Source of the DNA: a virus
Direction: 5' to 3' (one strand)
DNA length: 60,985 nucleotides
IMG/VR virus record: IMGVR_UViG_3300048924_000616
Span: 1 to 60,985 of that record
Shown: positions 1 through 60,985 of the stretch, one piece after another
Position numbering within the stretch: the first letter of the stretch is position 1
How the letters are laid out: each line of letters opens with the position of its first letter
Notes under the pieces: generated by a model
Seen by the model: the letters and a program-made list of their open reading frames with translations, nothing else
Told to the model about the DNA's origin: nothing
The model's database searches: none
Program-made: the position numbers and the translations under genes

Positions 1-429
1 TCATGATGTTTTCACTCGTGCGATGATAGCTCCGACTACAAAGATCCCTCCGGTTAGCAAAAGGACACCAGCTAAGGGCTGCGTTCCCCAAACACCTGGA
101 ACAAAACCTAAAATCGCCGAACCGCCAGCGAGTGCCGCATTTGTCACTACTTCGAATGCCTTATGTACGGTAAACCGTGCCTCTAGAACCGCGTGTCTTT
201 TATCCATTTCATGGAAGTTGTTCCGGTAAGATGACGCGGCGGCCAGTTCTTCCTCAAGCCTGTCCAGTTCGCCGAGGAGCATTTTTTGCGTCCCCGGATT
301 GCTGAGCTCGCTCTCCTCAATTTCACGTCTGATAGAGCTTAAGGATCTTCGCCCCTTAGTAGATCCAGTGACGGAAGCCTTCGTTGTTTTCTGAACGTCA
401 TCGTCCAGTGATGGTTCCGTCTCACCCAT
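1..429 (-). CDS. Coiled-coil membrane protein, unknown function
   Basis: A 142-residue protein that I do not recognise. Residues about 30-85 are charged and helical with regular leucines, suggesting a coiled coil. Residues about 92-138 form two hydrophobic spans joined by a short turn, so it is probably an inner-membrane protein with a cytoplasmic coiled coil. The ATG has a strong SD (GGGAGGG) 5 nt upstream, and the stop codon occupies the first three bases of the window. It is the last visible gene of the leftward cluster, 53 nt beyond the kinase gene. A membrane-associated accessory or exclusion protein is possible but not shown. Confidence 0.75.
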   Translation of the reverse strand: MGETEPSLDDDVQKTTKASVTGSTKGRRSLSSIRREIEESELSNPGTQKMLLGELDRLEEELAAASSYRNNFHEMDKRHAVLEARFTVHKAFEVVTNAALAGGSAILGFVPGVWGTQPLAGVLLLTGGIFVVGAIIARVKTS

Positions 430-482
430 GGCTGCCCTCCCACGCTGAATGAGAGACAGCTACCATGGGTCTGACATTTACA

Positions 483-1181
483 TCAAGCCGCATCCTCCAA
501 ATGCCCACCCAAGAACAAATCTAGTTGGTGATACAAGTCAGCGATGTGGCCAGCGTTGCGGATCACAGAATCAGCCTCTCCACACCCGGCCTCACTCTCA
601 TGCGCTCCCGCAATCCCGCCGCGCCCGAAAATCTTCCACACCACACCTCCGATCTCGCGCACCTCATCCGCTTCATTTGGGAAACGGCAATCGTCGACGA
701 CCACGTGGCCACCAGCTGCGATGATGAGATTGACACGACGGACCCACAACTCAATCCAGAATGAAGGGCCGATACAATCCCTGCCCCACTGGGTGCCAAG
801 TGTTTGCATGGCGTGACGCGGCGTTTTGCCTTGCAGCCATTCGCACGGCGTTTCCTTTAGCTCGCCTTCAATCTGCGCCTCACTGAGGCCGATTGATCGG
901 AGCATGTCCTTGAGCGGCCCTGCGAACTTCACCAGCTGGTAGCCGTGCTTCTCGACCAGGTACTTGCTGGCCGTGGACTTGCCGCTGCCAGCAAGGCCAG
1001 TGAGCGCGATGACGGGTGGCAGGCTGGCTGGCGTCCAGCGTGCGGTTGCATCCGAGCCTTGCGCGTGGTCAACGCCAACTACGGTTTTCCCGATTGCCTC
1101 GCCAAGCGCGTGCAGCTGAAATGGCACGTTATCATTCGCTGGTACAGCTGCGAGGCAGCCGGTGTCTTTGGAAAATGTCAT
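483..1181 (-). CDS. Deoxynucleoside monophosphate kinase-like P-loop protein
   Basis: A 232-residue P-loop kinase. After a variable 55-residue N-terminus carrying PANDN comes a Walker A loop (GLAGSGKST, about residues 61-69). A later VVVDDCRFPNEAD segment is typical of phage dNMP kinases of the T4 gp1 type. The family phosphorylates dNMPs to dNDPs to supply phage DNA synthesis. Its ATG overlaps the stop of the preceding 55-residue gene (ATGA), so it is translationally coupled within a nucleotide-metabolism cluster. The C-terminus ends in EDAA, encoded over a GGAGG sequence. Family assignment is good; the substrate range is inference. Confidence 0.8.
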   Translation of the reverse strand: MTFSKDTGCLAAVPANDNVPFQLHALGEAIGKTVVGVDHAQGSDATARWTPASLPPVIALTGLAGSGKSTASKYLVEKHGYQLVKFAGPLKDMLRSIGLSEAQIEGELKETPCEWLQGKTPRHAMQTLGTQWGRDCIGPSFWIELWVRRVNLIIAAGGHVVVDDCRFPNEADEVREIGGVVWKIFGRGGIAGAHESEAGCGEADSVIRNAGHIADLYHQLDLFLGGHLEDAA

Positions 1182-1345
1182 GGCGTGTCCTCCGAAATAG
1201 CGTCACCCCAAATGGCTCCTAAAACAACGAGGAATAGACCTACGATGACAATGGCCATGACGGCATTGCCAGCGACCAATGCCGCGACCACAAATGATGC
1301 GATACCGGCGAGAGTGGCCAGCTGAGCTTTAAGTTTGTTTGTCAT
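1178..1345 (-). CDS. Small membrane protein (55 aa)
   Basis: A short gene linked at both ends by ATGA overlaps: its start overlaps the stop of the upstream 93-residue gene and its stop overlaps the kinase start. The product has a short basic N-terminus, then about 35 mostly hydrophobic residues that can form one long or two short membrane spans, and an acidic tail. Function is unknown. The tight coupling on both sides is the main reason to believe it is real. Confidence 0.65.
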   Translation of the reverse strand: MTNKLKAQLATLAGIASFVVAALVAGNAVMAIVIVGLFLVVLGAIWGDAISEDTP

Positions 1346-1623
1346 GCATTCTCCTCAATTCTCTTTTGATCCTCTACCTTCGGCTTCACAACCGGCCTGA
1401 AACGCCGCGCCGCGAATGGCGGATCTTCCTCACCAAACTGCGGGCAGACGCCTCGATTAACGCCTGCAAGCCTGATTCCAAGATAATCGCCGCCAAGATA
1501 TGTGCGGCACATGCCTACCCACGTTGCCGTGTAGGTCTCCCCGGCACGAATGCCGAGGTATTGCTCCGGAAGGGTGGTGTCATCGATGCAGACCACATCG
1601 TCGCCGGGTTTGATTTGGTTCAT
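1342..1623 (-). CDS. Hypothetical protein (93 aa)
   Basis: A 93-residue soluble protein. It opens with a beta-rich segment (IKPGDDVVCID, then GIRAGETYTA) like small SH3-type barrels found in many phage hypothetical proteins. The ATG at 1623 is preferred over an upstream TTG because GGAGG lies 7 nt before it and it overlaps the previous stop (ATGA). The C-terminal 25 residues are charged and probably disordered. No catalytic motif is visible. Confidence 0.7.
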   Translation of the reverse strand: MNQIKPGDDVVCIDDTTLPEQYLGIRAGETYTATWVGMCRTYLGGDYLGIRLAGVNRGVCPQFGEEDPPFAARRFRPVVKPKVEDQKRIEENA

Positions 1624-1769
1624 ACTCGCCTCCAAGACACGATGAGCCCCTTGTAAGGATTGGTTGAAACGAACTCTGGCAAGCTTCGGACGCGGATACG
1701 CTCAGCTTTCCATTTGATCAAAAGAACAACCAGACAGAACGGCAAAATTTTAGTCCACCCTGCTAACAT
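1620..1769 (-). CDS. Small single-span membrane protein (49 aa)
   Basis: A 49-residue protein whose start overlaps the preceding stop (TGATG) and whose stop overlaps the next start (ATGA). One hydrophobic span lies at about residues 4-19, followed by a basic segment. Function is unknown. It belongs to a chain of overlapping leftward genes, so its translation is probably coupled to its neighbours. Confidence 0.55.
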   Translation of the reverse strand: MLAGWTKILPFCLVVLLIKWKAERIRVRSLPEFVSTNPYKGLIVSWRRV

Positions 1770-2203
1770 CACGCCGCATCCTTCATCTCTGCCCGCTCGC
1801 GGATTGCACCCATGATCTCCTTCACGGTCGTCCAAGGCACGTATGTCGAGTAGGTGTACTCGTCACCATCTTCGTCGACGCCAATCTGTTCGAACTTGAA
1901 CTCGCCATGATAAGCGGCCTTGGTTGCGTCGCTCGGCGTCAGGGCCTCCTGCATCCGTTTGATCTTACCCCGCAGGTGTGCGAGAGAAAGATCGTGGAAG
2001 CACTCGTTAGTGAACTCCGGCGCTACGTCGGCAGGAATAGCGTAGCTGTCACGTTCCTTCGGCGTGTACTGCTCCTTGATGGGAATGCCGTGGCTGCGAA
2101 ATTCACCGGCGTGCCATCGGCCCGCCTTATCGCGTATGCCGGTGTATCCTTGATGGCCCGGGCATTCGTATAGGTCACGTTTCAGAAGGACGTACTGGGT
2201 CAT
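1769..2203 (-). CDS. Hypothetical protein (144 aa)
   Basis: A 144-residue soluble, mixed-charge protein with no motif I can name. It overlaps the previous gene by 4 nt (ATGA) and ends in KDAA. The middle contains a helical segment and the rest looks beta-rich. It sits in the metabolic cluster next to a phosphohydrolase and a phosphatase, which gives no specific clue to its role. Confidence 0.7.
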   Translation of the reverse strand: MTQYVLLKRDLYECPGHQGYTGIRDKAGRWHAGEFRSHGIPIKEQYTPKERDSYAIPADVAPEFTNECFHDLSLAHLRGKIKRMQEALTPSDATKAAYHGEFKFEQIGVDEDGDEYTYSTYVPWTTVKEIMGAIRERAEMKDAA

Positions 2204-2406
2204 TCAACCGCCTTTTGACATGCCTTCCACTCATCGAGCTTTTCGGACAACTTGGCGACGACACCAGCGCGGTCCGGAGCGGTGCAGCAGTATTCTGGCA
2301 ACCCATAGAACCACCCATCGAGATAACCTCGATGGGAGCCGTCCTGTTGGTCATAGATGGCCCAATGGATCTTCGGGAATGTGTTTAGAACTTTGCCTTT
2401 CATCAA
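2200..2406 (-). CDS. Hypothetical protein (68 aa)
   Basis: A 68-residue protein with an aromatic-rich middle containing adjacent cysteines, and a helical, charged C-terminus. It overlaps its neighbours at both ends by 4 nt. The pattern is seen in small phage proteins of unknown role, and no function can be read from the sequence. Confidence 0.65.
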   Translation of the reverse strand: MMKGKVLNTFPKIHWAIYDQQDGSHRGYLDGWFYGLPEYCCTAPDRAGVVAKLSEKLDEWKACQKAVE

Positions 2407-3086
2407 GCAGCCCTCGCCCGCGCATCGGTCAGCGCTTCAAACGTCGCCAAGAATTCAATCTCAGCTTCCTCTGGTGACCAAAACCGCAACCGAACTCCCA
2501 ACGGCTTATTGTGTCGAGCGTGCCACGCCATTGGCACGAGATTGACGAGCTCATCGGCGATGATGCGATCATCGGCATCGTGCACCTCGGACGGGATCTC
2601 CGCGCCGATTTGAAATCGGCGCGCGACGGCTTTCCAATTGTCTTCCTCGATGTCCTTGTAGTTCGTCAGGTATGGTTTCAGCGGTCGAGGGATATCAACA
2701 CAATACGCCTCCGACGCATCATGCAACAGGCCAGCCAACGCTACCTCTGGCGCGTGTGTCGCCGCGAGGTAACGTGCAATCAGCACCGAGTGTTCGGCGA
2801 CGCTGTAGAACTTGATGCAATGGCCGGCGTAGCGGCATTGCAAGCTCAGCGCGTGCGCAATGTCCTCAATGAACACTTCATTCGGAACCGGATTGCAAGG
2901 CCAGTATTTGCGGCCTGTGAAGGTCTGCATGAACTGACCATGCCGCCTTGGTTCGGCAGGCTGATTGCATGTCAGGCCGATGTATTGGCCGCGCTCGTTG
3001 TCATTAGCCGCAACGTACTTGTCGAGCTGGCCGAATGTGGTCGTGGCGAGCTCTGTAGGGACCGGTGTCTCTTTGCGGTTCAGCAT
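2403..3086 (-). CDS. HD-domain phosphohydrolase (YfbR-like)
   Basis: A 227-residue HD-family metal-dependent phosphohydrolase. The histidine of AEHSVLIARY, the doublet in LLHDASEAY and a later aspartate form the expected H...HD...D metal site. YfbR-type HD enzymes dephosphorylate deoxynucleoside 5'-monophosphates, and phages use related enzymes to adjust nucleotide pools. The N-terminus carries an AANDN peptide before the domain. TAATG coupling to the phosphatase upstream and ATGA coupling to the small gene downstream place it firmly in the cluster. Substrate is inferred. Confidence 0.8.
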   Translation of the reverse strand: MLNRKETPVPTELATTTFGQLDKYVAANDNERGQYIGLTCNQPAEPRRHGQFMQTFTGRKYWPCNPVPNEVFIEDIAHALSLQCRYAGHCIKFYSVAEHSVLIARYLAATHAPEVALAGLLHDASEAYCVDIPRPLKPYLTNYKDIEEDNWKAVARRFQIGAEIPSEVHDADDRIIADELVNLVPMAWHARHNKPLGVRLRFWSPEEAEIEFLATFEALTDARARAA

Positions 3087-3799
3087 TACGCAGCCTCCTT
3101 AAACTCGTGAATGGACGGTCCTTTGATCTCGATTGTTGACACTGGTCCGCCTGGCTCGTCGTCATTGAATACCCCAACAACCAATCGCCCCGTGTACCAA
3201 GCCAGCGTATCGAAGTTGCTGCGGCCACGCAGTAGCACCGGGCCATCTTCGTGCTGGTGATGGCCATGAACAACGTGAAGGTCTTCATGGCCATCCTCTG
3301 CGCCGTCTGGATAGAGCATCCACGTGTTCTTCTGAGTGTCTTGCTTATCCAGAGGAACACCCGGCTCGATACCTGCATGCACGAATAGACGCTTGCCGTC
3401 GTTGTAAGTGATGGGGAGGTTAGCCATCCAACTCAGGTGATGGAAAGGCACAACCCTCACATCAAGATCAGCGCCGACCTCATGGCCGTAAGACAGAAGG
3501 GTCGCACCCCCGCCGTTTGGTATCCACCAACTTCCAGCCAAGCCAGGTGCATAGCAAGCAGCCATCATGATCTCTTCGTGGTTGCCTTGTAAGCAGATCC
3601 ACCTCCACCGGGCAGGGTCCGATGGGCCAGCCATCAATGACTCAATAACCTGCTTACTGGCAGGTCCACGGTCCACGTAATCGCCAGTGAAGACAATCGT
3701 GCCTCCCGTATGGCTCGACTGCTCAATGCGTTCGATAGCCGACACCAGCAGGTCGTGCCTGCCGTGCAGGTCTGCAATAACGAAAGTCTTGCTCATCAA
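3086..3799 (-). CDS. PPP-family Ser/Thr protein phosphatase-like metallophosphoesterase
   Basis: A 237-residue calcineurin-fold phosphoesterase of the lambda protein-phosphatase type. The three signature motifs are in order and spacing: DLHG (about residue 9), GDYVDRG (about 40) and GNHE (about 72), followed by later metal-binding histidines including VHAG and VHGHH. Such enzymes dephosphorylate phosphoproteins or nucleotides such as Ap4A. The C-terminal KEAA codons contain AAGGAGG, which doubles as the SD of the next gene. The ATG overlaps the MazG-like gene upstream. Confidence 0.85.
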   Translation of the reverse strand: MMSKTFVIADLHGRHDLLVSAIERIEQSSHTGGTIVFTGDYVDRGPASKQVIESLMAGPSDPARWRWICLQGNHEEIMMAACYAPGLAGSWWIPNGGGATLLSYGHEVGADLDVRVVPFHHLSWMANLPITYNDGKRLFVHAGIEPGVPLDKQDTQKNTWMLYPDGAEDGHEDLHVVHGHHQHEDGPVLLRGRSNFDTLAWYTGRLVVGVFNDDEPGGPVSTIEIKGPSIHEFKEAA

Positions 3800-4206
3800 A
3801 ACGCCTTCCCACCAGCCTTAAGCCGGTTTTCGATCTTGTGATCTTCACGGTTGGCATTGAATGCCATCTTCTCGACGATGGCGCCGCCGAGGTCGTAACC
3901 AAGGAATGCCGCCAGATCACCGATACGGATCATGGCGTCGGCAAGCTCAACCTCAGCCATCGGCCGGTGTGGCAGCTTGTCGTCCATCAGCACTTTGCCT
4001 CGCTTGGACTTGCGATAGCCTTCCATTGCCTCGCTGATCTCGCTGTGGATCAGGCACAGCATCTCAGGCACGTTGCGATCAAGTGCCTTGCCGGTGGCGA
4101 GATCAGTGTACCAGCCTGCTCTGCGGCTCGCTGCGTGGCAGTCGGCTGCAAACAGATTGATGGCTGCGGCGTGGTTGTGAAGATTGTTGTCGTTGGCGCA
4201 AGTCAT
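3796..4206 (-). CDS. MazG-like nucleotide pyrophosphohydrolase
   Basis: A 136-residue all-alpha protein. EISEAME supplies the E-x2-E pair and ELADAMIR the E-x2-D pair of a MazG/dUTPase-type metal site. Members hydrolyse NTPs or dNTPs to monophosphates, and phage versions are thought to restrain the stringent response or adjust dNTP pools. The protein begins with CANDNN, one of the recurring ANDN peptides. Translation is coupled to the genes on both sides by 4-nt overlaps. Confidence 0.7.
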   Translation of the reverse strand: MTCANDNNLHNHAAAINLFAADCHAASRRAGWYTDLATGKALDRNVPEMLCLIHSEISEAMEGYRKSKRGKVLMDDKLPHRPMAEVELADAMIRIGDLAAFLGYDLGGAIVEKMAFNANREDHKIENRLKAGGKAF

Positions 4207-4400
4207 TCAGTCACCTCAACGAGCTTTTCTGAAATCCGCAACTGCACTTTTTTTAAAGGCCGCCATTTTCCTTTATGATCAAGGATCTCAACGTCGGCGC
4301 CCAATGCTAGTGCGTTGGCGATTCCCTTGTTTAATCGCGTTGTCTCTTCTCTGATGGTGATTGCCGCGCCGACGCGCTGCTCATGCTCAAATCCAGTCAT
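4203..4400 (-). CDS. Hypothetical protein (65 aa)
   Basis: A 65-residue protein, first gene of the leftward metabolic cluster. The N-terminal half looks helical and the C-terminal half is basic and beta-prone. No domain recognised. Its ATG is preceded by a full copy of the repeated leader (CACACCACTGAGGAGA), which fixes the start. The stop overlaps the MazG-like start by 4 nt. Confidence 0.65.
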   Translation of the reverse strand: MTGFEHEQRVGAAITIREETTRLNKGIANALALGADVEILDHKGKWRPLKKVQLRISEKLVEVTE

Positions 4401-4406
4401 TCATTT

Positions 4407-4448
4407 CTCCTCAGTGGTGTGGTTGACCGCCAGTTGGTGGCTGGCGGT
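4407..4448 (-). promoter_or_regulatory. Leader hairpin plus repeated ribosome-binding motif
   Basis: Read leftward, an 8-bp perfect stem (ACCGCCAG/CTGGCGGT, 4426-4448) with the 7-nt loop CCACCAA is followed by ACCACACCAC and GAGGAGA, then the ATG at 4400. The same arrangement recurs before other early genes; see findings. It probably governs translation or mRNA stability of the metabolic cluster. Confidence 0.6.
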
Positions 4449-4504
4449 TTTGGTATTGCCTGTTTTTACAACCCGGATATTCTTGCGCATCACCGGGGGT
4501 AATT

Positions 4505-4852
4505 ATGAAGTTCAGTTCAATCGTCATGACGGCCTTGTTAATGGCCGTCACTTCTCACGCTGCCGAGGTTTCTGTGCAGAGTGCAGTTAATTGTGCGCAG
4601 TGGGCTCAATCCAGAACATCCGGGCGTTCAGCCCTTTATGAATCATTTTTCCTTGGCCTAATAAACGGGATGTCGCTTGGCTCCGGCGTGGAATTTTGGA
4701 ATGCAAAACCTGTTGAGGTGACAAGAGAACAAGCGATCTTCTGGCTTGATAAGTTTTGCGATAAAAACCCTCTTTCGGATATGTACCTCGGGGCATTCTC
4801 CCTATTAAATGAGCATACGGATGGAGAATATTACAGGCAGGTATCGCGATAG
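4505..4852 (+). CDS. Secreted small protein, possibly Rap1a/Tai-like
   Basis: A 115-residue protein with a clear N-terminal signal peptide (hydrophobic residues 4-18, cleavage after SHA). The mature part has two conserved-looking cysteines and a pattern (C-x2-W, GLINGM, W-x2-KFC-x2-NPL) that resembles Rap1a/Tai immunity-type periplasmic proteins. It is encoded against the surrounding leftward genes and looks like a cargo gene. A role in superinfection exclusion or envelope protection is plausible but unproven. Confidence 0.65.
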   Translation: MKFSSIVMTALLMAVTSHAAEVSVQSAVNCAQWAQSRTSGRSALYESFFLGLINGMSLGSGVEFWNAKPVEVTREQAIFWLDKFCDKNPLSDMYLGAFSLLNEHTDGEYYRQVSR

Positions 4853-4860
4853 TGCGGTAG

Positions 4861-6117
4861 TCACGCCACCGCCCTCGCCTCATTATTGTCGTTCGATGCA
4901 GTTCGATCAGACCAACCGTCGACCATCTGCGGCGACATTGTCAGGCGGGAAACCTCACCATATTCAGCCGAATAGGTGATGACCTTGGCAGACCGTCCAG
5001 ATAGCCACCCGCCATTCGCAGCGTAGGCGTCCGGAGCAGCCAACGTCTCGTGCCGCTCAACCTTCATGAGGTTGGTCGTCTTGAGTTCGTCGGAGTGTAG
5101 ATGCCCAAGGTGGGCATATGAAAACTGCGTGCGGCCGTAGATGTCACGAAACTTGCCTGCGAACACGGAATCGACATTGCCTACATTTCTGCGGTGGCCG
5201 TGGTGGATAAACAGCGACGTCTTGCCGTGTTCGACGACATAGTATGTGCTGGCCGAGCTATCGACGGTGACGCGTGGCTCATCCTCATAAAAGGCAGCAA
5301 ACATTTCACGCAGCCATGCTCCGCTTGCCGGATCGTGGTTGGCGTCGGCCATAATGATGTGCACACGCTCGTGCTTTTCAAGCATCATACGAACAATGCG
5401 GCGCAGTGTCCGGATGATAACCCGAACCACCTTTGGAAAGCGCGAATCCGCATCGAGGATGTGGCCACTCGTCGGCGTCTTGCTTTCCATGCCATCATAG
5501 TGCGCCAGATCACCCATCTGAGCCAGAACGCCAGTTCGAGCCGCTGGCGCCAGCTCTATTGCCGCCGCAAACCAGTCGGTCAGAAGTGCTTCGGCGATCG
5601 GCAGATCGTAATCCGCTCCAGTTTCCTCGCGCCAAGACAAGGCGCCGAAGTGTGCGTCTGTGACGGCATAGAAATTAAGAAGGTCTGCATGAGTTCGCTG
5701 TGGTCGTGCAACTGGATCAGCACGCGGCAGATCTTCCTTGAATGCCTCGACAGCGGCACGCATTGCTGCGTCCCGTTGCGCGTCGTCGATGGTTGTCTTC
5801 TGCCATTGCTGGATTACACGGCCACCAGCATCGACGAGTGCAGACACGCCTTTGACAACATGGCCAGTCGGAACCTCGAAACGCTCCCCGCGCTCCTGCG
5901 TCTGCTGAATGAATGTGCCGCTCGGCGTGTTACTGATTTTACTGATGCGGAAGCCAGGCAACACAGGATCTGTCCCCATGAGGCCCGCCTCAGCTGCGCG
6001 CTTGATACTGTCGTGCAGCGCAGACTTGCCAATGCCAAGAGCGGCAGCAGCTTTGATTAGCGTGCCGTGTTCTTTATACGCGTCGGCTCTCCGGCGTAGT
6101 TCTTCGGTGGGTAACAT
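4861..6117 (-). CDS. HTH plus calcineurin-like phosphoesterase
   Basis: A 418-residue protein. Residues about 1-40 form a helix-turn-helix (ALGIGKSALHDSIKRA). A linker of about 115 residues precedes a metallophosphoesterase domain: TDAHFG (about 155), MGDLAHYDG (about 207), DANHDP (about 265), FIHHGH (about 313) and HLGHLHS (about 345) give the metal-binding D, H and N residues. The fold is that of Mre11/SbcD-type nucleases and 2',3'-cyclic phosphodiesterases. The C-terminus ASNDNNEARAVA resembles an alphaproteobacterial tmRNA tag. Single-gene unit with its own leader; role in DNA processing is inferred. Confidence 0.8.
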   Translation of the reverse strand: MLPTEELRRRADAYKEHGTLIKAAAALGIGKSALHDSIKRAAEAGLMGTDPVLPGFRISKISNTPSGTFIQQTQERGERFEVPTGHVVKGVSALVDAGGRVIQQWQKTTIDDAQRDAAMRAAVEAFKEDLPRADPVARPQRTHADLLNFYAVTDAHFGALSWREETGADYDLPIAEALLTDWFAAAIELAPAARTGVLAQMGDLAHYDGMESKTPTSGHILDADSRFPKVVRVIIRTLRRIVRMMLEKHERVHIIMADANHDPASGAWLREMFAAFYEDEPRVTVDSSASTYYVVEHGKTSLFIHHGHRRNVGNVDSVFAGKFRDIYGRTQFSYAHLGHLHSDELKTTNLMKVERHETLAAPDAYAANGGWLSGRSAKVITYSAEYGEVSRLTMSPQMVDGWSDRTASNDNNEARAVA

Positions 6118-6122
6118 GCCCT

Positions 6123-6167
6123 CTCCTCAGTGTGGTGATGTTAAAAGGCCGATTGGTGGTCGGCCTT
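6123..6167 (-). promoter_or_regulatory. Leader hairpin plus repeated ribosome-binding motif
   Basis: Leftward: stem AAGGCCGA/TCGGCCTT (8 bp perfect, 6145-6167) with loop CCACCAA, then CATCACCACACTGAGGAGAG and the ATG at 6117. The loop is identical to that at 4426-4448, while the stem sequence is completely different yet still paired. Confidence 0.6.
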
Positions 6168-6173
6168 GGTCAA

Positions 6174-6338
6174 TTAGCGTGAATATGCCCAAAGCAGTCC
6201 GAGCGTCAGAAGTATTATAAAAGCCGGAGGCATGACGTAGAGCAACAAAACTGCTCGAAGACTTTCCAGTTCTTGAGCGCGCTGTATCTCCAGCATGGTC
6301 TGTATCGACAGGATGTTCACGGCGATGTGCTCGATCAA
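6174..6338 (-). CDS. Small membrane protein (54 aa, TTG start)
   Basis: The frame begins with TTG overlapping the protease stop (TTGA), with GAGG 5 nt upstream. The product has an amphipathic N-terminal helix rich in Q, E and L, and one strong membrane span near the C-terminus (about residues 32-51). Function is unknown. Coupling to the exported protease suggests a partner or anchor. A later GTG could be an alternative start. Confidence 0.5.
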   Translation of the reverse strand: MIEHIAVNILSIQTMLEIQRAQELESLRAVLLLYVMPPAFIILLTLGLLWAYSR

Positions 6339-6988
6339 TCCGACCTCGCCAGCAGTCCGCAAACAGCGCTCGAGGGAACGACGTAGCCGTAACCAACCAG
6401 CGAGCCAGAAAAGCCAATCTGCGCAGACATCACGCCAACGGTGATGCCAATGAGATCGCCCGATGCTGAAAAGACAGGCCCGCCTGAATGCCCCATCACA
6501 GTGGTGATGTCGGTGACATAAACGGACTTCCATGGACCGGCCTGCCGTGGCGCACCGGCGATCTTGCCGTATGCAGCAACAAACTCGACTGACAAAGGAT
6601 TGCCGTAGGCGGTGATACTCTCTCCGGCTTTCACATCTGTGCAGGATAGCCGAGCTACGCCTAAACCGTCCGACGACGTGCGCAGCAGTGCAATGTCTTG
6701 CGCAGTATTCACCCACAGTACATCGGCACTATGCAGTAGACCGTCCTTTGCCTTCACTTGCACAGTCTTTTCCGAGCCGACGACGTGCGCAGCAGTGACG
6801 ATAAACCCGTCACCAATATGAACGCCAGAACCGTGTCCTCGGGCATGAATGACTTTGACGGTTGCAGTTTCAGTTGCTGGAACGTTGAACGCTGCAACGC
6901 TCGGAGCGGCGAAGATTGCGGCTGCCGCCAAAGCCGTAATGAGGAATGCGACTGCTATGCGTCTGAACCTGTGAAGATAATACTTCAT
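6335..6988 (-). CDS. Exported trypsin-like serine protease
   Basis: A 217-residue chymotrypsin-fold protease. The N-terminus has a basic patch and a hydrophobic signal or anchor (about residues 13-33). The catalytic triad is visible: H in VTAAHVV (about 68), D in QDIALL (about 103), S in GHSGGPV (about 166). Such DegP/HhoA-like single domains act in the periplasm; no PDZ domain follows. A protease of this kind is uncommon in phages and may act in lysogenic conversion or on host envelope proteins. The upstream element at 7032-7052 probably controls it. Confidence 0.8.
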   Translation of the reverse strand: MKYYLHRFRRIAVAFLITALAAAAIFAAPSVAAFNVPATETATVKVIHARGHGSGVHIGDGFIVTAAHVVGSEKTVQVKAKDGLLHSADVLWVNTAQDIALLRTSSDGLGVARLSCTDVKAGESITAYGNPLSVEFVAAYGKIAGAPRQAGPWKSVYVTDITTVMGHSGGPVFSASGDLIGITVGVMSAQIGFSGSLVGYGYVVPSSAVCGLLARSD

Positions 6989-7031
6989 GATGGCCCCCTC
7001 TGGTGATGTGGTGATTGTGCCAGACGCTGGT

Positions 7032-7052
7032 GGTTACATTGCAGGCTGTCAA
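7032..7052 (-). promoter_or_regulatory. Conserved TTGACA-N6-AATGTAACC element
   Basis: Leftward sequence TTGACA, six bases, AATGTAACC, 44 nt before the protease start. The same arrangement recurs at 48600-48620 and, with a changed first part, at 58295-58315, each upstream of a leftward unit. TTGACA looks like a -35 box, but no good -10 follows at 17 nt, so it may be an operator or a promoter for an alternative sigma factor. Confidence 0.4.
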
Positions 7053-7060
7053 CGATGCCC

Positions 7061-7089
7061 TTGACACCAAGCCCAAATGAGAACAATTA
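7061..7089 (+). promoter_or_regulatory. Rightward sigma70-type promoter
   Basis: TTGACA (7061-7066), 17-nt spacer, CAATTA (7084-7089). Transcription would begin near 7096. This rules out the ATG at 7077 as the start of the next gene and favours the GTG at 7113. Confidence 0.45.
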
Positions 7090-7112
7090 GAGAACAAACA
7101 AGAGAAAAGAGC

Positions 7113-7481
7113 GTGAACGATACATACGAGCCCAGACATTTGTGGATCCGCACATGGCCAGGTGAGACTGGCCTGAACGGCAAGCTGCTGGATGATTTCA
7201 TTTGCATCGTCGAGGGTGAAATTGTCGGAAGGATTTCGGCTCAGGAAACCGGCCCAATGCGCAACACCTACAAGTGGGATGCGGGCCACTCGAAGCGTAT
7301 CAAGGTAAAGCTCCTACCGCAGGGCGGGTATGCTGATGACGCGCGCGAAGCTGCTCGCTTTGTTGAGGAACACTATGACCTTGAGAGACAAGCGGCTGGA
7401 TGGCCGCCAGTAGCGGCGACAAGGCAAGGCATGACGGACAAAAAGACCAAGACCGCGGAGACAATATGCGGCGATATCTGA
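7113..7481 (+). CDS. Hypothetical protein (GTG start)
   Basis: A soluble protein of about 122 residues, first of four closely packed rightward genes. It has a beta-rich N-terminal half with three tryptophans and a helical C-terminal half rich in A and E. The GTG start is preferred because an ATG at 7077 lies inside the putative promoter. The last 16 nt overlap the next gene. No motif recognised. Confidence 0.6.
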   Translation: MNDTYEPRHLWIRTWPGETGLNGKLLDDFICIVEGEIVGRISAQETGPMRNTYKWDAGHSKRIKVKLLPQGGYADDAREAARFVEEHYDLERQAAGWPPVAATRQGMTDKKTKTAETICGDI

Positions 7482-7735
7482 AGCCAGACAACGAATGCGG
7501 CCCCAGAATAAAAGACGTCAACAGCCCCATCATTGAAGTAGTATGCGTACCGTGTCAGCACCGCGATGTTCTCGAACGAAAAGCGATCGTGAGAAAGCTC
7601 GGTGCTGACGCAAGCTTTTCGCGATTGAGACGACGGTTGGCCATGGGATGTGACCGCTTTTTCCATGCCGAAGGCGATCGGTGCGGAATGCGCTTTCCGT
7701 GCCTAGAGGGCGTTGAGCCCATAACAGAGGAATAA
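7466..7735 (+). CDS. Cys-rich hypothetical protein (89 aa)
   Basis: An 89-residue basic protein. A CVPC pair near residue 29 and three later cysteines (MGCDRF, DRCGMRFPC) suggest a zinc site. The ATG follows GGAG and lies inside the end of the previous gene, indicating coupling. Possibly a small nucleic-acid-binding protein; function not known. Confidence 0.65.
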   Translation: MRRYLKPDNECGPRIKDVNSPIIEVVCVPCQHRDVLERKAIVRKLGADASFSRLRRRLAMGCDRFFHAEGDRCGMRFPCLEGVEPITEE

Positions 7736-7737
7736 CG

Positions 7738-7905
7738 ATGAGCGATGAAAAAACCAAGGCTGGTGATGGAGTAATTGACCAGCATTATTGCTGCGTTCCT
7801 GAATGCAAGAAATGGGGCGGAATGGGCTACGCGCGCACGGCAGTAGAGCCGGTCAATTGGTGGTGTGCAGAGCACTATCCATACTGGAACATGCATAAAC
7901 GATGA
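7738..7905 (+). CDS. Small putative zinc-binding protein (55 aa)
   Basis: A 55-residue protein with CCVPEC, then WWCAEH 23 residues later, consistent with a C-x3-C...C-x2-H zinc site. It has an AGAGGAATAACG leader and its stop overlaps the start of the nuclease gene (ATGA). It is one of a set of small Cys-containing proteins in this rightward cluster. Function unknown. Confidence 0.6.
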   Translation: MSDEKTKAGDGVIDQHYCCVPECKKWGGMGYARTAVEPVNWWCAEHYPYWNMHKR

Positions 7906-8342
7906 AATTATTCACCGCTCTTTCCGTACTGCTTATATCCCCACTGCCTTCTCATGCAGCCCAAGGCATCGCATGCGCCTCTCTGACGGTGATCGACGGC
8001 GACACCATCAAATGCGACGGTCAGAATATGCGGTTGCTTGGCGGTGGAGTGCCGTTCAAGTCTGGCGTTGACGCACCTGAGATGGGCAGCCGTGCCAAGT
8101 GCGAGGCTGAACGCTTGCTGGCGCTGAAAGCCAAAGCCCGGTTGAAAGAACTGTTGCTGTCCGGCGTTCCCCGCATTGAAGACAGTGGCGCAAGGGATAG
8201 AACCTCAAGCCGCCGGCCCTTGATCAATATCTACCTTGCTGATGGGCGCGAGGTTGGCAAAGTACTGATCTCTGAGGGTTTGGCTCGAGAGTGGCGACCG
8301 AAACAGCGCATTGATTGGTGTGGGAGCCCCACCAAAGGATGA
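7902..8342 (+). CDS. Secreted staphylococcal-nuclease-like protein
   Basis: A 146-residue protein with a signal peptide (residues 1-19, cleavage after SHA) and a thermonuclease (SNase) fold: VIDGDTIKC, MRLLG, GVDAPEM and the basic ARDRTSSRRPL segment supply the metal-binding and arginine positions. A short insertion (GGVPFKSG) separates the MRLLG strand from VDAPE, where most relatives run straight on, so the active-site geometry may differ. Members cleave DNA or RNA. Export would put it in the periplasm, where it could attack incoming DNA. Last gene of the cluster. Confidence 0.75.
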   Translation: MKLFTALSVLLISPLPSHAAQGIACASLTVIDGDTIKCDGQNMRLLGGGVPFKSGVDAPEMGSRAKCEAERLLALKAKARLKELLLSGVPRIEDSGARDRTSSRRPLINIYLADGREVGKVLISEGLAREWRPKQRIDWCGSPTKG

Positions 8343-8361
8343 TGGGGTGTTGAGGCGCTAT

Positions 8362-8550
8362 TTAGCAGCGGTCTGCGATTTCTGATTTAATGGCATCAAT
8401 CCCGTCCTCGATGGCCTTAAGCGCTTTGCGGGCGTTTGGGCTATACTGAGGGCCAAGCATTTGTTTGCCTTGATCCAAAGCGTCTTGGTGTTTCACTAAC
8501 TCTGCCCGGAGATCGTCGCATGAGAGCTGGCCTAGTGGTGCTGAAGTCAT
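8362..8550 (-). CDS. Small helical protein (62 aa)
   Basis: A 62-residue, almost entirely helical protein with two cysteines, encoded convergently to the nuclease. The SD GGGAG lies 7 nt before the ATG. No family recognised. Confidence 0.55.
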   Translation of the reverse strand: MTSAPLGQLSCDDLRAELVKHQDALDQGKQMLGPQYSPNARKALKAIEDGIDAIKSEIADRC

Positions 8551-8560
8551 AAAATCTCCC

Positions 8561-8700
8561 TCTCTACTTAGGGATGCTATTCATATGGCGGCGCAACTTA
8601 ATTATTCGTTGCCCCCCTCAGAGGCAAAAGCCGATCGGGTCACCACTAGCGTTTTTACTGAGCTCGCCATTCTTGTCCGCCCCTATCTTTTAAGTAGAGA
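8561..8700. repeat. Pair of 10-bp inverted repeats in an intergenic region
   Basis: TCTCTACTTA (8561-8570) and its exact complement TAAGTAGAGA (8691-8700) bracket 120 bp with no convincing gene. Together with the promoter/operator just downstream, this accounts for the 309-bp gap 8551-8859. It may be a protein-binding pair or the remains of a small insertion. Confidence 0.45.
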
Positions 8701-8730
8701 AATATTACCCGAATGGTTGCAGTCCTGAAA

Positions 8731-8764
8731 TTGACCAAACAACTCAACTAAAATAATTTTAGTT
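8731..8764 (+). promoter_or_regulatory. Promoter overlapped by a 19-bp palindrome
   Basis: TTGACC (8731-8736), 17-nt spacer, TAATTT (8754-8759). The -10 region is covered by a perfect palindrome AACTAAAAT-A-ATTTTAGTT (8746-8764), an arrangement expected of a repressed promoter. It would drive the gene at 8860. Confidence 0.5.
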
Positions 8765-8859
8765 TCAATAACTTATCTGTTGAAACAATGAAAAAACGTT
8801 GGACGACATCAATATGCGGTGGCTTCGATAAATTGTTAACTACAAAAGGAGCCCTAAAC

Positions 8860-9093
8860 ATGAACGCAAAAACATACCAAGACACACTCATTGAGCTGGC
8901 ACCCAACAAGGACTGCGAAGCTAAGTTCAAAGGGAAAAACTGTTACGCATTTCGTGGTGCCGCGCTCCCTGATAATGTGGCGAAAAACTTTCACGTCGTG
9001 GGTGATAAACTATTTCTTTATCCTACGGGATGTGAACCATTTTTGGCGGCCGATCTTCATCGCGGCTATATCCTGATCGACCAAAAAGCATGA
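8860..9093 (+). CDS. Hypothetical protein (77 aa)
   Basis: A 77-residue soluble protein behind a strong SD (AAAGGAG, 8 nt). It contains three cysteines and mixed alpha/beta character. It stands alone between a palindrome-covered promoter and a strong terminator, a typical moron layout expressed from the prophage. Function unknown. Confidence 0.65.
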   Translation: MNAKTYQDTLIELAPNKDCEAKFKGKNCYAFRGAALPDNVAKNFHVVGDKLFLYPTGCEPFLAADLHRGYILIDQKA

Positions 9094-9229
9094 TTGATGA
9101 TAGGTTTTGGAAATAGATGAAACCACCACATCAAATGATGATGGGAAGACAGCCGGGAACTTTTCTCAAACTGAATAGTTGAGCAAACGGACGCATTCCC
9201 CTCGTCCGTTATTTTCAGCGCAATTTAGA

Positions 9230-9258
9230 AAACCCTCCTTCGGAGGGTTTATTTTTTT
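9230..9258 (+). terminator. Rho-independent terminator
   Basis: AAACCCTCC, TTC, GGAGGGTTT followed by A and seven T. Ends the 8860 transcript. Confidence 0.85.
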
Positions 9259-9339
9259 GCAAAATTCATAAATTGGAACCGTCGAAACACTTACTGCGTT
9301 TCGACGTCGCAAAACGAGCCAGATTTGATGGAGGTGCGC

Positions 9340-9531
9340 ATGACTGCGAACTCGGTGAAATTGAACGAGCTTGTCGACGCTGACGAACTGGACCTACTCA
9401 CCGACTTGCTGCTTCTATGGTGCGAAAAGAACAATCGCAATCCAGACGACCTGTTGCCTAAGTGCGATGTAATTTTGCAACGCTATCGCAACGGTGAATG
9501 CGCCGCTGATCGGTTGTTCATGGGTCTATGA
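9340..9531 (+). CDS. Hypothetical protein (63 aa)
   Basis: A 63-residue acidic helical protein with a leucine-rich centre. The ATG at 9340 follows TGGAGG by 6 nt. A terminator lies 20 nt after the stop. The last 21 nt of the coding region and the terminator are repeated at 9853-9925. Confidence 0.65.
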   Translation: MTANSVKLNELVDADELDLLTDLLLLWCEKNNRNPDDLLPKCDVILQRYRNGECAADRLFMGL

Positions 9532-9583
9532 TAGGTGACTGGTGATACGAGAAGCCGCCGGATCGCTCCGAGCGGCTTTTTAC
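9511..9583 (+). repeat. Direct repeat copy 1 (gene end plus terminator)
   Basis: From CGGTTGTTCATG through the terminator stem, about 73 bp that match 9853-9925 at most positions. This copy includes the functional end of the 63-residue gene. Confidence 0.7.
9552..9583 (+). terminator. Rho-independent terminator
   Basis: AAGCCGC ... GCGGCTT stem with a T-rich tail, directly after the 63-residue gene. Confidence 0.8.
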
Positions 9584-9696
9584 CTAACAAAAGATGATCG
9601 GGCAGTGGCATTAACGTTTACTCATAACCTTAATAGCAAGCGAAACTTGACCGCATTCTAAAACAGCGCTTCCTAACACTACTGGGAGGCTGCGTC

Positions 9697-9792
9697 ATGA
9701 ATGCGAAATTTTTCTTGTTGGGAGCGTTTCTTTTAACGGTAGCGTGGACCGGATGTCTCGGGACGCTGGCTTGGTTGTACTGGCCTACTTGA
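9697..9792 (+). CDS. Very small membrane protein (31 aa)
   Basis: ATG preceded by GGGAGG (9 nt). The product is 31 residues: short start, one hydrophobic span of about 22 residues containing a cysteine, and a Trp-rich end. It fits the class of one-span phage micro-proteins. It lies between two copies of the same gene-end/terminator repeat. Confidence 0.45.
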   Translation: MNAKFFLLGAFLLTVAWTGCLGTLAWLYWPT

Positions 9793-9852
9793 TGATGGGG
9801 CGCTGCCCTGCGTACGTGAGAAATCTTCATGCAACGCTTTTGCAACGCTGAC

Positions 9853-9925
9853 CGGTTGTTCATGAGGCTGTGATCGGTCGCTGGCGATACAAAAAGCCGC
9901 CCGGATTGCTCCGAGCGGCTTTTTT
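9853..9925 (+). repeat. Direct repeat copy 2 (gene remnant plus terminator)
   Basis: A diverged copy of 9511-9583: the C-terminal codons of the 63-residue gene, its stop region and the terminator, but no upstream coding part. It probably records a duplication or recombination at the terminator. Confidence 0.7.
9894..9925 (+). terminator. Rho-independent terminator (repeat copy)
   Basis: AGCCGC ... GCGGCT stem followed by six T; ends the unit containing the 31-residue gene. Confidence 0.8.
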
Positions 9926-10008
9926 GCTGAACCCACCTTTTGATGTAGGGGTGGTGGTGGTACGCTATTCTTGCCCCCACAAAATTGCAAAGTAATTGAC
10001 AACCCTTC

Positions 10009-10033
10009 AACGCAGCTTAAATGCTGCGTTTTT
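10009..10033 (+). terminator. Terminator or attenuator before the acyltransferase
   Basis: AACGCAGC, loop TTAAAT, GCTGCGTT, then TTT: a terminator-like hairpin only 21 nt before the acyltransferase ATG. A TTGACA lies just upstream (9997-10002), so the hairpin may attenuate that gene or simply insulate it. Confidence 0.55.
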
Positions 10034-10054
10034 ATATTTAAGGATTGCCAAATA

Positions 10055-11101
10055 ATGCTTTATTCTCTTCAGTATTTGCGCGCCACTGCGGCGACGATGG
10101 TAGTTTTGTACCATATAGGGCTTATTTTTGGGAGCGATTGGAGAGGGCTCGCAGCTGGTGTCGATATCTTCTTCGTCATCAGCGGCTTCATAATGTGGTA
10201 TATAACCACGGGGAAGCGCCCCCCTAGCGTGAAGCGGTTTCTGCTTGATCGTGCAGTGAAGGTTGTACCCCCTTACTGGATATTCACATTGGTTTTCGCA
10301 GGGGCGGCCATGGTTACACCGCCCGCAATCTTCTCTTGGACGTTGAATTTTCCAGAACTGCTGAAGTCGCTTCTGTTTGTTCCCTATTTTTCGTCGGCCG
10401 AAAAACTTGAGCCTGTTTTGGGTGTTGGTTGGACGTTGAACTTCGAGATCTATTTCTACCTGATTTTCGCTGTTGCACTCATCATTCCCGCGAAAAATCG
10501 TTTGGCCTTCATTCTAACTTTTCTAACCGCCTGCGCGGCCATGTCGATCGTCGGTTTCGAGAATGCAATACTTAAGACCTACACATCCCCTCTCGTTCTG
10601 GAATTTGCTGGCGGTGTACTTATAGCAGTCTGGTTGCGTTCAGGTGGCCGCCTGCCGACGGTGGTAGGTGCGCTACTAATTCTAGCGGGAGCACTAGCGA
10701 TCCTAACTGACGGCGGCGATGGTTCGCACTCTTGGGCAATGCGGGTTATTCGTTTTGGTTTGCCAGCTATAATGATAGTTTTAGGGTGCCTGGTTATCGA
10801 GAGAAACAAGAAACCCGAGCCGATTGAATGGCTAAAATTTCTCGGTGACGCATCGTATTCGATCTATCTGACCCACATCATAACCATAGAAGTGTTCAAA
10901 TACGTCTTTTCCAAGCTAGGTCTGGAGCGCTGGGGAAGCTCGGTGACGCAACAGTCAGTGATGTATCTCATTACATTGGCGGCGTGCATGGCAGTGGGCA
11001 TTGCATGCTACAAATTAGTAGAGGAACCAATGCACAATTGGATGCGGCGACGGGTATCTACAAATCGAGTTGCGCCAGAAACCGCAGGTGTGCACCGATA
11101 A
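10055..11101 (+). CDS. Acyltransferase 3 family membrane O-acyltransferase
   Basis: A 348-residue integral membrane protein with about ten hydrophobic spans. Family signatures: the start RATAATMVVLYHIG with the catalytic-type histidine, GVDIFFVISGF, and the Arg-containing SVKRFLLDRAVKVVPPYW. Acyltransferase-3 enzymes transfer acetyl or succinyl groups to surface sugars. In phages they usually O-acetylate O-antigen, changing serotype and blocking re-adsorption. The solitary rightward gene, not part of the late operon, fits expression during lysogeny. The acceptor sugar cannot be predicted. Confidence 0.85.
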   Translation: MLYSLQYLRATAATMVVLYHIGLIFGSDWRGLAAGVDIFFVISGFIMWYITTGKRPPSVKRFLLDRAVKVVPPYWIFTLVFAGAAMVTPPAIFSWTLNFPELLKSLLFVPYFSSAEKLEPVLGVGWTLNFEIYFYLIFAVALIIPAKNRLAFILTFLTACAAMSIVGFENAILKTYTSPLVLEFAGGVLIAVWLRSGGRLPTVVGALLILAGALAILTDGGDGSHSWAMRVIRFGLPAIMIVLGCLVIERNKKPEPIEWLKFLGDASYSIYLTHIITIEVFKYVFSKLGLERWGSSVTQQSVMYLITLAACMAVGIACYKLVEEPMHNWMRRRVSTNRVAPETAGVHR

Positions 11102-11123
11102 TTCAAAACCACTGGGAAAACTA

Positions 11124-11282
11124 ATGAACGAAAGTCTCTGGCATAAGCGTTTCATCACGTTCCGTTGGTGTCATCCAATGTTTTGGTGGCAAGAAGTTTG
11201 GGCACGCAAGATCGACGGCAAATGGCAATACCAGAAAACGCAGGAAGCCCTCGATCTCGATGAGAAAATGCGCGAGTGGTAA
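11124..11282 (+). CDS. Small Trp-rich protein (52 aa)
   Basis: A 52-residue protein with seven tryptophans and an acidic, helical C-terminus, 22 nt after the acyltransferase. Probably co-transcribed with it. No family recognised. Confidence 0.5.
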   Translation: MNESLWHKRFITFRWCHPMFWWQEVWARKIDGKWQYQKTQEALDLDEKMREW

Positions 11283-11290
11283 AGAACAAA

Positions 11291-11317
11291 AGCGAGGGGC
11301 AGAAATTGACCCTCGCT
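11291..11317 (-). terminator. Terminator at the end of the late operon
   Basis: Stem AGCGAGGG/CCCTCGCT with an 11-nt loop. Leftward it is followed by TTTTG, just past the SGNH gene. It also separates the converging rightward unit. Confidence 0.65.
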
Positions 11318-11322
11318 GATAC

Positions 11323-12546
11323 TCAAGCGTTAGGACGAGTGATTAGAGCAGGGTCAATCACGCCACTGCTGGCGATCCTAAGATAACCGGCCTGCGTTTC
11401 GTGAATACCGTCCGCATGAATCCAAGAACTGTCGGCATAAAGGCCAGTAAGATCGGCTTCCAGCGCGGATGATATGTCAAATACACCAGCCAAAGGCGAC
11501 GGAACCGCACGCTGTGCGGCATTGAACGCCTGCCGAACAGCGTTCGTTGGGGCAACGACTGTGTTATTGCTGCCAACAGTTGGTGGAACCGTAGTACCAA
11601 AAACGATTTTGTCCGCAAACCTACCATAGGTCGTCTGCAACGCAGAAAGGACACTAGCTGCGCTATCTCCAGCAATAATGTTGTTGATCCCTAGCTCTAC
11701 AATGACGTGCGATACCCATTTCTTCTGGCGGGCTCGGAATGTGCTCGAAGCGTTGAACAAATTGACGCGGTCACCATAACTTCCGAGGTTAATACACCCG
11801 AAAAACGCACCAAGTGTACGGTTTAGTTCCCCAAGGGTGTTGGAAGCATCAAAGGCATCTTGACAGCCAGCAACGCGGCTGTTTCCGATCAGTAGACAAG
11901 ATGGACGCCTTGTCTCTCCGACTATTGCAATAGGCCCGTATGTTGGGCCGTTGTTGCCAGCGACAGTTGATGTGTACGCACCACCCATTGACCTATCAAT
12001 CACCGATGAGCCGTACTGCATCTTCTCCCCCTTGGCGACATTGCAAGACGGCACGTTGTTCGCGCCAACGGTTGTGGGGAAACGGGGTGAATTCCCGAAA
12101 ACATTGCACCAAGCATCGGTGTCTTTAGGGATAGCGATATCTATCCAGTCGCTTTCTATGTCATCACCAGATCCAGCAGCCGCAGTGCCAACAGGGACAC
12201 CGCCAAACAACACCTGCGTGTATGTGCCTTCCGGGTACTCAATAGATGCGGTGAACGCAGCCGCCCCAGAAAAAATAGGGCCTTCAGTGCCTGCCGTCGC
12301 CCAATACCAGTAGGGCAGAACGATTTTGATACGCCCCATATCTTCACGCAACTGGAAGTGCGTTCTTGAATTGAACTTAGTAGCTGTCGTGTCCTGCGCA
12401 TTTGGCATTCGTGTGCGATGCGCTACCTGGCCCACATAGAGTGACGGCTGCGGCACCACCCCACCGCCCTTATCTTGGGCGCCACCCAAAGAGATAAGGG
12501 GCGGCAAAGCCACCCCCATTCTCAAACTTGTCTTAAGTCCTGCCAT
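11323..12546 (-). CDS. SGNH/GDSL-family esterase (tail-associated)
   Basis: A 407-residue protein. The N-terminal 190 residues are beta-rich and low in charge, like a carbohydrate-binding or fibre-attachment domain. A C-terminal SGNH hydrolase follows: LIGNSRV (nucleophile Ser), LGSYGD (Gly), ELGINN (Asn) and DGIH (Asp/His). Phage SGNH enzymes deacetylate surface polysaccharide during adsorption. As the last gene of the late operon, next to a rightward O-acyltransferase, it may remove acetyl groups of the kind that enzyme adds; this pairing is inference. The ATG at 12546 overlaps the previous stop (TAATG). Confidence 0.8.
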   Translation of the reverse strand: MAGLKTSLRMGVALPPLISLGGAQDKGGGVVPQPSLYVGQVAHRTRMPNAQDTTATKFNSRTHFQLREDMGRIKIVLPYWYWATAGTEGPIFSGAAAFTASIEYPEGTYTQVLFGGVPVGTAAAGSGDDIESDWIDIAIPKDTDAWCNVFGNSPRFPTTVGANNVPSCNVAKGEKMQYGSSVIDRSMGGAYTSTVAGNNGPTYGPIAIVGETRRPSCLLIGNSRVAGCQDAFDASNTLGELNRTLGAFFGCINLGSYGDRVNLFNASSTFRARQKKWVSHVIVELGINNIIAGDSAASVLSALQTTYGRFADKIVFGTTVPPTVGSNNTVVAPTNAVRQAFNAAQRAVPSPLAGVFDISSALEADLTGLYADSSWIHADGIHETQAGYLRIASSGVIDPALITRPNA

Positions 12547-12860
12547 TATGCGGCCTGCCACATGAAAGAGTCGCCAGCATCCGGATAAACGTCGACGTCA
12601 GTGTTGGCCGGGATTGGAACGCGGACAGGACCGGCAGAGTTTGGATTGCGACCGTATGACAGCCAAGAATCCGCAGATGCGCGGACGCGGAACACCGCCT
12701 GCCCTGCACCATCACTGATTGGCGGTGCAACGTTTGTAGATGCCACGCCAGTCAATGGCGCTTCCTGCCAAACAAGCTTGCCAAGGATGGACTGGGATTT
12801 GTCGCGTGCGACGAGCGAGCCGGCATAAGCAGCGGTAACTGTGAAGGCTGGGAAAGCCAT
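12546..12860 (-). CDS. Virion-associated hypothetical protein (104 aa)
   Basis: A 104-residue beta-rich protein with a compact, low-charge composition typical of small virion or fibre accessory proteins. It overlaps the SGNH gene by the TAATG junction and ends in WQAA. Its position between the lysis cassette and the esterase suggests a partner or chaperone of that protein. Function not established. Confidence 0.6.
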   Translation of the reverse strand: MAFPAFTVTAAYAGSLVARDKSQSILGKLVWQEAPLTGVASTNVAPPISDGAGQAVFRVRASADSWLSYGRNPNSAGPVRVPIPANTDVDVYPDAGDSFMWQAA

Positions 12861-12884
12861 AGGAATACTCCGGAGATTTTAGGG

Positions 12885-13229
12885 TTAGTTTGCGCGGGTT
12901 GTTCGCGCCTTGGGCTGGCCTTCAACAACGCGATCAATGCGCAGCGTCATGGCCTCAACGGCGCTTTTCACGCCGCCTATCGCTTCCATGATTTGCTCGG
13001 TGCTTTCGCGGTGCCCCTGCTTGGAGACATAATGTTCCGCGACGTGCAGTCGGTGGGCAGCAAGCTCTTCACGAGACAGTGCCGCCATTGCTGATGCAGC
13101 AGCTGCGGCGCCTGCAGCTTCGGACTTTGCGGTGTTGATCTTGGCGTCGACATACTTCCAGAGGCCAAATAGAAAGCCGAACAACGTCACGAAACAACCG
13201 ATAACGGCCATGATTTCTGGGCCGGTCAT
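12885..13229 (-). CDS. Membrane-anchored coiled-coil protein
   Basis: A 114-residue protein with one membrane span at about residues 7-27, an Ala-rich helix, and a second helical segment ending in a basic tail. It overlaps the Rz1-like gene by 4 nt, directly after the lysis cassette. An accessory holin or lysis regulator is possible, but the known lysis functions are already accounted for by neighbours. Confidence 0.6.
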   Translation of the reverse strand: MTGPEIMAVIGCFVTLFGFLFGLWKYVDAKINTAKSEAAGAAAAASAMAALSREELAAHRLHVAEHYVSKQGHRESTEQIMEAIGGVKSAVEAMTLRIDRVVEGQPKARTTRAN

Positions 13230-13528
13230 TTCGTGCCTCGCAGATCATTGTCGCGGTGCTCGTAAAAATCACGCAGCGCCAGGTGTTTGCGAAAGCAGGA
13301 CACAAGTCGCTCGCGATCGGTGATCCAGAGCTTTTCCAGACGGGCCTGCGAAAGCGGATCATTGCCTAGGTCGGTCGGGCCTTTGCACTGCTCCAGCAGG
13401 ATGGTGTCGGGCTTGGTTAGCCGTGGTGGAGGTGGCGGGACCGCTACCTTATCGGATCTTGTTAATGCGCTGCACGCTGGGAGCACCAAGCACAACGCGA
13501 CCAGCATCAGGATCTTGGTCAGCTTCAC
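13226..13528 (-). CDS. Rz1: Outer-membrane lipoprotein spanin (Rz1-like)
   Basis: A 100-residue protein starting at GTG 13528 inside the Rz gene in another frame. The signal peptide ends in a lipobox LPAC (Cys at about residue 20), followed by a Pro-rich stretch (PPPPPRL), both hallmarks of o-spanins. It is longer than classical Rz1 because of a helical C-terminal extension of about 60 residues. With Rz it would fuse inner and outer membranes in the last step of lysis. Confidence 0.75.
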   Translation of the reverse strand: MKLTKILMLVALCLVLPACSALTRSDKVAVPPPPPRLTKPDTILLEQCKGPTDLGNDPLSQARLEKLWITDRERLVSCFRKHLALRDFYEHRDNDLRGTK

Positions 13529-13817
13529 GCCCCAGCTCCTCGATTTGAGATTGAAGTAGTTCGTTTTCGGCCTGCATCTCGGCGATGCGTTGCGCCTCGC
13601 GAAGCTTGGCGGCATTGTTGGCTGCGTCTTGCCGCTCGACCTCGGCGTTGCGGGCTTCTGTGGCCGCCCTCTTAAGTTCGGCTATCTCTGCGTCCTTCAC
13701 CAGAACGGCGTCGTCATAGCCGCTGTTGTAGATGTGCGTGTGCACGCCCCACAGGAGCAACAAAGCGGCGATAAGGCCGTAGAGATAAAAGGCTGGCTTG
13801 CTGAGGAAAATGCTCAT
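13449..13817 (-). CDS. Rz: Inner-membrane spanin (Rz-like)
   Basis: A 122-residue protein with an N-terminal membrane span (about residues 10-25) and a long periplasmic coiled coil rich in A, E, R and Q. Start ATG overlaps the endolysin stop (ATGA), and the second half of the gene encodes Rz1 in another frame. Membrane anchor, coiled coil and nested lipoprotein gene together make the i-spanin call secure. Confidence 0.8.
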   Translation of the reverse strand: MSIFLSKPAFYLYGLIAALLLLWGVHTHIYNSGYDDAVLVKDAEIAELKRAATEARNAEVERQDAANNAAKLREAQRIAEMQAENELLQSQIEELGREADQDPDAGRVVLGAPSVQRINKIR

Positions 13818-14425
13818 CGCTGGCCATCCTTGAGGCCAGAAACGCAGATTTCTGCCTCGCCCTTGCGCTGCGCGTCGCCCATCTCGCGGCGCTTCACCAA
13901 ACCCTGCACGACCTGCCCGCCAGCTTTGTTCCAAGCCGTTTGGGCTTCGCAGCCCTTCCAGTGCTGGCCAGCCATGTGCAGCCTCGTGGCCGTAGCTCCA
14001 ACCATCCCATTGACGCCGAAATTATAGGCGCCGGACAGCATTGCTGCCTGCACGCCGATCGGGAAACTTGTGTAGCCGGGAACAGCTTTCACAAGCGGCA
14101 GGTAATAGTCGTTGTAGATCTGCTCGCGTGTCATTTCCTCGCACTGATTGCGGGTAAAACGCATGTTAGGACCAACAGGCTTGCCATTGATCCGAGTAAT
14201 GCCAGCGCAGATGTCGTAGATCTTCGCGAACCTGTCCCAGTGAGATGTCAACACCATACCCTCCCAAGGAAGGATCAGTGCATCCGTCGCGAGAATAACG
14301 GCAGGTGGTAGAACGTGTTCGCTTGTGTCCTTGTAGGACTGCCAGCCGCCAGCTGCTGCAGCGATTAGAGCGGCTGCAATAGCCGCCTTCCCGCGCTTCG
14401 TGGCGAAGATTTTATTGATTGGCAT
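13814..14425 (-). CDS. SAR endolysin, GH24 lysozyme family
   Basis: A 203-residue lysozyme. The N-terminus is basic, followed by a weakly hydrophobic Ala/Gly-rich span (about residues 11-29), as in signal-arrest-release endolysins that are exported by Sec and freed later. The catalytic Glu is in LPWEGMV (about residue 56), with the following D, C and T positions as in T4-type lysozymes (WDRF, YDICAGITR). It cuts murein between MurNAc and GlcNAc. Start chosen at MPINK because AAGGAGGG lies 7 nt upstream; it overlaps the holin gene end. Confidence 0.85.
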   Translation of the reverse strand: MPINKIFATKRGKAAIAAALIAAAAGGWQSYKDTSEHVLPPAVILATDALILPWEGMVLTSHWDRFAKIYDICAGITRINGKPVGPNMRFTRNQCEEMTREQIYNDYYLPLVKAVPGYTSFPIGVQAAMLSGAYNFGVNGMVGATATRLHMAGQHWKGCEAQTAWNKAGGQVVQGLVKRREMGDAQRKGEAEICVSGLKDGQR

Positions 14426-14627
14426 CACTGCCCTCCTTTTGAGCAAGGAAGCGCGCCACGAATGCCCCTGCTGTCACGGCAAGCGTGAGCCAGGCAAACA
14501 GCCCGGGTGGAACAGGTAGCGCGATAAATGGAAGCATTGCCTCGACGCCGGTTAGCACCGCGGCAAGCACAATGAGGCGGACAGACCAGGCGCGTTTCAG
14601 CACCTGCCGCCAGTTGTGGATGAGCAT
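14412..14627 (-). CDS. Putative holin (two-span)
   Basis: A 71-residue protein with a basic N-terminus, two hydrophobic spans (about residues 17-36 and 43-61) joined by a Pro-rich turn, and a charged tail. Its place immediately before and overlapping the endolysin, and similarity to small two-span proteins seen before endolysins of Rhizobiales phages, support a holin or pinholin that times release of the SAR endolysin. Confidence 0.7.
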   Translation of the reverse strand: MLIHNWRQVLKRAWSVRLIVLAAVLTGVEAMLPFIALPVPPGLFAWLTLAVTAGAFVARFLAQKEGSDANQ

Positions 14628-14649
14628 TGGATTCCTAGTTTTTGGGATG

Positions 14650-14958
14650 TTACGCAGACGGCCAGTCGATCGGATCGATCTCGGCTAGGAACTCTTCGAT
14701 GGTTGGCTGCTGCCGTTGACCGGTCATAACCTTGTCGAGTTCCGCATAGGCGTAGGCCCACACACCATCGCGCCATGCAACGAAGGCTTGTGCCTCTGCC
14801 GCCCATCGCTGGTTGGTTGAAGCAACATAGGAAGCCATCGTTACGCCGTCTCGAAACTTCCGTTCGGTTGCGGTAGCGTCAACCAACGCCTGAATGGCGG
14901 CCTCGTAGTCAGTTTCAGTCGGCGTCTCGGCACGAACACCAAATGTCCTTGGAGCCAT
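14650..14958 (-). CDS. Tail-fibre-associated protein (assembly-chaperone-like)
   Basis: A 102-residue protein with a helical core and conserved-looking STNQRWAAEA, WRDGVWAYA and PTIEEF segments, a pattern common in small proteins encoded after tail fibres. The start at 14958 is preferred over an ATG 15 nt upstream because GGAAGGA is then correctly spaced. It follows the fibre gene directly and probably assists fibre folding or attachment. Confidence 0.65.
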   Translation of the reverse strand: MAPRTFGVRAETPTETDYEAAIQALVDATATERKFRDGVTMASYVASTNQRWAAEAQAFVAWRDGVWAYAYAELDKVMTGQRQQPTIEEFLAEIDPIDWPSA

Positions 14959-14960
14959 GA

Positions 14961-16718
14961 TCAATCCTTCCATTGGGCGACAACGCCCGAGACGGCGATG
15001 TCTTTGCTATTGAAAGTCCGTATGCGCCATCTAATAAATGAACCTACTGGTTGAGCCGATAGATCAATATCGTCGGCCTCAAATATCCTGACACCTGAGA
15101 AGCTATTGGTTAGCGAAAGCGCTGCAGCAGTCCATGTAGTGCCGTTGTCACGTGAAAGTTCACCGACGAGTTCAGTATTTATACTAAAAACCTCAGATCC
15201 TTGGACTTGAAGAGAAAGACGGCCGTTGGATGGTTGGGAAGCTGCTGGATACTGCACTGATCTAAGGATCATATCCGCGGCTAGATAGTCTAGCCGAACA
15301 GGCGGGCTAACAGACGCATTATCTTCGGTGAAACCAGTTTGCCCTGTTCCTGAGATATTGCCTAGCTTGTAAGCTCGGTCCGCTGCTGGAGTTCTCGACA
15401 ATGCGGTAGCAACTGGTTGGACCGCACCAAGGACAAGCGACCCTGTAGATGGCAAAACGAAAGGCACCGGTAGAATGTAGTCGCTCCAACCGCCGCCAGG
15501 GTGAGCAAAAGTAAATTCTGCCACTACATCGTACACGCCAGCGCTTACTCTCCTGCCGATTTTTACTGTGTGGCTCCTAGCAGTGTTATCATGAACGCCG
15601 ACACTCCTCACCGTTGCGCCGTTAGCCAAAGTGAAAGATCGATTGAAGATTGTGAATACAGATGCGCCGTCTCCAGTGCCGCTAACTGTGTTGGTTACGG
15701 AAGCTGGCTTGAGAGGAGAGTAGTAATCACTAGCTGCGTTGTATTGGTATCCAGATGATATGGAGGCATCCACTCCAGTTTCATCATCAAAGGCGTCCGC
15801 AACTCCACCAATCATCCCGAGCCGAGAGCCCTTCAGGTCCGCAATCTCAAGGGCGAACAAGGTATCATTCTTTCCAGCAGTTTCGGGAGGTTCACCCTTG
15901 CGAACCAGCTTACCGGACGAGCCGTCGAAGACAACATAATCGCCATCCACAACGCCGCCGTCTGGACCGGCCATATCACCGGGCACACCGGCAGGGATAC
16001 CAAAGGTTACGGTCACTTGCCCAGGAACGGACGTATCTGTTGTCTGTGTTACATCTTCGCCGGGAGCGAGCGTTTGAACCGGAGCAAATATAAGGTCTGT
16101 ATATGGTCCAGTTTCGCCAGTAGCACCAGTAATGTAAGACGGGTCAGACCAATCCGCCGAAGTGTTTGATCGTTTCGTGTAAAGGGCGGATCTGCCGTCG
16201 CCCACGTTAGCGACTAGAACAGCATAACCCTCTTCTTGACCGTCAAATGCAGCACGGTCTGCGAGCTCATCAACCTGGACATCGTATTGCACGCCGTTCA
16301 CGAGTTCGCGTTTAGCGACTGTTGTCATCGTGCCAGAGCCACTGAAAATCGGGATAAGATCAGATCCGCCAGCAAGCGCTGCAAACGCCTCGACGTTGCC
16401 GTTGGCGAGAGACACAAGAAGGCGTCGCGTCGCTTCCTGCGCACCTACGATGCGGGGCGTCAGTTGAATTTCGTAGGGAGCCGCCGTCTGACTGGCACCC
16501 GGCCACTCATGCGCAAGGGTGAGTTCGGTATTACTGACGACCTCATCAATGCGGACCGCGATGCCGACATGCGTGCCAAACAGATCGCCAGCACGTAACG
16601 GCGACAGCTTCGGATCATCGGACATCCAATAGGTGCCTTGCCCGATAACTGTCACAGAACCATTGCTGACAGTCGCCGTACCAACGCCGTAGCTGGTTGG
16701 GAAAGTATAATCAGCCAT
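14961..16718 (-). CDS. Tail fibre protein
   Basis: A 585-residue fibre. Residues 1-95 form a beta-rich attachment domain common in phage fibres (FPTSYGVGTATVSNGS). A helical/charged section follows, then a short collagen-like stretch (GATGETGP and GIPAGVPGDMAGPDGG, about residues 195-255). The C-terminal 300 residues are beta-rich with many S, T, N and G, the likely receptor-binding part. It overlaps the coiled-coil gene start by 8 nt. Host range should depend on its C-terminus. Confidence 0.8.
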   Translation of the reverse strand: MADYTFPTSYGVGTATVSNGSVTVIGQGTYWMSDDPKLSPLRAGDLFGTHVGIAVRIDEVVSNTELTLAHEWPGASQTAAPYEIQLTPRIVGAQEATRRLLVSLANGNVEAFAALAGGSDLIPIFSGSGTMTTVAKRELVNGVQYDVQVDELADRAAFDGQEEGYAVLVANVGDGRSALYTKRSNTSADWSDPSYITGATGETGPYTDLIFAPVQTLAPGEDVTQTTDTSVPGQVTVTFGIPAGVPGDMAGPDGGVVDGDYVVFDGSSGKLVRKGEPPETAGKNDTLFALEIADLKGSRLGMIGGVADAFDDETGVDASISSGYQYNAASDYYSPLKPASVTNTVSGTGDGASVFTIFNRSFTLANGATVRSVGVHDNTARSHTVKIGRRVSAGVYDVVAEFTFAHPGGGWSDYILPVPFVLPSTGSLVLGAVQPVATALSRTPAADRAYKLGNISGTGQTGFTEDNASVSPPVRLDYLAADMILRSVQYPAASQPSNGRLSLQVQGSEVFSINTELVGELSRDNGTTWTAAALSLTNSFSGVRIFEADDIDLSAQPVGSFIRWRIRTFNSKDIAVSGVVAQWKD

Positions 16719-16905
16719 CGTTGCGCTCCGCCCTAGCCTTTTCTTCCATCTTCAATTCGGAAATCTCTGTTCTCAGGGCTTCATTCTGTGCGTTCAGAGC
16801 CTTGTTCGCCTGCGCCAAAATCAGGCAGCGGTCTCGCAGCATCTTTTCTCGCGTGAGCGCTTCATTCAGCGCCACATCGAGGTCGATGTTCGTTGTGGTT
16901 GACAT
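16711..16905 (-). CDS. Small coiled-coil protein (64 aa)
   Basis: A 64-residue acidic protein with heptad-spaced leucines throughout, lying between two tail structural genes. Probably a small structural or assembly coiled coil. Function unknown. Confidence 0.6.
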   Translation of the reverse strand: MSTTTNIDLDVALNEALTREKMLRDRCLILAQANKALNAQNEALRTEISELKMEEKARAERNDG

Positions 16906-16909
16906 AAGG

Positions 16910-18454
16910 TCAGTCCTTTTTGGGAAGCCCGAAAATGTAGTAGCGAATGCCGTAGAGCGGCGCCGGGTCGTATTCGCGCGTTATCGTGTTGTTGTTGTAA
17001 TCGTTCGCCGTACTCCACAGAGCGAATGTCGGCGCGCCGCGATGCGTGTAGAATGTCGCGTCATTGTTGGTCAGCCTGCAGTAAGTGCTATCACCACAGT
17101 TGAATAGCGGTATTGTGATGCCGCCGCCTTTGGTCAGGCGACCAAGGGCAACACGCGGTTGCCGGACGGACTTGGATATCGTGATGCTGGAGCCTGATGT
17201 GGCGCCATGAACGGTGGTGTATTTCACCATGGGGAAGACATCGTTGCCAGCGTTATGGGTCACGGTGTACGCCTGAGACCCGTCAGTCACCGAAATGAAA
17301 CCTTCCTTGATAATCTGCAAGCAAGGCCAGCGGCTATCAAGCACTATGTCTGCGAATGATGGATTAGCACCAGCACCGGGTCGCAACAGCTGCATGACCG
17401 GTCGGCCGCCGATCTCTATCTGCCGAAAGACATCATTGTTGCCCGATGTCGCAGGGGTGTTGTCGAACGCGTAGACGATGAAGCGAGCACGGCATGCTGC
17501 GCCAGCATTGAAATACAGCTTACCGCCATCGATCCAATGCTCCCCACCGAAAGACAAATCGGTTGGCGACGCTGGATAATAGATGTCACTGCCGACATAG
17601 TAGTGCACATCAACGAGCGTTGATGCAGGTACTGCAAAGCCGATGTCATATTCGTTCACGCCAGCACCAAGAGCGATGTCGTCTGCGGCAACTACCTTCG
17701 CCGGCCGATTGGCGCTGTCGAAAGCCAACTGCGTTCCTGTCGCCGTCCTAGCATCAAATCCCGGTTTCGCAACCTTCAGACTATCCTTGTTGATGATGAT
17801 CGTGTGCTGCCCCGGTACAGGCGGTAATGGCGTCCCGTTCTGGACCGGTGTTTCGTCACCCGGCAAGTTCCAGACAGCCAAAGCAGATCCGAATGTTTCA
17901 GCAGACCCAGATGGAGTGGAAGGCGAGCAGAGCATTTCAGGAATGCCGTTCACCGTGCCGACAGGCGCACGCAAGGAGTTATTATAATTCTGGCACCAGC
18001 CATATTCAGCACTATTTGGCGGTGACCGGCGCGTACCACGATCCTCATAACCGCGGTAGGACACGATCATACTGTTTTGCACAAATCGACCATTGGTTTT
18101 TCGGATCGGCTTCACCTCATGCAGAGGCAATGAATAGACCAGGTTTGGAAACGCCGAGTTCCGATAATAGTTCTTTTGCGCCGCCGAGTTAGTCTGATTG
18201 GAATAGTTGTCAGCACACCATTGGTAATTGCTAGGGCCTGAACCTGGAGGCCAATAATACGTCGTGAAAGATCCAAGCCCCATCGAGCTATTCACGCCAG
18301 AATACAGCACCCGCACATCAGCAGCCCATTTGCTGTTGTAATAGAAAGCGCCATACTCGTTATCCAGAATGTCTTTTGGATTGCGGGTGCCCTTTGTGAT
18401 TTTCACACAAGAGACACCCGCATAATCGATCCCGATCAGCGTTCTGACTGTCAT
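16910..18454 (-). CDS. Tail tip structural protein, unknown family
   Basis: A 514-residue beta-rich, aromatic-rich protein with low Lys/Glu content, in the usual position after the central tip protein. Start overlaps the tip gene stop (ATGA). The N-terminal 200 residues are rich in Tyr, Asn and Ser, while the C-terminal half looks like repeated beta sandwiches. Probably a tail tip or receptor-binding component; no named domain recognised. Confidence 0.65.
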   Translation of the reverse strand: MTVRTLIGIDYAGVSCVKITKGTRNPKDILDNEYGAFYYNSKWAADVRVLYSGVNSSMGLGSFTTYYWPPGSGPSNYQWCADNYSNQTNSAAQKNYYRNSAFPNLVYSLPLHEVKPIRKTNGRFVQNSMIVSYRGYEDRGTRRSPPNSAEYGWCQNYNNSLRAPVGTVNGIPEMLCSPSTPSGSAETFGSALAVWNLPGDETPVQNGTPLPPVPGQHTIIINKDSLKVAKPGFDARTATGTQLAFDSANRPAKVVAADDIALGAGVNEYDIGFAVPASTLVDVHYYVGSDIYYPASPTDLSFGGEHWIDGGKLYFNAGAACRARFIVYAFDNTPATSGNNDVFRQIEIGGRPVMQLLRPGAGANPSFADIVLDSRWPCLQIIKEGFISVTDGSQAYTVTHNAGNDVFPMVKYTTVHGATSGSSITISKSVRQPRVALGRLTKGGGITIPLFNCGDSTYCRLTNNDATFYTHRGAPTFALWSTANDYNNNTITREYDPAPLYGIRYYIFGLPKKD

Positions 18455-20937
18455 GACGTTACAAGAATTCCATTCTCGTCGATGATGACGCGGCCATTGC
18501 CGAAATTGATTGTCCCGGCCAGCACAGTGCCGATGTTCGCAACAGCGAGCGTCAGCTCGCCATCTTCAAACACAAACGGCTGCTGGATGTCCTGATCGTC
18601 ACTGCTGATCATCAGGATCTGATCTGCCCGCAGGATGATGCGCGTTGGATCCTCAGGATCAACCGGCACATCCATGAGGAACGAAGCTGCTCGATACTCA
18701 CCATCGTTGACCGCCGCCTCAATGCCATAACGTGCCGCATATCCTGCTGGAGCAGCAGCAACCGCCCAACGAATGTTGACCGTCGCAGCATTACCACCCA
18801 TTGCTGCGGATAGTGTTTCCACTTTCCCTGCCACAGCAGAAATCTGCGTGACGGCAACCTCGACAACTTCAGTATAGGATGCTTCGAGAGCCCCTGCCCT
18901 TGCCGTCAGCTCGCGCCGCAATTCCTGTTTGTCGAGGAATCCGACGTTGGCGTTCTCCTGCACATCGCCAAGCAACTCCAACGCAGCTTCGAGTGCATTA
19001 CGGCTGCTATTTGACAACCAGCCGAGCATGTCGCCAACGCCGCTCAAATCGATATCGACGTAGACGTCCTTATCGGACAGCAGCACATTTGGCGTGATGA
19101 CCGGGATGAAATCAGACCACAGCGTGGCTCTGTCGCCGTCCGGAATGTATCGCCCACGAACACCATAACTTTCGTTTGGCAGCAGGCTCTGCGAAATCAA
19201 CATCGAACCGGCTTGTGGCTGGTCCGTGCGCCCTTCTGTCACTTTCTCAAGTGTCGCAAAAAGCCGAACTTCGTATTCAATGCCGATAACGTCATCGAGG
19301 CGGCCGTCCGAGTTGTCCCACGACAACCGAATAGCGGGTCGCCGGTCGACACCAAGATTGTCTTTGACTGTCGCCGGTTCGGCGAACCAGTCGACAATTG
19401 GCTGTGGCTGCGGCCTGATAACGCCAATCGCGCCATCAACTGGAGGCTGGAATTCAGCGTCGCTGTCCCAATCGTAGTCGGCAGGATCGACCTCAGTGAT
19501 ATCGATCATCACATCAAGGTTGGCACGGTCTGCAACACCGTCTACACGCATCAGCTTGTTGACGTAACCATTACGGACCGATGTCCACTCGATCACTTCA
19601 CCAGGCGTAACGTACGGCCAAAACTTTGGCGGGAGAACAAGCGTGTGTCGGCGGAACCGGCGCGCCTCTTCCAGCGCCGATTTCATCAGGCGCTGCACTT
19701 GTTCGGCGTATGGCACGAAGTCCAGAGGAACGTCAGCCATCAAACGGCGGTTGCCGTCCTCGGCCTCAAGGTCAGGTCTGTAGAGTGGTGGCGCAGTCTT
19801 GGTCACCCAGCCATCACTCTGTGATGGATAGGTCGCAGAGACGCCGTTGATCGTATCTGCCAAACCAAGGAAAGGAGTGAATTCCTGCTCTTCAGTCGAA
19901 AGAATATCCGCATCAGTGAACGAGACGACTGGTCCATCAGGCGTGCCGCAATGAAGCGTGTAAACGCCTCCAACTTCTGAAATCTTGCCTTGGCAGGCCG
20001 TCAGAAGCGCTTCGAGGGCCGTCGAGATTGGCGCATCAACATTGATCTCGCCGCCACTGCGATAAGTCGGCTCTAATCCCGACGCACCAAGGATGGTGGC
20101 ACGACACTTATTGATCTGCGCGATCCAGTTGGCCGCAGGCAACCGAGATGTTGCAAGGTTTTGCAGGCCATAGAACCATTCGCCATTATAGCTCACGCCG
20201 CGAATGATGTTGTAAAGCTGGACAGCTGGTAGGTTGTCGCCGTCACCGCCCCACGTCGATGGATCAGACCATCGCTGCGAACCGACGCCGCCAGCCGTGC
20301 TGTCTTTTGTGATGTCGTACAGTTTGCGGCCTTGCAGGACGAACTTAAACGATGGAACACCTGAAAACACATTCTTGGATACGCGGGCTGTCACTACGGC
20401 GTAAGCTACGCCTCGACCAACTCGGGTGGAGTTCCACGACCGCGCAGCATTAGACGCGCCCATGGCCACGCCATCAGCTGCAGTCTGCGTTCCGTCATAG
20501 AAACGTACCCAAAGATTATCTGCGTAGACACCGCCGCAATTCAGTCCGTATGCACCATTGCCTCCAAGCGCTACACGTTCTCCATTGACCCAGAACTCGG
20601 AGAGCGACGCGACCGGCAAGTCAGCAAGCGCAATAACCTGCGTGAGATAAGCATTTGGCGTATCGCCGTCCTTGCCCCACGTGTTCACCCATACCAATGA
20701 TCCGGCTGTGGCGTATCGCCCAACGATGAACGATCGCGCCAAGTCACCGCCACCCTGCATGGTGCCATTGATAGCGAAGTTTTGAGCGGAACTCTGCTTG
20801 CCTGCTAAAGCTTGGCCAAGCAGGCTGACGCCAATACCGACAGCAGTCTTTAGAAGGAATGATCCTACAGCGCCGAGGCCACCAATGAACGCAGATACGC
20901 CACTGAAGAACGTGGCGATCCCAGTAAAAATAGCCAT
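18451..20937 (-). CDS. Central tail tip / host specificity protein
   Basis: An 828-residue protein similar in plan to lambda J-type tip proteins. It has a hydrophobic N-terminal 45 residues, a hub-like region, a fibronectin-III-like segment (about residues 515-625), a helical linker, and a C-terminal beta segment of the type that closes central fibres (FEDGELTLAVANIGTV, NGRVIIDENGI). It forms the distal tail tip and contacts the host. Position after the baseplate-type proteins supports this. Confidence 0.8.
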   Translation of the reverse strand: MAIFTGIATFFSGVSAFIGGLGAVGSFLLKTAVGIGVSLLGQALAGKQSSAQNFAINGTMQGGGDLARSFIVGRYATAGSLVWVNTWGKDGDTPNAYLTQVIALADLPVASLSEFWVNGERVALGGNGAYGLNCGGVYADNLWVRFYDGTQTAADGVAMGASNAARSWNSTRVGRGVAYAVVTARVSKNVFSGVPSFKFVLQGRKLYDITKDSTAGGVGSQRWSDPSTWGGDGDNLPAVQLYNIIRGVSYNGEWFYGLQNLATSRLPAANWIAQINKCRATILGASGLEPTYRSGGEINVDAPISTALEALLTACQGKISEVGGVYTLHCGTPDGPVVSFTDADILSTEEQEFTPFLGLADTINGVSATYPSQSDGWVTKTAPPLYRPDLEAEDGNRRLMADVPLDFVPYAEQVQRLMKSALEEARRFRRHTLVLPPKFWPYVTPGEVIEWTSVRNGYVNKLMRVDGVADRANLDVMIDITEVDPADYDWDSDAEFQPPVDGAIGVIRPQPQPIVDWFAEPATVKDNLGVDRRPAIRLSWDNSDGRLDDVIGIEYEVRLFATLEKVTEGRTDQPQAGSMLISQSLLPNESYGVRGRYIPDGDRATLWSDFIPVITPNVLLSDKDVYVDIDLSGVGDMLGWLSNSSRNALEAALELLGDVQENANVGFLDKQELRRELTARAGALEASYTEVVEVAVTQISAVAGKVETLSAAMGGNAATVNIRWAVAAAPAGYAARYGIEAAVNDGEYRAASFLMDVPVDPEDPTRIILRADQILMISSDDQDIQQPFVFEDGELTLAVANIGTVLAGTINFGNGRVIIDENGILVTS

Positions 20938-20956
20938 CGATTTCCTTTGAGATCCG

Positions 20957-21388
20957 CTAGATCAGCGGCTTCATGAAGTGAGTTTCGGCGGCTGCGTATC
21001 CGCGCCGCTCGTAGATCTTGGAAACGTCGTTGCTAGCCAGCGAAGCCATGCCGATGGACACGCATGATGTGGATCTCGCCCAATATTCGTATGCATCGAG
21101 CATGCGTAAGGCGCCGCGGCCACGTGCCGACGGTTCGATAAACCAGACTGTTTCTTTCGCGATACGACCGGCGCCAAATGGATGTTCAAAAGCAACCGCC
21201 ATGAGGACACCTTGCGCTGGCTTGCCGACGACGAGGACGCACGCGAACGGAGATGCTAAATGCTGCTGAAACAATTGATCTGCGCGTGCTGCTTCGAATG
21301 GAAAAGTGAAACCAGCTGCGGCGTGACTTTCCTTGAGCAATGCTATGACCCGATCACGATCGCCGGGTTCAGCAAAACGCACGTCCAT
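20957..21388 (-). CDS. GNAT-family N-acetyltransferase in the tail operon
   Basis: A 143-residue GNAT fold: N-terminal helices, a central beta strand (ACVLVVGKP, GVLMAVAF) and the acetyl-CoA loop ARGRGAL (about residue 91), then a YERRGY motif near the end. It occupies the slot where related tail operons carry an NlpC/P60 peptidase between the DUF2163-like protein and the tip protein. Start overlaps the previous stop by one base. Substrate unknown; modification of a tail protein or a host target are both possible. Confidence 0.75.
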   Translation of the reverse strand: MDVRFAEPGDRDRVIALLKESHAAAGFTFPFEAARADQLFQQHLASPFACVLVVGKPAQGVLMAVAFEHPFGAGRIAKETVWFIEPSARGRGALRMLDAYEYWARSTSCVSIGMASLASNDVSKIYERRGYAAAETHFMKPLI

Positions 21389-22053
21389 CAGAATATCCCG
21401 AGAAACTTTTTGCGCTTCTTTTGTGTTGAGACCTTGCCCTTTTCGCTACCCCAGAAGAATTCCCATTCCTGAACAGTGGCGGCATCCTGAAAAAACGTAT
21501 CAGTCGGACTGCGCAGGATCTGTGTCGCATGACTGCGCGTCGACGGATTAGCGCGTGTCATTTCCTGCGTGTGGCTGGCGCAAACCAGCGTGACGCTACC
21601 TTCGGAATTCTCCGATGGAGTTGTGATGTTGATATTGTCTACGAAGCCAACAAACCGGCATTCCGCTGGCGCCACCATTTGGCGGCTATCCGGATCAAAG
21701 AGGCCACGGTAAATCTCGACACGGGCCTGTCGGCAATCATATTCGCGTACCAACTGTTCGACATGGTCACTGACCTGTGACATCCGGATATTGACGTTCT
21801 GGACAGAGAGATTGTTGACCAAAGGAATGTCATCGATTTGCACAAGCGTGCCTGACCCGTACCAATCCCGGGTAACAGGTAAACCCGTATCCGGATGAAT
21901 GACGGCAGCCGAAATATTCCCGACATCCGACCACATGCCGTCAGTCACCGGCACACCTGTGGTGCGGTTACGAACAACGAGCCATAGAAAGTCGCGCGCC
22001 ACCAGTTGCCGCGCCTCAAGCGCAGCAAGGTTGTCGGCAGAAATGTTACGCAT
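21388..22053 (-). CDS. Tail tip protein, DUF2163-like
   Basis: A 221-residue protein resembling the family that precedes the tail peptidase in gene-transfer agents (GTA) and related siphophages. The N-terminus describes ring-like beta structure (LVARDFLWLVVRNRTTG) with a later EIYRGLFD segment. The C-terminal 20 residues are very basic (QKKRKKF). It is probably a distal tail or baseplate component. Overlaps its neighbours on both sides. Confidence 0.7.
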   Translation of the reverse strand: MRNISADNLAALEARQLVARDFLWLVVRNRTTGVPVTDGMWSDVGNISAAVIHPDTGLPVTRDWYGSGTLVQIDDIPLVNNLSVQNVNIRMSQVSDHVEQLVREYDCRQARVEIYRGLFDPDSRQMVAPAECRFVGFVDNINITTPSENSEGSVTLVCASHTQEMTRANPSTRSHATQILRSPTDTFFQDAATVQEWEFFWGSEKGKVSTQKKRKKFLGIF

Positions 22054-22697
22054 TATCGGGCCTCTATTGCCTGAAATGAGATGACCGCTCGTCCAGTTTC
22101 TTTGTCAGATGTGGTCGACACCGAACCGGCAACCAGCCTCATGACGCAAGATGGCTTCACGAGAGCCACGGCGCGAGGCGCGGTTACACCAGGCCATAGA
22201 TGCGGTCGAACTTCGAACTGGGCAGTGTATCCAGTGGCATCTGCAACGGCAGGCTCCATGACCATATGAAGGTCATTTGTGCCGACTTGGACGTAGTCGC
22301 CGACAGAAACTCGATATCCGACTGGGAGATCGTGCAACGAGATCGACTTGCGATTTGCGTTGATCGTAGTCAGTTCGGCGTTGCCGTCGAAGGCATCACC
22401 CGTCGGCCAGCTACCATTCGGGTAGGCAATCGGATAACAGCGGGATTTCGGGAATGCGCGGAATGTCTTAAGAACTCCTTCGAGACTCATGAGCCGAGCG
22501 CGCCAATAGTCCAGTTCGTTCGGTCGCAACGACTTTGATTGGGCCGTCATTTTCCAGAGTGGAGACCCGAGATCCTTGGCAATCGTTTGTCCGCCAGCAG
22601 TCCGCGAATACTCTTGACGCCACATCGGCTCAAACTCAGTCGTCCAACCGGGAAACTCGTCGAAGAATGAAGTTGGGAGTGGATATGTGATTGTCAT
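22053..22697 (-). CDS. Distal tail structural protein (214 aa)
   Basis: A 214-residue beta-rich protein in the distal-tail position directly after the tape measure gene. The N-terminal third is Trp/Phe-rich and the remainder suggests a galectin-like or barrel fold as in distal tail proteins. Family name uncertain; role inferred from gene order. Confidence 0.65.
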   Translation of the reverse strand: MTITYPLPTSFFDEFPGWTTEFEPMWRQEYSRTAGGQTIAKDLGSPLWKMTAQSKSLRPNELDYWRARLMSLEGVLKTFRAFPKSRCYPIAYPNGSWPTGDAFDGNAELTTINANRKSISLHDLPVGYRVSVGDYVQVGTNDLHMVMEPAVADATGYTAQFEVRPHLWPGVTAPRAVALVKPSCVMRLVAGSVSTTSDKETGRAVISFQAIEAR

Positions 22698-22700
22698 GCC

Positions 22701-25001
22701 CTACCCCAACTTCACGTTTCGTTTTTGTGCCGAACGAACACCGGCCTCAATGCGGCCTTGTAGCTCTGCGGCTTGCTTTGCAACCACTTGCTCAAGCCTT
22801 GCAACAGCAGCAGAATCAGCTCCTCGCGCGTCGATGACGGGCGCGTAATTAACTCTCACAGCATTATCGTTCGCTGGCCGTATGTTCGGTATTGCTGGAA
22901 CGGATACTCCAACCGGACCACCATTCGCATAGCCATTGCGCAGTGCTTCAACCATGCCAACACCGCCCGCACGCGCTACGTCGGCCTGTGACCAAACCAC
23001 TTCGCCCTTATGAACGATACCCGCAGGCTCGTACTTGCCGCCTGCACCGGTGTAGCCACCAGATGAGAAGCCTAAAGCCGAAAACACACCGGTCAACCAA
23101 CCGTTGCCACCAGAAGCGGATTTACCGCCGAACAGGCTGTTAAACGCGCTGTTTAGCGCAAGGTCTGCAAACTTGTTGGCGAGGTTAGAGAGTGCATCGC
23201 TAAGGCTGGACGTGCCTTTCAGTACGTCGACGAATCCGGACCGAGCCGTATCATAGAACTCACTGGCGCTGTTCTGCGTCAGCTGTTGCTGATCGGCCAG
23301 TTTCCGCAGTTCTTCTGCCTGCTTTGCATAAGCCGCCGCCTCTTTTTCGATGGCTGCGATTTTATCCGGTGACAGTTGAATGTTGCTTAGGTCAGTTTGA
23401 CCCTTCTTGCGCGCCTCTTCTCGAAGATCAGCAAGTGCTTTTTGCTCAAGGTCCAATGCGGCCCTGCGCTTGATTTGCTCCTCATTGGACAGGCCGATGA
23501 GGTTCATTTCTTGACGCAAGGCTTCAGTCCGGTCGCGGATTGCCTGCAGATCTTCAGCAAAACGATCCGATGCAGTCTTTTGCGGTGTCTTTGTTCGCTT
23601 CGCTGCACCAAATCCACGATTTTTCGCTGTGTCGAGATCAGATGGACGTACGCCAGGCGTTGGGCCGTCGAATGGAAGAGAATACCTCTCCCCTTGGATG
23701 GTTCCGTCCGCGCCGAATTGTTGGTCTTGCTGGCCAGCACCACGCCAAGTCTTGGGGTCATTGATCCGTGAAGTGGCCACGGGCATGACGTTGTTGACTT
23801 TTTGAACATTACCAGCGGCTTCGAGTGCCGCCTCAGAAAGGTTCGTGAAATACTTGGCGAACTCTGCGAGTGCCGGAATGCCGCTGCTGTTGATAGCCGC
23901 GCTCAGTGCGGTTTGAACGCGCTCAACGTCCTCAGTTTCAGTTTTTCCCTCGGCCGCAGCCTTGGCAAACTCATTGAAGGCCGATTGCAGGTTCTTGATT
24001 ACAGAGGCTTCTTCACCAGCTGCTTGAAGTTGCCCCACCAAATCAGCGATCGATGCCTGTGCTTCTTTGACGTCCTTCTTGACGTCAGCGAGTGCATTGG
24101 CGTTGTAAAGGTCTGCGCCTTCTTTGAAATCTGTGTTGTCCTGCGCTCGCTTTAGCTCGTTGGCATACTCGCGAAGCGCCGGTACCGCATCACCCCACCT
24201 CTCAGCGACCGCTGAGATAATAGCTTCCTGTTTCTTCAGAACTTCTGCAGATTTATCACCTTCGCTCATGATGGTGGCGAAATACTGAAACGCAGCCGTA
24301 CCAGCAGCGATGACGCCGATTGTCACAAGTGACAGAGGAGATATGACCGACGCAAAGGCGCTGGCTAAGCCCTGCCCTACGCCCTGCCCACTGTCCTTGA
24401 TCTGCTGCAAAACTGCTGAGAGCTGCGTACCCTGTTGGAGTGCAATCTGTATCGGCGACATACCCATGGCGGCTGTGACACCGATATCCTGAAACTGGGC
24501 AGCGATGTTGGCTGTAGTGAAGCTGTTGCCACTACTCGCCGTTACGGTAGCCTTCAATGCGGCATTTCTGCCCTTGATAGCTGCAGTGGACGCCAGAGCG
24601 GCTTGGCGCTCACGCTGAATGGCAGACGCCATTTCGTTCGCTGAAATGGCGCCGACTGCGTGCGCCTGCCTGATGTCGGCAACGGCCGTTTTGTAATTGG
24701 AGATGGTGGAGAATAGCGGGCTGTACTTGGCACGAAGGCGATCAAGCTCTTTCTGCTGATCAGCTAATGCTCCGTTCCATTCTTTTGCGGCCGCCGTGCC
24801 AATACCCACCATGTTGTTGATGCGGTCTTGCATCGAGGAAGTAAGCGAATTGTTGATTGACTTGCCCGTAGCGGCAAACCTCTTTTCAATTCCACTGGAC
24901 GCCTGACCGACATCAGAAACCAGCCTATTCAGCGCCCGCTTGACGGTTGCAAGGTCGGTGCTGATTGAGATAATCAGGTCATCACTATTGTTGCCGGCCA
25001 A
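22701..25001 (-). CDS. Tail tape measure protein
   Basis: A 766-residue protein, the longest of the tail module after the tip. It is mainly helical with long coiled coils, has a hydrophobic section (about residues 200-245), and a Gly-rich C-terminus (GGYTGAGGKYEPAGIVHKGE) typical of this family. Length sets tail length; by the common rule of about 0.15 nm per residue it predicts a tail of roughly 115 nm (inference). A PANDN peptide lies near the C-terminus. Confidence 0.85.
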   Translation of the reverse strand: MAGNNSDDLIISISTDLATVKRALNRLVSDVGQASSGIEKRFAATGKSINNSLTSSMQDRINNMVGIGTAAAKEWNGALADQQKELDRLRAKYSPLFSTISNYKTAVADIRQAHAVGAISANEMASAIQRERQAALASTAAIKGRNAALKATVTASSGNSFTTANIAAQFQDIGVTAAMGMSPIQIALQQGTQLSAVLQQIKDSGQGVGQGLASAFASVISPLSLVTIGVIAAGTAAFQYFATIMSEGDKSAEVLKKQEAIISAVAERWGDAVPALREYANELKRAQDNTDFKEGADLYNANALADVKKDVKEAQASIADLVGQLQAAGEEASVIKNLQSAFNEFAKAAAEGKTETEDVERVQTALSAAINSSGIPALAEFAKYFTNLSEAALEAAGNVQKVNNVMPVATSRINDPKTWRGAGQQDQQFGADGTIQGERYSLPFDGPTPGVRPSDLDTAKNRGFGAAKRTKTPQKTASDRFAEDLQAIRDRTEALRQEMNLIGLSNEEQIKRRAALDLEQKALADLREEARKKGQTDLSNIQLSPDKIAAIEKEAAAYAKQAEELRKLADQQQLTQNSASEFYDTARSGFVDVLKGTSSLSDALSNLANKFADLALNSAFNSLFGGKSASGGNGWLTGVFSALGFSSGGYTGAGGKYEPAGIVHKGEVVWSQADVARAGGVGMVEALRNGYANGGPVGVSVPAIPNIRPANDNAVRVNYAPVIDARGADSAAVARLEQVVAKQAAELQGRIEAGVRSAQKRNVKLG

Positions 25002-25055
25002 GTCGGTTTCCTAACAGGTAATAGCCCGCAAACAGCGAGCCGGGAGGACAGGCAG

Positions 25056-25502
25056 ATGCCAAAGTGCACACGTTGCAACACTGATTACTATCTCGGCGGT
25101 AAAGACGGGATGTGCGTCGATTGCGAGGAGGCAACGGCTAAAACGACAAGTGACGCGACGCGGAAATCGATAATTATGACCACGTCGATTGACGTCCCGA
25201 ACAGGTCAGTCGACGAAGTCATATCGATCGTTGCGTCAGAGGCGGCGCTTGGCATGAATATCTTTAAAGACATCGCCAATAACTGGCGGGACTTTGTTGG
25301 CGGGCGATCAAACACTTCTCAAGCATCACTCAAAGAAGCGCGCTCAGCCTGCCTTGATGGACTTCGCGACGAGGCGCATGCGGTAGGAGCAGATGCCGTC
25401 ATCGCTGTGGATTTGAATTACAATCAGTTGGCAACCAGTGGACCTGGCGGCATACTTTTTGTGGCTGCGACGGGAACAGCGGTTAAATTGAAACCAATCT
25501 AA
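25056..25502 (+). CDS. YbjQ/UPF0145-like protein with N-terminal zinc ribbon
   Basis: A 148-residue rightward gene inserted between the tail assembly chaperone and the tape measure gene. Residues 1-23 carry two Cys pairs (CTRC, CVDC), a probable zinc ribbon. Residues about 45-148 match the YbjQ fold (heavy-metal-binding-like family; MTTSIDVPNRSVDEVIS, AVGADAVIAVDLNY). Strong SD (GGGAGGA). Its stop overlaps the opposing chaperone stop. Breaking the otherwise unbroken late operon marks it as a moron; function unknown. Confidence 0.75.
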   Translation: MPKCTRCNTDYYLGGKDGMCVDCEEATAKTTSDATRKSIIMTTSIDVPNRSVDEVISIVASEAALGMNIFKDIANNWRDFVGGRSNTSQASLKEARSACLDGLRDEAHAVGADAVIAVDLNYNQLATSGPGGILFVAATGTAVKLKPI

Positions 25503-25731
25503 CCACCGTATTTCTTGAATAACTCGTCGATCTCCTCCGCAGATGGAGGGGCAACAGTGTCTTTTACGCCGTTTGCTTCGGCTTTGCCTGCCGCTGCAAG
25601 CGTGAACTCTGTCAATGTGCAGTGCCAGAATATGGCGGGTGTCCAGCCGAGCCCGCCGAACGCGACTTTCTGCCAGTCGCGCCAAGGGAAAGGTTTTTCT
25701 ATGCCGCCTTTGCGACGGCTACCTCGTTTCC
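25499..25731 (-). CDS. Tail assembly chaperone, frameshift-encoded C-terminal part
   Basis: An open frame without a usable start that continues the preceding gene in the -1 frame. It encodes about 75 residues ending in EEIDELFKKYGG, with WRDWQKVAFGGLGWTPAIFW near its start, the pattern of the small GTA-type tail assembly chaperone. A slippery site at 25726-25732 allows a lambda G/GT-like fusion with the 119-residue upstream protein. Initiation on its own would need a non-canonical start. The last 3 nt overlap the opposing YbjQ gene. Confidence 0.75.
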
Positions 25732-26058
25732 CGGTTCATCCTCATCAAAGTGATGGGACAACGCTTCGGAGATCGCCTTTGCCACTGATCCAAAGTGCTT
25801 GAGCTTCAGCGTTCCAATGGCTTCCGTTTTGTCGCCGTTGACTGTCAGGAGGTCTAGTGCAGCCACCGTAGCGGCTGGCTCTACTCCAGAGAGACGAAGA
25901 AACAGGTCAGACATGCTCTTACAGGAAAGGCGTGTTGAAACAGCCGCTAGGCCGCCCATTTCGGCAGCAATAACGAGTGGAACACTCCCAACCCAAAGAC
26001 CTACCTCGCCGCGGGCGCCGTTGACCTCAAGCGGAAAAGGTTTTTCAGCATCAGTCAA
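25699..26058 (-). CDS. Tail assembly chaperone, upstream part (lambda G-like)
   Basis: A 119-residue protein between tail tube and tape measure genes, the place of lambda gpG. It resembles the GTA-family tail assembly protein (FPLEVNGARGEVGLWVG). Ending at 25699 yields the short form; a -1 slip at GGGAAAC, ten codons before the stop, yields a long form carrying the conserved C-terminal chaperone domain. The two forms would be expected in unequal amounts. The end VAKAA is one of the many AA endings here. Confidence 0.8.
   Translation of the reverse strand: MTDAEKPFPLEVNGARGEVGLWVGSVPLVIAAEMGGLAAVSTRLSCKSMSDLFLRLSGVEPAATVAALDLLTVNGDKTEAIGTLKLKHFGSVAKAISEALSHHFDEDEPGNEVAVAKAA
25726..25732 (-). 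promoter_or_regulatory. -1 ribosomal frameshift slippery heptamer
   Basis: Leftward GGGAAAC, in frame as G-GGA-AAC, which fits the X-XXY-YYZ rule and differs from the lambda G/GT site (GGGAAAG) only in the last base. After a -1 slip the frame stays open to 25499. Confidence 0.75.
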
Positions 26059-26059
26059 A

Positions 26060-26494
26060 TTACGCCTCCGCTACAAACGCGAGAACGCCAGCAGCAACGA
26101 ACGTGGCATTGAAGTCCATATTGCCTTCCATCTCACCACTGAATTCGAATTCAGATACGAACCACGGGCCTGTGTAGGTGCCGAGACCTGGAACAATCAC
26201 CTTGGCGTTGAATTTGGTGGCATCGTTAACGTGAACCATGAACGCTGTGTTGTTGGTGCTCTTCACAAACTTGCCGGAACCAGAGAACGTGCGGTTTTTG
26301 ATGCCGGGTTCAGCTGTTTTCTGTGGTGTGTTTTCTGGGTTTTCGCAGTCCGTGATAGTCGTGTCGACTTCATTAGCGGACATATTGAAACTGCGGGTCG
26401 TTAGACCGCACAGATTCGTGAATACTTCGGTTGGGGTCGCGCCATTACCAATCTGGATGAGTAGCGTGCGACCAATCTGCTGACCGTCGGCCAT
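26060..26494 (-). CDS. Major tail tube protein
   Basis: A 144-residue protein with the organisation of TP901-1-type tail tube subunits: QIGNGATPTEVFTNLCGL near the start, then SANEVDTTITDCE, and a central FVHVNDAT-like beta hairpin region. It follows the head-completion genes and precedes the tail chaperones, as expected. Hexamers of this protein build the non-contractile tube around the tape measure. Confidence 0.8.
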   Translation of the reverse strand: MADGQQIGRTLLIQIGNGATPTEVFTNLCGLTTRSFNMSANEVDTTITDCENPENTPQKTAEPGIKNRTFSGSGKFVKSTNNTAFMVHVNDATKFNAKVIVPGLGTYTGPWFVSEFEFSGEMEGNMDFNATFVAAGVLAFVAEA

Positions 26495-26526
26495 GATTGA
26501 ACCTCAAATTTTGGGATTTTGTGCCG

Positions 26527-26937
26527 TTAGGCCGGGGTTTCGACGCGCGAGATGAACTCAACAACGCCGTGCGTCGTGACTTCGTCTGGGTCTTTAAAAT
26601 GACGGGTGTTCTGCCGAGTGATCGAGACCAGTCGATGCGATGGCAAAACCAATGGCGCTTCATCAAGAGCCTCCACGACCTCGTGGATGACTTCCTTCAG
26701 CTCCTTGAAGCCCGCAGAATACTGCGACCAGACGTGAATGGTCACATAAATCAGGTTCGACTTAAGGCAGGTGACATCATCACGGATCACCTGACTTTCG
26801 CCGTATTCGACATAAGGAAAAGATGCGTTCGTCGGAGGTCTGTCGTAAATGCGCTGAGAAACTTTGGCCGTAAGACCGGATCGTGCTTTCAATCGCGCAA
26901 CGATTGCTCCCTGCAACTCAAGATCGGGACTTGCCAT
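26527..26937 (-). CDS. Tail completion / terminator protein (DUF3168-like)
   Basis: A 136-residue protein with the DUF3168 pattern (LELQGAIVARL, YDRPPTNASFPYVEYGE, LIYVTIHVWSQYSAG). These proteins cap the tail and join it to the head. Start at 26937 overlaps the previous stop by one base. Gene order supports the call. Confidence 0.8.
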   Translation of the reverse strand: MASPDLELQGAIVARLKARSGLTAKVSQRIYDRPPTNASFPYVEYGESQVIRDDVTCLKSNLIYVTIHVWSQYSAGFKELKEVIHEVVEALDEAPLVLPSHRLVSITRQNTRHFKDPDEVTTHGVVEFISRVETPA

Positions 26938-27431
26938 TATTTCTTCATGGCCTCCCTTACTCCGCGCCAAACCGCATCGTTGATTTTCTTCTTCGCCTTA
27001 GCTCTGAGTGATCGCCAAATCGGAAAGATGTGCGGCTGCGCTCTTGTCCCGGGATGGAGACGCGCGCCTTCTTGCTGCTTCTTGCCAGCGACGGTTCCAC
27101 CGCCCTTGGCGACATTGTGTGGCTTGGTGCCAAATTCCAGAAGGTGCCAAATCCAAGCTGCGAAAATACCGGTTGCATCCGGATCTTTGCTGGCCGAAGT
27201 TCCGACCATCGCTTTGGCGTTTGGTCGATCTGCAATGCGAGCCCCTTGAATGGATGCCGCATAGTCGCCCGAAGTGGCGCTGTTACTGAATGGTGCTCTG
27301 TCGGATATCTTCTCGGCAGCTTCTTCAGCGATTTGGATTTTGGCTTCAGCGGCATACTTGTTTGCCAGTGGCGCGACTTCGTTGAGCTTCTTGGTCAAAG
27401 CCTCACGTCCGAGCACTCGGGCCTTGATCAT
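26937..27431 (-). CDS. HK97 gp10-like neck/tail completion protein
   Basis: A 164-residue protein with the gp10-family hallmark WHLLEFGTKPH (about residue 95) and a helical N-terminus. It lies between the head-closure and tail-terminator genes, so it acts at the head-tail joint. The C-terminus is strongly basic. Overlaps the upstream gene by 4 nt. Confidence 0.8.
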   Translation of the reverse strand: MIKARVLGREALTKKLNEVAPLANKYAAEAKIQIAEEAAEKISDRAPFSNSATSGDYAASIQGARIADRPNAKAMVGTSASKDPDATGIFAAWIWHLLEFGTKPHNVAKGGGTVAGKKQQEGARLHPGTRAQPHIFPIWRSLRAKAKKKINDAVWRGVREAMKK

Positions 27432-27784
27432 GATGCCTCTCCTTCGACCACCATGAGCTCAATCCACTGGTTTCGCTCATCGATATTCACGGCAGTCTTG
27501 ATGGCATACACGGCGCCGGTGCGTTTATCGCGAGCCCGCCAAGCCGTTGTGAGTGTTCGCGTCCTGGCATTGCTGCGGATAGTCATGGTGAATGGCTGGA
27601 TGCCTTGGAGACGACTGGCGATCACAGGTTCGCTGCCCGTACGAGGCTGCAACCTCGCGGGCTCAATGAATTGCTCAGCAAAACCGATAATCACGCCGCC
27701 GTAACCATCGTCGCCCTCTACCTCAGCCTCGAAGCCGATGAGCGCATTAAGCGCCCCTGCTCCCCCTCTTTTGCGTGGTGGCAT
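27428..27784 (-). CDS. Head-tail adaptor / head closure protein
   Basis: A 118-residue beta-rich protein resembling phage head-closure proteins (ETAVNIDERNQWIE-like end, TAWRARDKRTGAVYAI). It starts inside the end of the preceding 60-residue gene. The N-terminus is basic (PPRKRGGAG). Placed between connector and gp10-like genes, it probably seals the neck. Confidence 0.7.
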   Translation of the reverse strand: MPPRKRGGAGALNALIGFEAEVEGDDGYGGVIIGFAEQFIEPARLQPRTGSEPVIASRLQGIQPFTMTIRSNARTRTLTTAWRARDKRTGAVYAIKTAVNIDERNQWIELMVVEGEAS

Positions 27785-27929
27785 CTGGTCTGTCCTTTGT
27801 GGGCTCAGCAGCCTTGGCTGCCACTGCAAGAGCAGCGCAGGCACGCGTGACGTTGTGGAGCCCAGGTTGGTAAGCGACGGTGAAACCCGGCTGGCGCCAA
27901 TCGAAGGCCTTGTGGAAGCGTAACCACAT
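27747..27929 (-). CDS. Small hypothetical protein in the connector region (60 aa)
   Basis: A 60-residue basic protein directly after the head-tail connector gene (2-nt gap) and overlapping the head-closure gene by 38 nt in another frame. N-terminal part Trp/Phe-containing, centre Ala-rich helix, C-terminus basic. Function unknown. Confidence 0.5.
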   Translation of the reverse strand: MWLRFHKAFDWRQPGFTVAYQPGLHNVTRACAALAVAAKAAEPTKDRPDATTQKRGSRGA

Positions 27930-27931
27930 GA

Positions 27932-28519
27932 TCAGCCTCGCCAGTTTCTGTGAGGCATCAGCAGCGATTGTGACGCCAATGGCACTTCGACCATATTGCC
28001 TTCTGAAACATCTTCGCGGTTCTCGTACCAATGGCCGACCATCAGAAGAATTGCGTGCTTGATGCCTGCCGGCACGGTCTCGTATCCAGCTGTGAACGTG
28101 ATCCGGACGCTCTCCGGTTCTCGGAGGATGCTTGGCCATGAGTTACCAACGGCTGGCATGATATAGGCAGGTTGCGTTGATCCTGCGCCAAAAGTGCGAA
28201 AGCCTGCCAGCACGGTAATTGTGCCGTCGCTGGCCGTGTATTCAACGCTGTCGACGGATTTCAGCGGAGCCAACGGAATGTAAACCCGTCCTGCGCGTCC
28301 GTGCTCGTCAGAGCATGGGAACCAGTCGAGATTATACTGCCATTCCTGCTCTCCGATGGCCCTACCGAGCCATCCGTCCGTACCGTCGATCAGACCGGTT
28401 GCGGTTCGCACCAAGCCTTCCACATAATCATCTTCGTCATCATGAAAGACACGCAAATGAGACTTGGCTTCGGCCAGTGACACGACTGGCTCTGCCGGAG
28501 GCGTCACTAACCTTAGCAT
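27932..28519 (-). CDS. Head-tail connector protein (HK97 gp6-like)
   Basis: A 195-residue protein of the gp6-like connector type: N-terminal VSLAEAKSHLRVFHDDEDDYV helix pair, VRTATGLIDG, and a C-terminal HAILLMVGHWYENRE motif. It forms the ring beneath the portal. Gene order after the head genes agrees. Confidence 0.8.
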   Translation of the reverse strand: MLRLVTPPAEPVVSLAEAKSHLRVFHDDEDDYVEGLVRTATGLIDGTDGWLGRAIGEQEWQYNLDWFPCSDEHGRAGRVYIPLAPLKSVDSVEYTASDGTITVLAGFRTFGAGSTQPAYIMPAVGNSWPSILREPESVRITFTAGYETVPAGIKHAILLMVGHWYENREDVSEGNMVEVPLASQSLLMPHRNWRG

Positions 28520-28521
28520 GA

Positions 28522-28836
28522 TTACTTGCCCCGCTTTTTGACCGGCTCGACCGGCAGAAGATCCTGCGTAACAGGCTCGACAACTGGCTCTGGCTCGACG
28601 ACCGGCTCAGGGACTGCCTCAATCACCGGCTCTGGTTCTGGTTCCAGCGTTGGCTCTGGTGTCGGCTCAGGCTCTGGGGTTGGTTCGGCCGTAGGCTCCA
28701 GTGGAACGAGATCCACAAACCCTTCGGTCACAAGTCCGTCAGTCGATGCGCCAAAGTCACGGTTGTCACCTGGAACCAAGCTCTCAACCGTGAAGCCGTC
28801 CGACGCGAAGTAGAACGGCTTGAGAACGACCGGCAT
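28522..28836 (-). CDS. Pro/Glu-rich head-region protein (104 aa)
   Basis: A 104-residue protein. Residues 1-45 form a small domain (PFYFASDGFTVESLVPGD) and residues 48-97 are a low-complexity E-P-T-V tail with many EPxPEP repeats, probably extended and disordered. Such proteins often lie after the capsid gene and may be head fibres or decoration factors; not proven. Confidence 0.6.
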   Translation of the reverse strand: MPVVLKPFYFASDGFTVESLVPGDNRDFGASTDGLVTEGFVDLVPLEPTAEPTPEPEPTPEPTLEPEPEPVIEAVPEPVVEPEPVVEPVTQDLLPVEPVKKRGK

Positions 28837-29222
28837 TAGGCCACCGGCGCGAGGTTCGCGTGGCCGCCGATTACGACAGCGTCAGCCGCGATGGACGTGC
28901 CAGAGTTCAGCGTCAGCACTGGGCGAATGTATCGCTTCGAGCCCTTATAGCCGACCTTGATCGCAGAACTCGCGACGAGTGCAATTGGGAACGTGCCGAG
29001 CAAGTCACCAGCAGCAACATCAGTCCAAGCTGCGTTGTCGTCGGATTCCTGCAGCTTTGGTGTGAAGTTGCCAGAACCTGCAATCGCACCGGTGTTGATT
29101 ACCACAGTGGCGGAATTGTATGGGCGCAGGTCAGCACCGGTGCCATTGGTAGTTGCCGTGAGAACGGCGGGGGCAATCGACGCAATAACGCCGATATTAG
29201 AATAGAGATCGCGTTTAGCCAT
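28836..29222 (-). CDS. Putative head decoration protein
   Basis: A 128-residue beta-rich protein immediately downstream of the capsid gene. Low charge and a repeated beta pattern (GNFTPKLQESDDNAAWTDV, KRYIRPVLTLNSG) resemble small proteins that coat or stabilise capsids. Overlaps the next gene by one base. Role inferred from position and composition. Confidence 0.65.
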   Translation of the reverse strand: MAKRDLYSNIGVIASIAPAVLTATTNGTGADLRPYNSATVVINTGAIAGSGNFTPKLQESDDNAAWTDVAAGDLLGTFPIALVASSAIKVGYKGSKRYIRPVLTLNSGTSIAADAVVIGGHANLAPVA

Positions 29223-29251
29223 ATGGCCTAACTCCTATCGTAGAGGAAAAT

Positions 29252-29270
29252 GGGGCGCGCTTGGCGCCCC
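29252..29270 (-). terminator. Hairpin after the capsid gene
   Basis: Perfect 7-bp GC stem (GGGGCGC/GCGCCCC, 5-nt loop) followed leftward by ATTTTCC, between capsid and decoration genes. Probably an attenuator that keeps capsid expression higher than downstream genes. Confidence 0.6.
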
Positions 29271-29277
29271 TGAATGA

Positions 29278-30630
29278 TTAGGCCGAAGTGACCAGCAGCT
29301 TGACTGCCTCGAAGTTCACAACATCACCACCAACGCGACGACGGTTGTAGAACTTCACATATGGCTTGGCGGTCAGGTTGTCGCGCAGGAGCGTCAGGCC
29401 GAGGCGATCAACGATCGTGTAAGCAGCCTTGAAGTCACCGAATGCAACAGACAGCGAGCTCGCAGCAACGGCCGGCATGTCTTCGCAGCGATTGACCGGG
29501 AAGCTGAGGATTGTCGCAGGCTGGCCGCCCTTGATGTCGCCCATCTGCCAGAGGTAGTTGCCCTGACCATCCTTGAGTTTCATGATGTCGCGAACAGTGG
29601 TGCGCTTCATCAGGAAGTTGGCGTTCTGGGTGTAGTAGTCCTTGAGCTGGAATACGAGATTGTACAGTGCGTCCGACGTGATCGATGTCGCACCGCCAGA
29701 AACAACCTGCTCAATCTGGCCGTTGGAAGTACCTGCGCCGTAGCTCAGAAGACCGCGGGGCTTATTCACGCCGTCACCGGTGAAGAATGCGGACGCTTCG
29801 ATCCGACCCATGCGCTCGCCAACTTTGTTGGCAACCCATGCCTCAATATCAAGACCTGCATCTTCCAGCATGTTCTGGGTAACGCGCGGCTCGGCGAACA
29901 TTTCGTGGGCGAGGATCTTCGAAACGCCAACCTGAGACGTCGATGTCTCAGAAGGTGCCTGAGTTTCGCCTACCCAGCCGCCGAAGCCGAACTCACCTTC
30001 ATCGCGTGGAATTTCAAGCTCCTTACCGCCGATGGTCTCTACAGTCGCGAGAGCGCGGAGGTTGGAGGTCTCATAGATGCGCGTGATGATACGGCTGGAA
30101 ACCGTCTTTGGAACCAGATAGCCGCCATCAGGGTCAGAACCGGTCTGCATTGCGGCCTGGACATTTGCTGGCATAGCAGCGTCGGAGCGGGCACGCATGT
30201 AAGGGGCAAAGGATGCTGCGTAGTCAGCATATGCCTCTTCGTCGGCAACGATCTCGGTGTTGATGCCGAGCTTGCCTGCGTTGGCCAGCTTTGCCTTGGC
30301 AAACTCAAATGCTGCCTTTGCATCAGCCGCACCTTCATCACCAGCCCAACCGCCAGCATTTGGACGCTTCAGCACAGCATCGATCTTTTCGATGTTGTCG
30401 TTTACAGCCTGCAGACCTTTTTCGAGAGCGAGGTGCTTGGTCTCAACAGAGGCAGCATACTTTTCGATCTTCTCGGCGACGAGTGGATCAACCTTCTTGC
30501 CGGATGCGTCGATCTCGTCGCGCATGGCCTTAAGTTCACGCTGTGTGTTGTCGTTCAGCGCCTTTACGTCGTCGCCAAACTTCTTGATGTCAGCCGTAAT
30601 CTGTTCGGCGACCTGTGCAGTAATGGTCAT
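29278..30630 (-). CDS. HK97-family major capsid protein
   Basis: A 450-residue capsid protein. Residues about 1-115 form a helical coiled-coil delta (scaffold) domain, followed by the HK97 fold: GSDPDGGYLVPKTV (N-arm), SKILAHEMFAEPRVTQNMLEDAG, TGDGVNKPRGLL, and VAFGDFKAAYTIVDRLGLTLLRD near the end. The delta domain is expected to be removed by the protease encoded upstream, leaving about 335 residues. One subunit type builds the icosahedral head. Confidence 0.9.
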   Translation of the reverse strand: MTITAQVAEQITADIKKFGDDVKALNDNTQRELKAMRDEIDASGKKVDPLVAEKIEKYAASVETKHLALEKGLQAVNDNIEKIDAVLKRPNAGGWAGDEGAADAKAAFEFAKAKLANAGKLGINTEIVADEEAYADYAASFAPYMRARSDAAMPANVQAAMQTGSDPDGGYLVPKTVSSRIITRIYETSNLRALATVETIGGKELEIPRDEGEFGFGGWVGETQAPSETSTSQVGVSKILAHEMFAEPRVTQNMLEDAGLDIEAWVANKVGERMGRIEASAFFTGDGVNKPRGLLSYGAGTSNGQIEQVVSGGATSITSDALYNLVFQLKDYYTQNANFLMKRTTVRDIMKLKDGQGNYLWQMGDIKGGQPATILSFPVNRCEDMPAVAASSLSVAFGDFKAAYTIVDRLGLTLLRDNLTAKPYVKFYNRRRVGGDVVNFEAVKLLVTSA

Positions 30631-31493
30631 TTGACCTCCTGATTGAATGAAGCCGATACGGCACGAACGGCCTCGGCAAGTGCTGTGAAATCGACTTTGT
30701 CGCCAGCGTCCTGCTTGGTCGGTTCGTCGCTTGTTTCAACCTCGCGCAAAGCTGCGCGGGCCTTGGATCTCGACCACCCAGCGTCCTGCGTGAGTGCTCT
30801 TTCCATGTCTCGTTTGGTGGGTGCTTCGTCGTTGCCGTCGTCGCGCCATTTCAGCGCGTCTGGGACGGAACCGAAGACGGATAGGTCAAACCGGGCCTTA
30901 GGGGCGGCCGTGGCCGCTTCTGCAGTGGCAAAACCAGCATCAACAGCTTCCTTTGCAGTGAGCCATGTTTCGTCATCCATCCAAGTCTTGATCTGGCGGA
31001 TACCGGTGTTTGTGCGGGCCGCATAAGTGCGGGCCAATGCATCATCGATCTTGGTGAGCGTACCGACGACATCAGCAAAGTCGTGCCGGTTGCCCACGCC
31101 GATGGTCCAAGCGTTGTGGATCATGAAGAACGCGTTCTCAGCGATCGTGATCTCGTCGCCGGCCATTGCGATGATGGACGCGATAGACGCTGCCAAGCCG
31201 ACAACCTCGACCTTTACCTTGCCGTCATAGGCAAGCAGGTCGTTGTAGATCGCGATACCATCGAACACGTCACCGCCCGGTGAGTTGATGCGAAGCGTAA
31301 TATCGCCAGACGCCTCTCTCAGACGGCTGCGGAACGATCTGGCATTGGTGCCCCAGTAACCAATCTCGTCGTAGAGATCGATGATGGTGCCGTTGCCCTC
31401 TGTTTTAGCCTCAAACTTTGTGCCGACGGCGCGCGCAAAAAAGCGATCGCGACGCTCGCCACTGAGTGGCGAACCGACGTCAATTTTATCCAT
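30627..31493 (-). CDS. ClpP-like head maturation protease (S14 type)
   Basis: A 288-residue protease. INSPGGDVFDG (about residue 70), the nucleophile Ser in GLAASIASIIAMAG (about 102) and the His in MIHNAW (about 124) match the ClpP-type prohead protease. The C-terminal 90 residues are charged and helical and may target the protease into the prohead as a scaffold. It lies between portal and capsid genes and overlaps the capsid start by 4 nt. Confidence 0.88.
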   Translation of the reverse strand: MDKIDVGSPLSGERRDRFFARAVGTKFEAKTEGNGTIIDLYDEIGYWGTNARSFRSRLREASGDITLRINSPGGDVFDGIAIYNDLLAYDGKVKVEVVGLAASIASIIAMAGDEITIAENAFFMIHNAWTIGVGNRHDFADVVGTLTKIDDALARTYAARTNTGIRQIKTWMDDETWLTAKEAVDAGFATAEAATAAPKARFDLSVFGSVPDALKWRDDGNDEAPTKRDMERALTQDAGWSRSKARAALREVETSDEPTKQDAGDKVDFTALAEAVRAVSASFNQEVK

Positions 31494-31504
31494 TATGGAG
31501 CTTT

Positions 31505-32740
31505 CTATTTCGCAGCGTTGTCGTTAGCTGGCGAAGGCACCGCATCGACTTGAATGGCTGGATTTTCGAACACGTCGCCGCCTTCACGCGGGTTCATGTT
31601 TTCCTTGATGCGCGCCTCGTTAGCGTTCATCCATTTGTTTTGAATGGCCGAGCTGTAGGCTTCGTAACGTGCCTTGGTGTCACCACGCAGCATCGCGTCC
31701 ATCAGGAACTCGCAGAAATAGCCATCCGCCCTATCCTGCTCGGTAAGCAGATCGCGATTGGCTGCTTGCTCCCACCTGACTAGCCATGGCCGCAAGCTGT
31801 AGATGACGAAGTCCAGCGACTGGTGCTCGATATTCGAGAACGTCGCCTTTTCCAGGTCATTTACAAGATGCGCTGGCACGCGGAAAATACCGGCGATCTC
31901 AGATCGCTGAAACTTTCGGCCGGCAATAAACTCCGCATCCTTGGGCGCGATGTTCATCGACACCCAGTCCATGCCTTCCTCAAGCAGCAACGGTTTGCCA
32001 CTGTTCTCAAGTCCTGCATATCGGTCTGCGAATTGCTGTCGTAGGTTCTCGGTAGCTTCTTGGCCGATCTGTTTGGGATGCTTCAGCACGCCTGTCGGCT
32101 TGACGCCGTTGCGGTACATGTTGGAACCGAACGATTCCGCCGCCATTCCGAGGCCGATAGCCTCACGCGCCAGAGAAATCATCGACTGTCCGACATACCC
32201 CTTTGGCAAAGGGCCGCGGATATGGTGCATGTCCTTCAAGGATAGCTTTGCCCGCTTGTTGTCGGGCATAGTCACTTCGTATTTCGGCGACCAATCAAAA
32301 GCCTGACTGATAGTCACGCCATCCGGATTAAGCGGCACAAGGCCAATCGTCTGGCCTTTTCGGTTGCGCTCCACGTAGGCATAACCGTTACCCCGCGTCG
32401 CGAGGTTGGTCATTGTGCCTTCGGTGTACTCAAACGCCGTGTTCCAGCTGTTCGCCTGATCGTGGAGCACTTTGTATAGTGGATGCTCGGTCGCGCGGTC
32501 TTTGCCGCCGTCTGCCCTGCGCTTGTAGAGAATACAAGGCAAACTCGCGACGCTCTCCGCAAGAACTCGCACGCAGATCAGAACAGTTGTGTATTTCAAC
32601 GCCGTTTCGGCCGAGACATAAACACCCGTTTTGGACAGTGTGCCGCCTCCTGCAAGTCGGCTCCACTCTTCCATCGTCAAGCTGCGATGCTCATTGGTAG
32701 CGGCCTTAGGTCGCGCTAACGCTCCAAACAATCCCGCCAT
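31505..32740 (-). CDS. HK97-family portal protein
   Basis: A 411-residue portal. Characteristic segments: VSAETALKYTTVLICVRVLAES near the N-terminus, a WNTAFEYTEG-type middle, GKPLLLEEGMDW, and FRVPAHLVND. Twelve copies form the DNA-entry ring and tail-attachment site. ATG at 32740 overlaps the previous stop (ATGA) and matches the known N-terminal pattern better than upstream starts. Ends in PANDNAAK. Confidence 0.88.
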   Translation of the reverse strand: MAGLFGALARPKAATNEHRSLTMEEWSRLAGGGTLSKTGVYVSAETALKYTTVLICVRVLAESVASLPCILYKRRADGGKDRATEHPLYKVLHDQANSWNTAFEYTEGTMTNLATRGNGYAYVERNRKGQTIGLVPLNPDGVTISQAFDWSPKYEVTMPDNKRAKLSLKDMHHIRGPLPKGYVGQSMISLAREAIGLGMAAESFGSNMYRNGVKPTGVLKHPKQIGQEATENLRQQFADRYAGLENSGKPLLLEEGMDWVSMNIAPKDAEFIAGRKFQRSEIAGIFRVPAHLVNDLEKATFSNIEHQSLDFVIYSLRPWLVRWEQAANRDLLTEQDRADGYFCEFLMDAMLRGDTKARYEAYSSAIQNKWMNANEARIKENMNPREGGDVFENPAIQVDAVPSPANDNAAK

Positions 32741-32913
32741 CAGTTGCTGCCTCGCGCCGATGCGATGACACCAGCCAAGATTAAAACACCGCCGACGATA
32801 AACCCTGCAGGCGGGTAGATAAGCCAAGCGCCGTAAGCAATTGAAGCAACCGCGGAAACGCCGAGCGCGTCCCTAACGATCACGGCAGCTCGTGCCATGT
32901 TCGATATGATCAT
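32740..32913 (-). CDS. Small membrane protein between TerL and portal (57 aa)
   Basis: A 57-residue protein with two hydrophobic spans (about residues 16-33 and 36-52). It is coupled to both neighbours by ATGA overlaps. Small membrane proteins occur here in several related phages; role unknown. Confidence 0.6.
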   Translation of the reverse strand: MIISNMARAAVIVRDALGVSAVASIAYGAWLIYPPAGFIVGGVLILAGVIASARGSN

Positions 32914-34856
32914 ATCTCGACGAAACCTCTTGTTCGATAAATTGATGCAGCGCTTGGCACTGGAGCACCGTCCAGTGCCGCCCCTACAGCCATCGCACTT
33001 GCCACGGCCGGGTCGATACGCACAGTGCTCTTCTTCTTTGAGAACCATTGATTGCCCATAAGCGGGTCAGTTTCGATCGCGACACCCATAAGTGCACCGA
33101 GCAGGACTGGAGATCTACGCATGCGAATGCGCTCCTCCAAAATCAGCGTCTCCAACGAAGAAACAGAACCGGGCATCCACAATCCAAGTGGAGGCTCAAT
33201 GCCTGCGTCTTTCGCTGCCTGAACCTTGTCTTCGTCTGGTTTTGCGCGCTTTTTTCCGCCCTGCGGATGTGCAACCGTTTTTAACTCGACGCCGTAATCG
33301 TCGAGCTCTTGCTCAAATTTGTCATAAGCGTAGCGGTCAAATGCCAACACGCCCACGCCATGCTCGGTGTTGAGGCGAGCGAATAAAGCAGCAACATGAT
33401 CGTATCGTACACGAGCGCCCTCCGGAGCATGGATGTATGGCCATTTGGTGCCGGGATAGAATGTTTCGTTCCACAGACGGTACGGGACGTGATCCTGTTT
33501 CGACCGCTCATCCATTGTGTCGCGGGGTGTCCACGCTTCAATCCACAAGTCGTAGGTTGGAAGATCAACCTCGGAGCCATCCTCACGCTTCACGCACTTG
33601 GTGCCTGTTTCGACAACAAACGCGGCCGCGGTCAAATCTTTCGCGCCTGACAAATCCAAACCGGCTGAAGTGATCTTCTTGCCTTTGTGTTCTTCGTACG
33701 GATCAAAGTCTGCCATCACTTTCTCAAGGATGGGTCGTGGTATCCACGCAGTGTCAGCCTCGGTCCAAACACAGAAGTGAAGACGAAGAATACCGTTTCT
33801 CTTCGACGGGATGTCTTTTGCTTGGTTCACGACCCCAGCAAGGTAGTCGTGTTTAAGAGTGACCCCGAAAAGAGGATTGGCTTTCTGCCAACAGGTCGGA
33901 TCCGTAAAGGGATCGTCGTTTTTATCTAGGGCGCACACGTACGAAAACGTCGTGTCGTCGATAGGCTCACCGACATAAGAAAAATCATCGTCAGGCGTCT
34001 GAGTACCGGCCGCGACTTTAACCGCGTGTTGATGCTCATCCCAGCAAATGCTGTTCCTGTCCGAACCAGAGTTCGTAATCATGAAAAGCAGCGGCTGACG
34101 ACGGAACTTAAATCCGCGCTCAAGCATCTCAATGACCTTGCCATCTGGATGCTCGTGAATTTCATCGCAAAGTGCGATGTATGGTCTTGGGCCTGAATGC
34201 GCACCTTCACGCGAAATAGGCCTGAAAAACGAACGCTTTTTTAAGTAGGATAGGTTCCAGACAGGATTGCCACCCGATGGCGTCAACTTCGCCTTTAGAG
34301 ACGGCGACTGTTCGTACATCGCGACAGCATCACGAAACAGCACGAATGCCTGATCCTTGTTTGCCGCTGCTGCATATATCTCAGCTGCGGCCTCACCATC
34401 AGAAGTCAGGCAATAATGGCCAATCCCAGCGGCAAGAGGAGACTTGCCATTTCCTTTACCCTCTTCGATGTAAGCGCGACGAAACCGTCGCAAGATAGCG
34501 CCGTCGGATTCAACGCGCTTCCAACCGAATATGGAGCCAATTTTGAATTGCTGTGAAATGTGGGGGTTAAACGGCCTGCCTTCAAACTGACCGCCATTTA
34601 AACGAAGCACCGCAGGGAAAAATCTAAGAACCCGGCTCGCTGCTTCTGGATCCCAGTGAATGCCCCGCTTTGGACCATTAAGTCGATCATCTCTATGTCG
34701 ACGGCATGCATTTCTTACGTGAGGGCCAGCGACTATATCGCCGTTGATCACTTTTTCCGCATACTCGTCTACTGGTCCAGTTGGGTATTTTGGGTTGAAA
34801 TGTTGGGGAATATTAGTCGTCGAAGAACTCGTCAGCCGGGTCTTTTTTATCGCCAT
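32910..34856 (-). CDS. terL: Terminase large subunit
   Basis: A 648-residue TerL of the Terminase_1 type. The ATPase domain shows a Walker A-like EEGKGNGKSPLAAG (about residue 135) and Walker B IALCDEIHEH (about 235). The nuclease half contains GLDLSGAKDLTA (first acidic residue) and GVLAFDRYAYDKFEQEL. It packages and cuts phage DNA at the portal. Start at 34856 (TGGAG upstream) overlaps the small subunit by 44 nt; a longer start at 34883 is possible. Confidence 0.88.
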   Translation of the reverse strand: MAIKKTRLTSSSTTNIPQHFNPKYPTGPVDEYAEKVINGDIVAGPHVRNACRRHRDDRLNGPKRGIHWDPEAASRVLRFFPAVLRLNGGQFEGRPFNPHISQQFKIGSIFGWKRVESDGAILRRFRRAYIEEGKGNGKSPLAAGIGHYCLTSDGEAAAEIYAAAANKDQAFVLFRDAVAMYEQSPSLKAKLTPSGGNPVWNLSYLKKRSFFRPISREGAHSGPRPYIALCDEIHEHPDGKVIEMLERGFKFRRQPLLFMITNSGSDRNSICWDEHQHAVKVAAGTQTPDDDFSYVGEPIDDTTFSYVCALDKNDDPFTDPTCWQKANPLFGVTLKHDYLAGVVNQAKDIPSKRNGILRLHFCVWTEADTAWIPRPILEKVMADFDPYEEHKGKKITSAGLDLSGAKDLTAAAFVVETGTKCVKREDGSEVDLPTYDLWIEAWTPRDTMDERSKQDHVPYRLWNETFYPGTKWPYIHAPEGARVRYDHVAALFARLNTEHGVGVLAFDRYAYDKFEQELDDYGVELKTVAHPQGGKKRAKPDEDKVQAAKDAGIEPPLGLWMPGSVSSLETLILEERIRMRRSPVLLGALMGVAIETDPLMGNQWFSKKKSTVRIDPAVASAMAVGAALDGAPVPSAASIYRTRGFVEI

Positions 34857-35199
34857 CGGATTTCGCTCCAGCCTTGCTGGCATCCGCCGGCGTTGCGCCC
34901 ATTTGCCCGTAGCACTGGCGGAGAAGGTTCATCGCCTGAACGCCGACGTCATCACCCTTCATCATTCTTCCGCGGATGTTTGCCGCGATCGCCAAATGCC
35001 CCCTATGGCTCCAATTCAGCCAAGGCACCTCAGATGCAATTTCTCGCCAGGCCTGCTGGCCATGGTCATTCAGCCACTCAAAAGGCTCCCCGACGCCATC
35101 CTCTACCGTCGGCTCGCCTCTGTTTTGAAACTTGGTTTTTTGTTTATCGGCATGGCCAGTGATTTCAGCCTTCGCCTTTGGCGTGCGCGGCCGTGCCAT
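34813..35199 (-). CDS. terS: Terminase small subunit (P27-like)
   Basis: A 128-residue protein resembling P27-type small terminases: basic N-terminus, EPFEWLNDHGQQAWREIA helix, SHRGHLAIAANIRGR and a helical LLRQCYGQMG segment, then an acidic disordered tail. It recognises packaging sites and feeds DNA to TerL. Position before TerL agrees. Confidence 0.75.
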   Translation of the reverse strand: MARPRTPKAKAEITGHADKQKTKFQNRGEPTVEDGVGEPFEWLNDHGQQAWREIASEVPWLNWSHRGHLAIAANIRGRMMKGDDVGVQAMNLLRQCYGQMGATPADASKAGAKSDGDKKDPADEFFDD

Positions 35200-35302
35200 G
35201 CCCTACCCTCAACATTTGAATTGAAAAAATGCGTACGAATGCCCCTCGCCGGTCCCTGATAATCGCGATCGATAGGGATCAGACCACCCCCGGTGGCCTG
35301 CC

Positions 35303-35611
35303 TCACAGCGGCCACCCATCTGCACCGTAGAAAACGGCAGTCTTGCCGTGGTCCTCCAGCTGGCCACGCGAGGCATGGCACCGCTTACATGTGCTAATGA
35401 AAGGTCCAGACCAAAACTTCGTGATGTTGCCCTTGTGACCGCCATCACTGTGATGCACTTCCGTCGCCTCAGTAACTTCATCGCGCTCGAGACACCATTC
35501 ACACAAAGGGTGTTCCGCCAATTGTCGAAGCCGAAGCCTCGACCATCGTGCGGTATGATATAGGCGACGATATAGCGCCGCCTCGGCTGAGCGTCCGTAT
35601 GGCTTGGGCAT
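35303..35611 (-). CDS. HNH endonuclease
   Basis: A 102-residue HNH nuclease. CEWC and CKRCH provide two zinc-binding Cys pairs around the EVHHSDGGHKGN catalytic His-Asn core. HNH genes beside the terminase are common in HK97-like phages, where they help cohesive-end cutting and packaging. Start at 35611 chosen from AGAGG upstream and the usual family length. Confidence 0.85.
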   Translation of the reverse strand: MPKPYGRSAEAALYRRLYHTARWSRLRLRQLAEHPLCEWCLERDEVTEATEVHHSDGGHKGNITKFWSGPFISTCKRCHASRGQLEDHGKTAVFYGADGWPL

Positions 35612-35706
35612 TGGTGTTGCCTCTAAATGCAAAAACGGCCCGCTCAACCAACCAAGGGAACGGGCCGCACGATCACCATGCAAGCGGAGGAGAACGCGCA
35701 TGGGAT

Positions 35707-35783
35707 TGGTTGCGGAGGTGAGATTTGAACTCACGGCCTCCAGCTTATGAGGCTGGCGAGCTACCGGACTGCTCTACTCCACG
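35707..35783 (-). tRNA. tRNA-Met(CAT), initiator-like
   Basis: A 77-nt cloverleaf with encoded CCA: acceptor CGTGGAG/CTCCGCA, D-stem GAGC/GCTC, anticodon loop CTCATAA, variable loop AGGCC, T-stem GTGAG/CTCAC with loop TTCAAAT. The C1-A72 mismatch and A11-T24 pair are initiator features, but the anticodon stem (CCAGC/GCTGG) lacks the three consecutive G:C pairs of tRNA-fMet. It stands alone just upstream of the HNH gene. Confidence 0.88.
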
Positions 35784-35995
35784 ATAAAGGATCCCGACCA
35801 GCAACCACGCGTCCGTGGTGCACGCCTGTTAATTCAGGGCCAAGCTTGCAAGCAGAGGATTGGGTCGGCCATTTGGATAGTTAGCCCCGGCTCATCGCTG
35901 GCCGAGGCTCTGTCGCAACATCTGTGCGCCCAGAAAGGTGCGGGGCTTCTCAACCCCTTCACCTATACAGGTGGTGAGAACGTCTTTTTCCTACC

Positions 35996-36931
35996 CTATG
36001 CAGCGTATTTCTTTATCGCAGCCATCAGATTGTCATTTGCAGCAATCAATGCCCGCCTTCCTCCCTTCTTCTTGTCTGCATACTGCCTAGACTGGCCAAC
36101 CGCCTCTCCAACTTCTGCAAATGTCTTGGCGGTCTTAGCCGCTTCGATCACTGCCCTGTCTTTTTTGCTAAGGCTGTCTACCCAATGAAACCACTCCTTG
36201 CGATCTTCTCTTAGCGTTGCGATGTCGGACCATGCTTGTGAACCACTACTGCCGGTACAAACCTTCACCAAGCCAGGAAAAAGTTGAGCAAGGTTAGCAG
36301 GTGACGCGGGAAAACCATCCGGTATCAGTGTGACGTTCGGCATATTCTTGGTTCCGGCAATCGCATCTGCGAGCCACTGCCGTTCTTCTGCTTTCGTTTT
36401 TGGGCCGGTTCTGTCTTTGCGCTTTGTGCGCTTCACAGGTTTTGGATGTATCGCGCTGAACAATCCAGCGGGCCGAAAGTCTGTTTCCTTTCCAGAGAAG
36501 TAGTTTTTCGTGCTTGTGGCATCCTCTGGATTGTCATCGCCTCCACGCTGCACACGTTCCTTGTCGGTAGTTCCAAGCATGCCACCGGCAGGAACAACGA
36601 ACTGATGGACAACAACCTCACCGTCCACTGTAACCTTGTACCCCTGCTCGGTCTGAGTGCCGTCACTGAACCGGAGCGAACCCCATCGAATTGTCAGGCC
36701 TTGATCGTTTTTGATCTCTTCGAAGTTCTCGACCTGTCGCATAATTTCGCCGGTCGATGGCGAAATATCCCATAGCTTATCCATCTTCATCCCCTCGACA
36801 TCCTCGGGGTTGTTGTCGTTAGCGACAGTAGTCGACCAGTTCGTCTGCAATGGCTCTGGTATATGATCAGGCTCTGTCACAGCGCGACGGATGGCGGCCA
36901 ACTGCTCACCAAGAGATGCGTGTCTTGTCAT
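35996..36931 (-). CDS. Hypothetical protein with two ANDN peptides (311 aa)
   Basis: A 311-residue protein that I do not recognise. The N-terminal 40 residues contain VANDNN. A beta-rich domain (about 60-125) is followed by a disordered basic stretch (PVKRTKRKDRTG) and a helical C-terminal part including a helix-turn-helix-like TFAEVGEAVGQSRQYADK. It ends AANDNLMAAIKKYAA, very like an alphaproteobacterial tmRNA tag. The HTH and the place between tRNA and nuclease suggest DNA binding, perhaps regulation; unproven. The 212 bp before the tRNA hold only a short CACCTATACAGGTG palindrome. Confidence 0.6.
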   Translation of the reverse strand: MTRHASLGEQLAAIRRAVTEPDHIPEPLQTNWSTTVANDNNPEDVEGMKMDKLWDISPSTGEIMRQVENFEEIKNDQGLTIRWGSLRFSDGTQTEQGYKVTVDGEVVVHQFVVPAGGMLGTTDKERVQRGGDDNPEDATSTKNYFSGKETDFRPAGLFSAIHPKPVKRTKRKDRTGPKTKAEERQWLADAIAGTKNMPNVTLIPDGFPASPANLAQLFPGLVKVCTGSSGSQAWSDIATLREDRKEWFHWVDSLSKKDRAVIEAAKTAKTFAEVGEAVGQSRQYADKKKGGRRALIAANDNLMAAIKKYAA

Positions 36932-36962
36932 GCGTCAATCCCCTTAATCTTCATGTCGCCTC

Positions 36963-37442
36963 CTATCGTGGTGATGCTGGATTGTTGTCGTTATCGGCTA
37001 GCCATTGTCTGACGAGTGTCACAGCCTTTGACGCAGCCTCATGTGTTGAGGTGAAGCGCACGACTTCAACAGGATGGCCTAGTCTTGCGAGAGATGCATG
37101 ACGCACAACTTGAGCCGGAGACAACCGACCTTTGCCGACCTTGTTTTCAATCATCCGCAGTTTGCCGCCGGTGATGTATATCCGCAGATCCGCCTCGCCA
37201 GGTGTGAGACCTGTAGCAACTGCGTCGGCTTGTGCGCGTGGTCCGCGCTTGGCGCTGTTCATATCACCAGCCAACAAGAACTGGCGGCCGTATTCTGGAA
37301 GTGCCCGCAGCGCTCTTACTTGGGCGGCCTGTCCTTCGCTTTCCTTGATCGGTGCGTCAGCGACCGTAACCTTGCCGCTAGTGCTGGTGCGAATAACGAC
37401 ACGCTTTCCGTCAATGCGGGTGGTCTGCTGTGACTTGCGCAT
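36963..37442 (-). CDS. VRR-NUC-type PD-(D/E)XK nuclease
   Basis: A 159-residue protein. After a variable N-terminus come GPRAQADAVATGLTPGEADL, RMIENKVGKGRLS and AQVVRHASLARLGHPVEVVR, giving the D...E-x-K site and conserved Q of VRR-NUC nucleases. The family cuts branched or single-stranded DNA. The C-terminus carries NDNN. Strong SD (AAGGAGGG). Confidence 0.75.
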   Translation of the reverse strand: MRKSQQTTRIDGKRVVIRTSTSGKVTVADAPIKESEGQAAQVRALRALPEYGRQFLLAGDMNSAKRGPRAQADAVATGLTPGEADLRIYITGGKLRMIENKVGKGRLSPAQVVRHASLARLGHPVEVVRFTSTHEAASKAVTLVRQWLADNDNNPASPR

Positions 37443-37523
37443 GAACCCTCCTTGGTCATGAGGGTAATATTAGGAAACTGGAGCAAAACGTCTTGTGGTG
37501 TAGCGAAATAAATTTTGGCGACA

Positions 37524-37551
37524 CAAAAAAGCCCAGCGAGATGCAGGGCTT
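37524..37551 (-). terminator. Leftward terminator
   Basis: Leftward AAGCCC, 11-nt loop, GGGCTT followed by a T run; ends the small gene at 37579-37758 and insulates the nuclease gene. Confidence 0.8.
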
Positions 37552-37578
37552 CCAAGTACTCATCTGTGGAGCAAGATG

Positions 37579-37758
37579 TCAGTTCTTTGAAACGGAAACT
37601 GGCTTTACTCTTTTTTGCGGCCACCGCTTCAGGAACTTGTCAATTCTGGACCTGTCACCACTGAACTGCTCCATCACACCCACCGCCACCTGCAGGCTAA
37701 CAGCATATTGCTGTTGTAGCTGTTCGACGGTGTAGGGCTCAATCTTGCTATCGGGCAT
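37579..37758 (-). CDS. Small hypothetical protein (59 aa)
   Basis: A 59-residue protein with an acidic helical N-terminal half (VEQLQQQYAVSLQVAVGVME) and a basic C-terminus. The second of two close ATGs is chosen because AAGGAG lies 7 nt before it. It resembles small adaptor-like proteins, but no family is recognised. The same frame continues open upstream without an SD and is not considered coding. Confidence 0.6.
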   Translation of the reverse strand: MPDSKIEPYTVEQLQQQYAVSLQVAVGVMEQFSGDRSRIDKFLKRWPQKRVKPVSVSKN

Positions 37759-37963
37759 TTGCATTCTCCTTAAGTCAGCAAACGCGATTGGGCCAGCGCT
37801 GGTTCCAAGTTGTATTTCACCTGCCCATTTGCACAGTGGTATTTGCTCTTTCCAGAAGATAGCAGTTTGTGCCTCAACGACTTTTGAGATGCGAGCACTT
37901 TCAACCACTCTGCGGGGAATGGCGTTTCTGTACGCCTTCCCCTCTGTAAGAGGGGCAAAGACC

Positions 37964-38113
37964 GGGAATACGGGAACGTCAATGAATTCAGATATTTGCA
38001 CCATTTCCAAAGCCACCGGGAACGCCGGGAATGGGAACGTGTTTTCGTGCAATATCAACAACTTACCATTCCCATTCCCATGGGAATGGCCATTTCTGAA
38101 ATTTCCGGGAACG
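37964..38113. repeat. Cluster of nine GGGAAYG boxes with a 16-bp palindrome
   Basis: Within 150 bp there are nine 7-mers matching GGGAA(T/C)(G/A) in both orientations (37964, 37972, 38018, 38027, 38033, 38067, 38073, 38082, 38107), including the perfect palindrome CATTCCCATGGGAATG at 38073-38088. The wider gap 37759-38356 has no convincing gene. It could be an operator or iteron-like array controlling the cargo island or replication. Confidence 0.55.
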
Positions 38114-38356
38114 CGTTTGCGTCGATCGAGCCGACCTGCGTGCGAGGCAAAATTATAGGTCTTCAGCAAAATGTATTTCGCTATTATAGCAGTTTGAACC
38201 GCACATTTGATAGGCATGGTCGCGTGCTGCAGCACCGCCTATCTGTGATCTTTAGCGCCAACTAACAATTGTGCACAACTGTATTTGGATACTTGGCAAG
38301 CAATATCAAAAGTTTAATTATCAGACACTAAAGCAATTCATGGGGGAGAACCTACG

Positions 38357-39661
38357 ATTAGTGTCTCGACCGATTTCACATCTTTTTTTCAGAACATTTC
38401 CATCGACAATGCAGATACAATTTCGTTGCGCTACGGCGAAGTCACTCGAGCGCTGAATCTAGAATTCAGGGGCACTGATAATCGCGTGGCGAACAACCTG
38501 CAGGTCGGCTCGTATGGTAGACATACCGCCATCAGGGGCATATCGGACTTGGACATGCTATATATCATGCCTGCCAGCGCATGGGATGATTACAAGGATG
38601 GCGGTCAATATAAGTTACTTAAACGAGCCGCGGACGCAATCAGATCTCGTTATTCGCGAACGACAGTTTATCCTGACACATTGGTAGTAGTTGTTGAATA
38701 CAGCAACTTCAAAATAGAAGTTCAGCCAGTCTTCGATGATGGTAATGGTCACTACCTGTACCCTTACACACGAAATGGCGGAGCCTGGCGAACAACCAAA
38801 CCCCGTCCTGAGTTGCTGGCCACAGCCGACGTTGATAAGGATAAGAATGGCAATCTAAGACGCCTAGCAAAGCTCACCCGCGCTTGGAAAAATAAACACG
38901 GTGTCGCGATGGGTGGCCTTCTAATCGATACGCTTGCGTACAACTACTTGCGAACCACCGACGAGTTTGATGAGACAAGTTTCGGCGGATGCGCAAATAT
39001 GATCACGGGTTTTCTTGAGTATTTAAGCAATGAACAGGACCACGACAGATACCATGCCCTTGGCAGTGGACAACATGTGAAGGTTCACAAAAAATTCCAG
39101 AAAAAAGCTTTGAAGGGATTAAAGATTGCGCAAGACGCATTAGCTGCAGGCGAGACTGCAAGCGCAAATAACTATTGGCGCGCGCTGTTTGGACGGGCGT
39201 TTCCCGTTGCTCAAACAAATATTGTCGAAAGTGCTTCGGCTAAAAGTGCGTCAAACCCTATGCGCAACGTGGAATTCGTTGAGGATCTATTTCCAGTCGA
39301 TATACGCTACAACATGCGAATAGAGTGTGAGGTTTCCCAATCCGGATTTCGGAGCTTCTTCATGAGAGCCACAAAAGCGACGCGCCTAAGCCGATTTATT
39401 GAAAGGGAAAAAAATCTCCGGTTCTTCATAAGCAGCCATAACATCAAGGGTGATTTCAAAGTTCACTGGAAGGTATTAAATCGAGGCTCTGAAGCTATCA
39501 GAAGAGATATGGTTCGAGGTCAGATTGAACTCGGCACGCCCACGAAAATTGAGCACTCATCATTCCGTGGTGAGCATGTAGTTGACTGCTACGCTGTCCA
39601 GAACGGCGTAGTCATTGCAAAGGACCGCATACACGTTCCGATCACAGAAGAGGCTCAATAA
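38357..39661 (+). CDS. CBASS CD-NTase (SMODS-type nucleotidyltransferase)
   Basis: A cGAS/DncV-like nucleotidyltransferase. The catalytic signature GSYGRHTAIRGISDLD gives GS and the D-x-D metal pair, and a third carboxylate lies in KIEVQPVF. A helical OAS1-type C-terminal region follows, with extra sequence at the end. Such enzymes make cyclic di- or trinucleotides on phage infection. No ATG/GTG/TTG fits the expected N-terminus. TTG at 38426 has no SD and would remove about 23 residues, whereas ATT at 38357 has GGGGGAG 8 nt upstream and gives about 434 residues. Followed by a SLATT effector gene after 1 nt. Confidence 0.8.
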   Translation: MSVSTDFTSFFQNISIDNADTISLRYGEVTRALNLEFRGTDNRVANNLQVGSYGRHTAIRGISDLDMLYIMPASAWDDYKDGGQYKLLKRAADAIRSRYSRTTVYPDTLVVVVEYSNFKIEVQPVFDDGNGHYLYPYTRNGGAWRTTKPRPELLATADVDKDKNGNLRRLAKLTRAWKNKHGVAMGGLLIDTLAYNYLRTTDEFDETSFGGCANMITGFLEYLSNEQDHDRYHALGSGQHVKVHKKFQKKALKGLKIAQDALAAGETASANNYWRALFGRAFPVAQTNIVESASAKSASNPMRNVEFVEDLFPVDIRYNMRIECEVSQSGFRSFFMRATKATRLSRFIEREKNLRFFISSHNIKGDFKVHWKVLNRGSEAIRRDMVRGQIELGTPTKIEHSSFRGEHVVDCYAVQNGVVIAKDRIHVPITEEAQ

Positions 39662-39662
39662 C

Positions 39663-40256
39663 ATGGGTAAGGACGAGTTGCTCAAAACAATTGCTGAAAC
39701 CGGTTACAATATCGGCTTCGGTGCTAGAAAAACGTTTGCCACCCTAGATATCGCAGAAAAAGGCCCTGGCTGGATTGGGCTGATTTCATTCGCTCTCGGA
39801 ACATTTGCACTATTCGTCGACGAATTGTCGGCGAAGATTCCCTCTGCGATCCTGTTAATCGCTGGTGTCGCATCGCTTTACATGGGTTTCTATCGAGCAA
39901 GCGACTACGAACCGACGGCTAAACACCTGCTAAGACTGCAGAACAAACTGAGAGACCTTTATCGTTCCGTGAAAGATGGCGCAAATCTGACACAATCGCA
40001 AGACGAGCTACAGCTGATCGAGCAAGAGTTTCACTCAATCACAGTGAGCAAACAGATTTTCTTAAGCGACTGGTATGCTCATTACAAATTCTTTGCCCAG
40101 ACGCAAATCGGCTGGATGGATGAGCAACTCGATTTCAAGTTCTGGAGGGATATGATACCTCTATCAGCTAAGATAGTTATCATATCTTTGATGGTTGGGT
40201 TACTCGCAGCCTTTGCGCATTATCTTGTGAAAAATAACTTCAGTCTCATGTGCTAA
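39663..40256 (+). CDS. SLATT-domain membrane effector
   Basis: A 197-residue protein with two close membrane spans (about residues 35-53 and 57-75), a cytoplasmic helical region of about 85 residues and a third span near the C-terminus (about 167-188). This is the layout of SLATT proteins, which pair with CD-NTases and are thought to form membrane pores when a cyclic nucleotide is made. Start follows the CD-NTase stop by 1 nt, so the two are one operon. The effector assignment is inferred from architecture and context. Confidence 0.75.
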   Translation: MGKDELLKTIAETGYNIGFGARKTFATLDIAEKGPGWIGLISFALGTFALFVDELSAKIPSAILLIAGVASLYMGFYRASDYEPTAKHLLRLQNKLRDLYRSVKDGANLTQSQDELQLIEQEFHSITVSKQIFLSDWYAHYKFFAQTQIGWMDEQLDFKFWRDMIPLSAKIVIISLMVGLLAAFAHYLVKNNFSLMC

Positions 40257-40262
40257 ACAAAA

Positions 40263-40290
40263 AAGGCCGGTGCGATACCACACCGACCTT
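40263..40290 (-). terminator. Hairpin after the SLATT gene, strongest leftward
   Basis: AAGGCCGGTG/CACCGACCTT (one mismatch, 8-nt loop). Leftward it is followed by six T (good terminator); rightward by CTTGTC (weak). Rightward readthrough from the CBASS pair into the EEP pair is therefore possible. The rest of 40291-40529 shows no gene. Confidence 0.65.
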
Positions 40291-40529
40291 CTTGTCGCTG
40301 TTCATCTTCTGACGTGCAGTGTGAAAGCTACTTGAACTTGTCAATACCTAGAGGCTGGCTTAGTTTCCTTAAGTGATTGAATTTGCTCCGTTATGGGGAT
40401 TCCCATTTCGTCTAGAACAAGGACAATGCAAACTCAGAATAAAAAGCAATAGGCCCAAAACTACTTGCTCGCGTATTTCGATGATTTGATACATGGTTCA
40501 GCAACAAATACATCTATAGTGGACTTATA

Positions 40530-41405
40530 ATGAAATTGAGAATTTGTTGGTGGAATACTGGCCTGTCGCCGCCGATAGGAGTAGCGAACGATCCAGGTCA
40601 TTTGCTGGAAGTTATCGAAAAGTTGAAGATTTTGCAAAATTCTGATGTCGACCTATTTTGCTTGGGAGAGGTGAACGAGGAAGCAATAGCGGATATATCC
40701 AATTCACCGAATTTCGCAGACTACGTTTTTTTAGACCGAGCTAAAGACGGCGCAACCAGATACAATATGTCTTTCGGCTTCAAGAAAAATAGTATGCGAC
40801 TGGAAAACTTTGTATTCATTGCGGAGCGCATCAGTACACAAAAAAGAAAGATAGCTCAGAGCTTCGATCTCGTATTGAAGGATAACTCCAGTTTTCGCTT
40901 GTTTGCAGTCCATTGGCCAAGCAGGCTATACGCACCAGAAACAGCGAACACTAGATCTTATATCGGAGTTATACTCAGAAGCCTCATCAATGATGAGATC
41001 GAGCAATCACCTGACGCGAAGATTATTTTGTTAGGTGATTTTAATGATGAACCATTTAATGAAGCAATCCATGGCACACTAAGTGCGTCGAGGGATCCGG
41101 AATTTGTGAAGATTAACAATTATCTTCTCTACAACCCCTTCTGGAAGAAGATGTCGCCATCTACCAATGGAACAGCTGACCGCGTCATGTGTGGGTCTTA
41201 CTATTATCAATCAGGCACCACTCATAAATGGTTTGTTTTTGATCAAGCCCTTGTTTCCTCATCCTTGCTGAGAGGCTCGGATTGGAATCTAATTGAAGAT
41301 GAAACAGACATCTGGCCAGACGGAAATCAGTTTGGCGTCGGACCGCAGATGAGCAAAACCATCGATCATCTGCCCATCATCGTCACAATAGGAAAATTGA
41401 AATGA
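40530..41405 (+). CDS. EEP-family nuclease/phosphatase
   Basis: A 291-residue endonuclease/exonuclease/phosphatase domain with all core residues: N9 (WWNTG), E47 (LGEVNE), H128 (VHWPSR), D170 and N172 (LLGDFNDEP), a D in FDQALVS and the terminal D279-H280. These Mg-dependent enzymes cut DNA or RNA, or hydrolyse phosphate esters. Codon use and AT-richness match the CBASS genes rather than the phage. The stop overlaps the start of the next gene (ATGA), making a coupled pair. Confidence 0.8.
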   Translation: MKLRICWWNTGLSPPIGVANDPGHLLEVIEKLKILQNSDVDLFCLGEVNEEAIADISNSPNFADYVFLDRAKDGATRYNMSFGFKKNSMRLENFVFIAERISTQKRKIAQSFDLVLKDNSSFRLFAVHWPSRLYAPETANTRSYIGVILRSLINDEIEQSPDAKIILLGDFNDEPFNEAIHGTLSASRDPEFVKINNYLLYNPFWKKMSPSTNGTADRVMCGSYYYQSGTTHKWFVFDQALVSSSLLRGSDWNLIEDETDIWPDGNQFGVGPQMSKTIDHLPIIVTIGKLK

Positions 41406-41803
41406 TTGATATTCGATCTTCACTCCAAGAAGCAGTTAACCTTGCTAGCCAAAGCGATAAAAACAATAAAGAAATAGACCAATTAATTCAAAGCGTAGCG
41501 CAGCAAATTCATGACTTTTCTGGCGGTTCCGCGACAATGGCAGTGCGACCAAAGTCTTTGGACGATTTTGAGCTTACAGTTGATCTAAAAAACGCACATC
41601 AAGATGTAATAGAAATAAAAGTGGGAGAGGAAGCGCACAAAATTGCGAAATTTGGAAGATCGCAAATGGGCTATCCATGTACCTTGATTTTTGGCAATGG
41701 TGCCATCCAGGCGTTGGATAAAGAGGCGTTAGGATTAGCGTTTTCTGATCTGATGAAAACGCATCGCGTCGGAACCATCATATACGACAGCATTAACCGC
41801 TAG
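41402..41803 (+). CDS. Unknown partner of the EEP nuclease (133 aa)
   Basis: A 133-residue alpha/beta protein that I do not recognise. It has a helical, polar N-terminal 40 residues, a beta core (FELTVDLKNAHQDVIEIKVG, CTLIFGNG) and a helical end. It has no signal peptide, membrane span or Cys pair. It is translationally coupled to the EEP gene by ATGA, so it is probably a sensor, inhibitor or subunit of that enzyme. A bidirectional terminator follows 32 nt after the stop. Confidence 0.65.
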   Translation: MIDIRSSLQEAVNLASQSDKNNKEIDQLIQSVAQQIHDFSGGSATMAVRPKSLDDFELTVDLKNAHQDVIEIKVGEEAHKIAKFGRSQMGYPCTLIFGNGAIQALDKEALGLAFSDLMKTHRVGTIIYDSINR

Positions 41804-41835
41804 TATTGAAACAAGTAAAGATCGCAAATGAGAAA

Positions 41836-41858
41836 GGCGGCCTCTCGACCGCCCTCCT
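41836..41858. terminator. Bidirectional terminator between cargo island and primase gene
   Basis: GGCGG, 8-nt loop, CCGCC with CTCCTTTTCTC rightward and TTTCTCATTT leftward. It lies between converging genes. Confidence 0.65.
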
Positions 41859-41862
41859 TTTC

Positions 41863-44046
41863 TCACATCCGTGCCGCTCCCGTGGTGAAAGTGCCCAGTC
41901 CAGTCGCAAAATGCCCGCCAGGAACATCGAGCCATTTTGCTGTCTTTTCTCCTTTCGCAGCAGCACGTACGACCACACCCTTCCCAAGTGCGTCGTCCAC
42001 CAAAGAGTGGAGCCTCGACTTCGATAAAGCCTTGAGCTCGTCTGGAAGACGTTCACGCATTTCAAAGACGCCGCTTGCGCCAGACTTCGTGAAGGGCGAT
42101 CCAGCGCTCGCTGCAGCTTCAATCGTAACGACCAGAGCACCGATCAGGTCACCGGTGGGCGGTGTCGCCGCGCCCAACATCGCAGTTTTGTCTACCAACA
42201 AGCCGTGTTCGTTTCGGACATAGGTTGAAATGATACGGCGAGCCGCTCCATTGGCTTTAACGATACCACCAAGGACAACCTTTCCCGGCATGAAATCTAC
42301 GCCGATCGACTTACAGACCTTGCGAGCGCGCGCCTCCTCTGCCGGCCACATTGCATAGGCAAGTCGTAGACCATCGACCAGCGCCGTGCTCCCGCGGATG
42401 CTGTCACGAGCATCGCCGAGCGTCTCAATCGGCTTCTGTGTTTTACGCATATGGTGTGCCACAAGCACGGTTGCGCCGGTTTCAGTAGCTAGGCGAGAAA
42501 GCGATGTGCAGACGAATTGCCCTGCTGCCGGATCTTCGTTTAGGGGCAAATGCGCGAAGCTCGCCAAGGGGTCAAAAGTCACCAATCGGAGATCATCAAT
42601 CTGCGATAGCTGGTCGCATATACGCCTGTAGTTTTCCGTTTCCTGCAGCCCCCTTTTCTTATCGTCTTTCCAAAATGCTTGCGCGCCGCCGGCCGATGGA
42701 AGTGGCACCACGATCATCTTCCGACCGAGCTCCGAGAATCTGTGCTCTCTGTGGTCCAACGCCGCAATGCGCCGATGGACTTCATTGGCGTCATCCTCAG
42801 ACGTGATCATTACAGAAGTGCCGCTCGCCAAAACTTTGCCGCCAAAAATCGGACTTTCGTAGATGCTCGAACCAAAAGACACGCGCCGATGAAGCTCAAG
42901 CATAGCGTACGATTTCCCGGTGTCGCCCATGGCCGCGACCATTCCTGGCACCCCGGTAGGCATGATGCCATCAACCAAATACTCGAGCTTTGGGGGCTCG
43001 CCCTTAAAGCGATCAGCGGTCCAGTCGAAAATAGAAAACTTAGGACCGTCAGCGACGTTGTCGTTAGCGGCAACTTTCTCTTCAAGGCGCGACACACGCT
43101 TGGCCACGCTATTCATTATGAACCGTGAAATCGCGTCTTTGTCCATCAAGGGAGTGTTATCATAGGCTGGATATTCTGGCTCAGGAATATGGCGCGGGTT
43201 AAGGATGCCAGCCTTTAGGCCGTTCTCGATGGTCTTACAGCAGCGCGACCAGTCCCTGCCCCAACCCCGAGCAACATCTTGCAACAACGCGCGTGCTTCC
43301 GCCTCGCCCAGCGCTCCGGCGCCGACGATAGTGCCGATAGAAAACGCAGCGTCATTCAGTGCGTTGTTGCGCGTTCCCATGGGTGCACCAGCAAGGTCAG
43401 CCAGCTCGCGATCAACAGCAGCATCTACGTAAGCGTTGTTGGTCGCAGATGGGAGGCTGTATTGCGTGTGCGTCGGCGCCGACTTTGGCAACAGCAGATC
43501 TAGCAACCATGACGGCGCGTCGGCAATGTCGCGGGTCTCCGACACCCATTTGTAAGAACGCCCGTTGGCCATCGTGCTGCCGGCGGCCAGCACATAACCG
43601 CCCTCGGAACGGATATCCACCCCAGCACCAAGCGCGCCGCGGTTGCGGGTGCCGACGACATACTTGAAATAGATATGTAGCCCGCCGTTCGGGCTCGTAA
43701 CGCGTGCCGTGTGGGGCAACGGACCGTGCTCTGCTTCCATCTCGGACAGCCAGTCAAAGCCGTTGGCACCGCCTGGCTTGTTGTCAATATCCAGCGCGAA
43801 GAAGCCTGTCTTTTCACCGGTGGGCAGTCCGACTGCGGCATCGGGAAACCGCGCCCACATTCTTTGTATCAGCGGCCTGTTGACTGTGGCTCCCTTGAAG
43901 CCGTTAGGCGTCAAAGGCGTCTTCTCACCGAGAGTGATGATCTCACCGGTGGCTTGGTCAACGTTTTCCTCGGCGTGTGACCGGCATGGAAATACCGGCC
44001 AGCCTTGGCCGACGTAATGCTGCGCTAGTTCAAGCGGCTTTTGCAA
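41863..44046 (-). CDS. Bifunctional primase-polymerase / AAA helicase
   Basis: About 727 residues. N-terminal Prim-Pol (AEP-type) domain: FFALDIDNKPGG and a basic VTSPNGGLHIYFK segment. The middle is a linker with AANDN. The C-terminal RepA/DnaB-like ATPase has Walker A MGDTGKSYA, Walker B RLVTFDPLASF and VLVAHHMRK, then a winged-helix end. It primes and unwinds for phage replication. Start set at TTG 44046 because AGGAGACCACC directly precedes it, matching the repeated leader; an ATG 21 nt upstream would lie before that SD. Confidence 0.82.
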   Translation of the reverse strand: MQKPLELAQHYVGQGWPVFPCRSHAEENVDQATGEIITLGEKTPLTPNGFKGATVNRPLIQRMWARFPDAAVGLPTGEKTGFFALDIDNKPGGANGFDWLSEMEAEHGPLPHTARVTSPNGGLHIYFKYVVGTRNRGALGAGVDIRSEGGYVLAAGSTMANGRSYKWVSETRDIADAPSWLLDLLLPKSAPTHTQYSLPSATNNAYVDAAVDRELADLAGAPMGTRNNALNDAAFSIGTIVGAGALGEAEARALLQDVARGWGRDWSRCCKTIENGLKAGILNPRHIPEPEYPAYDNTPLMDKDAISRFIMNSVAKRVSRLEEKVAANDNVADGPKFSIFDWTADRFKGEPPKLEYLVDGIMPTGVPGMVAAMGDTGKSYAMLELHRRVSFGSSIYESPIFGGKVLASGTSVMITSEDDANEVHRRIAALDHREHRFSELGRKMIVVPLPSAGGAQAFWKDDKKRGLQETENYRRICDQLSQIDDLRLVTFDPLASFAHLPLNEDPAAGQFVCTSLSRLATETGATVLVAHHMRKTQKPIETLGDARDSIRGSTALVDGLRLAYAMWPAEEARARKVCKSIGVDFMPGKVVLGGIVKANGAARRIISTYVRNEHGLLVDKTAMLGAATPPTGDLIGALVVTIEAAASAGSPFTKSGASGVFEMRERLPDELKALSKSRLHSLVDDALGKGVVVRAAAKGEKTAKWLDVPGGHFATGLGTFTTGAARM

Positions 44047-45859
44047 TGGTGGTCTCCTGATTGTCATTGGCCACTCCCCTTGGCGCATCATCGGCCATGA
44101 TTGCGCCCACGCACGCCTCCATCTTTGCGACGGACACGGCATTGCCGATTTGCTTGATCTTCTCGGTTTTTGTGCCAGCAAACTCGTAGGTATATTCTTG
44201 GGTGTTGAAGCCCATAGCTGCAGCAAGTTCATGAGGTTCGAGCATCCGAAACAGGATGTCATATCCCCCAAATGCTTCTGCTACGGCCAGTTCACCACGG
44301 TTTGCTCCTGTCACTGTGGGCAGCGGATCAGTTGATGGATTCAGCGATCGTTCAAGGCCGCCTTCATGAGTAACCGGCAACACGACTGCAAACTCTCCGC
44401 CTTTGGCTGTGGTGATTGTCGGTATCGGATCCGACAGTGAGCGGCCGTTGTTACCTGCTTGGCTGTGGGTGACAGGCACAACGATGCCAAACCGGTCTTT
44501 GGTCGTTACCGTCGGCAATGGTTCGGTGGTGTCCGCAGCTGTTGACGACATGCCATAGTAGGAAGTGATGAGCGCATGCGCTCCTCCGCATGGCGCCGTC
44601 GGTATCGGTTCTCCAACCGAGCGTGGAGATCCACCTGATGCCTGCGAAAGCACGAAAGGCTCGACAAGCATCGGGCGTGCGCATCCCGGCCGAGCTTCGT
44701 TGGCTGCGCCTCCGGTAGTGATTGTCGGCAACGGCTGCTGCGTCGTACGAGCCGACCCGCTATTATGCTGAGAGAGCACCATTGGTTCCGCCAGCCACAC
44801 GCCACCCTTGGTGTCGAGCGTTGGGATAAGACCCTCGGTAACGCCTTCGGCCTTGTTGCCCTTGCGACCGTTCATGATGATCGGTTCGGCCGCATAAAGG
44901 TGAGCCGCGTGAGACGTTTGCGTAGGTAGTGGCGCATCAATGCTCGATGCCGTTGACTTGCCCTTCATGTTGACGACAACAGGCTCAGCAAGCGCAATAT
45001 GCTGTCCATTGGCTGCGATGGTAGGAATAGGCATGTCGATGCCTTGCGCGGCCATGTGGTTGCGCAAAACAACGATGAACGGCTCAGGCCAATTGTGCTT
45101 CACTGCACCGGCATGGATGCGGGCAAGCGTCTTTGGCGCCAGTGGCTTCTTACGATTGAAGATGGATTTGCCCTTGATGTCCCAATCAATAATCTCTCGC
45201 GCTGGACGCCATGACTGCATGTCATTGAACAGGTCAACGTTTTTGCCGTCCCGCTTCTGGTGAGTTGGCATAGGCCAATGGATCTTGCGACCATCGGACC
45301 GTCCCATGAGGATAAAGCGCTGTCGCGTGGTTGCGTCGCCGTAGTCGGCAGCATTGAGTTTGCGCCACTCGAGCTGAAACCCCAAACGTTTGAGCGTATC
45401 GATCCACGCATGGAAGTACTCACCCTTGCGAGACTGAATAGGCCTACCAGTCTTGAGATTGACAGGTCCCCATCCAGTGAATTCCCAGACATTCTCTATG
45501 ATAATGCGCTTCACTCGCAGCTCGGTAAGCCACGTGATGATGTGCCACGGGTCGCTGCGCTGCTGGTCGCTTGTAGGCTTTCCACCGCGAGCTACTGAAT
45601 GATGCGTGCAAGTTGGCGACGCCATGAGGAGATCAAGATAACCCTCCGGCACCAAGATGTGCGGGCGGACGGTGGATATGTCCTCGACATAGTGCCTGGC
45701 CTCGGGGTGATTGATGGTGTGTGTCTCAATCGCTGTGGGCCAGTGGTTCACGCAGACTAGATCCATTTCCAAACCTAGTTTTTTTAAGGCTCTGTATGCA
45801 CCGGTGGACGATCCGCCTGCACCGCAAAGCAGGTCAGCAACTTTGATCTTGCGCTTCAT
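44030..45859 (-). CDS. DNA cytosine-C5 methyltransferase with repeated insert
   Basis: A 609-residue C5-MTase. Motif I DLLCGAGGSSTGA, motif IV SPTCTHHS (PTC in place of the usual PPC), motif VI IIENV, motif VIII TTRQRFI, and at the end motif IX/X (GFNTQEY, IGNAVSV). Between VIII and IX lie about 300 residues with 7-8 imperfect repeats centred on PLPTxTT. It probably protects phage DNA from restriction. The C-terminus VANDNQETTIAKAA resembles a tmRNA tag and overlaps the primase start. First gene after a leader copy (GAGGAGAATAC). Confidence 0.82.
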   Translation of the reverse strand: MKRKIKVADLLCGAGGSSTGAYRALKKLGLEMDLVCVNHWPTAIETHTINHPEARHYVEDISTVRPHILVPEGYLDLLMASPTCTHHSVARGGKPTSDQQRSDPWHIITWLTELRVKRIIIENVWEFTGWGPVNLKTGRPIQSRKGEYFHAWIDTLKRLGFQLEWRKLNAADYGDATTRQRFILMGRSDGRKIHWPMPTHQKRDGKNVDLFNDMQSWRPAREIIDWDIKGKSIFNRKKPLAPKTLARIHAGAVKHNWPEPFIVVLRNHMAAQGIDMPIPTIAANGQHIALAEPVVVNMKGKSTASSIDAPLPTQTSHAAHLYAAEPIIMNGRKGNKAEGVTEGLIPTLDTKGGVWLAEPMVLSQHNSGSARTTQQPLPTITTGGAANEARPGCARPMLVEPFVLSQASGGSPRSVGEPIPTAPCGGAHALITSYYGMSSTAADTTEPLPTVTTKDRFGIVVPVTHSQAGNNGRSLSDPIPTITTAKGGEFAVVLPVTHEGGLERSLNPSTDPLPTVTGANRGELAVAEAFGGYDILFRMLEPHELAAAMGFNTQEYTYEFAGTKTEKIKQIGNAVSVAKMEACVGAIMADDAPRGVANDNQETTIAKAA

Positions 45860-45904
45860 GTATTCTCCTCAGAATTGATGTGATGTTCGTCGCTGGCTGG
45901 CGCC

Positions 45905-46279
45905 CTAGAAAGGCGCCTCGCTTAACGCTGCCCTTAGTCCTCGGGCGCATCCTTCCCACGCAGCTTTGACCATCATCCGCTGCATGAGTTCGTCAAAGTG
46001 GGCCAGTTCAGTAATGCCGTGCTCAGCGATGTACTCTCCGACGGCATCAACGCCGGCATCCAGCGCGCGCAGCTCATAGTCGTCCAGCCGATCGATCTTC
46101 TTGTAATTGTCGATGCCCACGGCGCACCTCCGGCAGATATAGTGAGGGTCTTTGTCACGACTATTGGCATTTACGCCGATACCGAAGGCATGCATGCCGC
46201 AGACAAAGCACGTCGTCGGGTTATGGTCGGCATCGACCGTCGGCGTGTGCTGGCGCGGGGTTGTTGGGAGTTTGGTCAT
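45905..46279 (-). CDS. Zinc-ribbon hypothetical protein (124 aa)
   Basis: A 124-residue protein with CFVC and CRRC pairs (about residues 24-27 and 49-52), a probable zinc ribbon, then a helical acidic C-terminal region (DDYELRALDAGVDAVGEYI). It lies between two methyltransferase genes, overlapping the upstream one by 4 nt. Possibly a DNA-binding accessory; unknown. Confidence 0.65.
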   Translation of the reverse strand: MTKLPTTPRQHTPTVDADHNPTTCFVCGMHAFGIGVNANSRDKDPHYICRRCAVGIDNYKKIDRLDDYELRALDAGVDAVGEYIAEHGITELAHFDELMQRMMVKAAWEGCARGLRAALSEAPF

Positions 46280-47115
46280 GCTGCCACCCCAAATAAGTCC
46301 GCCTGGTAAGGCTTGTTGTCGTTCGCAGCGACAGGCCGCGATTGCACAACTGGCACGACCGCCCGCACCTCTTCCGTGTGTTCAAACTCGATGCAAACGA
46401 TCTCGCACATCGGCGAAACACCCTTCCAATCGTTGATGTAGAAAGCGGTATCGATCCCGCAGCCAGCTTCGAAGTAAAGCCCGGTGAGTTCTTGGAATTT
46501 CACCGCCTTGCCGTCCTTCTGCCGCTCGTGGCAAGGCCTGCCGCTGTAATTAAAACCAGCGGACATTTGCGGCACGATGAACGCGCCCGAGGCAGCCAGA
46601 TGCGCGGCTATATCGATGACGTGAAATTCGAACTCTGCGCCGGTATAGCGAGGAGCTCCGCCATCGCGCTTGACCTTGCCAAAAGGAGGGTTGCTGATCG
46701 CGACATCAAACCGGCCTAGGTCCATGTCCAGTACACCCATCACGTCGGCGAGGATCCAATCTGCCTCCGGTAGGATTTTCTGACCAACCGCTAGGTAGTC
46801 GGGATTCCGCTCCACGCAGGTGATCCGGGCCTTCTGGTGACTACGGTGCCAGCAGGCGTAAGACAGCATGCCGATTCCCGCGCACAGATCAATGATCCGC
46901 CCGCCATATCCGCCCTGCCCGACAGCATCGATGGTGAAATCAAACGCCATATCGTATGGCGTGAAGAACGCGCCCGCAGCGCCGTTCACATGGTTCGCGC
47001 CCTCGTTCCAATTTTTAAGAACGAAGTCCTTTTCGTCTTCGGTCAGCACCTGTTTGGTCAGCAAGTCGCAGGCCTGCGAATGGGCTTTTGCTTGCGCTTT
47101 CGTGAGCTTGGCCAT
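46276..47115 (-). CDS. SAM-dependent DNA methyltransferase (NPPF type)
   Basis: A 279-residue class I methyltransferase. SAM-binding motif IIDLCAGIGMLSYA (about residue 71) and catalytic ISNPPFG (about 140) indicate an amino-group (N6-adenine or N4-cytosine) DNA MTase. The C-terminus AANDNKPYQADLFGVAA looks like a tmRNA degradation tag. Start overlaps the MT-A70 stop by one base. Target site unknown. Confidence 0.78.
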   Translation of the reverse strand: MAKLTKAQAKAHSQACDLLTKQVLTEDEKDFVLKNWNEGANHVNGAAGAFFTPYDMAFDFTIDAVGQGGYGGRIIDLCAGIGMLSYACWHRSHQKARITCVERNPDYLAVGQKILPEADWILADVMGVLDMDLGRFDVAISNPPFGKVKRDGGAPRYTGAEFEFHVIDIAAHLAASGAFIVPQMSAGFNYSGRPCHERQKDGKAVKFQELTGLYFEAGCGIDTAFYINDWKGVSPMCEIVCIEFEHTEEVRAVVPVVQSRPVAANDNKPYQADLFGVAA

Positions 47116-47666
47116 TATGCCGCCTCAAGTAGTGGCGCAGCAAACTTTCCAACCTGGTTGCCCCACGCAGACCAACCCGGCCAGGCTTGGCGTGCGAAAA
47201 GCTCAAGGTACGGCCCAGCAACCAGCGACTCTATGCGCCCGTAGGTCTCGTCTGGTTTTCGAGAATGCTCTCGGCGCGGCGCGCGTATCACCGAACGCAC
47301 ACCTTTGCTCAGCCGACGAGGTTTTCCCCGTTTGAACAGGTGACACACCTCGACTTCCTGCCGGGTCCAGTACCCCATACCCATGCGACCCTTATCCCAG
47401 ATGAAGGCCAACGACACCGGTTTGAAACCCCACGCCGCTGCGACATCGAATGCTTCACGCTGCAAGTGGCTAACCGTCCATAGGAAGAGTAGGCAGTCCT
47501 TCGCTGCGACGTCGGAAACAGGTAGTGCCGCAATATCGGCAAGCGACATCACGGCATATGGCTGCGCACCGCGAGCGGGTGCTACGTTGTCGTTGGCATA
47601 GGTTCTGAATGACCACGGCGGGTCGGCAAGGATCGCGCCGAAGCGCCCCTCTGGAAGCGGGTTCAT
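47115..47666 (-). CDS. MT-A70-family adenine methyltransferase
   Basis: A 183-residue MT-A70 protein with the catalytic LADPPWSF near residue 15 and the FLWTVSHL and KRGKPRRLSKGVRSV regions typical of the phage branch. It methylates adenine N6 in DNA. A YANDNV peptide follows the DPPW motif. Third MTase in a row, with its own leader copy (CACCACAG...GAGGAGA). Confidence 0.82.
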   Translation of the reverse strand: MNPLPEGRFGAILADPPWSFRTYANDNVAPARGAQPYAVMSLADIAALPVSDVAAKDCLLFLWTVSHLQREAFDVAAAWGFKPVSLAFIWDKGRMGMGYWTRQEVEVCHLFKRGKPRRLSKGVRSVIRAPRREHSRKPDETYGRIESLVAGPYLELFARQAWPGWSAWGNQVGKFAAPLLEAA

Positions 47667-47705
47667 AATGTCTCCTCAGACTGTGGTGATCGCGCCGAAG
47701 CGGTA

Positions 47706-47726
47706 CGCCGCGTTGGTGGCGCGGCG
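47706..47726 (-). promoter_or_regulatory. Leader hairpin with CCACCAA loop
   Basis: Stem CGCCGCG/CGCGGCG (7 bp perfect) with the loop reading CCACCAA leftward, 29 nt before GAGGAG (47672-47677) of the MT-A70 gene. Same loop as at 4426 and 6145. Confidence 0.6.
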
Positions 47727-47773
47727 GGTGGTGTTATGTTATAACTGTGATACCGATTCAGTAGGAACCGATC

Positions 47774-47983
47774 ATGAAAGAAAAGAAGAGCGCAACAGAC
47801 CTAAAAGCTATTCTGGAGGCCCAGTCGGGTTTCTCAATCAACATTATTGCGCAAGGCGCTCCTGGTGACTGGAATGCTGCTCCTGCAGGGTCAAGCGCAT
47901 CTTCCGTATCCATGAAGTCGTTCGAAGACGCGCGAGACCATTACCGCAGCATCTACTCGCTTGTCCCTGAAAGCGCAGCCTGA
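47774..47983 (+). CDS. Small hypothetical protein against the operon (69 aa)
   Basis: A 69-residue protein in the gap between two leftward genes. A weak SD (AGGAA) and a TATAAC sequence upstream (about 47740) could serve it. It is polar and Ser/Ala-rich, with a helical start (TDLKAILEAQSG) and end. Unknown; it may be a small lysogeny-expressed gene. Confidence 0.5.
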   Translation: MKEKKSATDLKAILEAQSGFSINIIAQGAPGDWNAAPAGSSASSVSMKSFEDARDHYRSIYSLVPESAA

Positions 47984-48020
47984 ACAGCTGCGCTACCGTG
48001 GGCGATCATTATGGTTTTGG

Positions 48021-48554
48021 TCATGCGACGCGGACCGACAGTTGCTCACCAGCTTCGCCCATCTGCGCGCCGCGAACCTTCTTGCCAGCCTGCAACGCTT
48101 CCTTGATCGCGGTCTTATCCGGTGATGTCGATACACGCACGTAGGCCTTCGGCAGGATAGCTTCGTCAGTTATCTCGACAGATGCGGCTCTCTTACCGAT
48201 CGAGATCGTCGCCTCAGCAAGCGGCACGCGCGGCACGCCTGAGACTTTCAGCAACTTAAACATCAACGAGCGCATCGCGTCCTTGCGGCGTTCGGCTCGG
48301 GACTTGCGCGCCTGCAAATCGGATATGCGACCAGCAACAGCCTTCGCCATCGTGTCGGCATCGCGTTCTGTGTTGACCAACTTAGTCAGGACGGCATGGA
48401 AGTTCGTCTCGCCTTCCAGCATGTCGGCGCGCAGGTCTTCATCCTCTTCCAACTCCGGATATGCTGCGAGCATGTCGGCGAAAAGTGCTTCGAGGTTGGC
48501 GACGTCGGCGGCTAGAAACTGCGCTTGTCTGTTGTCATTGGCTGGTTTGGTCAT
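48021..48554 (-). CDS. Gp157-like phage protein
   Basis: A 177-residue protein of the siphovirus Gp157 type: long helical N-terminal 110 residues, then GVPRVPLAEATISIGKRA and the VSTSPDKTAIKEALQAGKKV end. The family occurs in early operons next to recombination genes, and its biochemical role is unclear. Starts MTKPANDN. Leader with CACCACCAC and GAGGAG, and the AATGTAACC element upstream at 48600. Confidence 0.8.
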   Translation of the reverse strand: MTKPANDNRQAQFLAADVANLEALFADMLAAYPELEEDEDLRADMLEGETNFHAVLTKLVNTERDADTMAKAVAGRISDLQARKSRAERRKDAMRSLMFKLLKVSGVPRVPLAEATISIGKRAASVEITDEAILPKAYVRVSTSPDKTAIKEALQAGKKVRGAQMGEAGEQLSVRVA

Positions 48555-48599
48555 TTGTGCTCCTCAGTGGTGGTGGTGCAAACTTATGCTGACAACGGC

Positions 48600-48620
48600 G
48601 GTTACATTGGTGATCGTCAA
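48600..48620 (-). promoter_or_regulatory. Conserved TTGACG-N6-AATGTAACC element
   Basis: Leftward TTGACG, six bases, AATGTAACC, just past the helicase stop and 46 nt before the Gp157-like start. Second of three copies in the window. Confidence 0.4.
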
Positions 48621-48623
48621 CGG

Positions 48624-50375
48624 CTAAAATGGTATGTCGTCATCCATCAGAACCCGCCAATCTTCTTCGTCCTGATTGTCGTTCGCTGCTGGCTGCCGGT
48701 TATCGTTCGCGGCGCCAACAACGTGACCAACAACATCCCAGTATTTCTGACGTGGTTTGACTGTGATCTCGACAGTGTCTGACAGCTCATCCTGGCGCTC
48801 GATCCACTCCAGCACACTCTTGGGGAAAGGCATGCTTCCGCCATGTGCGCGCCAGAAGCGGTCCGCCTTAGACTTAGGGAAGCCCTGATGCTGCGGGCAA
48901 AGCCACTCGTTTATGGCCGTCATACCCACCATGTAGCTCACCTTCACAGACGGCGGCTTATCGCCCTTGCCCTCGTGGAAATAGAAGTTGCGCGATACAA
49001 CTGTACGGGATTCAGGTTCAGCCGTTGACATGATCGGCGTGTCCGCAGCCGTCGCCTGAATTTTTGGGCTGTCATCAATGTCAAACTCATAGCCGCAGCA
49101 CGTGCAGACACGCGCGGAAGCGTGCACCTTCTCACCGCAGCCAAATCGACCATGCTTATCTTCAACCTCAATCGGACACACCTTCACCGGTGCCTCGCCC
49201 TCACCCTTTGTCGGCGTCTTGGGCTGCACCATATCAACCGGCCCATGCTTGTTGACCAACCCAGCAAAGTCGAGAACCAAGCAGGACGGCTTAGGACCGG
49301 CTTTAATAGCTGCGATGCGTTGCTCCGGTGTTTCAAGCGGCATACCTGGCGCGTAGATTACTCGCGTGCCGCGGCCCATCATCTGCACGTACAGCGACAC
49401 TGACAGCGTGGGTCGCAGAGCCGCTATCAGGTCAACGCCCTTATGATTGAACCCCGTTGTCAGCACAGAGTTATTGGTCAGTGCTCGGATCTTGTAGGGC
49501 TTGAAATCCTCTATGATACGACGGCGTACATCTTTTGGCGTTTCGCCACTGATCGTTTCGCACGAGATGCCACGAGACCTGATTTCATCACGGACATGCT
49601 CGGCATGTTCGACACCAGAGCAGAAGCACAGCCAAGACTTCCGATCTACACCTTTGGCGACAATCTCGTCGACAGCTGAGCGCGTGACGTCCATCTTGTC
49701 GACAGCGGCTTGAAGCGCTGACTGTTTGTAATCACCCCCCTGCTTGCCGACTCCCTTCATGTCAAAGGTGGTCGCTGTGGCTTTCGACGATAATGGCGAC
49801 AGGTAGCCGTCCATAACGCCGTCAGCAATGCCGTAGGTGTACACGACCTGATCAAACAAGCGATCATCGCCCTCATCCAATCGACCGCTATCCAGCCGGT
49901 ATGGCGTGGCTGTCAGTCCGAGGATCTTCATGTCAGGATTGATGGCGCGAAGGGCAGTAATAAACCGGCCATACATCGTGTTGCTGTTAGCTGGAATCAG
50001 GTGGCACTCGTCGACCATCAGGACGTCGATATGGCCTATCAGTTCAGCCTTGCTGTGAACGGTTTGAATGCCGGCGAAGACAATTTGAGCTCTCGCATCC
50101 CTCCTGCCGAGACCTGCAGAAAAAATACCTGCAGGTGCGAAAGGCCAGATGCCGAGCAGTTCAAGATAGTTTTGCTCGATCAGCTCTGCGACGTGGGTGG
50201 CAACCAAGATGCGCATATCTGGCCAGCCTTCGACCAACCGCTTGATAAGCGAAGCCATAAGCAGAGACTTACCGCATCCGGTAGCAAGATCTACAAGAGG
50301 GTTACCCGCAGTGGTTGACCAGTAATCGAAAACGGAGTTTTCTGCATCTTCCTGATAATGGCGTAACTGGAGCAT
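48624..50375 (-). CDS. DEAD/DEAH-box helicase with SSB-like C-terminal tip
   Basis: A 583-residue superfamily 2 helicase (UvsW/XPB-like). Motif I ATGCGKSLL (about residue 36), motif II VDECHLIP (about 121), motif III GLTATPYR, and later SF2 motifs (VLTTGFNHKG, QMMGRGTR). A zinc-ribbon-like Cys cluster lies at about residues 405-440 (CGEKV, CTCCGYEF). Two ANDN peptides precede the acidic end WRVLMDDDIPF, which is the same kind of tip that bacterial SSB uses to recruit repair proteins. It probably remodels forks or branched DNA. Confidence 0.82.
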   Translation of the reverse strand: MLQLRHYQEDAENSVFDYWSTTAGNPLVDLATGCGKSLLMASLIKRLVEGWPDMRILVATHVAELIEQNYLELLGIWPFAPAGIFSAGLGRRDARAQIVFAGIQTVHSKAELIGHIDVLMVDECHLIPANSNTMYGRFITALRAINPDMKILGLTATPYRLDSGRLDEGDDRLFDQVVYTYGIADGVMDGYLSPLSSKATATTFDMKGVGKQGGDYKQSALQAAVDKMDVTRSAVDEIVAKGVDRKSWLCFCSGVEHAEHVRDEIRSRGISCETISGETPKDVRRRIIEDFKPYKIRALTNNSVLTTGFNHKGVDLIAALRPTLSVSLYVQMMGRGTRVIYAPGMPLETPEQRIAAIKAGPKPSCLVLDFAGLVNKHGPVDMVQPKTPTKGEGEAPVKVCPIEVEDKHGRFGCGEKVHASARVCTCCGYEFDIDDSPKIQATAADTPIMSTAEPESRTVVSRNFYFHEGKGDKPPSVKVSYMVGMTAINEWLCPQHQGFPKSKADRFWRAHGGSMPFPKSVLEWIERQDELSDTVEITVKPRQKYWDVVGHVVGAANDNRQPAANDNQDEEDWRVLMDDDIPF

Positions 50376-50383
50376 GATCCCTC

Positions 50384-50674
50384 GTGATTTCTGGAATTGA
50401 TTTGTCGTGGTTGTCAGATTTACTGGCAGTCGTAGGTCTGACGCTCACCGCTATCGGGGCTGGCTGGACTGCGAGATCCGTGATCTTAACGGAGGAAGAG
50501 GCCGTGAAAATTGGCGTTGCTCGTTTTGCTGCGGCAACACATGAGGAAAATCTAAACCTCCCGCATGTTCAGTCGCTTCTCGCTTCGTCAAAGGGAGCGA
50601 AACTGGGACTAATGGTCGTTGTGGCGGGTACTGTTCTTCAGATCATAGTTCCGGCTATTCGGCTCTTCGGCTAA
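50384..50674 (+). CDS. Two-span membrane protein against the operon (96 aa)
   Basis: A 96-residue GTG-started protein encoded in the gap between two leftward genes, with its stop overlapping the opposing sigma-like gene's end by 4 nt. Two membrane spans (about residues 12-34 and 74-93) flank an acidic helical loop. The SD TGGAG is 12 nt upstream. Balanced hydrophobic spans and normal composition favour a real gene. Function unknown. Confidence 0.5.
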   Translation: MISGIDLSWLSDLLAVVGLTLTAIGAGWTARSVILTEEEAVKIGVARFAAATHEENLNLPHVQSLLASSKGAKLGLMVVVAGTVLQIIVPAIRLFG

Positions 50675-51186
50675 GCCGCCTCCATCAGATCAGTCAGGCG
50701 CAATCGCTCTCGCTCAATCAGCTGGCGCACTCGTTCTTTACCGATCCCATAATCTTGGCCAATCTCGTCAAGCGTGTCACCCATTGCGTGCCGGAGTACC
50801 ATCTCGCCCTCCCGCCCCCGCAGATTGCCAATCACGGCCGACAGTTCAGCGTTTTTGTGCTGTGTCGCGTCGACACCGAACGGCAGTTCCTCGAACGTAT
50901 CGAGGCTTCGGACATCGGCCGATCGGGATTGGGTGGAATTGTAAATAATGAATTCCTGAGCAGCGTTTCGCACGTTGAATGAAGCCCACGTCCAAAACAT
51001 CTCAAGGCGGCAGTTGGTGTGTCGGCGCAGCATTAGAAGCATTGCTTGCTGAAACAACTCCTCCGTTGCGTCATCGTGCTTGGCAATACGGCGCGCCATC
51101 TTTCGTATTGCTGGCTCGTAAGCGAGCAGCTTGCGGTCAAACTCAGGATCACGCGGAACGTTATCGTTGGCGGCCTTGCGTCTCAT
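50671..51186 (-). CDS. Phage sigma-70-like factor
   Basis: A 171-residue protein with a region-2-like helix bundle (LAYEPAIRKMARRIAKHDDATE, then MFWTWASFNVRNAAQEFI) and a region-4 helix-turn-helix at the end (DTLDEIGQDYGIGKERVRQLIERE). Such small sigma factors can direct host RNA polymerase to phage promoters. The leader CACCACATTGAGGAGACC fixes the start at 51186, excluding a longer reading. The N-terminus carries AANDN. Confidence 0.75.
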   Translation of the reverse strand: MRRKAANDNVPRDPEFDRKLLAYEPAIRKMARRIAKHDDATEELFQQAMLLMLRRHTNCRLEMFWTWASFNVRNAAQEFIIYNSTQSRSADVRSLDTFEELPFGVDATQHKNAELSAVIGNLRGREGEMVLRHAMGDTLDEIGQDYGIGKERVRQLIERERLRLTDLMEAA

Positions 51187-51209
51187 AGTGGTCTCCTCAA
51201 TGTGGTGTT

Positions 51210-52139
51210 TCAGGCGGTGGTGGCGCCATCGATCCATGTCCTGCCGTCGCGAAGGACGTATGTGATTGTTTCGGCATCCTCGTCGCAATCTGTCTGCTCG
51301 CCTGGCACCATCGCCGGGATAGTCAGGTGTGTCGGGCAGCCTTCCTTTTGCTCGTCGAAAGAGATCGGCTTCGCCCATCGGGCGCAGGACCAGTGACCAT
51401 CGCCGCCCATTTCCGGAGTGCTGTGAATGCACGACCGGCAAGTAACGCGAGGCCAAGCGCTCTCTTTGCAAATAGGCTTATGCTTGCAGAACATGCATTC
51501 AAACCAGTCAGCCGCTTCATTGATGCGAGATGGCGGCTCCGGTGAATTGATGATGCGTTCTAATCGCGCCAGTAGGCGCAGACAGAACTCAGCATCGTAT
51601 TCAAGGCGTTCAGCATAGAGCGTATCGTCGTCTTTGCAGCTAACCAGATACAGGCAACGCGACAGTCCAAAGGCATGCATTCCGAGTTGGCACTGGCCGT
51701 AATGCAGCGGTTTGGCCTTCTCGCATCCGTCTTTAACAATCAGCTTCATGCCTTTGGCATTGCTTGATTTAAATTCAAGAAGGTGCTCAGTCTTCGGCGC
51801 CTCGACAACGCCCATCGCCTTTCCGTCGCACTTGCCGCGCACATGTCCTTGCACCAGCCTGATCTTGTCTTGCTGCCCGTAGACGTCTACGCCAATGCGC
51901 TCAAGGTCGGCGACTAACCGATCTTCTTCAATGTTGCCGGTTTCAAACAATCGCAGTTGACGGCCGTGGTGTTTTTCAAGCGGCGTTGCCCAACGAAAGG
52001 CATACCAGAGCGATCGATCACATGGATTGTTGGCCTCACCAACGGAAATGCCGAGGCTGTCCCATGACGATGCTGCTGCTTCGTATGCGGCATATATGGC
52101 TCTTACAGTGCTGGCCTCAGCGCGTGGTAAGGGAGCCAT
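51210..52139 (-). CDS. PD-(D/E)XK exonuclease (RecB/Cas4-like) with Cys cluster
   Basis: A 309-residue nuclease-fold protein: GKCDGKAMGVVEA and HLLEFKSSNAKG give the D...E-x-K site (about residues 110-130), with YGQCQLGMHAFGL as the QxxxY-type helix. About 100 residues later a Cys-rich segment (CMFCKHKPIC, CRSC, CARW) may hold Zn or Fe-S. Probable role: DNA end processing in phage recombination with the RecA-like ATPase. Start at ATG 52139 overlaps the previous stop (TAATG). Confidence 0.78.
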   Translation of the reverse strand: MAPLPRAEASTVRAIYAAYEAAASSWDSLGISVGEANNPCDRSLWYAFRWATPLEKHHGRQLRLFETGNIEEDRLVADLERIGVDVYGQQDKIRLVQGHVRGKCDGKAMGVVEAPKTEHLLEFKSSNAKGMKLIVKDGCEKAKPLHYGQCQLGMHAFGLSRCLYLVSCKDDDTLYAERLEYDAEFCLRLLARLERIINSPEPPSRINEAADWFECMFCKHKPICKESAWPRVTCRSCIHSTPEMGGDGHWSCARWAKPISFDEQKEGCPTHLTIPAMVPGEQTDCDEDAETITYVLRDGRTWIDGATTA

Positions 52140-52483
52140 TATGTCGACACCCGCATTTGCCAAAAGCGTTCGCTGTCGATTGGTATAACTATCCGCCCAT
52201 CGACGTTTCCAAGATCGCTCGCGCTGTGGTCATGCTTCGACCACGTGGCGCCGCCACTCCAGTGAGATCCTTCTTCGATCAGTCGGCAGTGGTTGCAGAT
52301 GCGATGGGCTGATCGACTGCCGAAGTAGTTTCCGGATCGGTACGGCATTTCAGACACAATGCGGTGCTCGCAGCTCGACTGGATCCGCTCAAGAGTTGAG
52401 CCAAGCGCGGTCTTTGCATTTTCCAAGCATTCGACGGCTACCAAGATATCAAAGGAAATCTCTGATTCCTTTAGGGGCTTCAT
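52139..52483 (-). CDS. Cys/His-containing hypothetical protein (114 aa)
   Basis: A 114-residue protein with CEH and CNHC (about residues 36 and 59), a possible zinc site, and an Asp/Gly-rich end. Strong SD (AAGGAGA). ATGA coupling to the gene before and TAATG to the gene after. Unknown. Confidence 0.65.
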   Translation of the reverse strand: MKPLKESEISFDILVAVECLENAKTALGSTLERIQSSCEHRIVSEMPYRSGNYFGSRSAHRICNHCRLIEEGSHWSGGATWSKHDHSASDLGNVDGRIVIPIDSERFWQMRVST

Positions 52484-52767
52484 AAATCCATCTCCTTCGT
52501 AAACAGACATCTGGCTGGTTTGGCTGGGTCTTGAATGAACGCGAGACACCAAGGCATGCCATCACGGCGTACCCACTCATCTGGCTGGCCACCCCACAAA
52601 GCCTGAGCGCGAATGATGCAAACGCCGGGAGCGTCGTTGCCGAATTCGTCTTCCCAGTTTTCGCCCTCATCGCTGCGGCAGTGGCGGCACCAGCTTCGTT
52701 CAAAGTCAGCGCCTTCGGTGGAGTTAGCGGGCCGCCATGGCCCGCCGTCGTGGTTATCAGCGGTCAT
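52480..52767 (-). CDS. Trp/Cys-rich hypothetical protein (95 aa)
   Basis: A 95-residue acidic protein with seven tryptophans, a CRHC pair near residue 27 and further single cysteines. Start overlaps the beta-clamp stop. Similar small proteins follow clamp genes in related phages; no function can be assigned. Confidence 0.65.
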   Translation of the reverse strand: MTADNHDGGPWRPANSTEGADFERSWCRHCRSDEGENWEDEFGNDAPGVCIIRAQALWGGQPDEWVRRDGMPWCLAFIQDPAKPARCLFTKEMDL

Positions 52768-53816
52768 CAGACGCGCATCGGCATGCAGACGAGCGTAAGA
52801 CCCTCGAAGCCGTCGGACGTGATGAGCCCGGGCATTCCACCATCCTGCAGCGCCAGCTTGACAGGGCCACCAGGCAGAACATTCAGCACGTCGCGGACGT
52901 AAGCGGCATTGAAGCCAATATCGATTGGCTCGCCACTGTACTCCGCCTCAACCTCGTCATTCGCCGAAGCCTCGCCAGCTGCAACAGCAAGCGCAATGCT
53001 GCCGGGTGCAATGCTGAACTTCACGGCGCGGCCACGTTCAGACGACACCGTCGACACACGGTCCGACGCTTTCATCAGCGCATCACGGTCTACCGTAACG
53101 ACGTGCTCGTTGCTCTTCGGAATGACGCGCTCGTAGTCCGGGAATGTGCCGTCGATAAGTTTCGAGGTGATGCGCACATCATCCGACACGATGCGGATCT
53201 TCTGCTGGCTCACCGCAACTTGCACCTTGCCCTTTGGAAGCAGACCGACGGTCTTGCGCGGCACGATGACACCATGAAACTCTGGCAGCTCCGGACCGCT
53301 ATGACGCGCGAGGCGATGCCCGTCAGTCGCGACAGCGACAGATTGACCGCCTTTGAAGAACACGCCGTTCAAGTAATAACGCGTCTCTTCTGTCGAGATA
53401 GCAAACGCCACCGGTGCGAACAGCGCGGCGATATCGAGCTCAAACTCGGCGTCGAAGCTGTCCTCTCCAAGAGTTGGAAAATCATTGGCTGGCAAGGTCG
53501 ACAAGGTGAAGCGAGAACGACCGGACTTAACGGACAGCTTATCGCCATCGAGCGTCATGGTAATATCGCCAGTCGCTTTGCGGGCGATGTCGTTGAGCAG
53601 CTTTGCGCTCACACAGATATTGCCTGGTGTCGTTACTTCGGCCGGCACGCCAGCTGTAGCTATGATATCAAGGTCTGTAGCCGTCACAGCAAGGCCGTCA
53701 GCGGCAGCAGCGAGTTGAACACTGGATAGGATAGGAATTGTCGATCTGCTCTCGACGACCTTTGTCGTGGACGCAAGAACGCGCGTCAGGTCATCCTTGT
53801 GAATAACAAGGTGCAT
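52767..53816 (-). CDS. dnaN: DNA polymerase III beta sliding clamp
   Basis: A 349-residue beta clamp recognisable over its whole length: N-terminal IPILSSVQLAA, DGLAVTATDLD, domain 2 VFFKGGQSVAVATDGHRLA, and the terminal MPMRV that closes bacterial clamps (usually MPMRL). Slightly shorter than host clamps (about 365-375). It would tether host polymerase III, or redirect it to phage DNA. A phage-encoded full clamp without a phage polymerase is notable. The leader hairpin at 53845-53867 precedes it. Confidence 0.9.
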   Translation of the reverse strand: MHLVIHKDDLTRVLASTTKVVESRSTIPILSSVQLAAAADGLAVTATDLDIIATAGVPAEVTTPGNICVSAKLLNDIARKATGDITMTLDGDKLSVKSGRSRFTLSTLPANDFPTLGEDSFDAEFELDIAALFAPVAFAISTEETRYYLNGVFFKGGQSVAVATDGHRLARHSGPELPEFHGVIVPRKTVGLLPKGKVQVAVSQQKIRIVSDDVRITSKLIDGTFPDYERVIPKSNEHVVTVDRDALMKASDRVSTVSSERGRAVKFSIAPGSIALAVAAGEASANDEVEAEYSGEPIDIGFNAAYVRDVLNVLPGGPVKLALQDGGMPGLITSDGFEGLTLVCMPMRV

Positions 53817-53844
53817 GTGGTTCTCCTCAATTGTGGTGAAGTGA

Positions 53845-53867
53845 CGGGCCGCTGGTGAGGCAGCCCG
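53845..53867 (-). promoter_or_regulatory. Leader hairpin with CACCA-type loop
   Basis: Stem CGGGCCGC/GCAGCCCG (one mismatch), leftward loop CTCACCA, followed by CACCACAATTGAGGAGAACC and the clamp ATG. Confidence 0.5.
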
Positions 53868-53879
53868 CGTTCGTGTGGG

Positions 53880-54458
53880 TTACTTGTTACCCCAAGGCCG
53901 ACGTGTCGTCCCTGCAGCCGCTGCGGCAGGCTTGTTGTCGTTGCTGGCAGCTGTGCGGCGGTTGTCCTTTGCGGCGGCTGGCGCAGCATCAACCTTCGGC
54001 TCAGGCAGGTTGCCCTCGTCCGGATAGTAATATTTTTTCAGTTCGTTGCGGGCAGCATACTTCGGCGAGCCGTCTGCATTCTTTTCCTTGCTGTCCTTAC
54101 CCATGCCGATACGGGCAGAGAACGAAATGAAGTGCAGTTCGTCTGAGTCCTCAGGAGCTTCATTAAGCCCAAGGGCGCGGAGCAGGCACGCAAACTGCCG
54201 CTGGCCAATTTCCTGAACCTGTGAACTTGGGTGCTGCAGATTATAGTTGGAGAAGATCTTGCGCCCCTTCAGTTCCTCAGGCGCTAACACATCGATCGCC
54301 AAGCTCAGATTGATGGCATGATCGCGTGTTCCTTCGTTTTTCTCCTTGATTTCAGATGCACTGATTTCAAGTTGATAATCGCCGTTCGGCAGATTGGTGA
54401 AATCTCGCTGCTGCGTATTCTCTTCTGTGGCTTCAACTCTTACGCCAATCTTGGCCAT
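53880..54458 (-). CDS. SSB-like protein (DUF669 type)
   Basis: A 192-residue protein of the phage DUF669 type (LPNGDYQLEISASEIKEK, IFSNYNLQHPSS, ACLLRALGLNEAP), located as usual beside the RecA-like ATPase. Residues 1-135 form an OB-like domain. The C-terminal 50 residues are Ala/Lys-rich, disordered and carry ASNDNK; no acidic SSB tip is present. It is thought to bind single-stranded DNA for recombination. Confidence 0.75.
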   Translation of the reverse strand: MAKIGVRVEATEENTQQRDFTNLPNGDYQLEISASEIKEKNEGTRDHAINLSLAIDVLAPEELKGRKIFSNYNLQHPSSQVQEIGQRQFACLLRALGLNEAPEDSDELHFISFSARIGMGKDSKEKNADGSPKYAARNELKKYYYPDEGNLPEPKVDAAPAAAKDNRRTAASNDNKPAAAAAGTTRRPWGNK

Positions 54459-54480
54459 AGGTAGTCTCCTTGTGGTGTGG

Positions 54481-54702
54481 TTAGTTGATGAGGGAACGGT
54501 AAGTGAACCCGTACGGAGTGAATTCGAAGATCAGCCCAGCGCTGTGCACTCCTTCAGCTCGCCGTTCGACTGTTTCGAGCCAGCGGCAATCATTGCTGCC
54601 GATGCGCACAGGGAACCATGCGAACCATCGATGCCAGACACAGAACCTGTCACGCTCTTGCTGGCGCCTTTCATCCTCTGTGGAGCCGCAGTTGAACTTC
54701 AT
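54481..54702 (-). CDS. Small conserved phage protein (73 aa)
   Basis: A 73-residue protein with an aromatic core (VWHRWFAWFPVRIG, DCRWLETVERR) found widely in tailed phages as a small hypothetical protein. TGGAGG precedes ATG 54702, which overlaps the previous stop (TGATG). Function unknown. Confidence 0.7.
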   Translation of the reverse strand: MKFNCGSTEDERRQQERDRFCVWHRWFAWFPVRIGSNDCRWLETVERRAEGVHSAGLIFEFTPYGFTYRSLIN

Positions 54703-54860
54703 CAGAAGAAACCTCCAGCATAGAGAAGGCCAGCGCCGATGCCCGTACCGATCAAGGTTTGCCAAACACTGTATGGACCACGGCCCTCACCATGCTTTAC
54801 GGCACTAATCGCGACGCCAGCTGCTGCTAGAGCAATCCAGGTTATCTGCGGCCAACCCAT
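54702..54860 (-). CDS. Small two-span membrane protein (52 aa)
   Basis: A 52-residue protein with hydrophobic segments at about residues 6-20 and 35-52, joined by a basic/glycine loop. TGATG overlaps at both ends. Unknown. Confidence 0.6.
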   Translation of the reverse strand: MGWPQITWIALAAAGVAISAVKHGEGRGPYSVWQTLIGTGIGAGLLYAGGFF

Positions 54861-55633
54861 CACGCAGCAACTCCAGTCGGAGGTGGAAAGTGCTTTGCCA
54901 GTTCGGCGTAGCCCTGCCCTTTGCGGTACGGCACAGCGTCCGGCATCGAATAGCGGTTCTTCGCATTGAATCCGGCACCTTCGACGAGATGCACCTGTCG
55001 CTCCTTGCCGCCCTCAGCGTGAGCAACCTTAGTCTGGCGAGCGACTTCCTTCTCCTTGATGGAGATGCGGTAGTTCATGAACGCGACGATGTCGGACTTC
55101 TCGCGGACCAGTGCATTGGCACGCTTGTGCAGTTTCGGCTGGTAGCGGCTGTACGGATCCGTCACAGGGCTGTCGAAGCGTACGATTTCAGGGTGAGCCA
55201 GCATCACGACGCAGATGCCACGCTGAGCAAGGGCAGAAACCGCTGCCATCAGCTCGTTCCATTCGGCGTCGGCCTCTACGTAACCCTTTCCGAATCCTGC
55301 TTCCTCGATAGACGAAACGCCGATGCGTCGGCATGTTGCTGCCCATACCAACGGCTCAAGACCGTCGAGGCTGTCGAGGATAACCGTTTTGCGGTCATGC
55401 TCCTCGGTGAGCAATTCGCCGAACACGTCCAGCAGTTCGTCAAAGCTTTCGATGGTGCCAGGTGTTACGAGTTCAACATCAGACGGCGTGCGCTCACCTT
55501 CGGTCGGAAGATAAATTGCGTCTGGAAACTCAGCGGCAAGGCTGGTTTTGCCAATGCCGTCGACGCCGTAAAGCAGAATAACGGGCGGGTCTGCTCTCTT
55601 CGTCGATTTGAGCGACGATAGTGAAATAGCCAT
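54860..55633 (-). CDS. RecA-like ATPase (Sak4-type recombinase)
   Basis: A 257-residue P-loop ATPase: Walker A LYGVDGIGKTSLAAEFP (about residue 22), Walker B VILDSLDGLEPL (about 83), and a VVMLAHPEIVRF strand. Short RecA-core proteins of this kind (Sak4 group) act with SSB-like proteins in phage homologous recombination. Leader CACCACACTGAGGAGG fixes the start. Ends in PTGVAA. Confidence 0.8.
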   Translation of the reverse strand: MAISLSSLKSTKRADPPVILLYGVDGIGKTSLAAEFPDAIYLPTEGERTPSDVELVTPGTIESFDELLDVFGELLTEEHDRKTVILDSLDGLEPLVWAATCRRIGVSSIEEAGFGKGYVEADAEWNELMAAVSALAQRGICVVMLAHPEIVRFDSPVTDPYSRYQPKLHKRANALVREKSDIVAFMNYRISIKEKEVARQTKVAHAEGGKERQVHLVEGAGFNAKNRYSMPDAVPYRKGQGYAELAKHFPPPTGVAA

Positions 55634-55642
55634 AAGGCCTCC

Positions 55643-55741
55643 TCAGTGTGGTGCGGTGAAGATGATGACAACAATGTAGGCACCGGCTGCCAGAACGATC
55701 AGCCACTGCCAATTTCTGATCAGCGTGCGTAAAGGTAGCAA
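55643..55741 (-). CDS. Possible one-span micro-protein (32 aa, TTG start)
   Basis: A short frame overlapping the end of the next gene: about 32 residues with one hydrophobic span and a TTG start. It ends 9 nt before the ATPase gene. Evidence is limited to the uninterrupted membrane-like sequence in the gap. Confidence 0.3.
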   Translation of the reverse strand: MLPLRTLIRNWQWLIVLAAGAYIVVIIFTAPH

Positions 55742-55950
55742 ACCAACCACCAGAACAATCCGAGCACTACGATCGCCACGAGAGCGAACGGAAACAGCGC
55801 GATGATGCCGACGGCGATTGCTGCGGTGATGCCCGCCGCAAGACCTCGCTTTAAACCGCGTCGCACGTACTTGCGCGGTGTTGGCGTAACCGGGACATAA
55901 TCCAATGGTGCACTGGTGACCTCTGAGTACCAAGGTGATTTTTCAGTCAT
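55720..55950 (-). CDS. Small membrane protein (76 aa)
   Basis: A 76-residue protein with a Pro-rich N-terminal 30 residues, a basic stretch, and one long or two short membrane spans (about residues 38-73). Start overlaps the previous stop (ATGA). Unknown. Confidence 0.6.
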   Translation of the reverse strand: MTEKSPWYSEVTSAPLDYVPVTPTPRKYVRRGLKRGLAAGITAAIAVGIIALFPFALVAIVVLGLFWWLVCYLYAR

Positions 55951-56090
55951 GGCAGCAAACCCATCAAATACAGCACGCCGAGCGCAGGCAGGATTGCCAG
56001 CCAAGCCGCAAAGAAAATGAACGCAGCGAAGACCTGGCACTTTTCGATGAAACTCAGCCAAAAATCTGGCCAGCTGATTTCTGGCATCAT
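55947..56090 (-). CDS. Small one-span membrane protein (47 aa)
   Basis: A 47-residue protein with a short amphipathic start and a hydrophobic span at about residues 19-43. Overlaps both neighbours (TGATG before, ATGA after), one of a run of coupled small genes. Confidence 0.55.
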   Translation of the reverse strand: MMPEISWPDFWLSFIEKCQVFAAFIFFAAWLAILPALGVLYLMGLLP

Positions 56091-56281
56091 CACTCCGCCC
56101 TCGCCTTACCGGCCCGATGATAGCTCACAGGCGCTTTACTGTAGTATGTGCCGCCGACCTTCTCAGCTGTGCGACGTGCCTCTGCCTTCTGTGCCGCAGT
56201 GCGGAAAGGCTTGCGATTGAGCATGTTGATCTTGCCGGTGCGCGTAAGTCCGGTCTGATGCGCAAGGTGCGCCTGTCTCAT
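56090..56281 (-). CDS. Small basic protein (63 aa)
   Basis: A 63-residue, strongly basic protein with an Ala/Arg/Lys helix in the centre, possibly nucleic-acid binding. The leader TTCACCACAAAGAGGAGATA fixes its start. Unknown. Confidence 0.6.
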   Translation of the reverse strand: MRQAHLAHQTGLTRTGKINMLNRKPFRTAAQKAEARRTAEKVGGTYYSKAPVSYHRAGKARAE

Positions 56282-56287
56282 GGGTAT

Positions 56288-56329
56288 CTCCTCTTTGTGG
56301 TGAAGTGCGGCTGGATGGTGGCCAGCCGC
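56288..56329 (-). promoter_or_regulatory. Leader hairpin plus repeated ribosome-binding motif
   Basis: Stem GCGGCTGG/CCAGCCGC (8 bp perfect, 56307-56329), leftward loop CCACCAT, then TTCACCACAAAGAGGAGA and the ATG at 56281. Confidence 0.6.
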
Positions 56330-56338
56330 TTTTGGTGG

Positions 56339-56653
56339 TTAGGCTGCCTGCCTACGCTGCGATGCTACCAAACGGGCACGTGCTGTGCTGTGCATGAATT
56401 CGGGATCACGTGCCTCGCTCACACGAGCGTTCGCTGCTTCACGAAGCGCCCTCTTGCGGTCGCCACGTGTTTTGCCATCAGAAAACTTGCGGAGCTCGTT
56501 TCGCGGCTTGCGCCAGCCATTGCCGCCTGCAAGCTTCTCAATGAGCGTCAGCCGACGAATGTTGTGCTCGATGCTTGTAGAAGGCATTCCGAGCTTGGTG
56601 TCGTTCTCGTGCTCACGATTGGCCAGCGCGGTGAAGATGTTTTCTTTAGACAT
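56339..56653 (-). CDS. Basic helical protein (104 aa)
   Basis: A 104-residue basic protein, largely helical, with many Arg/Lys/Ala residues and an ending RRQAA. Composition suggests nucleic-acid binding; no family recognised. Confidence 0.6.
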   Translation of the reverse strand: MSKENIFTALANREHENDTKLGMPSTSIEHNIRRLTLIEKLAGGNGWRKPRNELRKFSDGKTRGDRKRALREAANARVSEARDPEFMHSTARARLVASQRRQAA

Positions 56654-56657
56654 GGTT

Positions 56658-56690
56658 CTCCTCTCGCCGTGCGCTGGTGAGACGCACGGC
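56658..56690 (-). promoter_or_regulatory. Leader with hairpin inserted into the motif
   Basis: Leftward CACACCACAAG, then stem GCCGTGCG/CGCACGGC (8 bp perfect, 56666-56690) with loop TCTCACCAG, then GAGAGGAGAACC and the ATG. Here the hairpin lies between the CACCACA and GAGGAGA parts rather than before both. Confidence 0.55.
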
Positions 56691-56716
56691 CTTGCTTGTG
56701 GTGTGGTTGGTGGATG

Positions 56717-57649
56717 TTAGGCGGCTTTCTCGACGAAGGCGTCGACCGCCCGCTTGGCGGACAGAAGATCAAGGCTCGCGAGATCGCGCAATTCCTTGAT
56801 GGCGTCGATCTTCAGACCAAGAGCCGCGAGGTTCTGCCACTTTTGGTCATAGACCGGCGCGGCTTCTTCATGAGTATTGGTCAGCGTGAATACGCCAAAT
56901 TTCTTGCCCTTGTGCTTACCGGCCAGGCGCTTCGCTTCGGTTTCAGCTGCGCCGGTGGAAGTGTGGACATGCGGCGTTGAGGATGGCTTGGGCTGGCCAT
57001 TTTCGATGAGGGCGACGATGGCGGTGGTGGTGGTTGGTGTGGCTGGAGTGACTAGATTGAAATCATTGTCAGCCCAAAAAACAGTTCCGATCGAACCATC
57101 ATCCCAATCAACAAGGAACCTGCCATCGCTTCTCACAAATTTTACAGTGGCCTTTCCGCATCCCAATGTGCACTCAGCTCGATCACCGACCTTGAACTTT
57201 GGCTGCGCATTGTCGTTGCTTGCCTCTGCAACAGCTTCGTTGTTCCATTCGGCAACGAGGTCCGCATCATGCTTCACACCTATGACGGTGCCAAACGTTC
57301 CGTTCGAACGCCAAGCCTTGCCGATACTGGACGAGAACGGATGATCTACCGTCCATCCATACTCGCGGTCATGAAAGTGATCGACACGCATCGGCCCGAC
57401 CTTGCGGCCATCGCGCGTCTTGTAGAACTTGCCTGCTTCGATCTTCAAGGAGACCAATTCGAAATTCTCCGTGAGCCAAGGCAGGTCTGTGTGATGTTTT
57501 GCATTGCCGACTTCCGGCTGTTCATTGTCGGTAAGAACAAAACTTTTGCCGGTTGCCTTCGCGATGCGATAAAGCCCGTCTTTGTTGAAGAAGCTGCTGA
57601 TGTCGCGCTTCGCTCTAATCACGTCACCCTTTTCAAACTTACCCATCAC
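56717..57649 (-). CDS. Multidomain protein with L7/L12-like C-terminal domain (310 aa)
   Basis: A 310-residue protein with modular build. There are two or three small beta domains in residues 1-190 (KFEKGDVIRAKRDIS, GKFYKTRDGRKVGPM, KFKVGDRAECTLG), an ASNDN peptide between them, and a Thr/Pro-rich linker. The last 35 residues (IDAIKELRDLASLDLLSAKRAVDAF) resemble the C-terminal domain of ribosomal protein L7/L12, which in small proteins often acts as a binding module. Role unknown. Confidence 0.65.
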   Translation of the reverse strand: MMGKFEKGDVIRAKRDISSFFNKDGLYRIAKATGKSFVLTDNEQPEVGNAKHHTDLPWLTENFELVSLKIEAGKFYKTRDGRKVGPMRVDHFHDREYGWTVDHPFSSSIGKAWRSNGTFGTVIGVKHDADLVAEWNNEAVAEASNDNAQPKFKVGDRAECTLGCGKATVKFVRSDGRFLVDWDDGSIGTVFWADNDFNLVTPATPTTTTAIVALIENGQPKPSSTPHVHTSTGAAETEAKRLAGKHKGKKFGVFTLTNTHEEAAPVYDQKWQNLAALGLKIDAIKELRDLASLDLLSAKRAVDAFVEKAA

Positions 57650-57927
57650 GCCGCTCCTTCCGTGGTTGTCTCGGCCCTCATGACGCGCCGCTGTGTGAAA
57701 TCGACTTTGACGACATTCGTGTCGTCGTCTTCCTTGGCAGGCGGTCCAGCTTCATCATCGTGCTCGATCTCGAAGCCATGCCACCAGATAGTTGATGCTC
57801 CATCAGCAAGACGAACCAGATATTCACTGCCCCAGTTGCGATCTCCGATCACAACGCCGGTCAGGTGCGGGTTCTGCTTGTTGCGAACAACGTCGCCGAA
57901 ATTGAAAAATTCACACTCACAGGTCAT
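57646..57927 (-). CDS. Hypothetical protein (93 aa)
   Basis: A 93-residue protein with a beta-rich first 60 residues (FFNFGDVVRNKQNPHLTGVV, EYLVRLADG) like small SH3-type folds, then an acidic and disordered tail ending EGAA. Overlaps both neighbours by 4 nt. Unknown. Confidence 0.65.
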   Translation of the reverse strand: MTCECEFFNFGDVVRNKQNPHLTGVVIGDRNWGSEYLVRLADGASTIWWHGFEIEHDDEAGPPAKEDDDTNVVKVDFTQRRVMRAETTTEGAA

Positions 57928-58244
57928 GCCGCCACCTGCTCTCTTGCCGTATGCACATCTGCAGGAAAGTTGTCGTTCGCAGCCTCAAGGCAACGAAGGC
58001 GGGGCAATGTGACTGGTACAAGGCCAGACACTGTGGAGCATCCGCCGTTGTATGGCATCATGCGAGTGATGCGGTCAGGATGTTCCTGTGTGGCAGTGCG
58101 TGGTGGTTTTCGACCGTTAAACGCGTCGATCACGGTCTTTTTTCCGCAGCCATAAAGGTCTGCAAGGGTCTGATAGCTGGCGCCATTGCGCTTGAGTTCT
58201 CTTAGCACAGCAAGTGCCTCCTCATCGATTACTCTCCGTCTCAA
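57924..58244 (-). CDS. Helix-turn-helix protein, first gene of the early operon (TTG start)
   Basis: A 106-residue protein with an HTH near the N-terminus (LKRNGASYQTLADLYGCGKKTVIDAFNG). The TTG at 58244 is chosen because CACCACGAGGAGACC stands directly before it, as at other early genes; a longer TTG frame would translate through that leader. As promoter-proximal gene it is a candidate regulator (Cro- or antiterminator-like), which is inference. C-terminus AANDNFPADVHTAREQVAA closely resembles the Caulobacter-type tmRNA tag. Confidence 0.65.
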   Translation of the reverse strand: MRRRVIDEEALAVLRELKRNGASYQTLADLYGCGKKTVIDAFNGRKPPRTATQEHPDRITRMMPYNGGCSTVSGLVPVTLPRLRCLEAANDNFPADVHTAREQVAA

Positions 58245-58250
58245 GTTGGT

Positions 58251-58315
58251 CTCCTCGTGGTGCCCCGGTGGTGACGGGGTGATTATGGGTTGGCGGTTAC
58301 ATTGGGATGGCGCAA
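58251..58315 (-). promoter_or_regulatory. Early leader: AATGTAACC element, hairpin and ribosome-binding motif
   Basis: Leftward order: AATGTAACC element (58295-58303, preceded by TTGCGC), hairpin CCCCG/CGGGG (58263-58279) with loop TCACCAC, then CACCACGAGGAGACC and TTG 58244. All three leader elements of this phage are combined here. Confidence 0.5.
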
Positions 58316-58431
58316 CTGCAAATGTTGACAATGGCAGGATCGCAGCGTAGTTCTGATGGCAGACTGCTCTTCTAGAGTGGTCTCCTCAGGAATTGAGGGA
58401 GGTTGTGGTGACCGTTGATCTCAATTCTGAA

Positions 58432-58478
58432 AGCGGACGGGCTACGGGTGGTGCCGGGTCATAACGTCCGCTTTTTTG
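58432..58478 (+). terminator. Rightward terminator-like hairpin
   Basis: AGCGGACG ... CGTCCGCT (24-nt loop) followed by six T in the rightward sense. No rightward gene clearly ends here; it may stop antisense transcription. Confidence 0.5.
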
Positions 58479-58487
58479 TTCTTGCAC

Positions 58488-58533
58488 AAAAAAACGCCGG
58501 TCGAGGTTTAAACCTCAACCAGCGCTCTTTTTG
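58488..58533. terminator. Bidirectional terminator in the early leader
   Basis: A near-palindrome with the perfect core GAGGTTTAAACCTC, extended outward by GGT/ACC and CGC/GCG, flanked by A7 on one side and CTCTTTTTG on the other, so it can terminate in both directions. It lies between the leftward promoter and the first early gene. Confidence 0.7.
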
Positions 58534-58612
58534 TTTCAGTCTTGGGAATTGTATTTCTCATGGCTGCCCCCATGCCGTTGGTGTCAAGGCGGCCCTGTGG
58601 CGGGCCACCTGC

Positions 58613-58715
58613 ATCTTCTTCTGGTGGGCGCTTCACGCGCCCGTCTTCTTCTCACTGGCGCATCGAACACCAGTCTTCTTCTTGTTTCCTCGCCGCTCAA
58701 AAACGGTCTTCTTCT
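58613..58715 (-). repeat. Nut-like array: four AGAAGAAGAY boxes at 30-nt spacing
   Basis: Leftward, AGAAGAAGA(C/T) occurs at 58715, 58682, 58652 and 58622 (3' end at 58613), with spacing 33, 30 and 30 nt. The boxes are followed by potential hairpins, the clearest GGGCGC-GTGAA-GCGCCC (58626-58642) and TGGTG...CGCCA. A repeated linear box plus stem-loop with a GNNAA-type pentaloop resembles lambdoid boxA/boxB antitermination sites. Confidence 0.5.
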
Positions 58716-58820
58716 GCCGCAATCCATTTCATTTCCATTCTCAAAAATGTATTTCATATATTGCCTCGTTCGGTTCTTCGCCTCTTGGTGGGCGGTTAGC
58801 TCTTGTTGGCCCCGTCTCGA

Positions 58821-58899
58821 CAATCACAAAGTATCACAAACTAATTTCACGTCAATAAGTTTGTTTGTGAATACGTGATGTTTTTGATAAAAGATTGTG
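58821..58899. promoter_or_regulatory. Repressor operator region
   Basis: Several copies of the half-site TCACAAA/TTTGTGA or close variants lie between the leftward promoter and the repressor gene: ATCACAAAG, ATCACAAAC, TTTGTTTGTGA, GATTGTGAAA. The same half-sites form the 59746 operator on the other side of the repressor gene. Confidence 0.55.
58828..58855 (-). promoter_or_regulatory. Leftward early promoter (pL-like)
   Basis: TTGACG (58855-58850), 16-nt spacer containing AGTTTGTGA, TACTTT (58833-58828). Two TTTGTGA half-sites lie in and just after it, so the repressor probably blocks it. Confidence 0.55.
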
Positions 58900-58918
58900 A
58901 AATTAAGGAATAAGAAGA

Positions 58919-59734
58919 ATGGAAACAGAGCTCCAGCAGATTTTAAATGACCAATTGCGTATCGTTTTCGACGGAAACGCGAGCGAGTTGGCTCGAGTCG
59001 TCGGGACCAGCCAGCAGAACATTAGTAACTTTCTCAACGGCGATGTTCTTAAACCATCGTATTGGAAGAGGGCCGCAGAGGCCTTAGAGATTCCAGAAAA
59101 CCTCATGGAAAGCCTTATTGACGATGCAAAAAAACAGGGAACGTTCGTTTCCGTCCCGACCGCAAGCGGCATGAGTGAGGCAATGTACAGGACCCCCGCC
59201 GCCCATCTAAATGATATGGGAGTGCCTACCCCGACGCCGACGCCGAACCACCCAAGGCCTATGGCTCCGCCTACAAAGTTTCCACCCATTCCAAACGCAA
59301 CCGTTCAACCTCAGCAAGGTATTGTAACAACTAATAAAATGCTTCCAGTTCTTGGCGAGGCCGTTGGCGGCGTTGATGGGAAATACATATTCAACGGTAG
59401 CATCATCGACTACGTGGTATGCCCCCCTTCCCTTGAAAATGTAGCTGGTGCCTATGCCGTCTACATCGACGGCGAGTCGATGTATCCGCGATACAAGGCT
59501 GGTGAAACAGCCTGGGTTCACCCAAACAAGCCGGCTCGTCGAGGTGATGATGTGATCGTGCAGATCCACCCGCCGGAGGATGATGGTTCTCCGCCATGGG
59601 GTTACGTGAAGGAGTTCGTAGGCTGGAGCGGCGATCGACTCGTTCTCAACCAGTTTAATCCTGCAGGAGAAATCAGGTTCGATCGAAGCGAAGTCGTCAG
59701 CATTCACCCTATCGTACTTTCAGGAAAATACTGA
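58919..59734 (+). CDS. S24-family CI-like repressor
   Basis: A 271-residue lysogeny repressor. N-terminal HTH (ASELARVVGTSQQNISNFLNG, about residues 20-42), an unusually Pro-rich linker (TPTPTPNHPRPMAPP, about 102-118), and a C-terminal LexA/CI peptidase domain with Ser in DGESMYPRY (about 182) and Lys in YVKEF. RecA-stimulated self-cleavage would induce lytic growth. SD AAGGAATAAG precedes the ATG. Flanking operators share TTTGTGA half-sites, so it probably represses both divergent units and itself. Confidence 0.85.
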   Translation: METELQQILNDQLRIVFDGNASELARVVGTSQQNISNFLNGDVLKPSYWKRAAEALEIPENLMESLIDDAKKQGTFVSVPTASGMSEAMYRTPAAHLNDMGVPTPTPTPNHPRPMAPPTKFPPIPNATVQPQQGIVTTNKMLPVLGEAVGGVDGKYIFNGSIIDYVVCPPSLENVAGAYAVYIDGESMYPRYKAGETAWVHPNKPARRGDDVIVQIHPPEDDGSPPWGYVKEFVGWSGDRLVLNQFNPAGEIRFDRSEVVSIHPIVLSGKY

Positions 59735-59745
59735 AAATCACAAAT

Positions 59746-59760
59746 TCACAAACTTTGTGA
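59746..59760. promoter_or_regulatory. Perfect operator palindrome
   Basis: TCACAAA-C-TTTGTGA, directly against the -35 box of the rightward promoter and preceded by another ATCACAAAT. Best candidate repressor site in the window. Confidence 0.7.
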
Positions 59761-59789
59761 TTGACGCAATAAGTTTGTGCCCCTATAAC
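59761..59789 (+). promoter_or_regulatory. Rightward promoter
   Basis: TTGACG (59761-59766), 17-nt spacer containing AAGTTTGTG, TATAAC (59784-59789). Strong sigma70-type promoter controlled by the adjacent palindrome. Predicted start near 59796, at the base of the leader hairpin. Confidence 0.75.
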
Positions 59790-59797
59790 TCCTCTTG

Positions 59798-59831
59798 TGG
59801 CATCACCACTGCCATTTCACCACAAGAGGAG
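59798..59831 (+). promoter_or_regulatory. 5' leader hairpin plus repeated ribosome-binding motif
   Basis: TGGCA-TCACCAC-TGCCA (loop identical to that at 58263) followed by TTTCACCACAAGAGGAGACC and the ATG at 59840. In addition CCTCTTGTGG (59791-59800) can pair with CCACAAGAGG (59820-59829), which would hide the SD. Confidence 0.55.
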
Positions 59832-59839
59832 ACCACCCT

Positions 59840-60199
59840 ATGTACAGACCAAGACCGGAAGACTTCGACGTCATCTCCGCAATGCAATCGGCTCAGTCGG
59901 ATGAACGCATGCTGCGCCCCGATCACAAAGCCAAGAAACATGGCAAGCCAAAAACTAAATACGAATATATGCGTCGCTTTCCAAAGAAGCAGCGCGAAGG
60001 CGAGCAAGTCGGCGGTGGCCACTTTGTATTCCGCCGCGGCGACAGCACTGGCCGCATCCGGCCCTGCATGTGGCCTTTCGAACACCCCTCCTATGATGCT
60101 GCATTCACAGAAGCCGAACGCTTGTTCAAAGAACATGGCGGCACCTACGACATTGTTTCTGTCTGCGGCCAGGTCAGCCCCATCCCGGGTCAAGACTAA
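59840..60199 (+). CDS. Hypothetical protein (119 aa), first rightward gene
   Basis: A 119-residue basic protein with a disordered Lys/His-rich segment (DHKAKKHGKPKTKYEYMRRF) and an aromatic C-terminal part containing two cysteines. It is the first gene of the repressor-controlled rightward operon and might be an early regulator; no family recognised. Confidence 0.65.
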   Translation: MYRPRPEDFDVISAMQSAQSDERMLRPDHKAKKHGKPKTKYEYMRRFPKKQREGEQVGGGHFVFRRGDSTGRIRPCMWPFEHPSYDAAFTEAERLFKEHGGTYDIVSVCGQVSPIPGQD

Positions 60200-60339
60200 T
60201 GAGAGTGAACGCTGCACCCGGCAAAGCGCCAACCGTTCAGCAGATCATTCTCGAAGCCCATAAGAACTTCATCCAAGACCTCGCAAGCTTGTTGGCGATC
60301 AGCGCCTTCATCGGCGCCGTCTTGATCTGGGCATCCTGA
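60199..60339 (+). CDS. Small membrane protein (46 aa)
   Basis: A 46-residue protein overlapping the previous stop (TAATG), with a polar first half and one membrane span (about residues 28-45). Unknown. Confidence 0.55.
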   Translation: MRVNAAPGKAPTVQQIILEAHKNFIQDLASLLAISAFIGAVLIWAS

Positions 60340-60370
60340 ACCAACCACCACACCACTGAGGAGACTACGC

Positions 60371-60985
60371 ATGGCCAGAAGAGCCACGACGACGGCTGCC
60401 GACTTGGCGGCTGACACGACATCGCTGACGACCTACAAGGGTTTCGGCAAAGATTGGCAATGCCGCGGCTATCAATATGCTGTCGGCGAAACATACGAGC
60501 ACACCGGCAGCGTTGTTCGCTGCGCTGGTGGCGGCTTCCATTCGTGCGAGCATCCACTCGATACCTGGAACTATTACGAGCCGAACACGAGCCGTTATGC
60601 GGAAGTGACAGTCGGCGGTCTCATTGATCGCGATAAGGAAGGCGATAGCAAGATCGCATCCGGCAAGATCACGATCAATGTTGAATTGTCTCTGGGTGAA
60701 TTGACTCGACGCGCTGTTAAGTGGGTCGCTGAAATGGCCAAGAAGCAAGGTAATGGTCAACACACAACGGGCAATTACGGCCATGCCTCTGCGGCGGGTT
60801 ATCGCGGCCATGCCTCTGCGGCGGGTGAAGGCGGCCATGCCTCTGCGGCGGGCAATTACGGCCATGCCTCTGCGGCGGGCAATTACGGCCATGCCTCTGC
60901 GGCGGGTGAAGGCGGCCATGCCTCTGCGGCGGGCAATTACGGCCATGCCTCTGCGGCGGGTTATCGCGGCCATGCCTCTGCGGCG
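60371..60985 (+). CDS. Repeat protein, cut by window end
   Basis: At least 205 residues; the gene runs off the window. Residues 1-105 form a globular domain (SLTTYKGFGKDWQCRGYQY, FHSCEHPLDTWNYYEP, ADVTVGG-like strand) that I associate with a family of phage/prophage proteins bearing such repeats. From residue about 135 a 9-residue repeat GHASAAGxx follows without break. Leader CACACCACTGAGGAGAC before the ATG. Probably a beta-solenoid; function unknown. Confidence 0.7.
   Translation, partial: MARRATTTAADLAADTTSLTTYKGFGKDWQCRGYQYAVGETYEHTGSVVRCAGGGFHSCEHPLDTWNYYEPNTSRYAEVTVGGLIDRDKEGDSKIASGKITINVELSLGELTRRAVKWVAEMAKKQGNGQHTTGNYGHASAAGYRGHASAAGEGGHASAAGNYGHASAAGNYGHASAAGEGGHASAAGNYGHASAAGYRGHASAA
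60773..60985 (+). repeat. 27-bp tandem repeats encoding GHASAAG-x-x
   Basis: Eight copies to the window end. The 18-nt core GGCCATGCCTCTGCGGCG is unchanged in each; the 9 variable nt encode G plus NY, YR or EG. Identity at synonymous sites indicates recent expansion. Confidence 0.9.

Follow-up and report, generated by a model that had tools for sequence, protein, structure and literature searches.

Overlapping pairs of genes on mobile elements, in which a toxic-type enzyme is coupled to a small protein, are known from toxin-antitoxin systems with folded antitoxins such as RnlAB and DarTG. In the case of DarTG, a lone antitoxin-like homolog is also found in lytic phages, where AdfB acts as an antitoxin mimic (PMC11481870). 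The site between gpA and the portal gene of P2-like prophages is a known antiviral hotspot (Rousset 2022, PMC9122126; Vassallo 2022, PMC9519451). EEP domains are represented in defense by those of type II ARMADA (YprA helicase), which are described as inactivated segments of a large helicase protein (PMC12458937). Here we compare with these systems a two-gene locus from a 60,985-nt stretch of viral DNA (IMG/VR record IMGVR_UViG_3300048924_000616, hereafter the window), in which a gene for an EEP nuclease is followed by one for a small protein, its partner. The pair resembles RnlAB and DarTG in organization and mobile carriage, but has no relation to them in enzyme class, partner fold, or sequence, and neutralization is here presumed. 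Nine loci encoding the pair share the gpA-portal insertion site, and a word search of the main texts of both hotspot papers returned no EEP system. Unlike the ARMADA domains, the window EEP is intact and stands as an enzyme of its own, with no helicase. It shares its fold and full active-site set with the EEP superfamily (DNase I, APE1, TDP2, and Nocturnin), but shows only 14 to 19% identity and belongs to a clade of its own in which the enzyme always comes coupled to the partner, the partner-less relatives found being outside that clade. A CBASS of the 2TM/SLATT type forms the neighboring cassette in the same phage, a link that is absent from the other loci.

Ten EEP homologs gave no match at E<=1 against PADLOC-DB 2.0.0, and the best PADLOC match of the partner (E=0.02) is spurious. 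The open-licence literature searched yielded only the inactivated ARMADA domains as EEPs in defense, and the word "exonuclease" is absent from the main text of the DefensePredictor paper (PMC13092281). The first-pass annotation of the window had proposed an undescribed two-gene system, and the pair is indeed a recurring, stand-alone mobile cassette that neither PADLOC 2023 nor the literature searched contains. The cassette has the look of a so far undescribed antiphage or toxin-control system; a prior description outside the literature searched is possible.

The locus and its two proteins

The nearest records to the window are Sinorhizobium phage NV1.1.1 and Rhizobium phages, and the window is a phage of rhizobial bacteria that is not P2-like. 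It encodes a lexA/cI-like S24 repressor (58919-59734). The pair lies in an AT-rich, plus-strand block with a CBASS pair (Table 1), which breaks into a run of minus-strand genes and is followed, after the partner gene, by a primase-helicase gene on the opposite strand. The first-pass annotation placed the two coupled genes directly behind the CBASS pair with a shared AT-rich composition, and each of these points holds: the genes are joined via ATGA, the CD-NTase and SLATT_6 genes end 273 nt upstream of the EEP gene, and GC content is 43% for the EEP and 42% for the partner, 46-48% for the CBASS genes, and about 55% for the remaining phage. Its description of the pair as enclosed by terminators stands as far as hairpins are present on both sides, but the count of such sites, six, compares with 3.8 +/- 2.1 in shuffled sequence, so the enclosure is weak on its own.

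Table 1. Coordinates of the EEP-partner locus and of the CBASS genes preceding it in the window.
Feature	Position	Strand	Length	Basis or remark
EEP-superfamily nuclease gene	40530..41405	+	291 aa	Pfam PF19580/PF03372, AF2, Foldseek, homolog alignment
Partner gene, new family	41402..41803	+	133 aa	No family match; directly follows the EEP in 102 non-redundant loci
ATGA stop/start overlap, EEP/partner (translational coupling)	41402..41405	+		Sequence
Terminator-like hairpin, interval between CBASS pair and EEP pair	40268..40285	+		Site count not significantly above shuffles
Terminator-like hairpin, 3' of partner gene	41836..41853	+		Site count not significantly above shuffles
CBASS CD-NTase, SMODS + AGS_C (context)	38357..39661	+		Probable non-ATG start; ORF finder start 38426
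CBASS SLATT_6 (2TM) effector (context)	39663..40256	+		Pfam, NCBIfam, PADLOC searches

The CD-NTase possesses SMODS and AGS_C domains and matches the PADLOC cyclase model at E=1e-157. Its open reading frame runs in frame for about 23 residues 5' of the first ATG/GTG/TTG (38336-38426), and since these residues carry recognizable family sequence (ISVSTDF...), translation probably starts at an ATT or other non-standard codon near 38357. Elsewhere in the window, a second AT-rich, plus-strand block (8-12 kb) holds an acyltransferase-3 gene (9971-11101, +), likely surface-modification cargo of the phage. The window phage also encodes a beta clamp of DNA polymerase III in which the three clamp domains are all present (52767-53816, -), a trypsin-like serine protease that appears to have a signal sequence (6335-6988, -), and a tRNA-Met with a CAT anticodon (35707-35783, -), similar to one in Rhizobium phage RHph_TM3_3_3.

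The EEP protein matches Pfam Exo_endo_phos_3 (PF19580; E=5.9e-16, 58.8 bits against a curated cut-off of 27) and Exo_endo_phos (PF03372; E=2.5e-6, 27.9 bits against 24.5), both above gathering. Its AlphaFold2 model (pLDDT 93.7) has the four-layer alpha/beta fold, and Foldseek matches it in the PDB to bacterial EEPs, TDP2, and Nocturnin (E about 1e-13, TM 0.59-0.65); Nocturnin and bacterial EEPs are matched by profile as well. The active-site residues listed in the first-pass annotation are retained across 86 homologs, N9, E47, H128, D170, N172, and H280 being invariant and D279 conserved in 97%, and a further invariant active-site residue, D238, is to be added to that list. The protein has no signal sequence, and its first strand starts at residue 2. 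Conservation of the catalytic residues argues for an active, cytosolic phosphodiesterase. A secreted nuclease or bacteriocin was considered and ruled out, as signal sequence and lysis gene are both lacking and the start is cytosolic.

The partner had been described as a protein of no recognizable family, and the searches bear this out: no significant match was found in Pfam (its antitoxin families included), NCBIfam, or PADLOC, a PDB sequence search gave chance-level matches only, and the only PHROGs matched are unnamed. AlphaFold2 predicts, with a pLDDT of 92.8, a 36-residue N-terminal helix, five beta strands, and two C-terminal helices, a fold with no PDB match at E<=0.001 (best matches E>=0.1). 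A GYPC motif at residues 90-93 of the window copy is conserved among homologs, as are positions G11, A15, E24-I25, D106, L110, and G124; the window copy has A at the G11 position and is missing the second conserved cysteine of the family. Searches with the single partner sequence gave no match in genomes, viral contigs, plasmids, or phages, and the family was recovered only via the EEP neighborhood and profile searches. Five partners from viral contigs (L119, L120, L122, L124, and L146) carry long tails of 150-300 residues with histone-H1-like Lys/Ala/Pro repeats, confined to one sub-branch among those sampled. The partner constitutes a new conserved family that is matched one-to-one with one EEP clade.

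Recurrence and distribution of the pair

Profile searches yielded 147 loci (80 genome and 56 viral, plus plasmid and phage records), in 124 of which a partner homolog adjoins the EEP gene. The survey of neighborhoods suggested with the first-pass annotation thus returns 102 non-redundant pairs at 85% EEP identity, and a pairing repeated in this many homologous loci is not due to chance. The gap between the genes has a median of 0 nt and lies between -20 and +15 nt in 100 of the 102 pairs. At least six phyla are represented, namely Pseudomonadota (50 named), Myxococcota, Planctomycetota, Spirochaetota, Thermodesulfobacteriota, and Electryoneota, and the carriers include chromosomes, Acinetobacter prophages, a filamentous Vibrio phage (L009), and plasmids, among them ColE1-like ones of 3-3.5 kb. 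On two of the ColE1-like plasmids (L004, L005), all other annotated genes are replication-related. The EEP gene comes first in all loci but one, that of Mitsuaria chitosanitabida (L025), where the partner (7497-7946) lies upstream of the EEP (7959-8954). Decay occurs on both sides: the partner is broken beside an intact EEP in L078 (clearly degenerate) and L005 (frameshifted), and the EEP is broken beside an intact partner in L008/L142 and L073.

In a tree of 66 EEPs, those with partners form one side of a single branch with 95/95 support, recovered in 96% of bootstrap trees, which shows a single origin of the pairing. Distances among EEPs track those among partners (r=0.81; permutations reached no more than 0.16), a correlation that linkage alone could produce. 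Homologous EEPs without a partner, which the first-pass annotation named as counting against a two-gene system, do exist, all of them outside the partner-bearing clade. Outlying EEPs from Bacteroidota, Mariprofundus, and Brocadia (L011-L013, L082-L092) were weighed as partner-less relatives and set aside as a separate group in the tree. In a test with less bias, whole genomes of Acinetobacter (119), Pseudomonas (199), and the order Rhizobiales (297), with the seed genome in each set, contained the partner in 3, 6 (7 loci), and 1 genomes, respectively; all 11 partner loci have an adjoining EEP, in one case interrupted by a stop, and neither a lone partner nor a lone EEP of the partner-bearing clade occurs in the 615 genomes. 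Such low frequencies, under 1 to 3% of genomes, are typical for accessory cargo.

Clustering of the neighbors identified no third conserved gene. Neighbor gaps are wide, with a same-strand neighbor within 30 nt upstream in 9 and downstream in 3 of 96 loci. P2-like portal or terminase genes lie near 18 loci, and the nine in the hotspot have gpA upstream and the portal downstream. Single proteins among the 126 nearest neighbors match the AbiD, Old, AriA, 1TM-TIR, and 2TM families; because these PADLOC matches come without a background control, they are descriptive only, and no defense enrichment is claimed.

Lone partner homologs in Acinetobacter phages

K4NXV2 of Acinetobacter phage IME-AB2 was, independently of the profile, among the best viral fold matches to the partner (Foldseek TM 0.64/0.74). 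Its gene, AB2_37 (L147, 18290-18637, -), matches the partner profile HMM at E=2.5e-14 and belongs to PHROG 10179, for which cross-matches to EEP-linked partners reach E=2e-11; the IME-AB2 genome has no EEP. Stand-alone partner homologs occur in 58 Acinetobacter phage records, which do not overlap with the six phage records in which an EEP was matched, and those with a stated taxonomy are Obolenskvirus. The lone partner appears to be accessory in these phages, since related phages such as AB1 are not among the 58. We take the obolenskviruses to be lytic, and no integrase was found in the maps examined. The EEP pair itself is carried by elements of Acinetobacter baumannii (L006, L008). By analogy with AdfB and DarTG (PMC11481870), the lone phage partner is possibly an antitoxin mimic serving as counter-defense against the EEP cassette; it could also have an unrelated phage function within the same fold family.

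Possible functions of the pair

The pair most likely makes up a stand-alone mobile unit in which a phosphodiesterase is accompanied by its small control protein. We tentatively favor, at somewhat less than an even chance, a two-gene nuclease defense or toxin-control cassette in which the partner restrains the nuclease until infection. The partner would bind the EEP and hold it off in the healthy cell, and a competing phage or other element would upset this balance by shut-off, an inhibitor, or a nucleic-acid signal. The released EEP would then cut nucleic acid, with DNA the likelier substrate, and so abort the infection, and lytic phages encoding the partner alone would practice antitoxin mimicry. 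The first-pass view of the pair as a defense or toxin-antitoxin unit is favored by the P2 hotspot site, the patchy distribution, the catalytic conservation, and the lone partner homolog in lytic phages, while its function is one that we infer. As in type II toxin-antitoxin systems, the two genes are small, overlapping, and mobile, and their overlap suggests co-transcription. The usual type II order places the antitoxin gene upstream of the toxin, whereas here the enzyme comes first; the partner, unlike any antitoxin family, is modeled as a compact folded domain rather than as a known DNA-binding fold with a flexible region. The two-sided decay also speaks against restraint, as an antitoxin-dependent EEP should not readily lose its partner.

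That decay, together with the H1-like tails, is the reason we retain, as the main and a serious rival, a role for the partner as a co-effector or targeting subunit of a defense cassette, which would recruit the EEP to phage DNA or activate it, both proteins being needed for immunity; we consider this less likely than restraint, and the stand-alone partner of the phages would in that case act as a dominant-negative decoy. Loss of the partner beside an intact EEP is tolerated in L078 and L005, the predicted structure is that of a stable folded domain and not of a disordered antitoxin, and the tails suggest contact with nucleic acid, while the obligate one-to-one pairing fits equally well. However, the partner core contains no recognized nucleic-acid-binding domain, it and most EEPs are acidic (median pI among homologs of 5.2 and 6.1, respectively), and the tails are limited to the one sub-branch. 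Carriage on the 3-3.5 kb ColE1-like plasmids and on the filamentous phage could instead point to an addiction module that stabilizes plasmids and prophages by post-segregational killing with no real anti-phage role. This is improbable: small high-copy plasmids would gain little, in several loci an EEP or a partner has decayed where it stands, and the gpA-portal hotspot and the lone partners of lytic phages better match phage conflict.

A housekeeping function for the phage or plasmid, such as DNA processing or host takeover, would agree with the many matches on prophages and with the window being a phage itself, but it has only a slim chance given that the pair is patchy across strains, occurs on unrelated elements and chromosomes, has no fixed genomic position besides cargo hotspots, and stands out within its host phage as AT-rich and on the opposite strand. 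The EEP might also be an extra effector or accessory of the neighboring CD-NTase, with which it shares adjacency, strand, and a similar composition in the window. We consider this most improbable, as a 273-nt gap with a terminator-like hairpin separates them, the EEP is not in PADLOC's CBASS effector models, and no homolog of the window CD-NTase or SLATT was found in any other locus checked, so that the recurrent CD-NTase linkage of a CBASS effector is lacking. The CBASS neighbor is real but incidental, and its adjacency gives no evidence for a functional link.

Taking the restraint reading further, it is quite possible, if still rather short of probable, that the pair represents an undescribed multi-phylum, two-gene immune family with a live EEP effector and a new-fold partner, countered by the lone partner in presumably lytic Obolenskvirus. 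If true, the conflict between phages and bacteria would gain an enzyme class, that of intact EEP nucleases related to DNase I and TDP2, and a protein family now annotated as "hypothetical" would be defined. The nuclease cassette in Acinetobacter prophages and the lone partner in lytic Acinetobacter phages would then make up a pair of attack and counter-attack.

Follow-up and report, generated by a model that had tools for sequence, protein, structure and literature searches.

The 119-aa gene that begins at 59840 is preceded by a leader of the form CACCACA–GAGGAGA–ATG, which recurs at other gene starts of the window, i.e. of the whole 60,985-base virus record IMGVR_UViG_3300048924_000616 analysed here. 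The question raised by this locus is whether such a leader is simply an extended Shine–Dalgarno (SD) sequence or a signal in its own right, and whether it would be read in DNA or in RNA. The window is most closely related to Rhizobium phage 16-3 and its kin and to prophage-like stretches in Agrobacterium and Rhizobium genomes; the sliding-clamp protein of the window has counterparts of 91% identity in A. pusense and 89% in A. rosae. A search in related phages, as proposed in the initial annotation of this DNA, revealed the leader in 16-3 and four relatives (RHph_X2_25, RHph_TM3_3_14B, AP-16-3 and NV1.1.1) at 11–15 copies per genome, and 13 copies are present in the window. We found no earlier description of it in the open-access papers searched, and one may exist elsewhere; the main text of the AP-16-3 paper (PMC10460002) does not use the terms Shine-Dalgarno, ribosome binding, motif, hairpin or promoter. 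A scan of the window with Rfam at gathering score matched a tRNA only.

The initial annotation had listed about 15 starts sharing the leader, with coordinates that are correct to within a base or two. All 15 are real SDs in front of open frames, and 12 of them have CACCAC at most 10 nt upstream of AGGAG. At 56658 CACCAC lies about 35 nt upstream, with a 9-bp hairpin between it and the SD, and the sites at 45865 and 44054 have to be withdrawn as copies of the leader, no CACCAC being present in the 75 nt examined. The two TTG starts that the leader had been thought to fix part ways accordingly: the one at 58244 is upheld by an element, an SD and a homologue that aligns from residue 1, and the one at 44046 has no CACCAC. 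That CACCACA precedes GAGGAG beyond chance is borne out, since the window has 13 instances of CACCAC at most 10 nt from AGGAG, as against a mean of 0.27 and a maximum of 3 in 100 third-order Markov sequences, whereas GAGGAG alone shows no such enrichment (36 in the window, 23.1 expected, maximum 39 in the Markov sequences). The copies of the window, including two that had not been listed before, are given in Table 1.

Table 1. Leader copies and candidate reader genes of the window (hairpins are predicted)
Feature	Position	Strand	Parts	Gene and remarks
Element	4398–4448	-	hairpin 4426–4448 (8 bp, loop CCACCAA), CACCAC 4414–4419, SD 4407–4411, ATG 4400	65-aa gene 4203–4400
Element	6115–6167	-	hairpin 6145–6167 (8 bp, loop CCACCAA), CACCAC 6132–6137, SD 6123–6127, ATG 6117	DNA repair exonuclease gene 4861–6117
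Weak element	6986–7013	-	CACCAC 7008–7013, GAGGGGG in place of AGGAG, ATG 6988	protease-like gene 6335–6988; not in the initial annotation
Hairpin-less element	36952–36973	-	CACCAC 36968–36973, SD 36960–36964, ATG 36954	8-codon ORF overlapping start of gene 35996–36931; not in the initial annotation
Element	47664–47726	-	hairpin 47706–47726 (7 bp, loop CCACCAA), CACCAC 47683–47688, SD 47672–47676, ATG 47666	DNA methyltransferase gene 47115–47666
Linear element	48552–48578	-	CACCACCACCAC 48567–48578, SD 48560–48564, ATG 48554	Gam-like gene 48021–48554
Element	51184–51227	-	4-bp hairpin 51213–51227 (loop CCACCAC), CACCAC 51202–51207, SD 51193–51197, ATG 51186	sigma-70-like gene 50671–51186
Element	53814–53868	-	hairpin 53844–53868 (9 bp, loop CTCACCA), CACCAC 53833–53838, SD 53823–53827, ATG 53816	sliding-clamp gene 52767–53816; best covariation case
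Linear element	54456–54477	-	CACCAC 54472–54477, SD 54466–54470, ATG 54458	SSB-like gene 53880–54458
Linear element	55631–55653	-	CACCAC 55648–55653, SD 55639–55643, ATG 55633	Sak4-like recombinase gene 54860–55633
Element	56279–56329	-	hairpin 56307–56329 (8 bp, loop CCACCAT), CACCAC 56297–56302, SD 56288–56292, ATG 56281	63-aa gene
Rearranged element	56651–56703	-	CACCAC 56698–56703 upstream of hairpin 56666–56690 (9 bp, loop CTCACCA), SD 56658–56662, ATG 56653	104-aa basic gene
Element	58242–58279	-	hairpin 58263–58279 (5 bp, loop TCACCAC), CACCAC 58257–58262, SD 58251–58255, TTG 58244	HTH gene (p072 homologue) 57924–58244
Element	59797–59842	+	hairpin 59797–59815 (6 bp, loop TCACCAC), CACCAC 59818–59823, SD 59827–59831, ATG 59840	119-aa gene 59840–60199; singled out in the initial annotation
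Linear element	60346–60373	+	CACCACACCAC 60346–60356, SD 60359–60363, ATG 60371	DUF7666/collagen-like gene
p073-family gene	57649–57927	-		predicted SH3/KOW-like barrel; candidate trans factor
p074-family gene	56717–57646	-		predicted SH3-like modules and C-terminal stretch like bL12 C-terminal domain helices; candidate trans factor

Public annotation served as an independent check: of the 69 copies of CACCAC..AGGAG in five GenBank phages, 66 are located at annotated starts, which provides a practical rule for start annotation in 16-3-like phages. The remaining three lie before an unannotated 99-codon frame, 39 nt inside p104 of 16-3, and before a 27-codon frame. The annotated start of p104 (record L263, 57225 and 57264) is probably wrong, as the element and its SD indicate the ATG at 57264 instead.

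The full element consists, in this order, of an optional hairpin with an ACCA loop, an ACC-phased A/C tract, GAGGAGAC, about 4 nt, and ATG. Its linear part was characterized on a first set of sites, defined by an ORF of at least 30 codons and its 60 nt upstream, which numbered 133 and was reduced to 104 by dropping those at least 60% identical. The distance from AGGAG to the start is 6 nt in 62 of the 104 SD-anchored sites, and that from CACCAC to AGGAG is mostly 2–6 nt. AGGAG is followed by A in 93% and then by C in 86% of the sites; this AC, which was not part of the search pattern, is found at 56 of 66 marked starts as against 16 of 85 other AGGAG starts (p = 2e-16). Conservation beyond the SD, as had been claimed, is borne out. 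The tract itself is not arbitrary. In A/C runs before early AGGAG starts, taken without selection for the motif, ACC, CCA and CAC are favored (CAC 224 vs 124 expected) and CCC and AAA are avoided (21 vs 127 and 21 vs 48 expected, respectively), so that the triplet order is non-random, the tract is ACC-phased, and mere A/C richness is ruled out as the whole story.

Whereas the linear part had been recognized correctly, describing the leader as a linear sequence is incomplete, because an RNA hairpin module with an ACCA loop had been missed. Many copies have a stem-loop just upstream with ACCA in a loop of 6–8 nt, most often CCACCAA. In the 45 nt that precede CACCAC, the top-ranking loop tetramer is ACCA, which falls in a predicted apical loop at 34 of the 104 sites, as compared to 1.5 ± 1.4 in dinucleotide shuffles; the same was seen in 14 of 73 early leaders that lack an exact match to the motif and in 0 of 34 late leaders. 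A second set was drawn from the 80 of 205 loci with a site that had at least two (125 single-site loci were dropped), 197 of its 345 sites being non-redundant against both sets, and in these 197 the count was 54 vs 2.9 ± 1.6. Five-bp stems around NNACCAN, the best of 14 loop geometries tried in the first set, numbered 17 there, against 1.0 (maximum 4) when arms were re-dealt among sites, and 27 vs 1.4 (maximum 6) in the second set. Stems with an ACCA loop are predicted at 79 of 301 sites and the complementary stems with a TGGT loop at 3 of 301; the near absence of the latter implies that the hairpin belongs to the mRNA-sense strand.

Compensatory change is clearest in front of the sliding-clamp gene, where 25 of 27 non-redundant leaders have a predicted ACC-loop stem of at least 6 bp as against 0.45 in shuffles. 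Among 15 distinct clamp hairpins, pairs 1–7 are standard in 15 of 15, each position showing at least two pair types, but only leaders with at least 4 bp had been admitted as rows (29 of 44), so that the fair measure is the 25 of 27, set against shuffles searched in the same way. Pairs were counted by script on ungapped rows, the stems being too dissimilar for alignment with MAFFT; indeed GCGGGCTGC/GCGGCCCGT, TGCCTGCCG/CGGCAGGCA and GCCGCATGG/CCATGCGGC have little in common except their pairing. Such stems are rare in ssb (4/27), sak4 (1/17) and sigma (2/22) leaders, which mostly have the linear tract alone and often overlap the end of the preceding gene. The leaders used were those with CAC..AGGAG, the window included: 34 of 44 for the clamp (27 non-redundant), 31 of 34 for sigma, 37 of 39 for ssb, 31 of 40 for sak4, and 6 of 7 for the methyltransferase. 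Overall, about a third of copies have a predicted ACCA-loop hairpin and roughly two thirds do not; in the window such hairpins have 5–9 bp at the starts 4400, 6117, 47666, 53816, 56281, 56653, 58244 and 59840, and 4 bp at 51186. Since stems differ between copies while pairing is kept, the signal would be read in RNA, and the view of the leader as an RNA start module with a conserved loop and covarying predicted stems is well supported.

The genes carrying the leader form a restricted class. If late genes are taken as the plus-strand genes of the terminase-to-tail-fibre interval, set from annotation or, in AP-16-3 and NV1.1.1 with their mostly unnamed products, by gene order, the leader is found at 66 of 382 non-late starts and at 0 of 111 late starts in the five annotated relatives (Fisher p = 1.6e-8), in agreement with the earlier statement that it is limited to early and accessory genes and missing from the late operon. 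An upstream gap of at least 40 nt is present in 37 late genes of these relatives, and the leader is nonetheless absent. The structural genes of the window have no copy either, the sole one between 10.9 and 37 kb being that at 36960, upstream of the terminase. In marked genes the upstream gap has a median of 75.5 nt, as opposed to -4 nt in other early genes, and it is 10 nt or less in only 8 of 66; the tie to upstream gaps singles out genes that need initiation of their own. The leader thus marks non-late genes, mostly those unable to rely on coupling to the preceding gene, as computed from these positions. An exact match is missing in 73 of the 122 early genes with a gap of at least 40 nt, and the leader is not fixed per gene: it is absent, for instance, at the exonuclease gene in 16-3, NV1.1.1 and others (exonuclease leaders were listed and left uncounted). 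Both leftward and rightward early operons bear it. Sixteen of the 66 copies lie within 110 nt downstream of an AATTTGT operator-promoter, several of them with a hairpin near the predicted 5′ end as judged by eye, and 50 are without such a promoter. By the same computation the module serves behind a promoter and within operons alike, and it is the leader, not the promoter, that is the common part.

Genome scans rule out a signal of the host. In the genus to which the A. pusense genome belongs, 7–11 matches were found in each of five genomes out of 39, all inside one prophage-sized stretch of 49–55 kb per genome, and 0–2 in the other 34; the pattern read backward gave 0 matches in the 39. In the bacterial class, 3 of 289 genomes have any match, one of them being the known carrier. 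A strict pattern was found in at least 120 stretches of viral contigs as against 40 for a permuted control; it replaced a looser pattern, which had given mostly single matches by chance. The leader is therefore phage-specific. Zero copies were found in the more distant AmM-1 and in the 50 of 53 kb scanned of RR1-A. Crude motif discovery in these two and in related loci other than L002, L003, L007 and L016 (two too short) gave no comparable motif, and the same test was silent for L003, which is a carrier.

Several known systems invite comparison. CsrA/RsmE sites have a short GGA motif in hairpin loops that is repeated in single strands beside the SD, and they are the nearest mechanical analogy for a motif shared by loop and single strand, although CsrA reads GGA and the 16-3-type leader presents ACC/ACCA. 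The initial annotation had likened the leader to the start-associated sequences (SAS) of cluster K mycobacteriophages, and the likeness holds for the layout but not for the consensus sequence. The SAS, described in 2011 with a function not known in that account, number 11–19 copies per genome with an AGGAG core 3–7 nt from the start, precede only non-structural genes behind gaps of more than 50 bp, are absent from the host, are conserved beyond the needs of 16S pairing, and in about half of the cases have an inverted repeat upstream (PMC3203893). The 16-3-type leader resembles them more closely than the initial annotation could know: copy number, AGGAG core, proximity to the start, gene class, gaps, absence from the host, an inverted repeat upstream of a subset and conservation beyond the SD are all common to both. 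The sequences are unrelated, with an ACC tract and GAGGAGAC in the one and GGGATAGGAGCCC in the other; this 13-bp cluster K consensus has no match at up to 2 mismatches, and its 11 matches with 3 mismatches compare to 11.4 expected. The inverted repeats differ as well. The ESAS is an imperfect 17-bp inverted repeat with conserved arms and a variable spacer, for which its authors judged RNA hairpins unlikely (PMC3203893) and in which a later paper placed putative promoters (PMC11373665; see also PMC12699233 on SAS/ESAS). The 16-3-type leader is the opposite, its loop ACC being conserved and its arms varying with compensation. That a second phage group, including the classical phage 16-3, has the SAS layout with an unrelated sequence suggests that marking early genes in common for post-transcriptional control is a recurring strategy.

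Control of early mRNAs at the start site is also exerted in T4, by RegA and RegB (PMC3014915). RegA is similar in that marks at translation starts place early genes across the phage under shared post-transcriptional control, and different in that its sites, as that source describes them, are unstructured, rich in A+U, and either overlap the AUG or immediately precede it. RegB likewise involves an SD of early genes in which the bases 3′ of GGAG are conserved, but its consensus there is GGAGRAYARAA, given with no upstream tract or hairpin (PMC3014915). The PeSL cassettes of T4-like phages (cited in PMC4503421) are likewise intergenic stem-loops in early gene clusters; they consist of a promoter plus a stem-loop, whereas 16-3-type copies are mostly without an identified promoter and are tied to an SD.

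We consider it reasonably probable that the leader is a translation-initiation module, acting as RNA, of early genes in 16-3-like temperate Rhizobiaceae phages, and that it is bound by a trans-acting factor. The ACC/ACCA units, exposed in the loop or in unpaired RNA next to the SD, would be bound by a sequence-specific factor, most likely phage-encoded; the bound factor would set the efficiency of 30S initiation on early genes, by activating or repressing it, and early translation could thereby be separated from late translation. With the mark being an RNA hairpin with a fixed loop, an RNA bait could capture such a reader, and changes to loop or stem would be clean tests. A less probable explanation is an open ribosome-binding site that needs no dedicated reader: because A does not pair with C, an A/C-rich leader would keep the SD single-stranded, with the hairpin as insulator or standby boundary. 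The predicted unpairedness of the SD is 0.51 at marked starts as compared to 0.43 at other early starts (p = 0.03) and 0.28 at late ones (p = 4e-4), and similar A/C-rich leaders with GAGGAGAC also occur in a high-GC virus contig that is apparently unrelated. However, the gain over other early genes is small, the order within A/C runs is strongly non-random, as shown by the CCC and AAA counts above, and ACCA is singled out in the hairpin loops. It could also be that a regulatory RNA with GGU/UGGU repeats pairs with the ACC tract and the loop, which seems unlikely to us. Loops of the ACCA kind can in principle act as kissing targets, and the PL-type leader of the window holds CTCCTCTTGTGG, the perfect complement of its own CCACAAGAGGAG. 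Yet the positions of TGTGGTG/GTGGTGT outside the element antisense in six genomes show no evident common locus, and the CTCCTC stretch comes directly after the -10 and may be largely untranscribed.

The combination of hairpin and linear motif, carried by leftward and rightward early operons, would also suit a signal for RNA processing, stability or antitermination that sits at starts by coincidence, its hairpin resembling boxB and the tract behind it boxA. We think this quite unlikely, since the spacing is locked to SD and start and since 11–15 copies per genome at individual genes are unlike one site per operon. Recombination is invoked for the T4-like PeSL cassettes, and the leader might similarly be a conserved intergenic sequence that aids the shuffling of early genes, standing as it does before different genes in different phages and being gained or lost by orthologues; but the stems are too unlike between copies to serve as homology, and neither the AC after the SD nor the conserved loop would be explained. 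As the sole explanation this is very unlikely, and the leader may have such a role in addition to that in initiation. Scarcely credible, finally, is a signal at the DNA level, e.g. a promoter or a binding site for phage sigma factors, even though carriers encode sigma-70-like proteins. Stems covary while the loop is kept, and in the mRNA sense only; the motif, at 2–6 nt from the SD, lies inside the transcript; and a separate promoter lies upstream of 16 copies. A promoter or DNA operator was rejected on stem covariation, strand asymmetry and the promoter-less copies.

If the module is bound by a phage factor, then the p073- and p074-family proteins are, by position and domain content, the best candidate readers. 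Their genes directly follow the marked p072 gene and are present in 6 of 6 carriers and 0 of 2 non-carriers compared, and p073 is present in exactly the five element-rich genomes of the 39. The model of p073 has a mean pLDDT of 72 with a confident barrel, for which the best Foldseek match is a NusG KOW domain (E = 6e-3, none below 1e-3), other SH3-like barrels scoring similarly on a second look. The p074 model has a pTM of 0.35 and matches Spt5 and other SH3-like entries at E values of 2e-3 or worse; for its C-terminus, bL12 chains make up 12 of 15 among the PDB matches listed (E 0.001 to 0.007). This evidence is suggestive only, since block inheritance predicts the co-occurrence of p073 and element, which proves little, and since SH3 barrels are common. 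One could imagine, as a doubtful extension, a phage-made initiation factor of NusG/Spt5-like KOW barrels and a bL12-like tail that would read the leader, link marked early mRNAs to the ribosome and switch early translation as a block. The p076-like protein (55723–56061) was dropped as an RNA-binding candidate on account of its membrane-type sequence. Searches of eight phage records for RegA (PF01818) and RegB (PF10715) matched 0 of 8 each, with positive controls that were silent too; CsrA was absent from the same number of phage records, the only ones covered, in a search with a working positive control, and a search for the DUF3310 family, run without a positive control, gave no match; the RegA, RegB and DUF3310 results are accordingly no proof of absence. 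Within the p074 family, varying SH3/KOW-like modules precede a constant bL12-like C-terminus.

Some further observations concern the leaders and their surroundings. In the PL-type leader of the window, CTCCTCTTGTGG (59789–59800, plus strand) and CCACAAGAGGAG (59820–59831, plus strand) are perfect reverse complements over 12 nt, and most homologous leaders keep a 9-nt version of the complement directly after the -10 box; the SD of this leader could be sequestered if the complementary stretch is transcribed. A CTCCTCTTG stretch is present in the window-type PL leader. The window is without AAATTTGTA and has a different operator sequence at its PL-type promoter, and a repeated TTGACAAATTTGTA promoter-operator stands before several early genes of 16-3-like phages (near 33870, 48955 and 57762 in the 16-3 record L263, and in other carriers). 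The high-GC contig (L256), which came from the control scan and apparently belongs to an unrelated phage, contains several small genes in a row whose leaders, ACACCACACCACGAGGAGACACACCATG among them, are rich in A and C. An element-like CACCAC...GAGGAGACCACTCTAG at 58382–58410 (minus strand), which lies upstream of the HTH gene and lacks a start codon, is possibly the remnant of a lost gene. The DUF7666/collagen-like gene (60371–60985, plus strand) contains 27-bp tandem repeats and runs off the record, the end of which therefore lies inside a gene.
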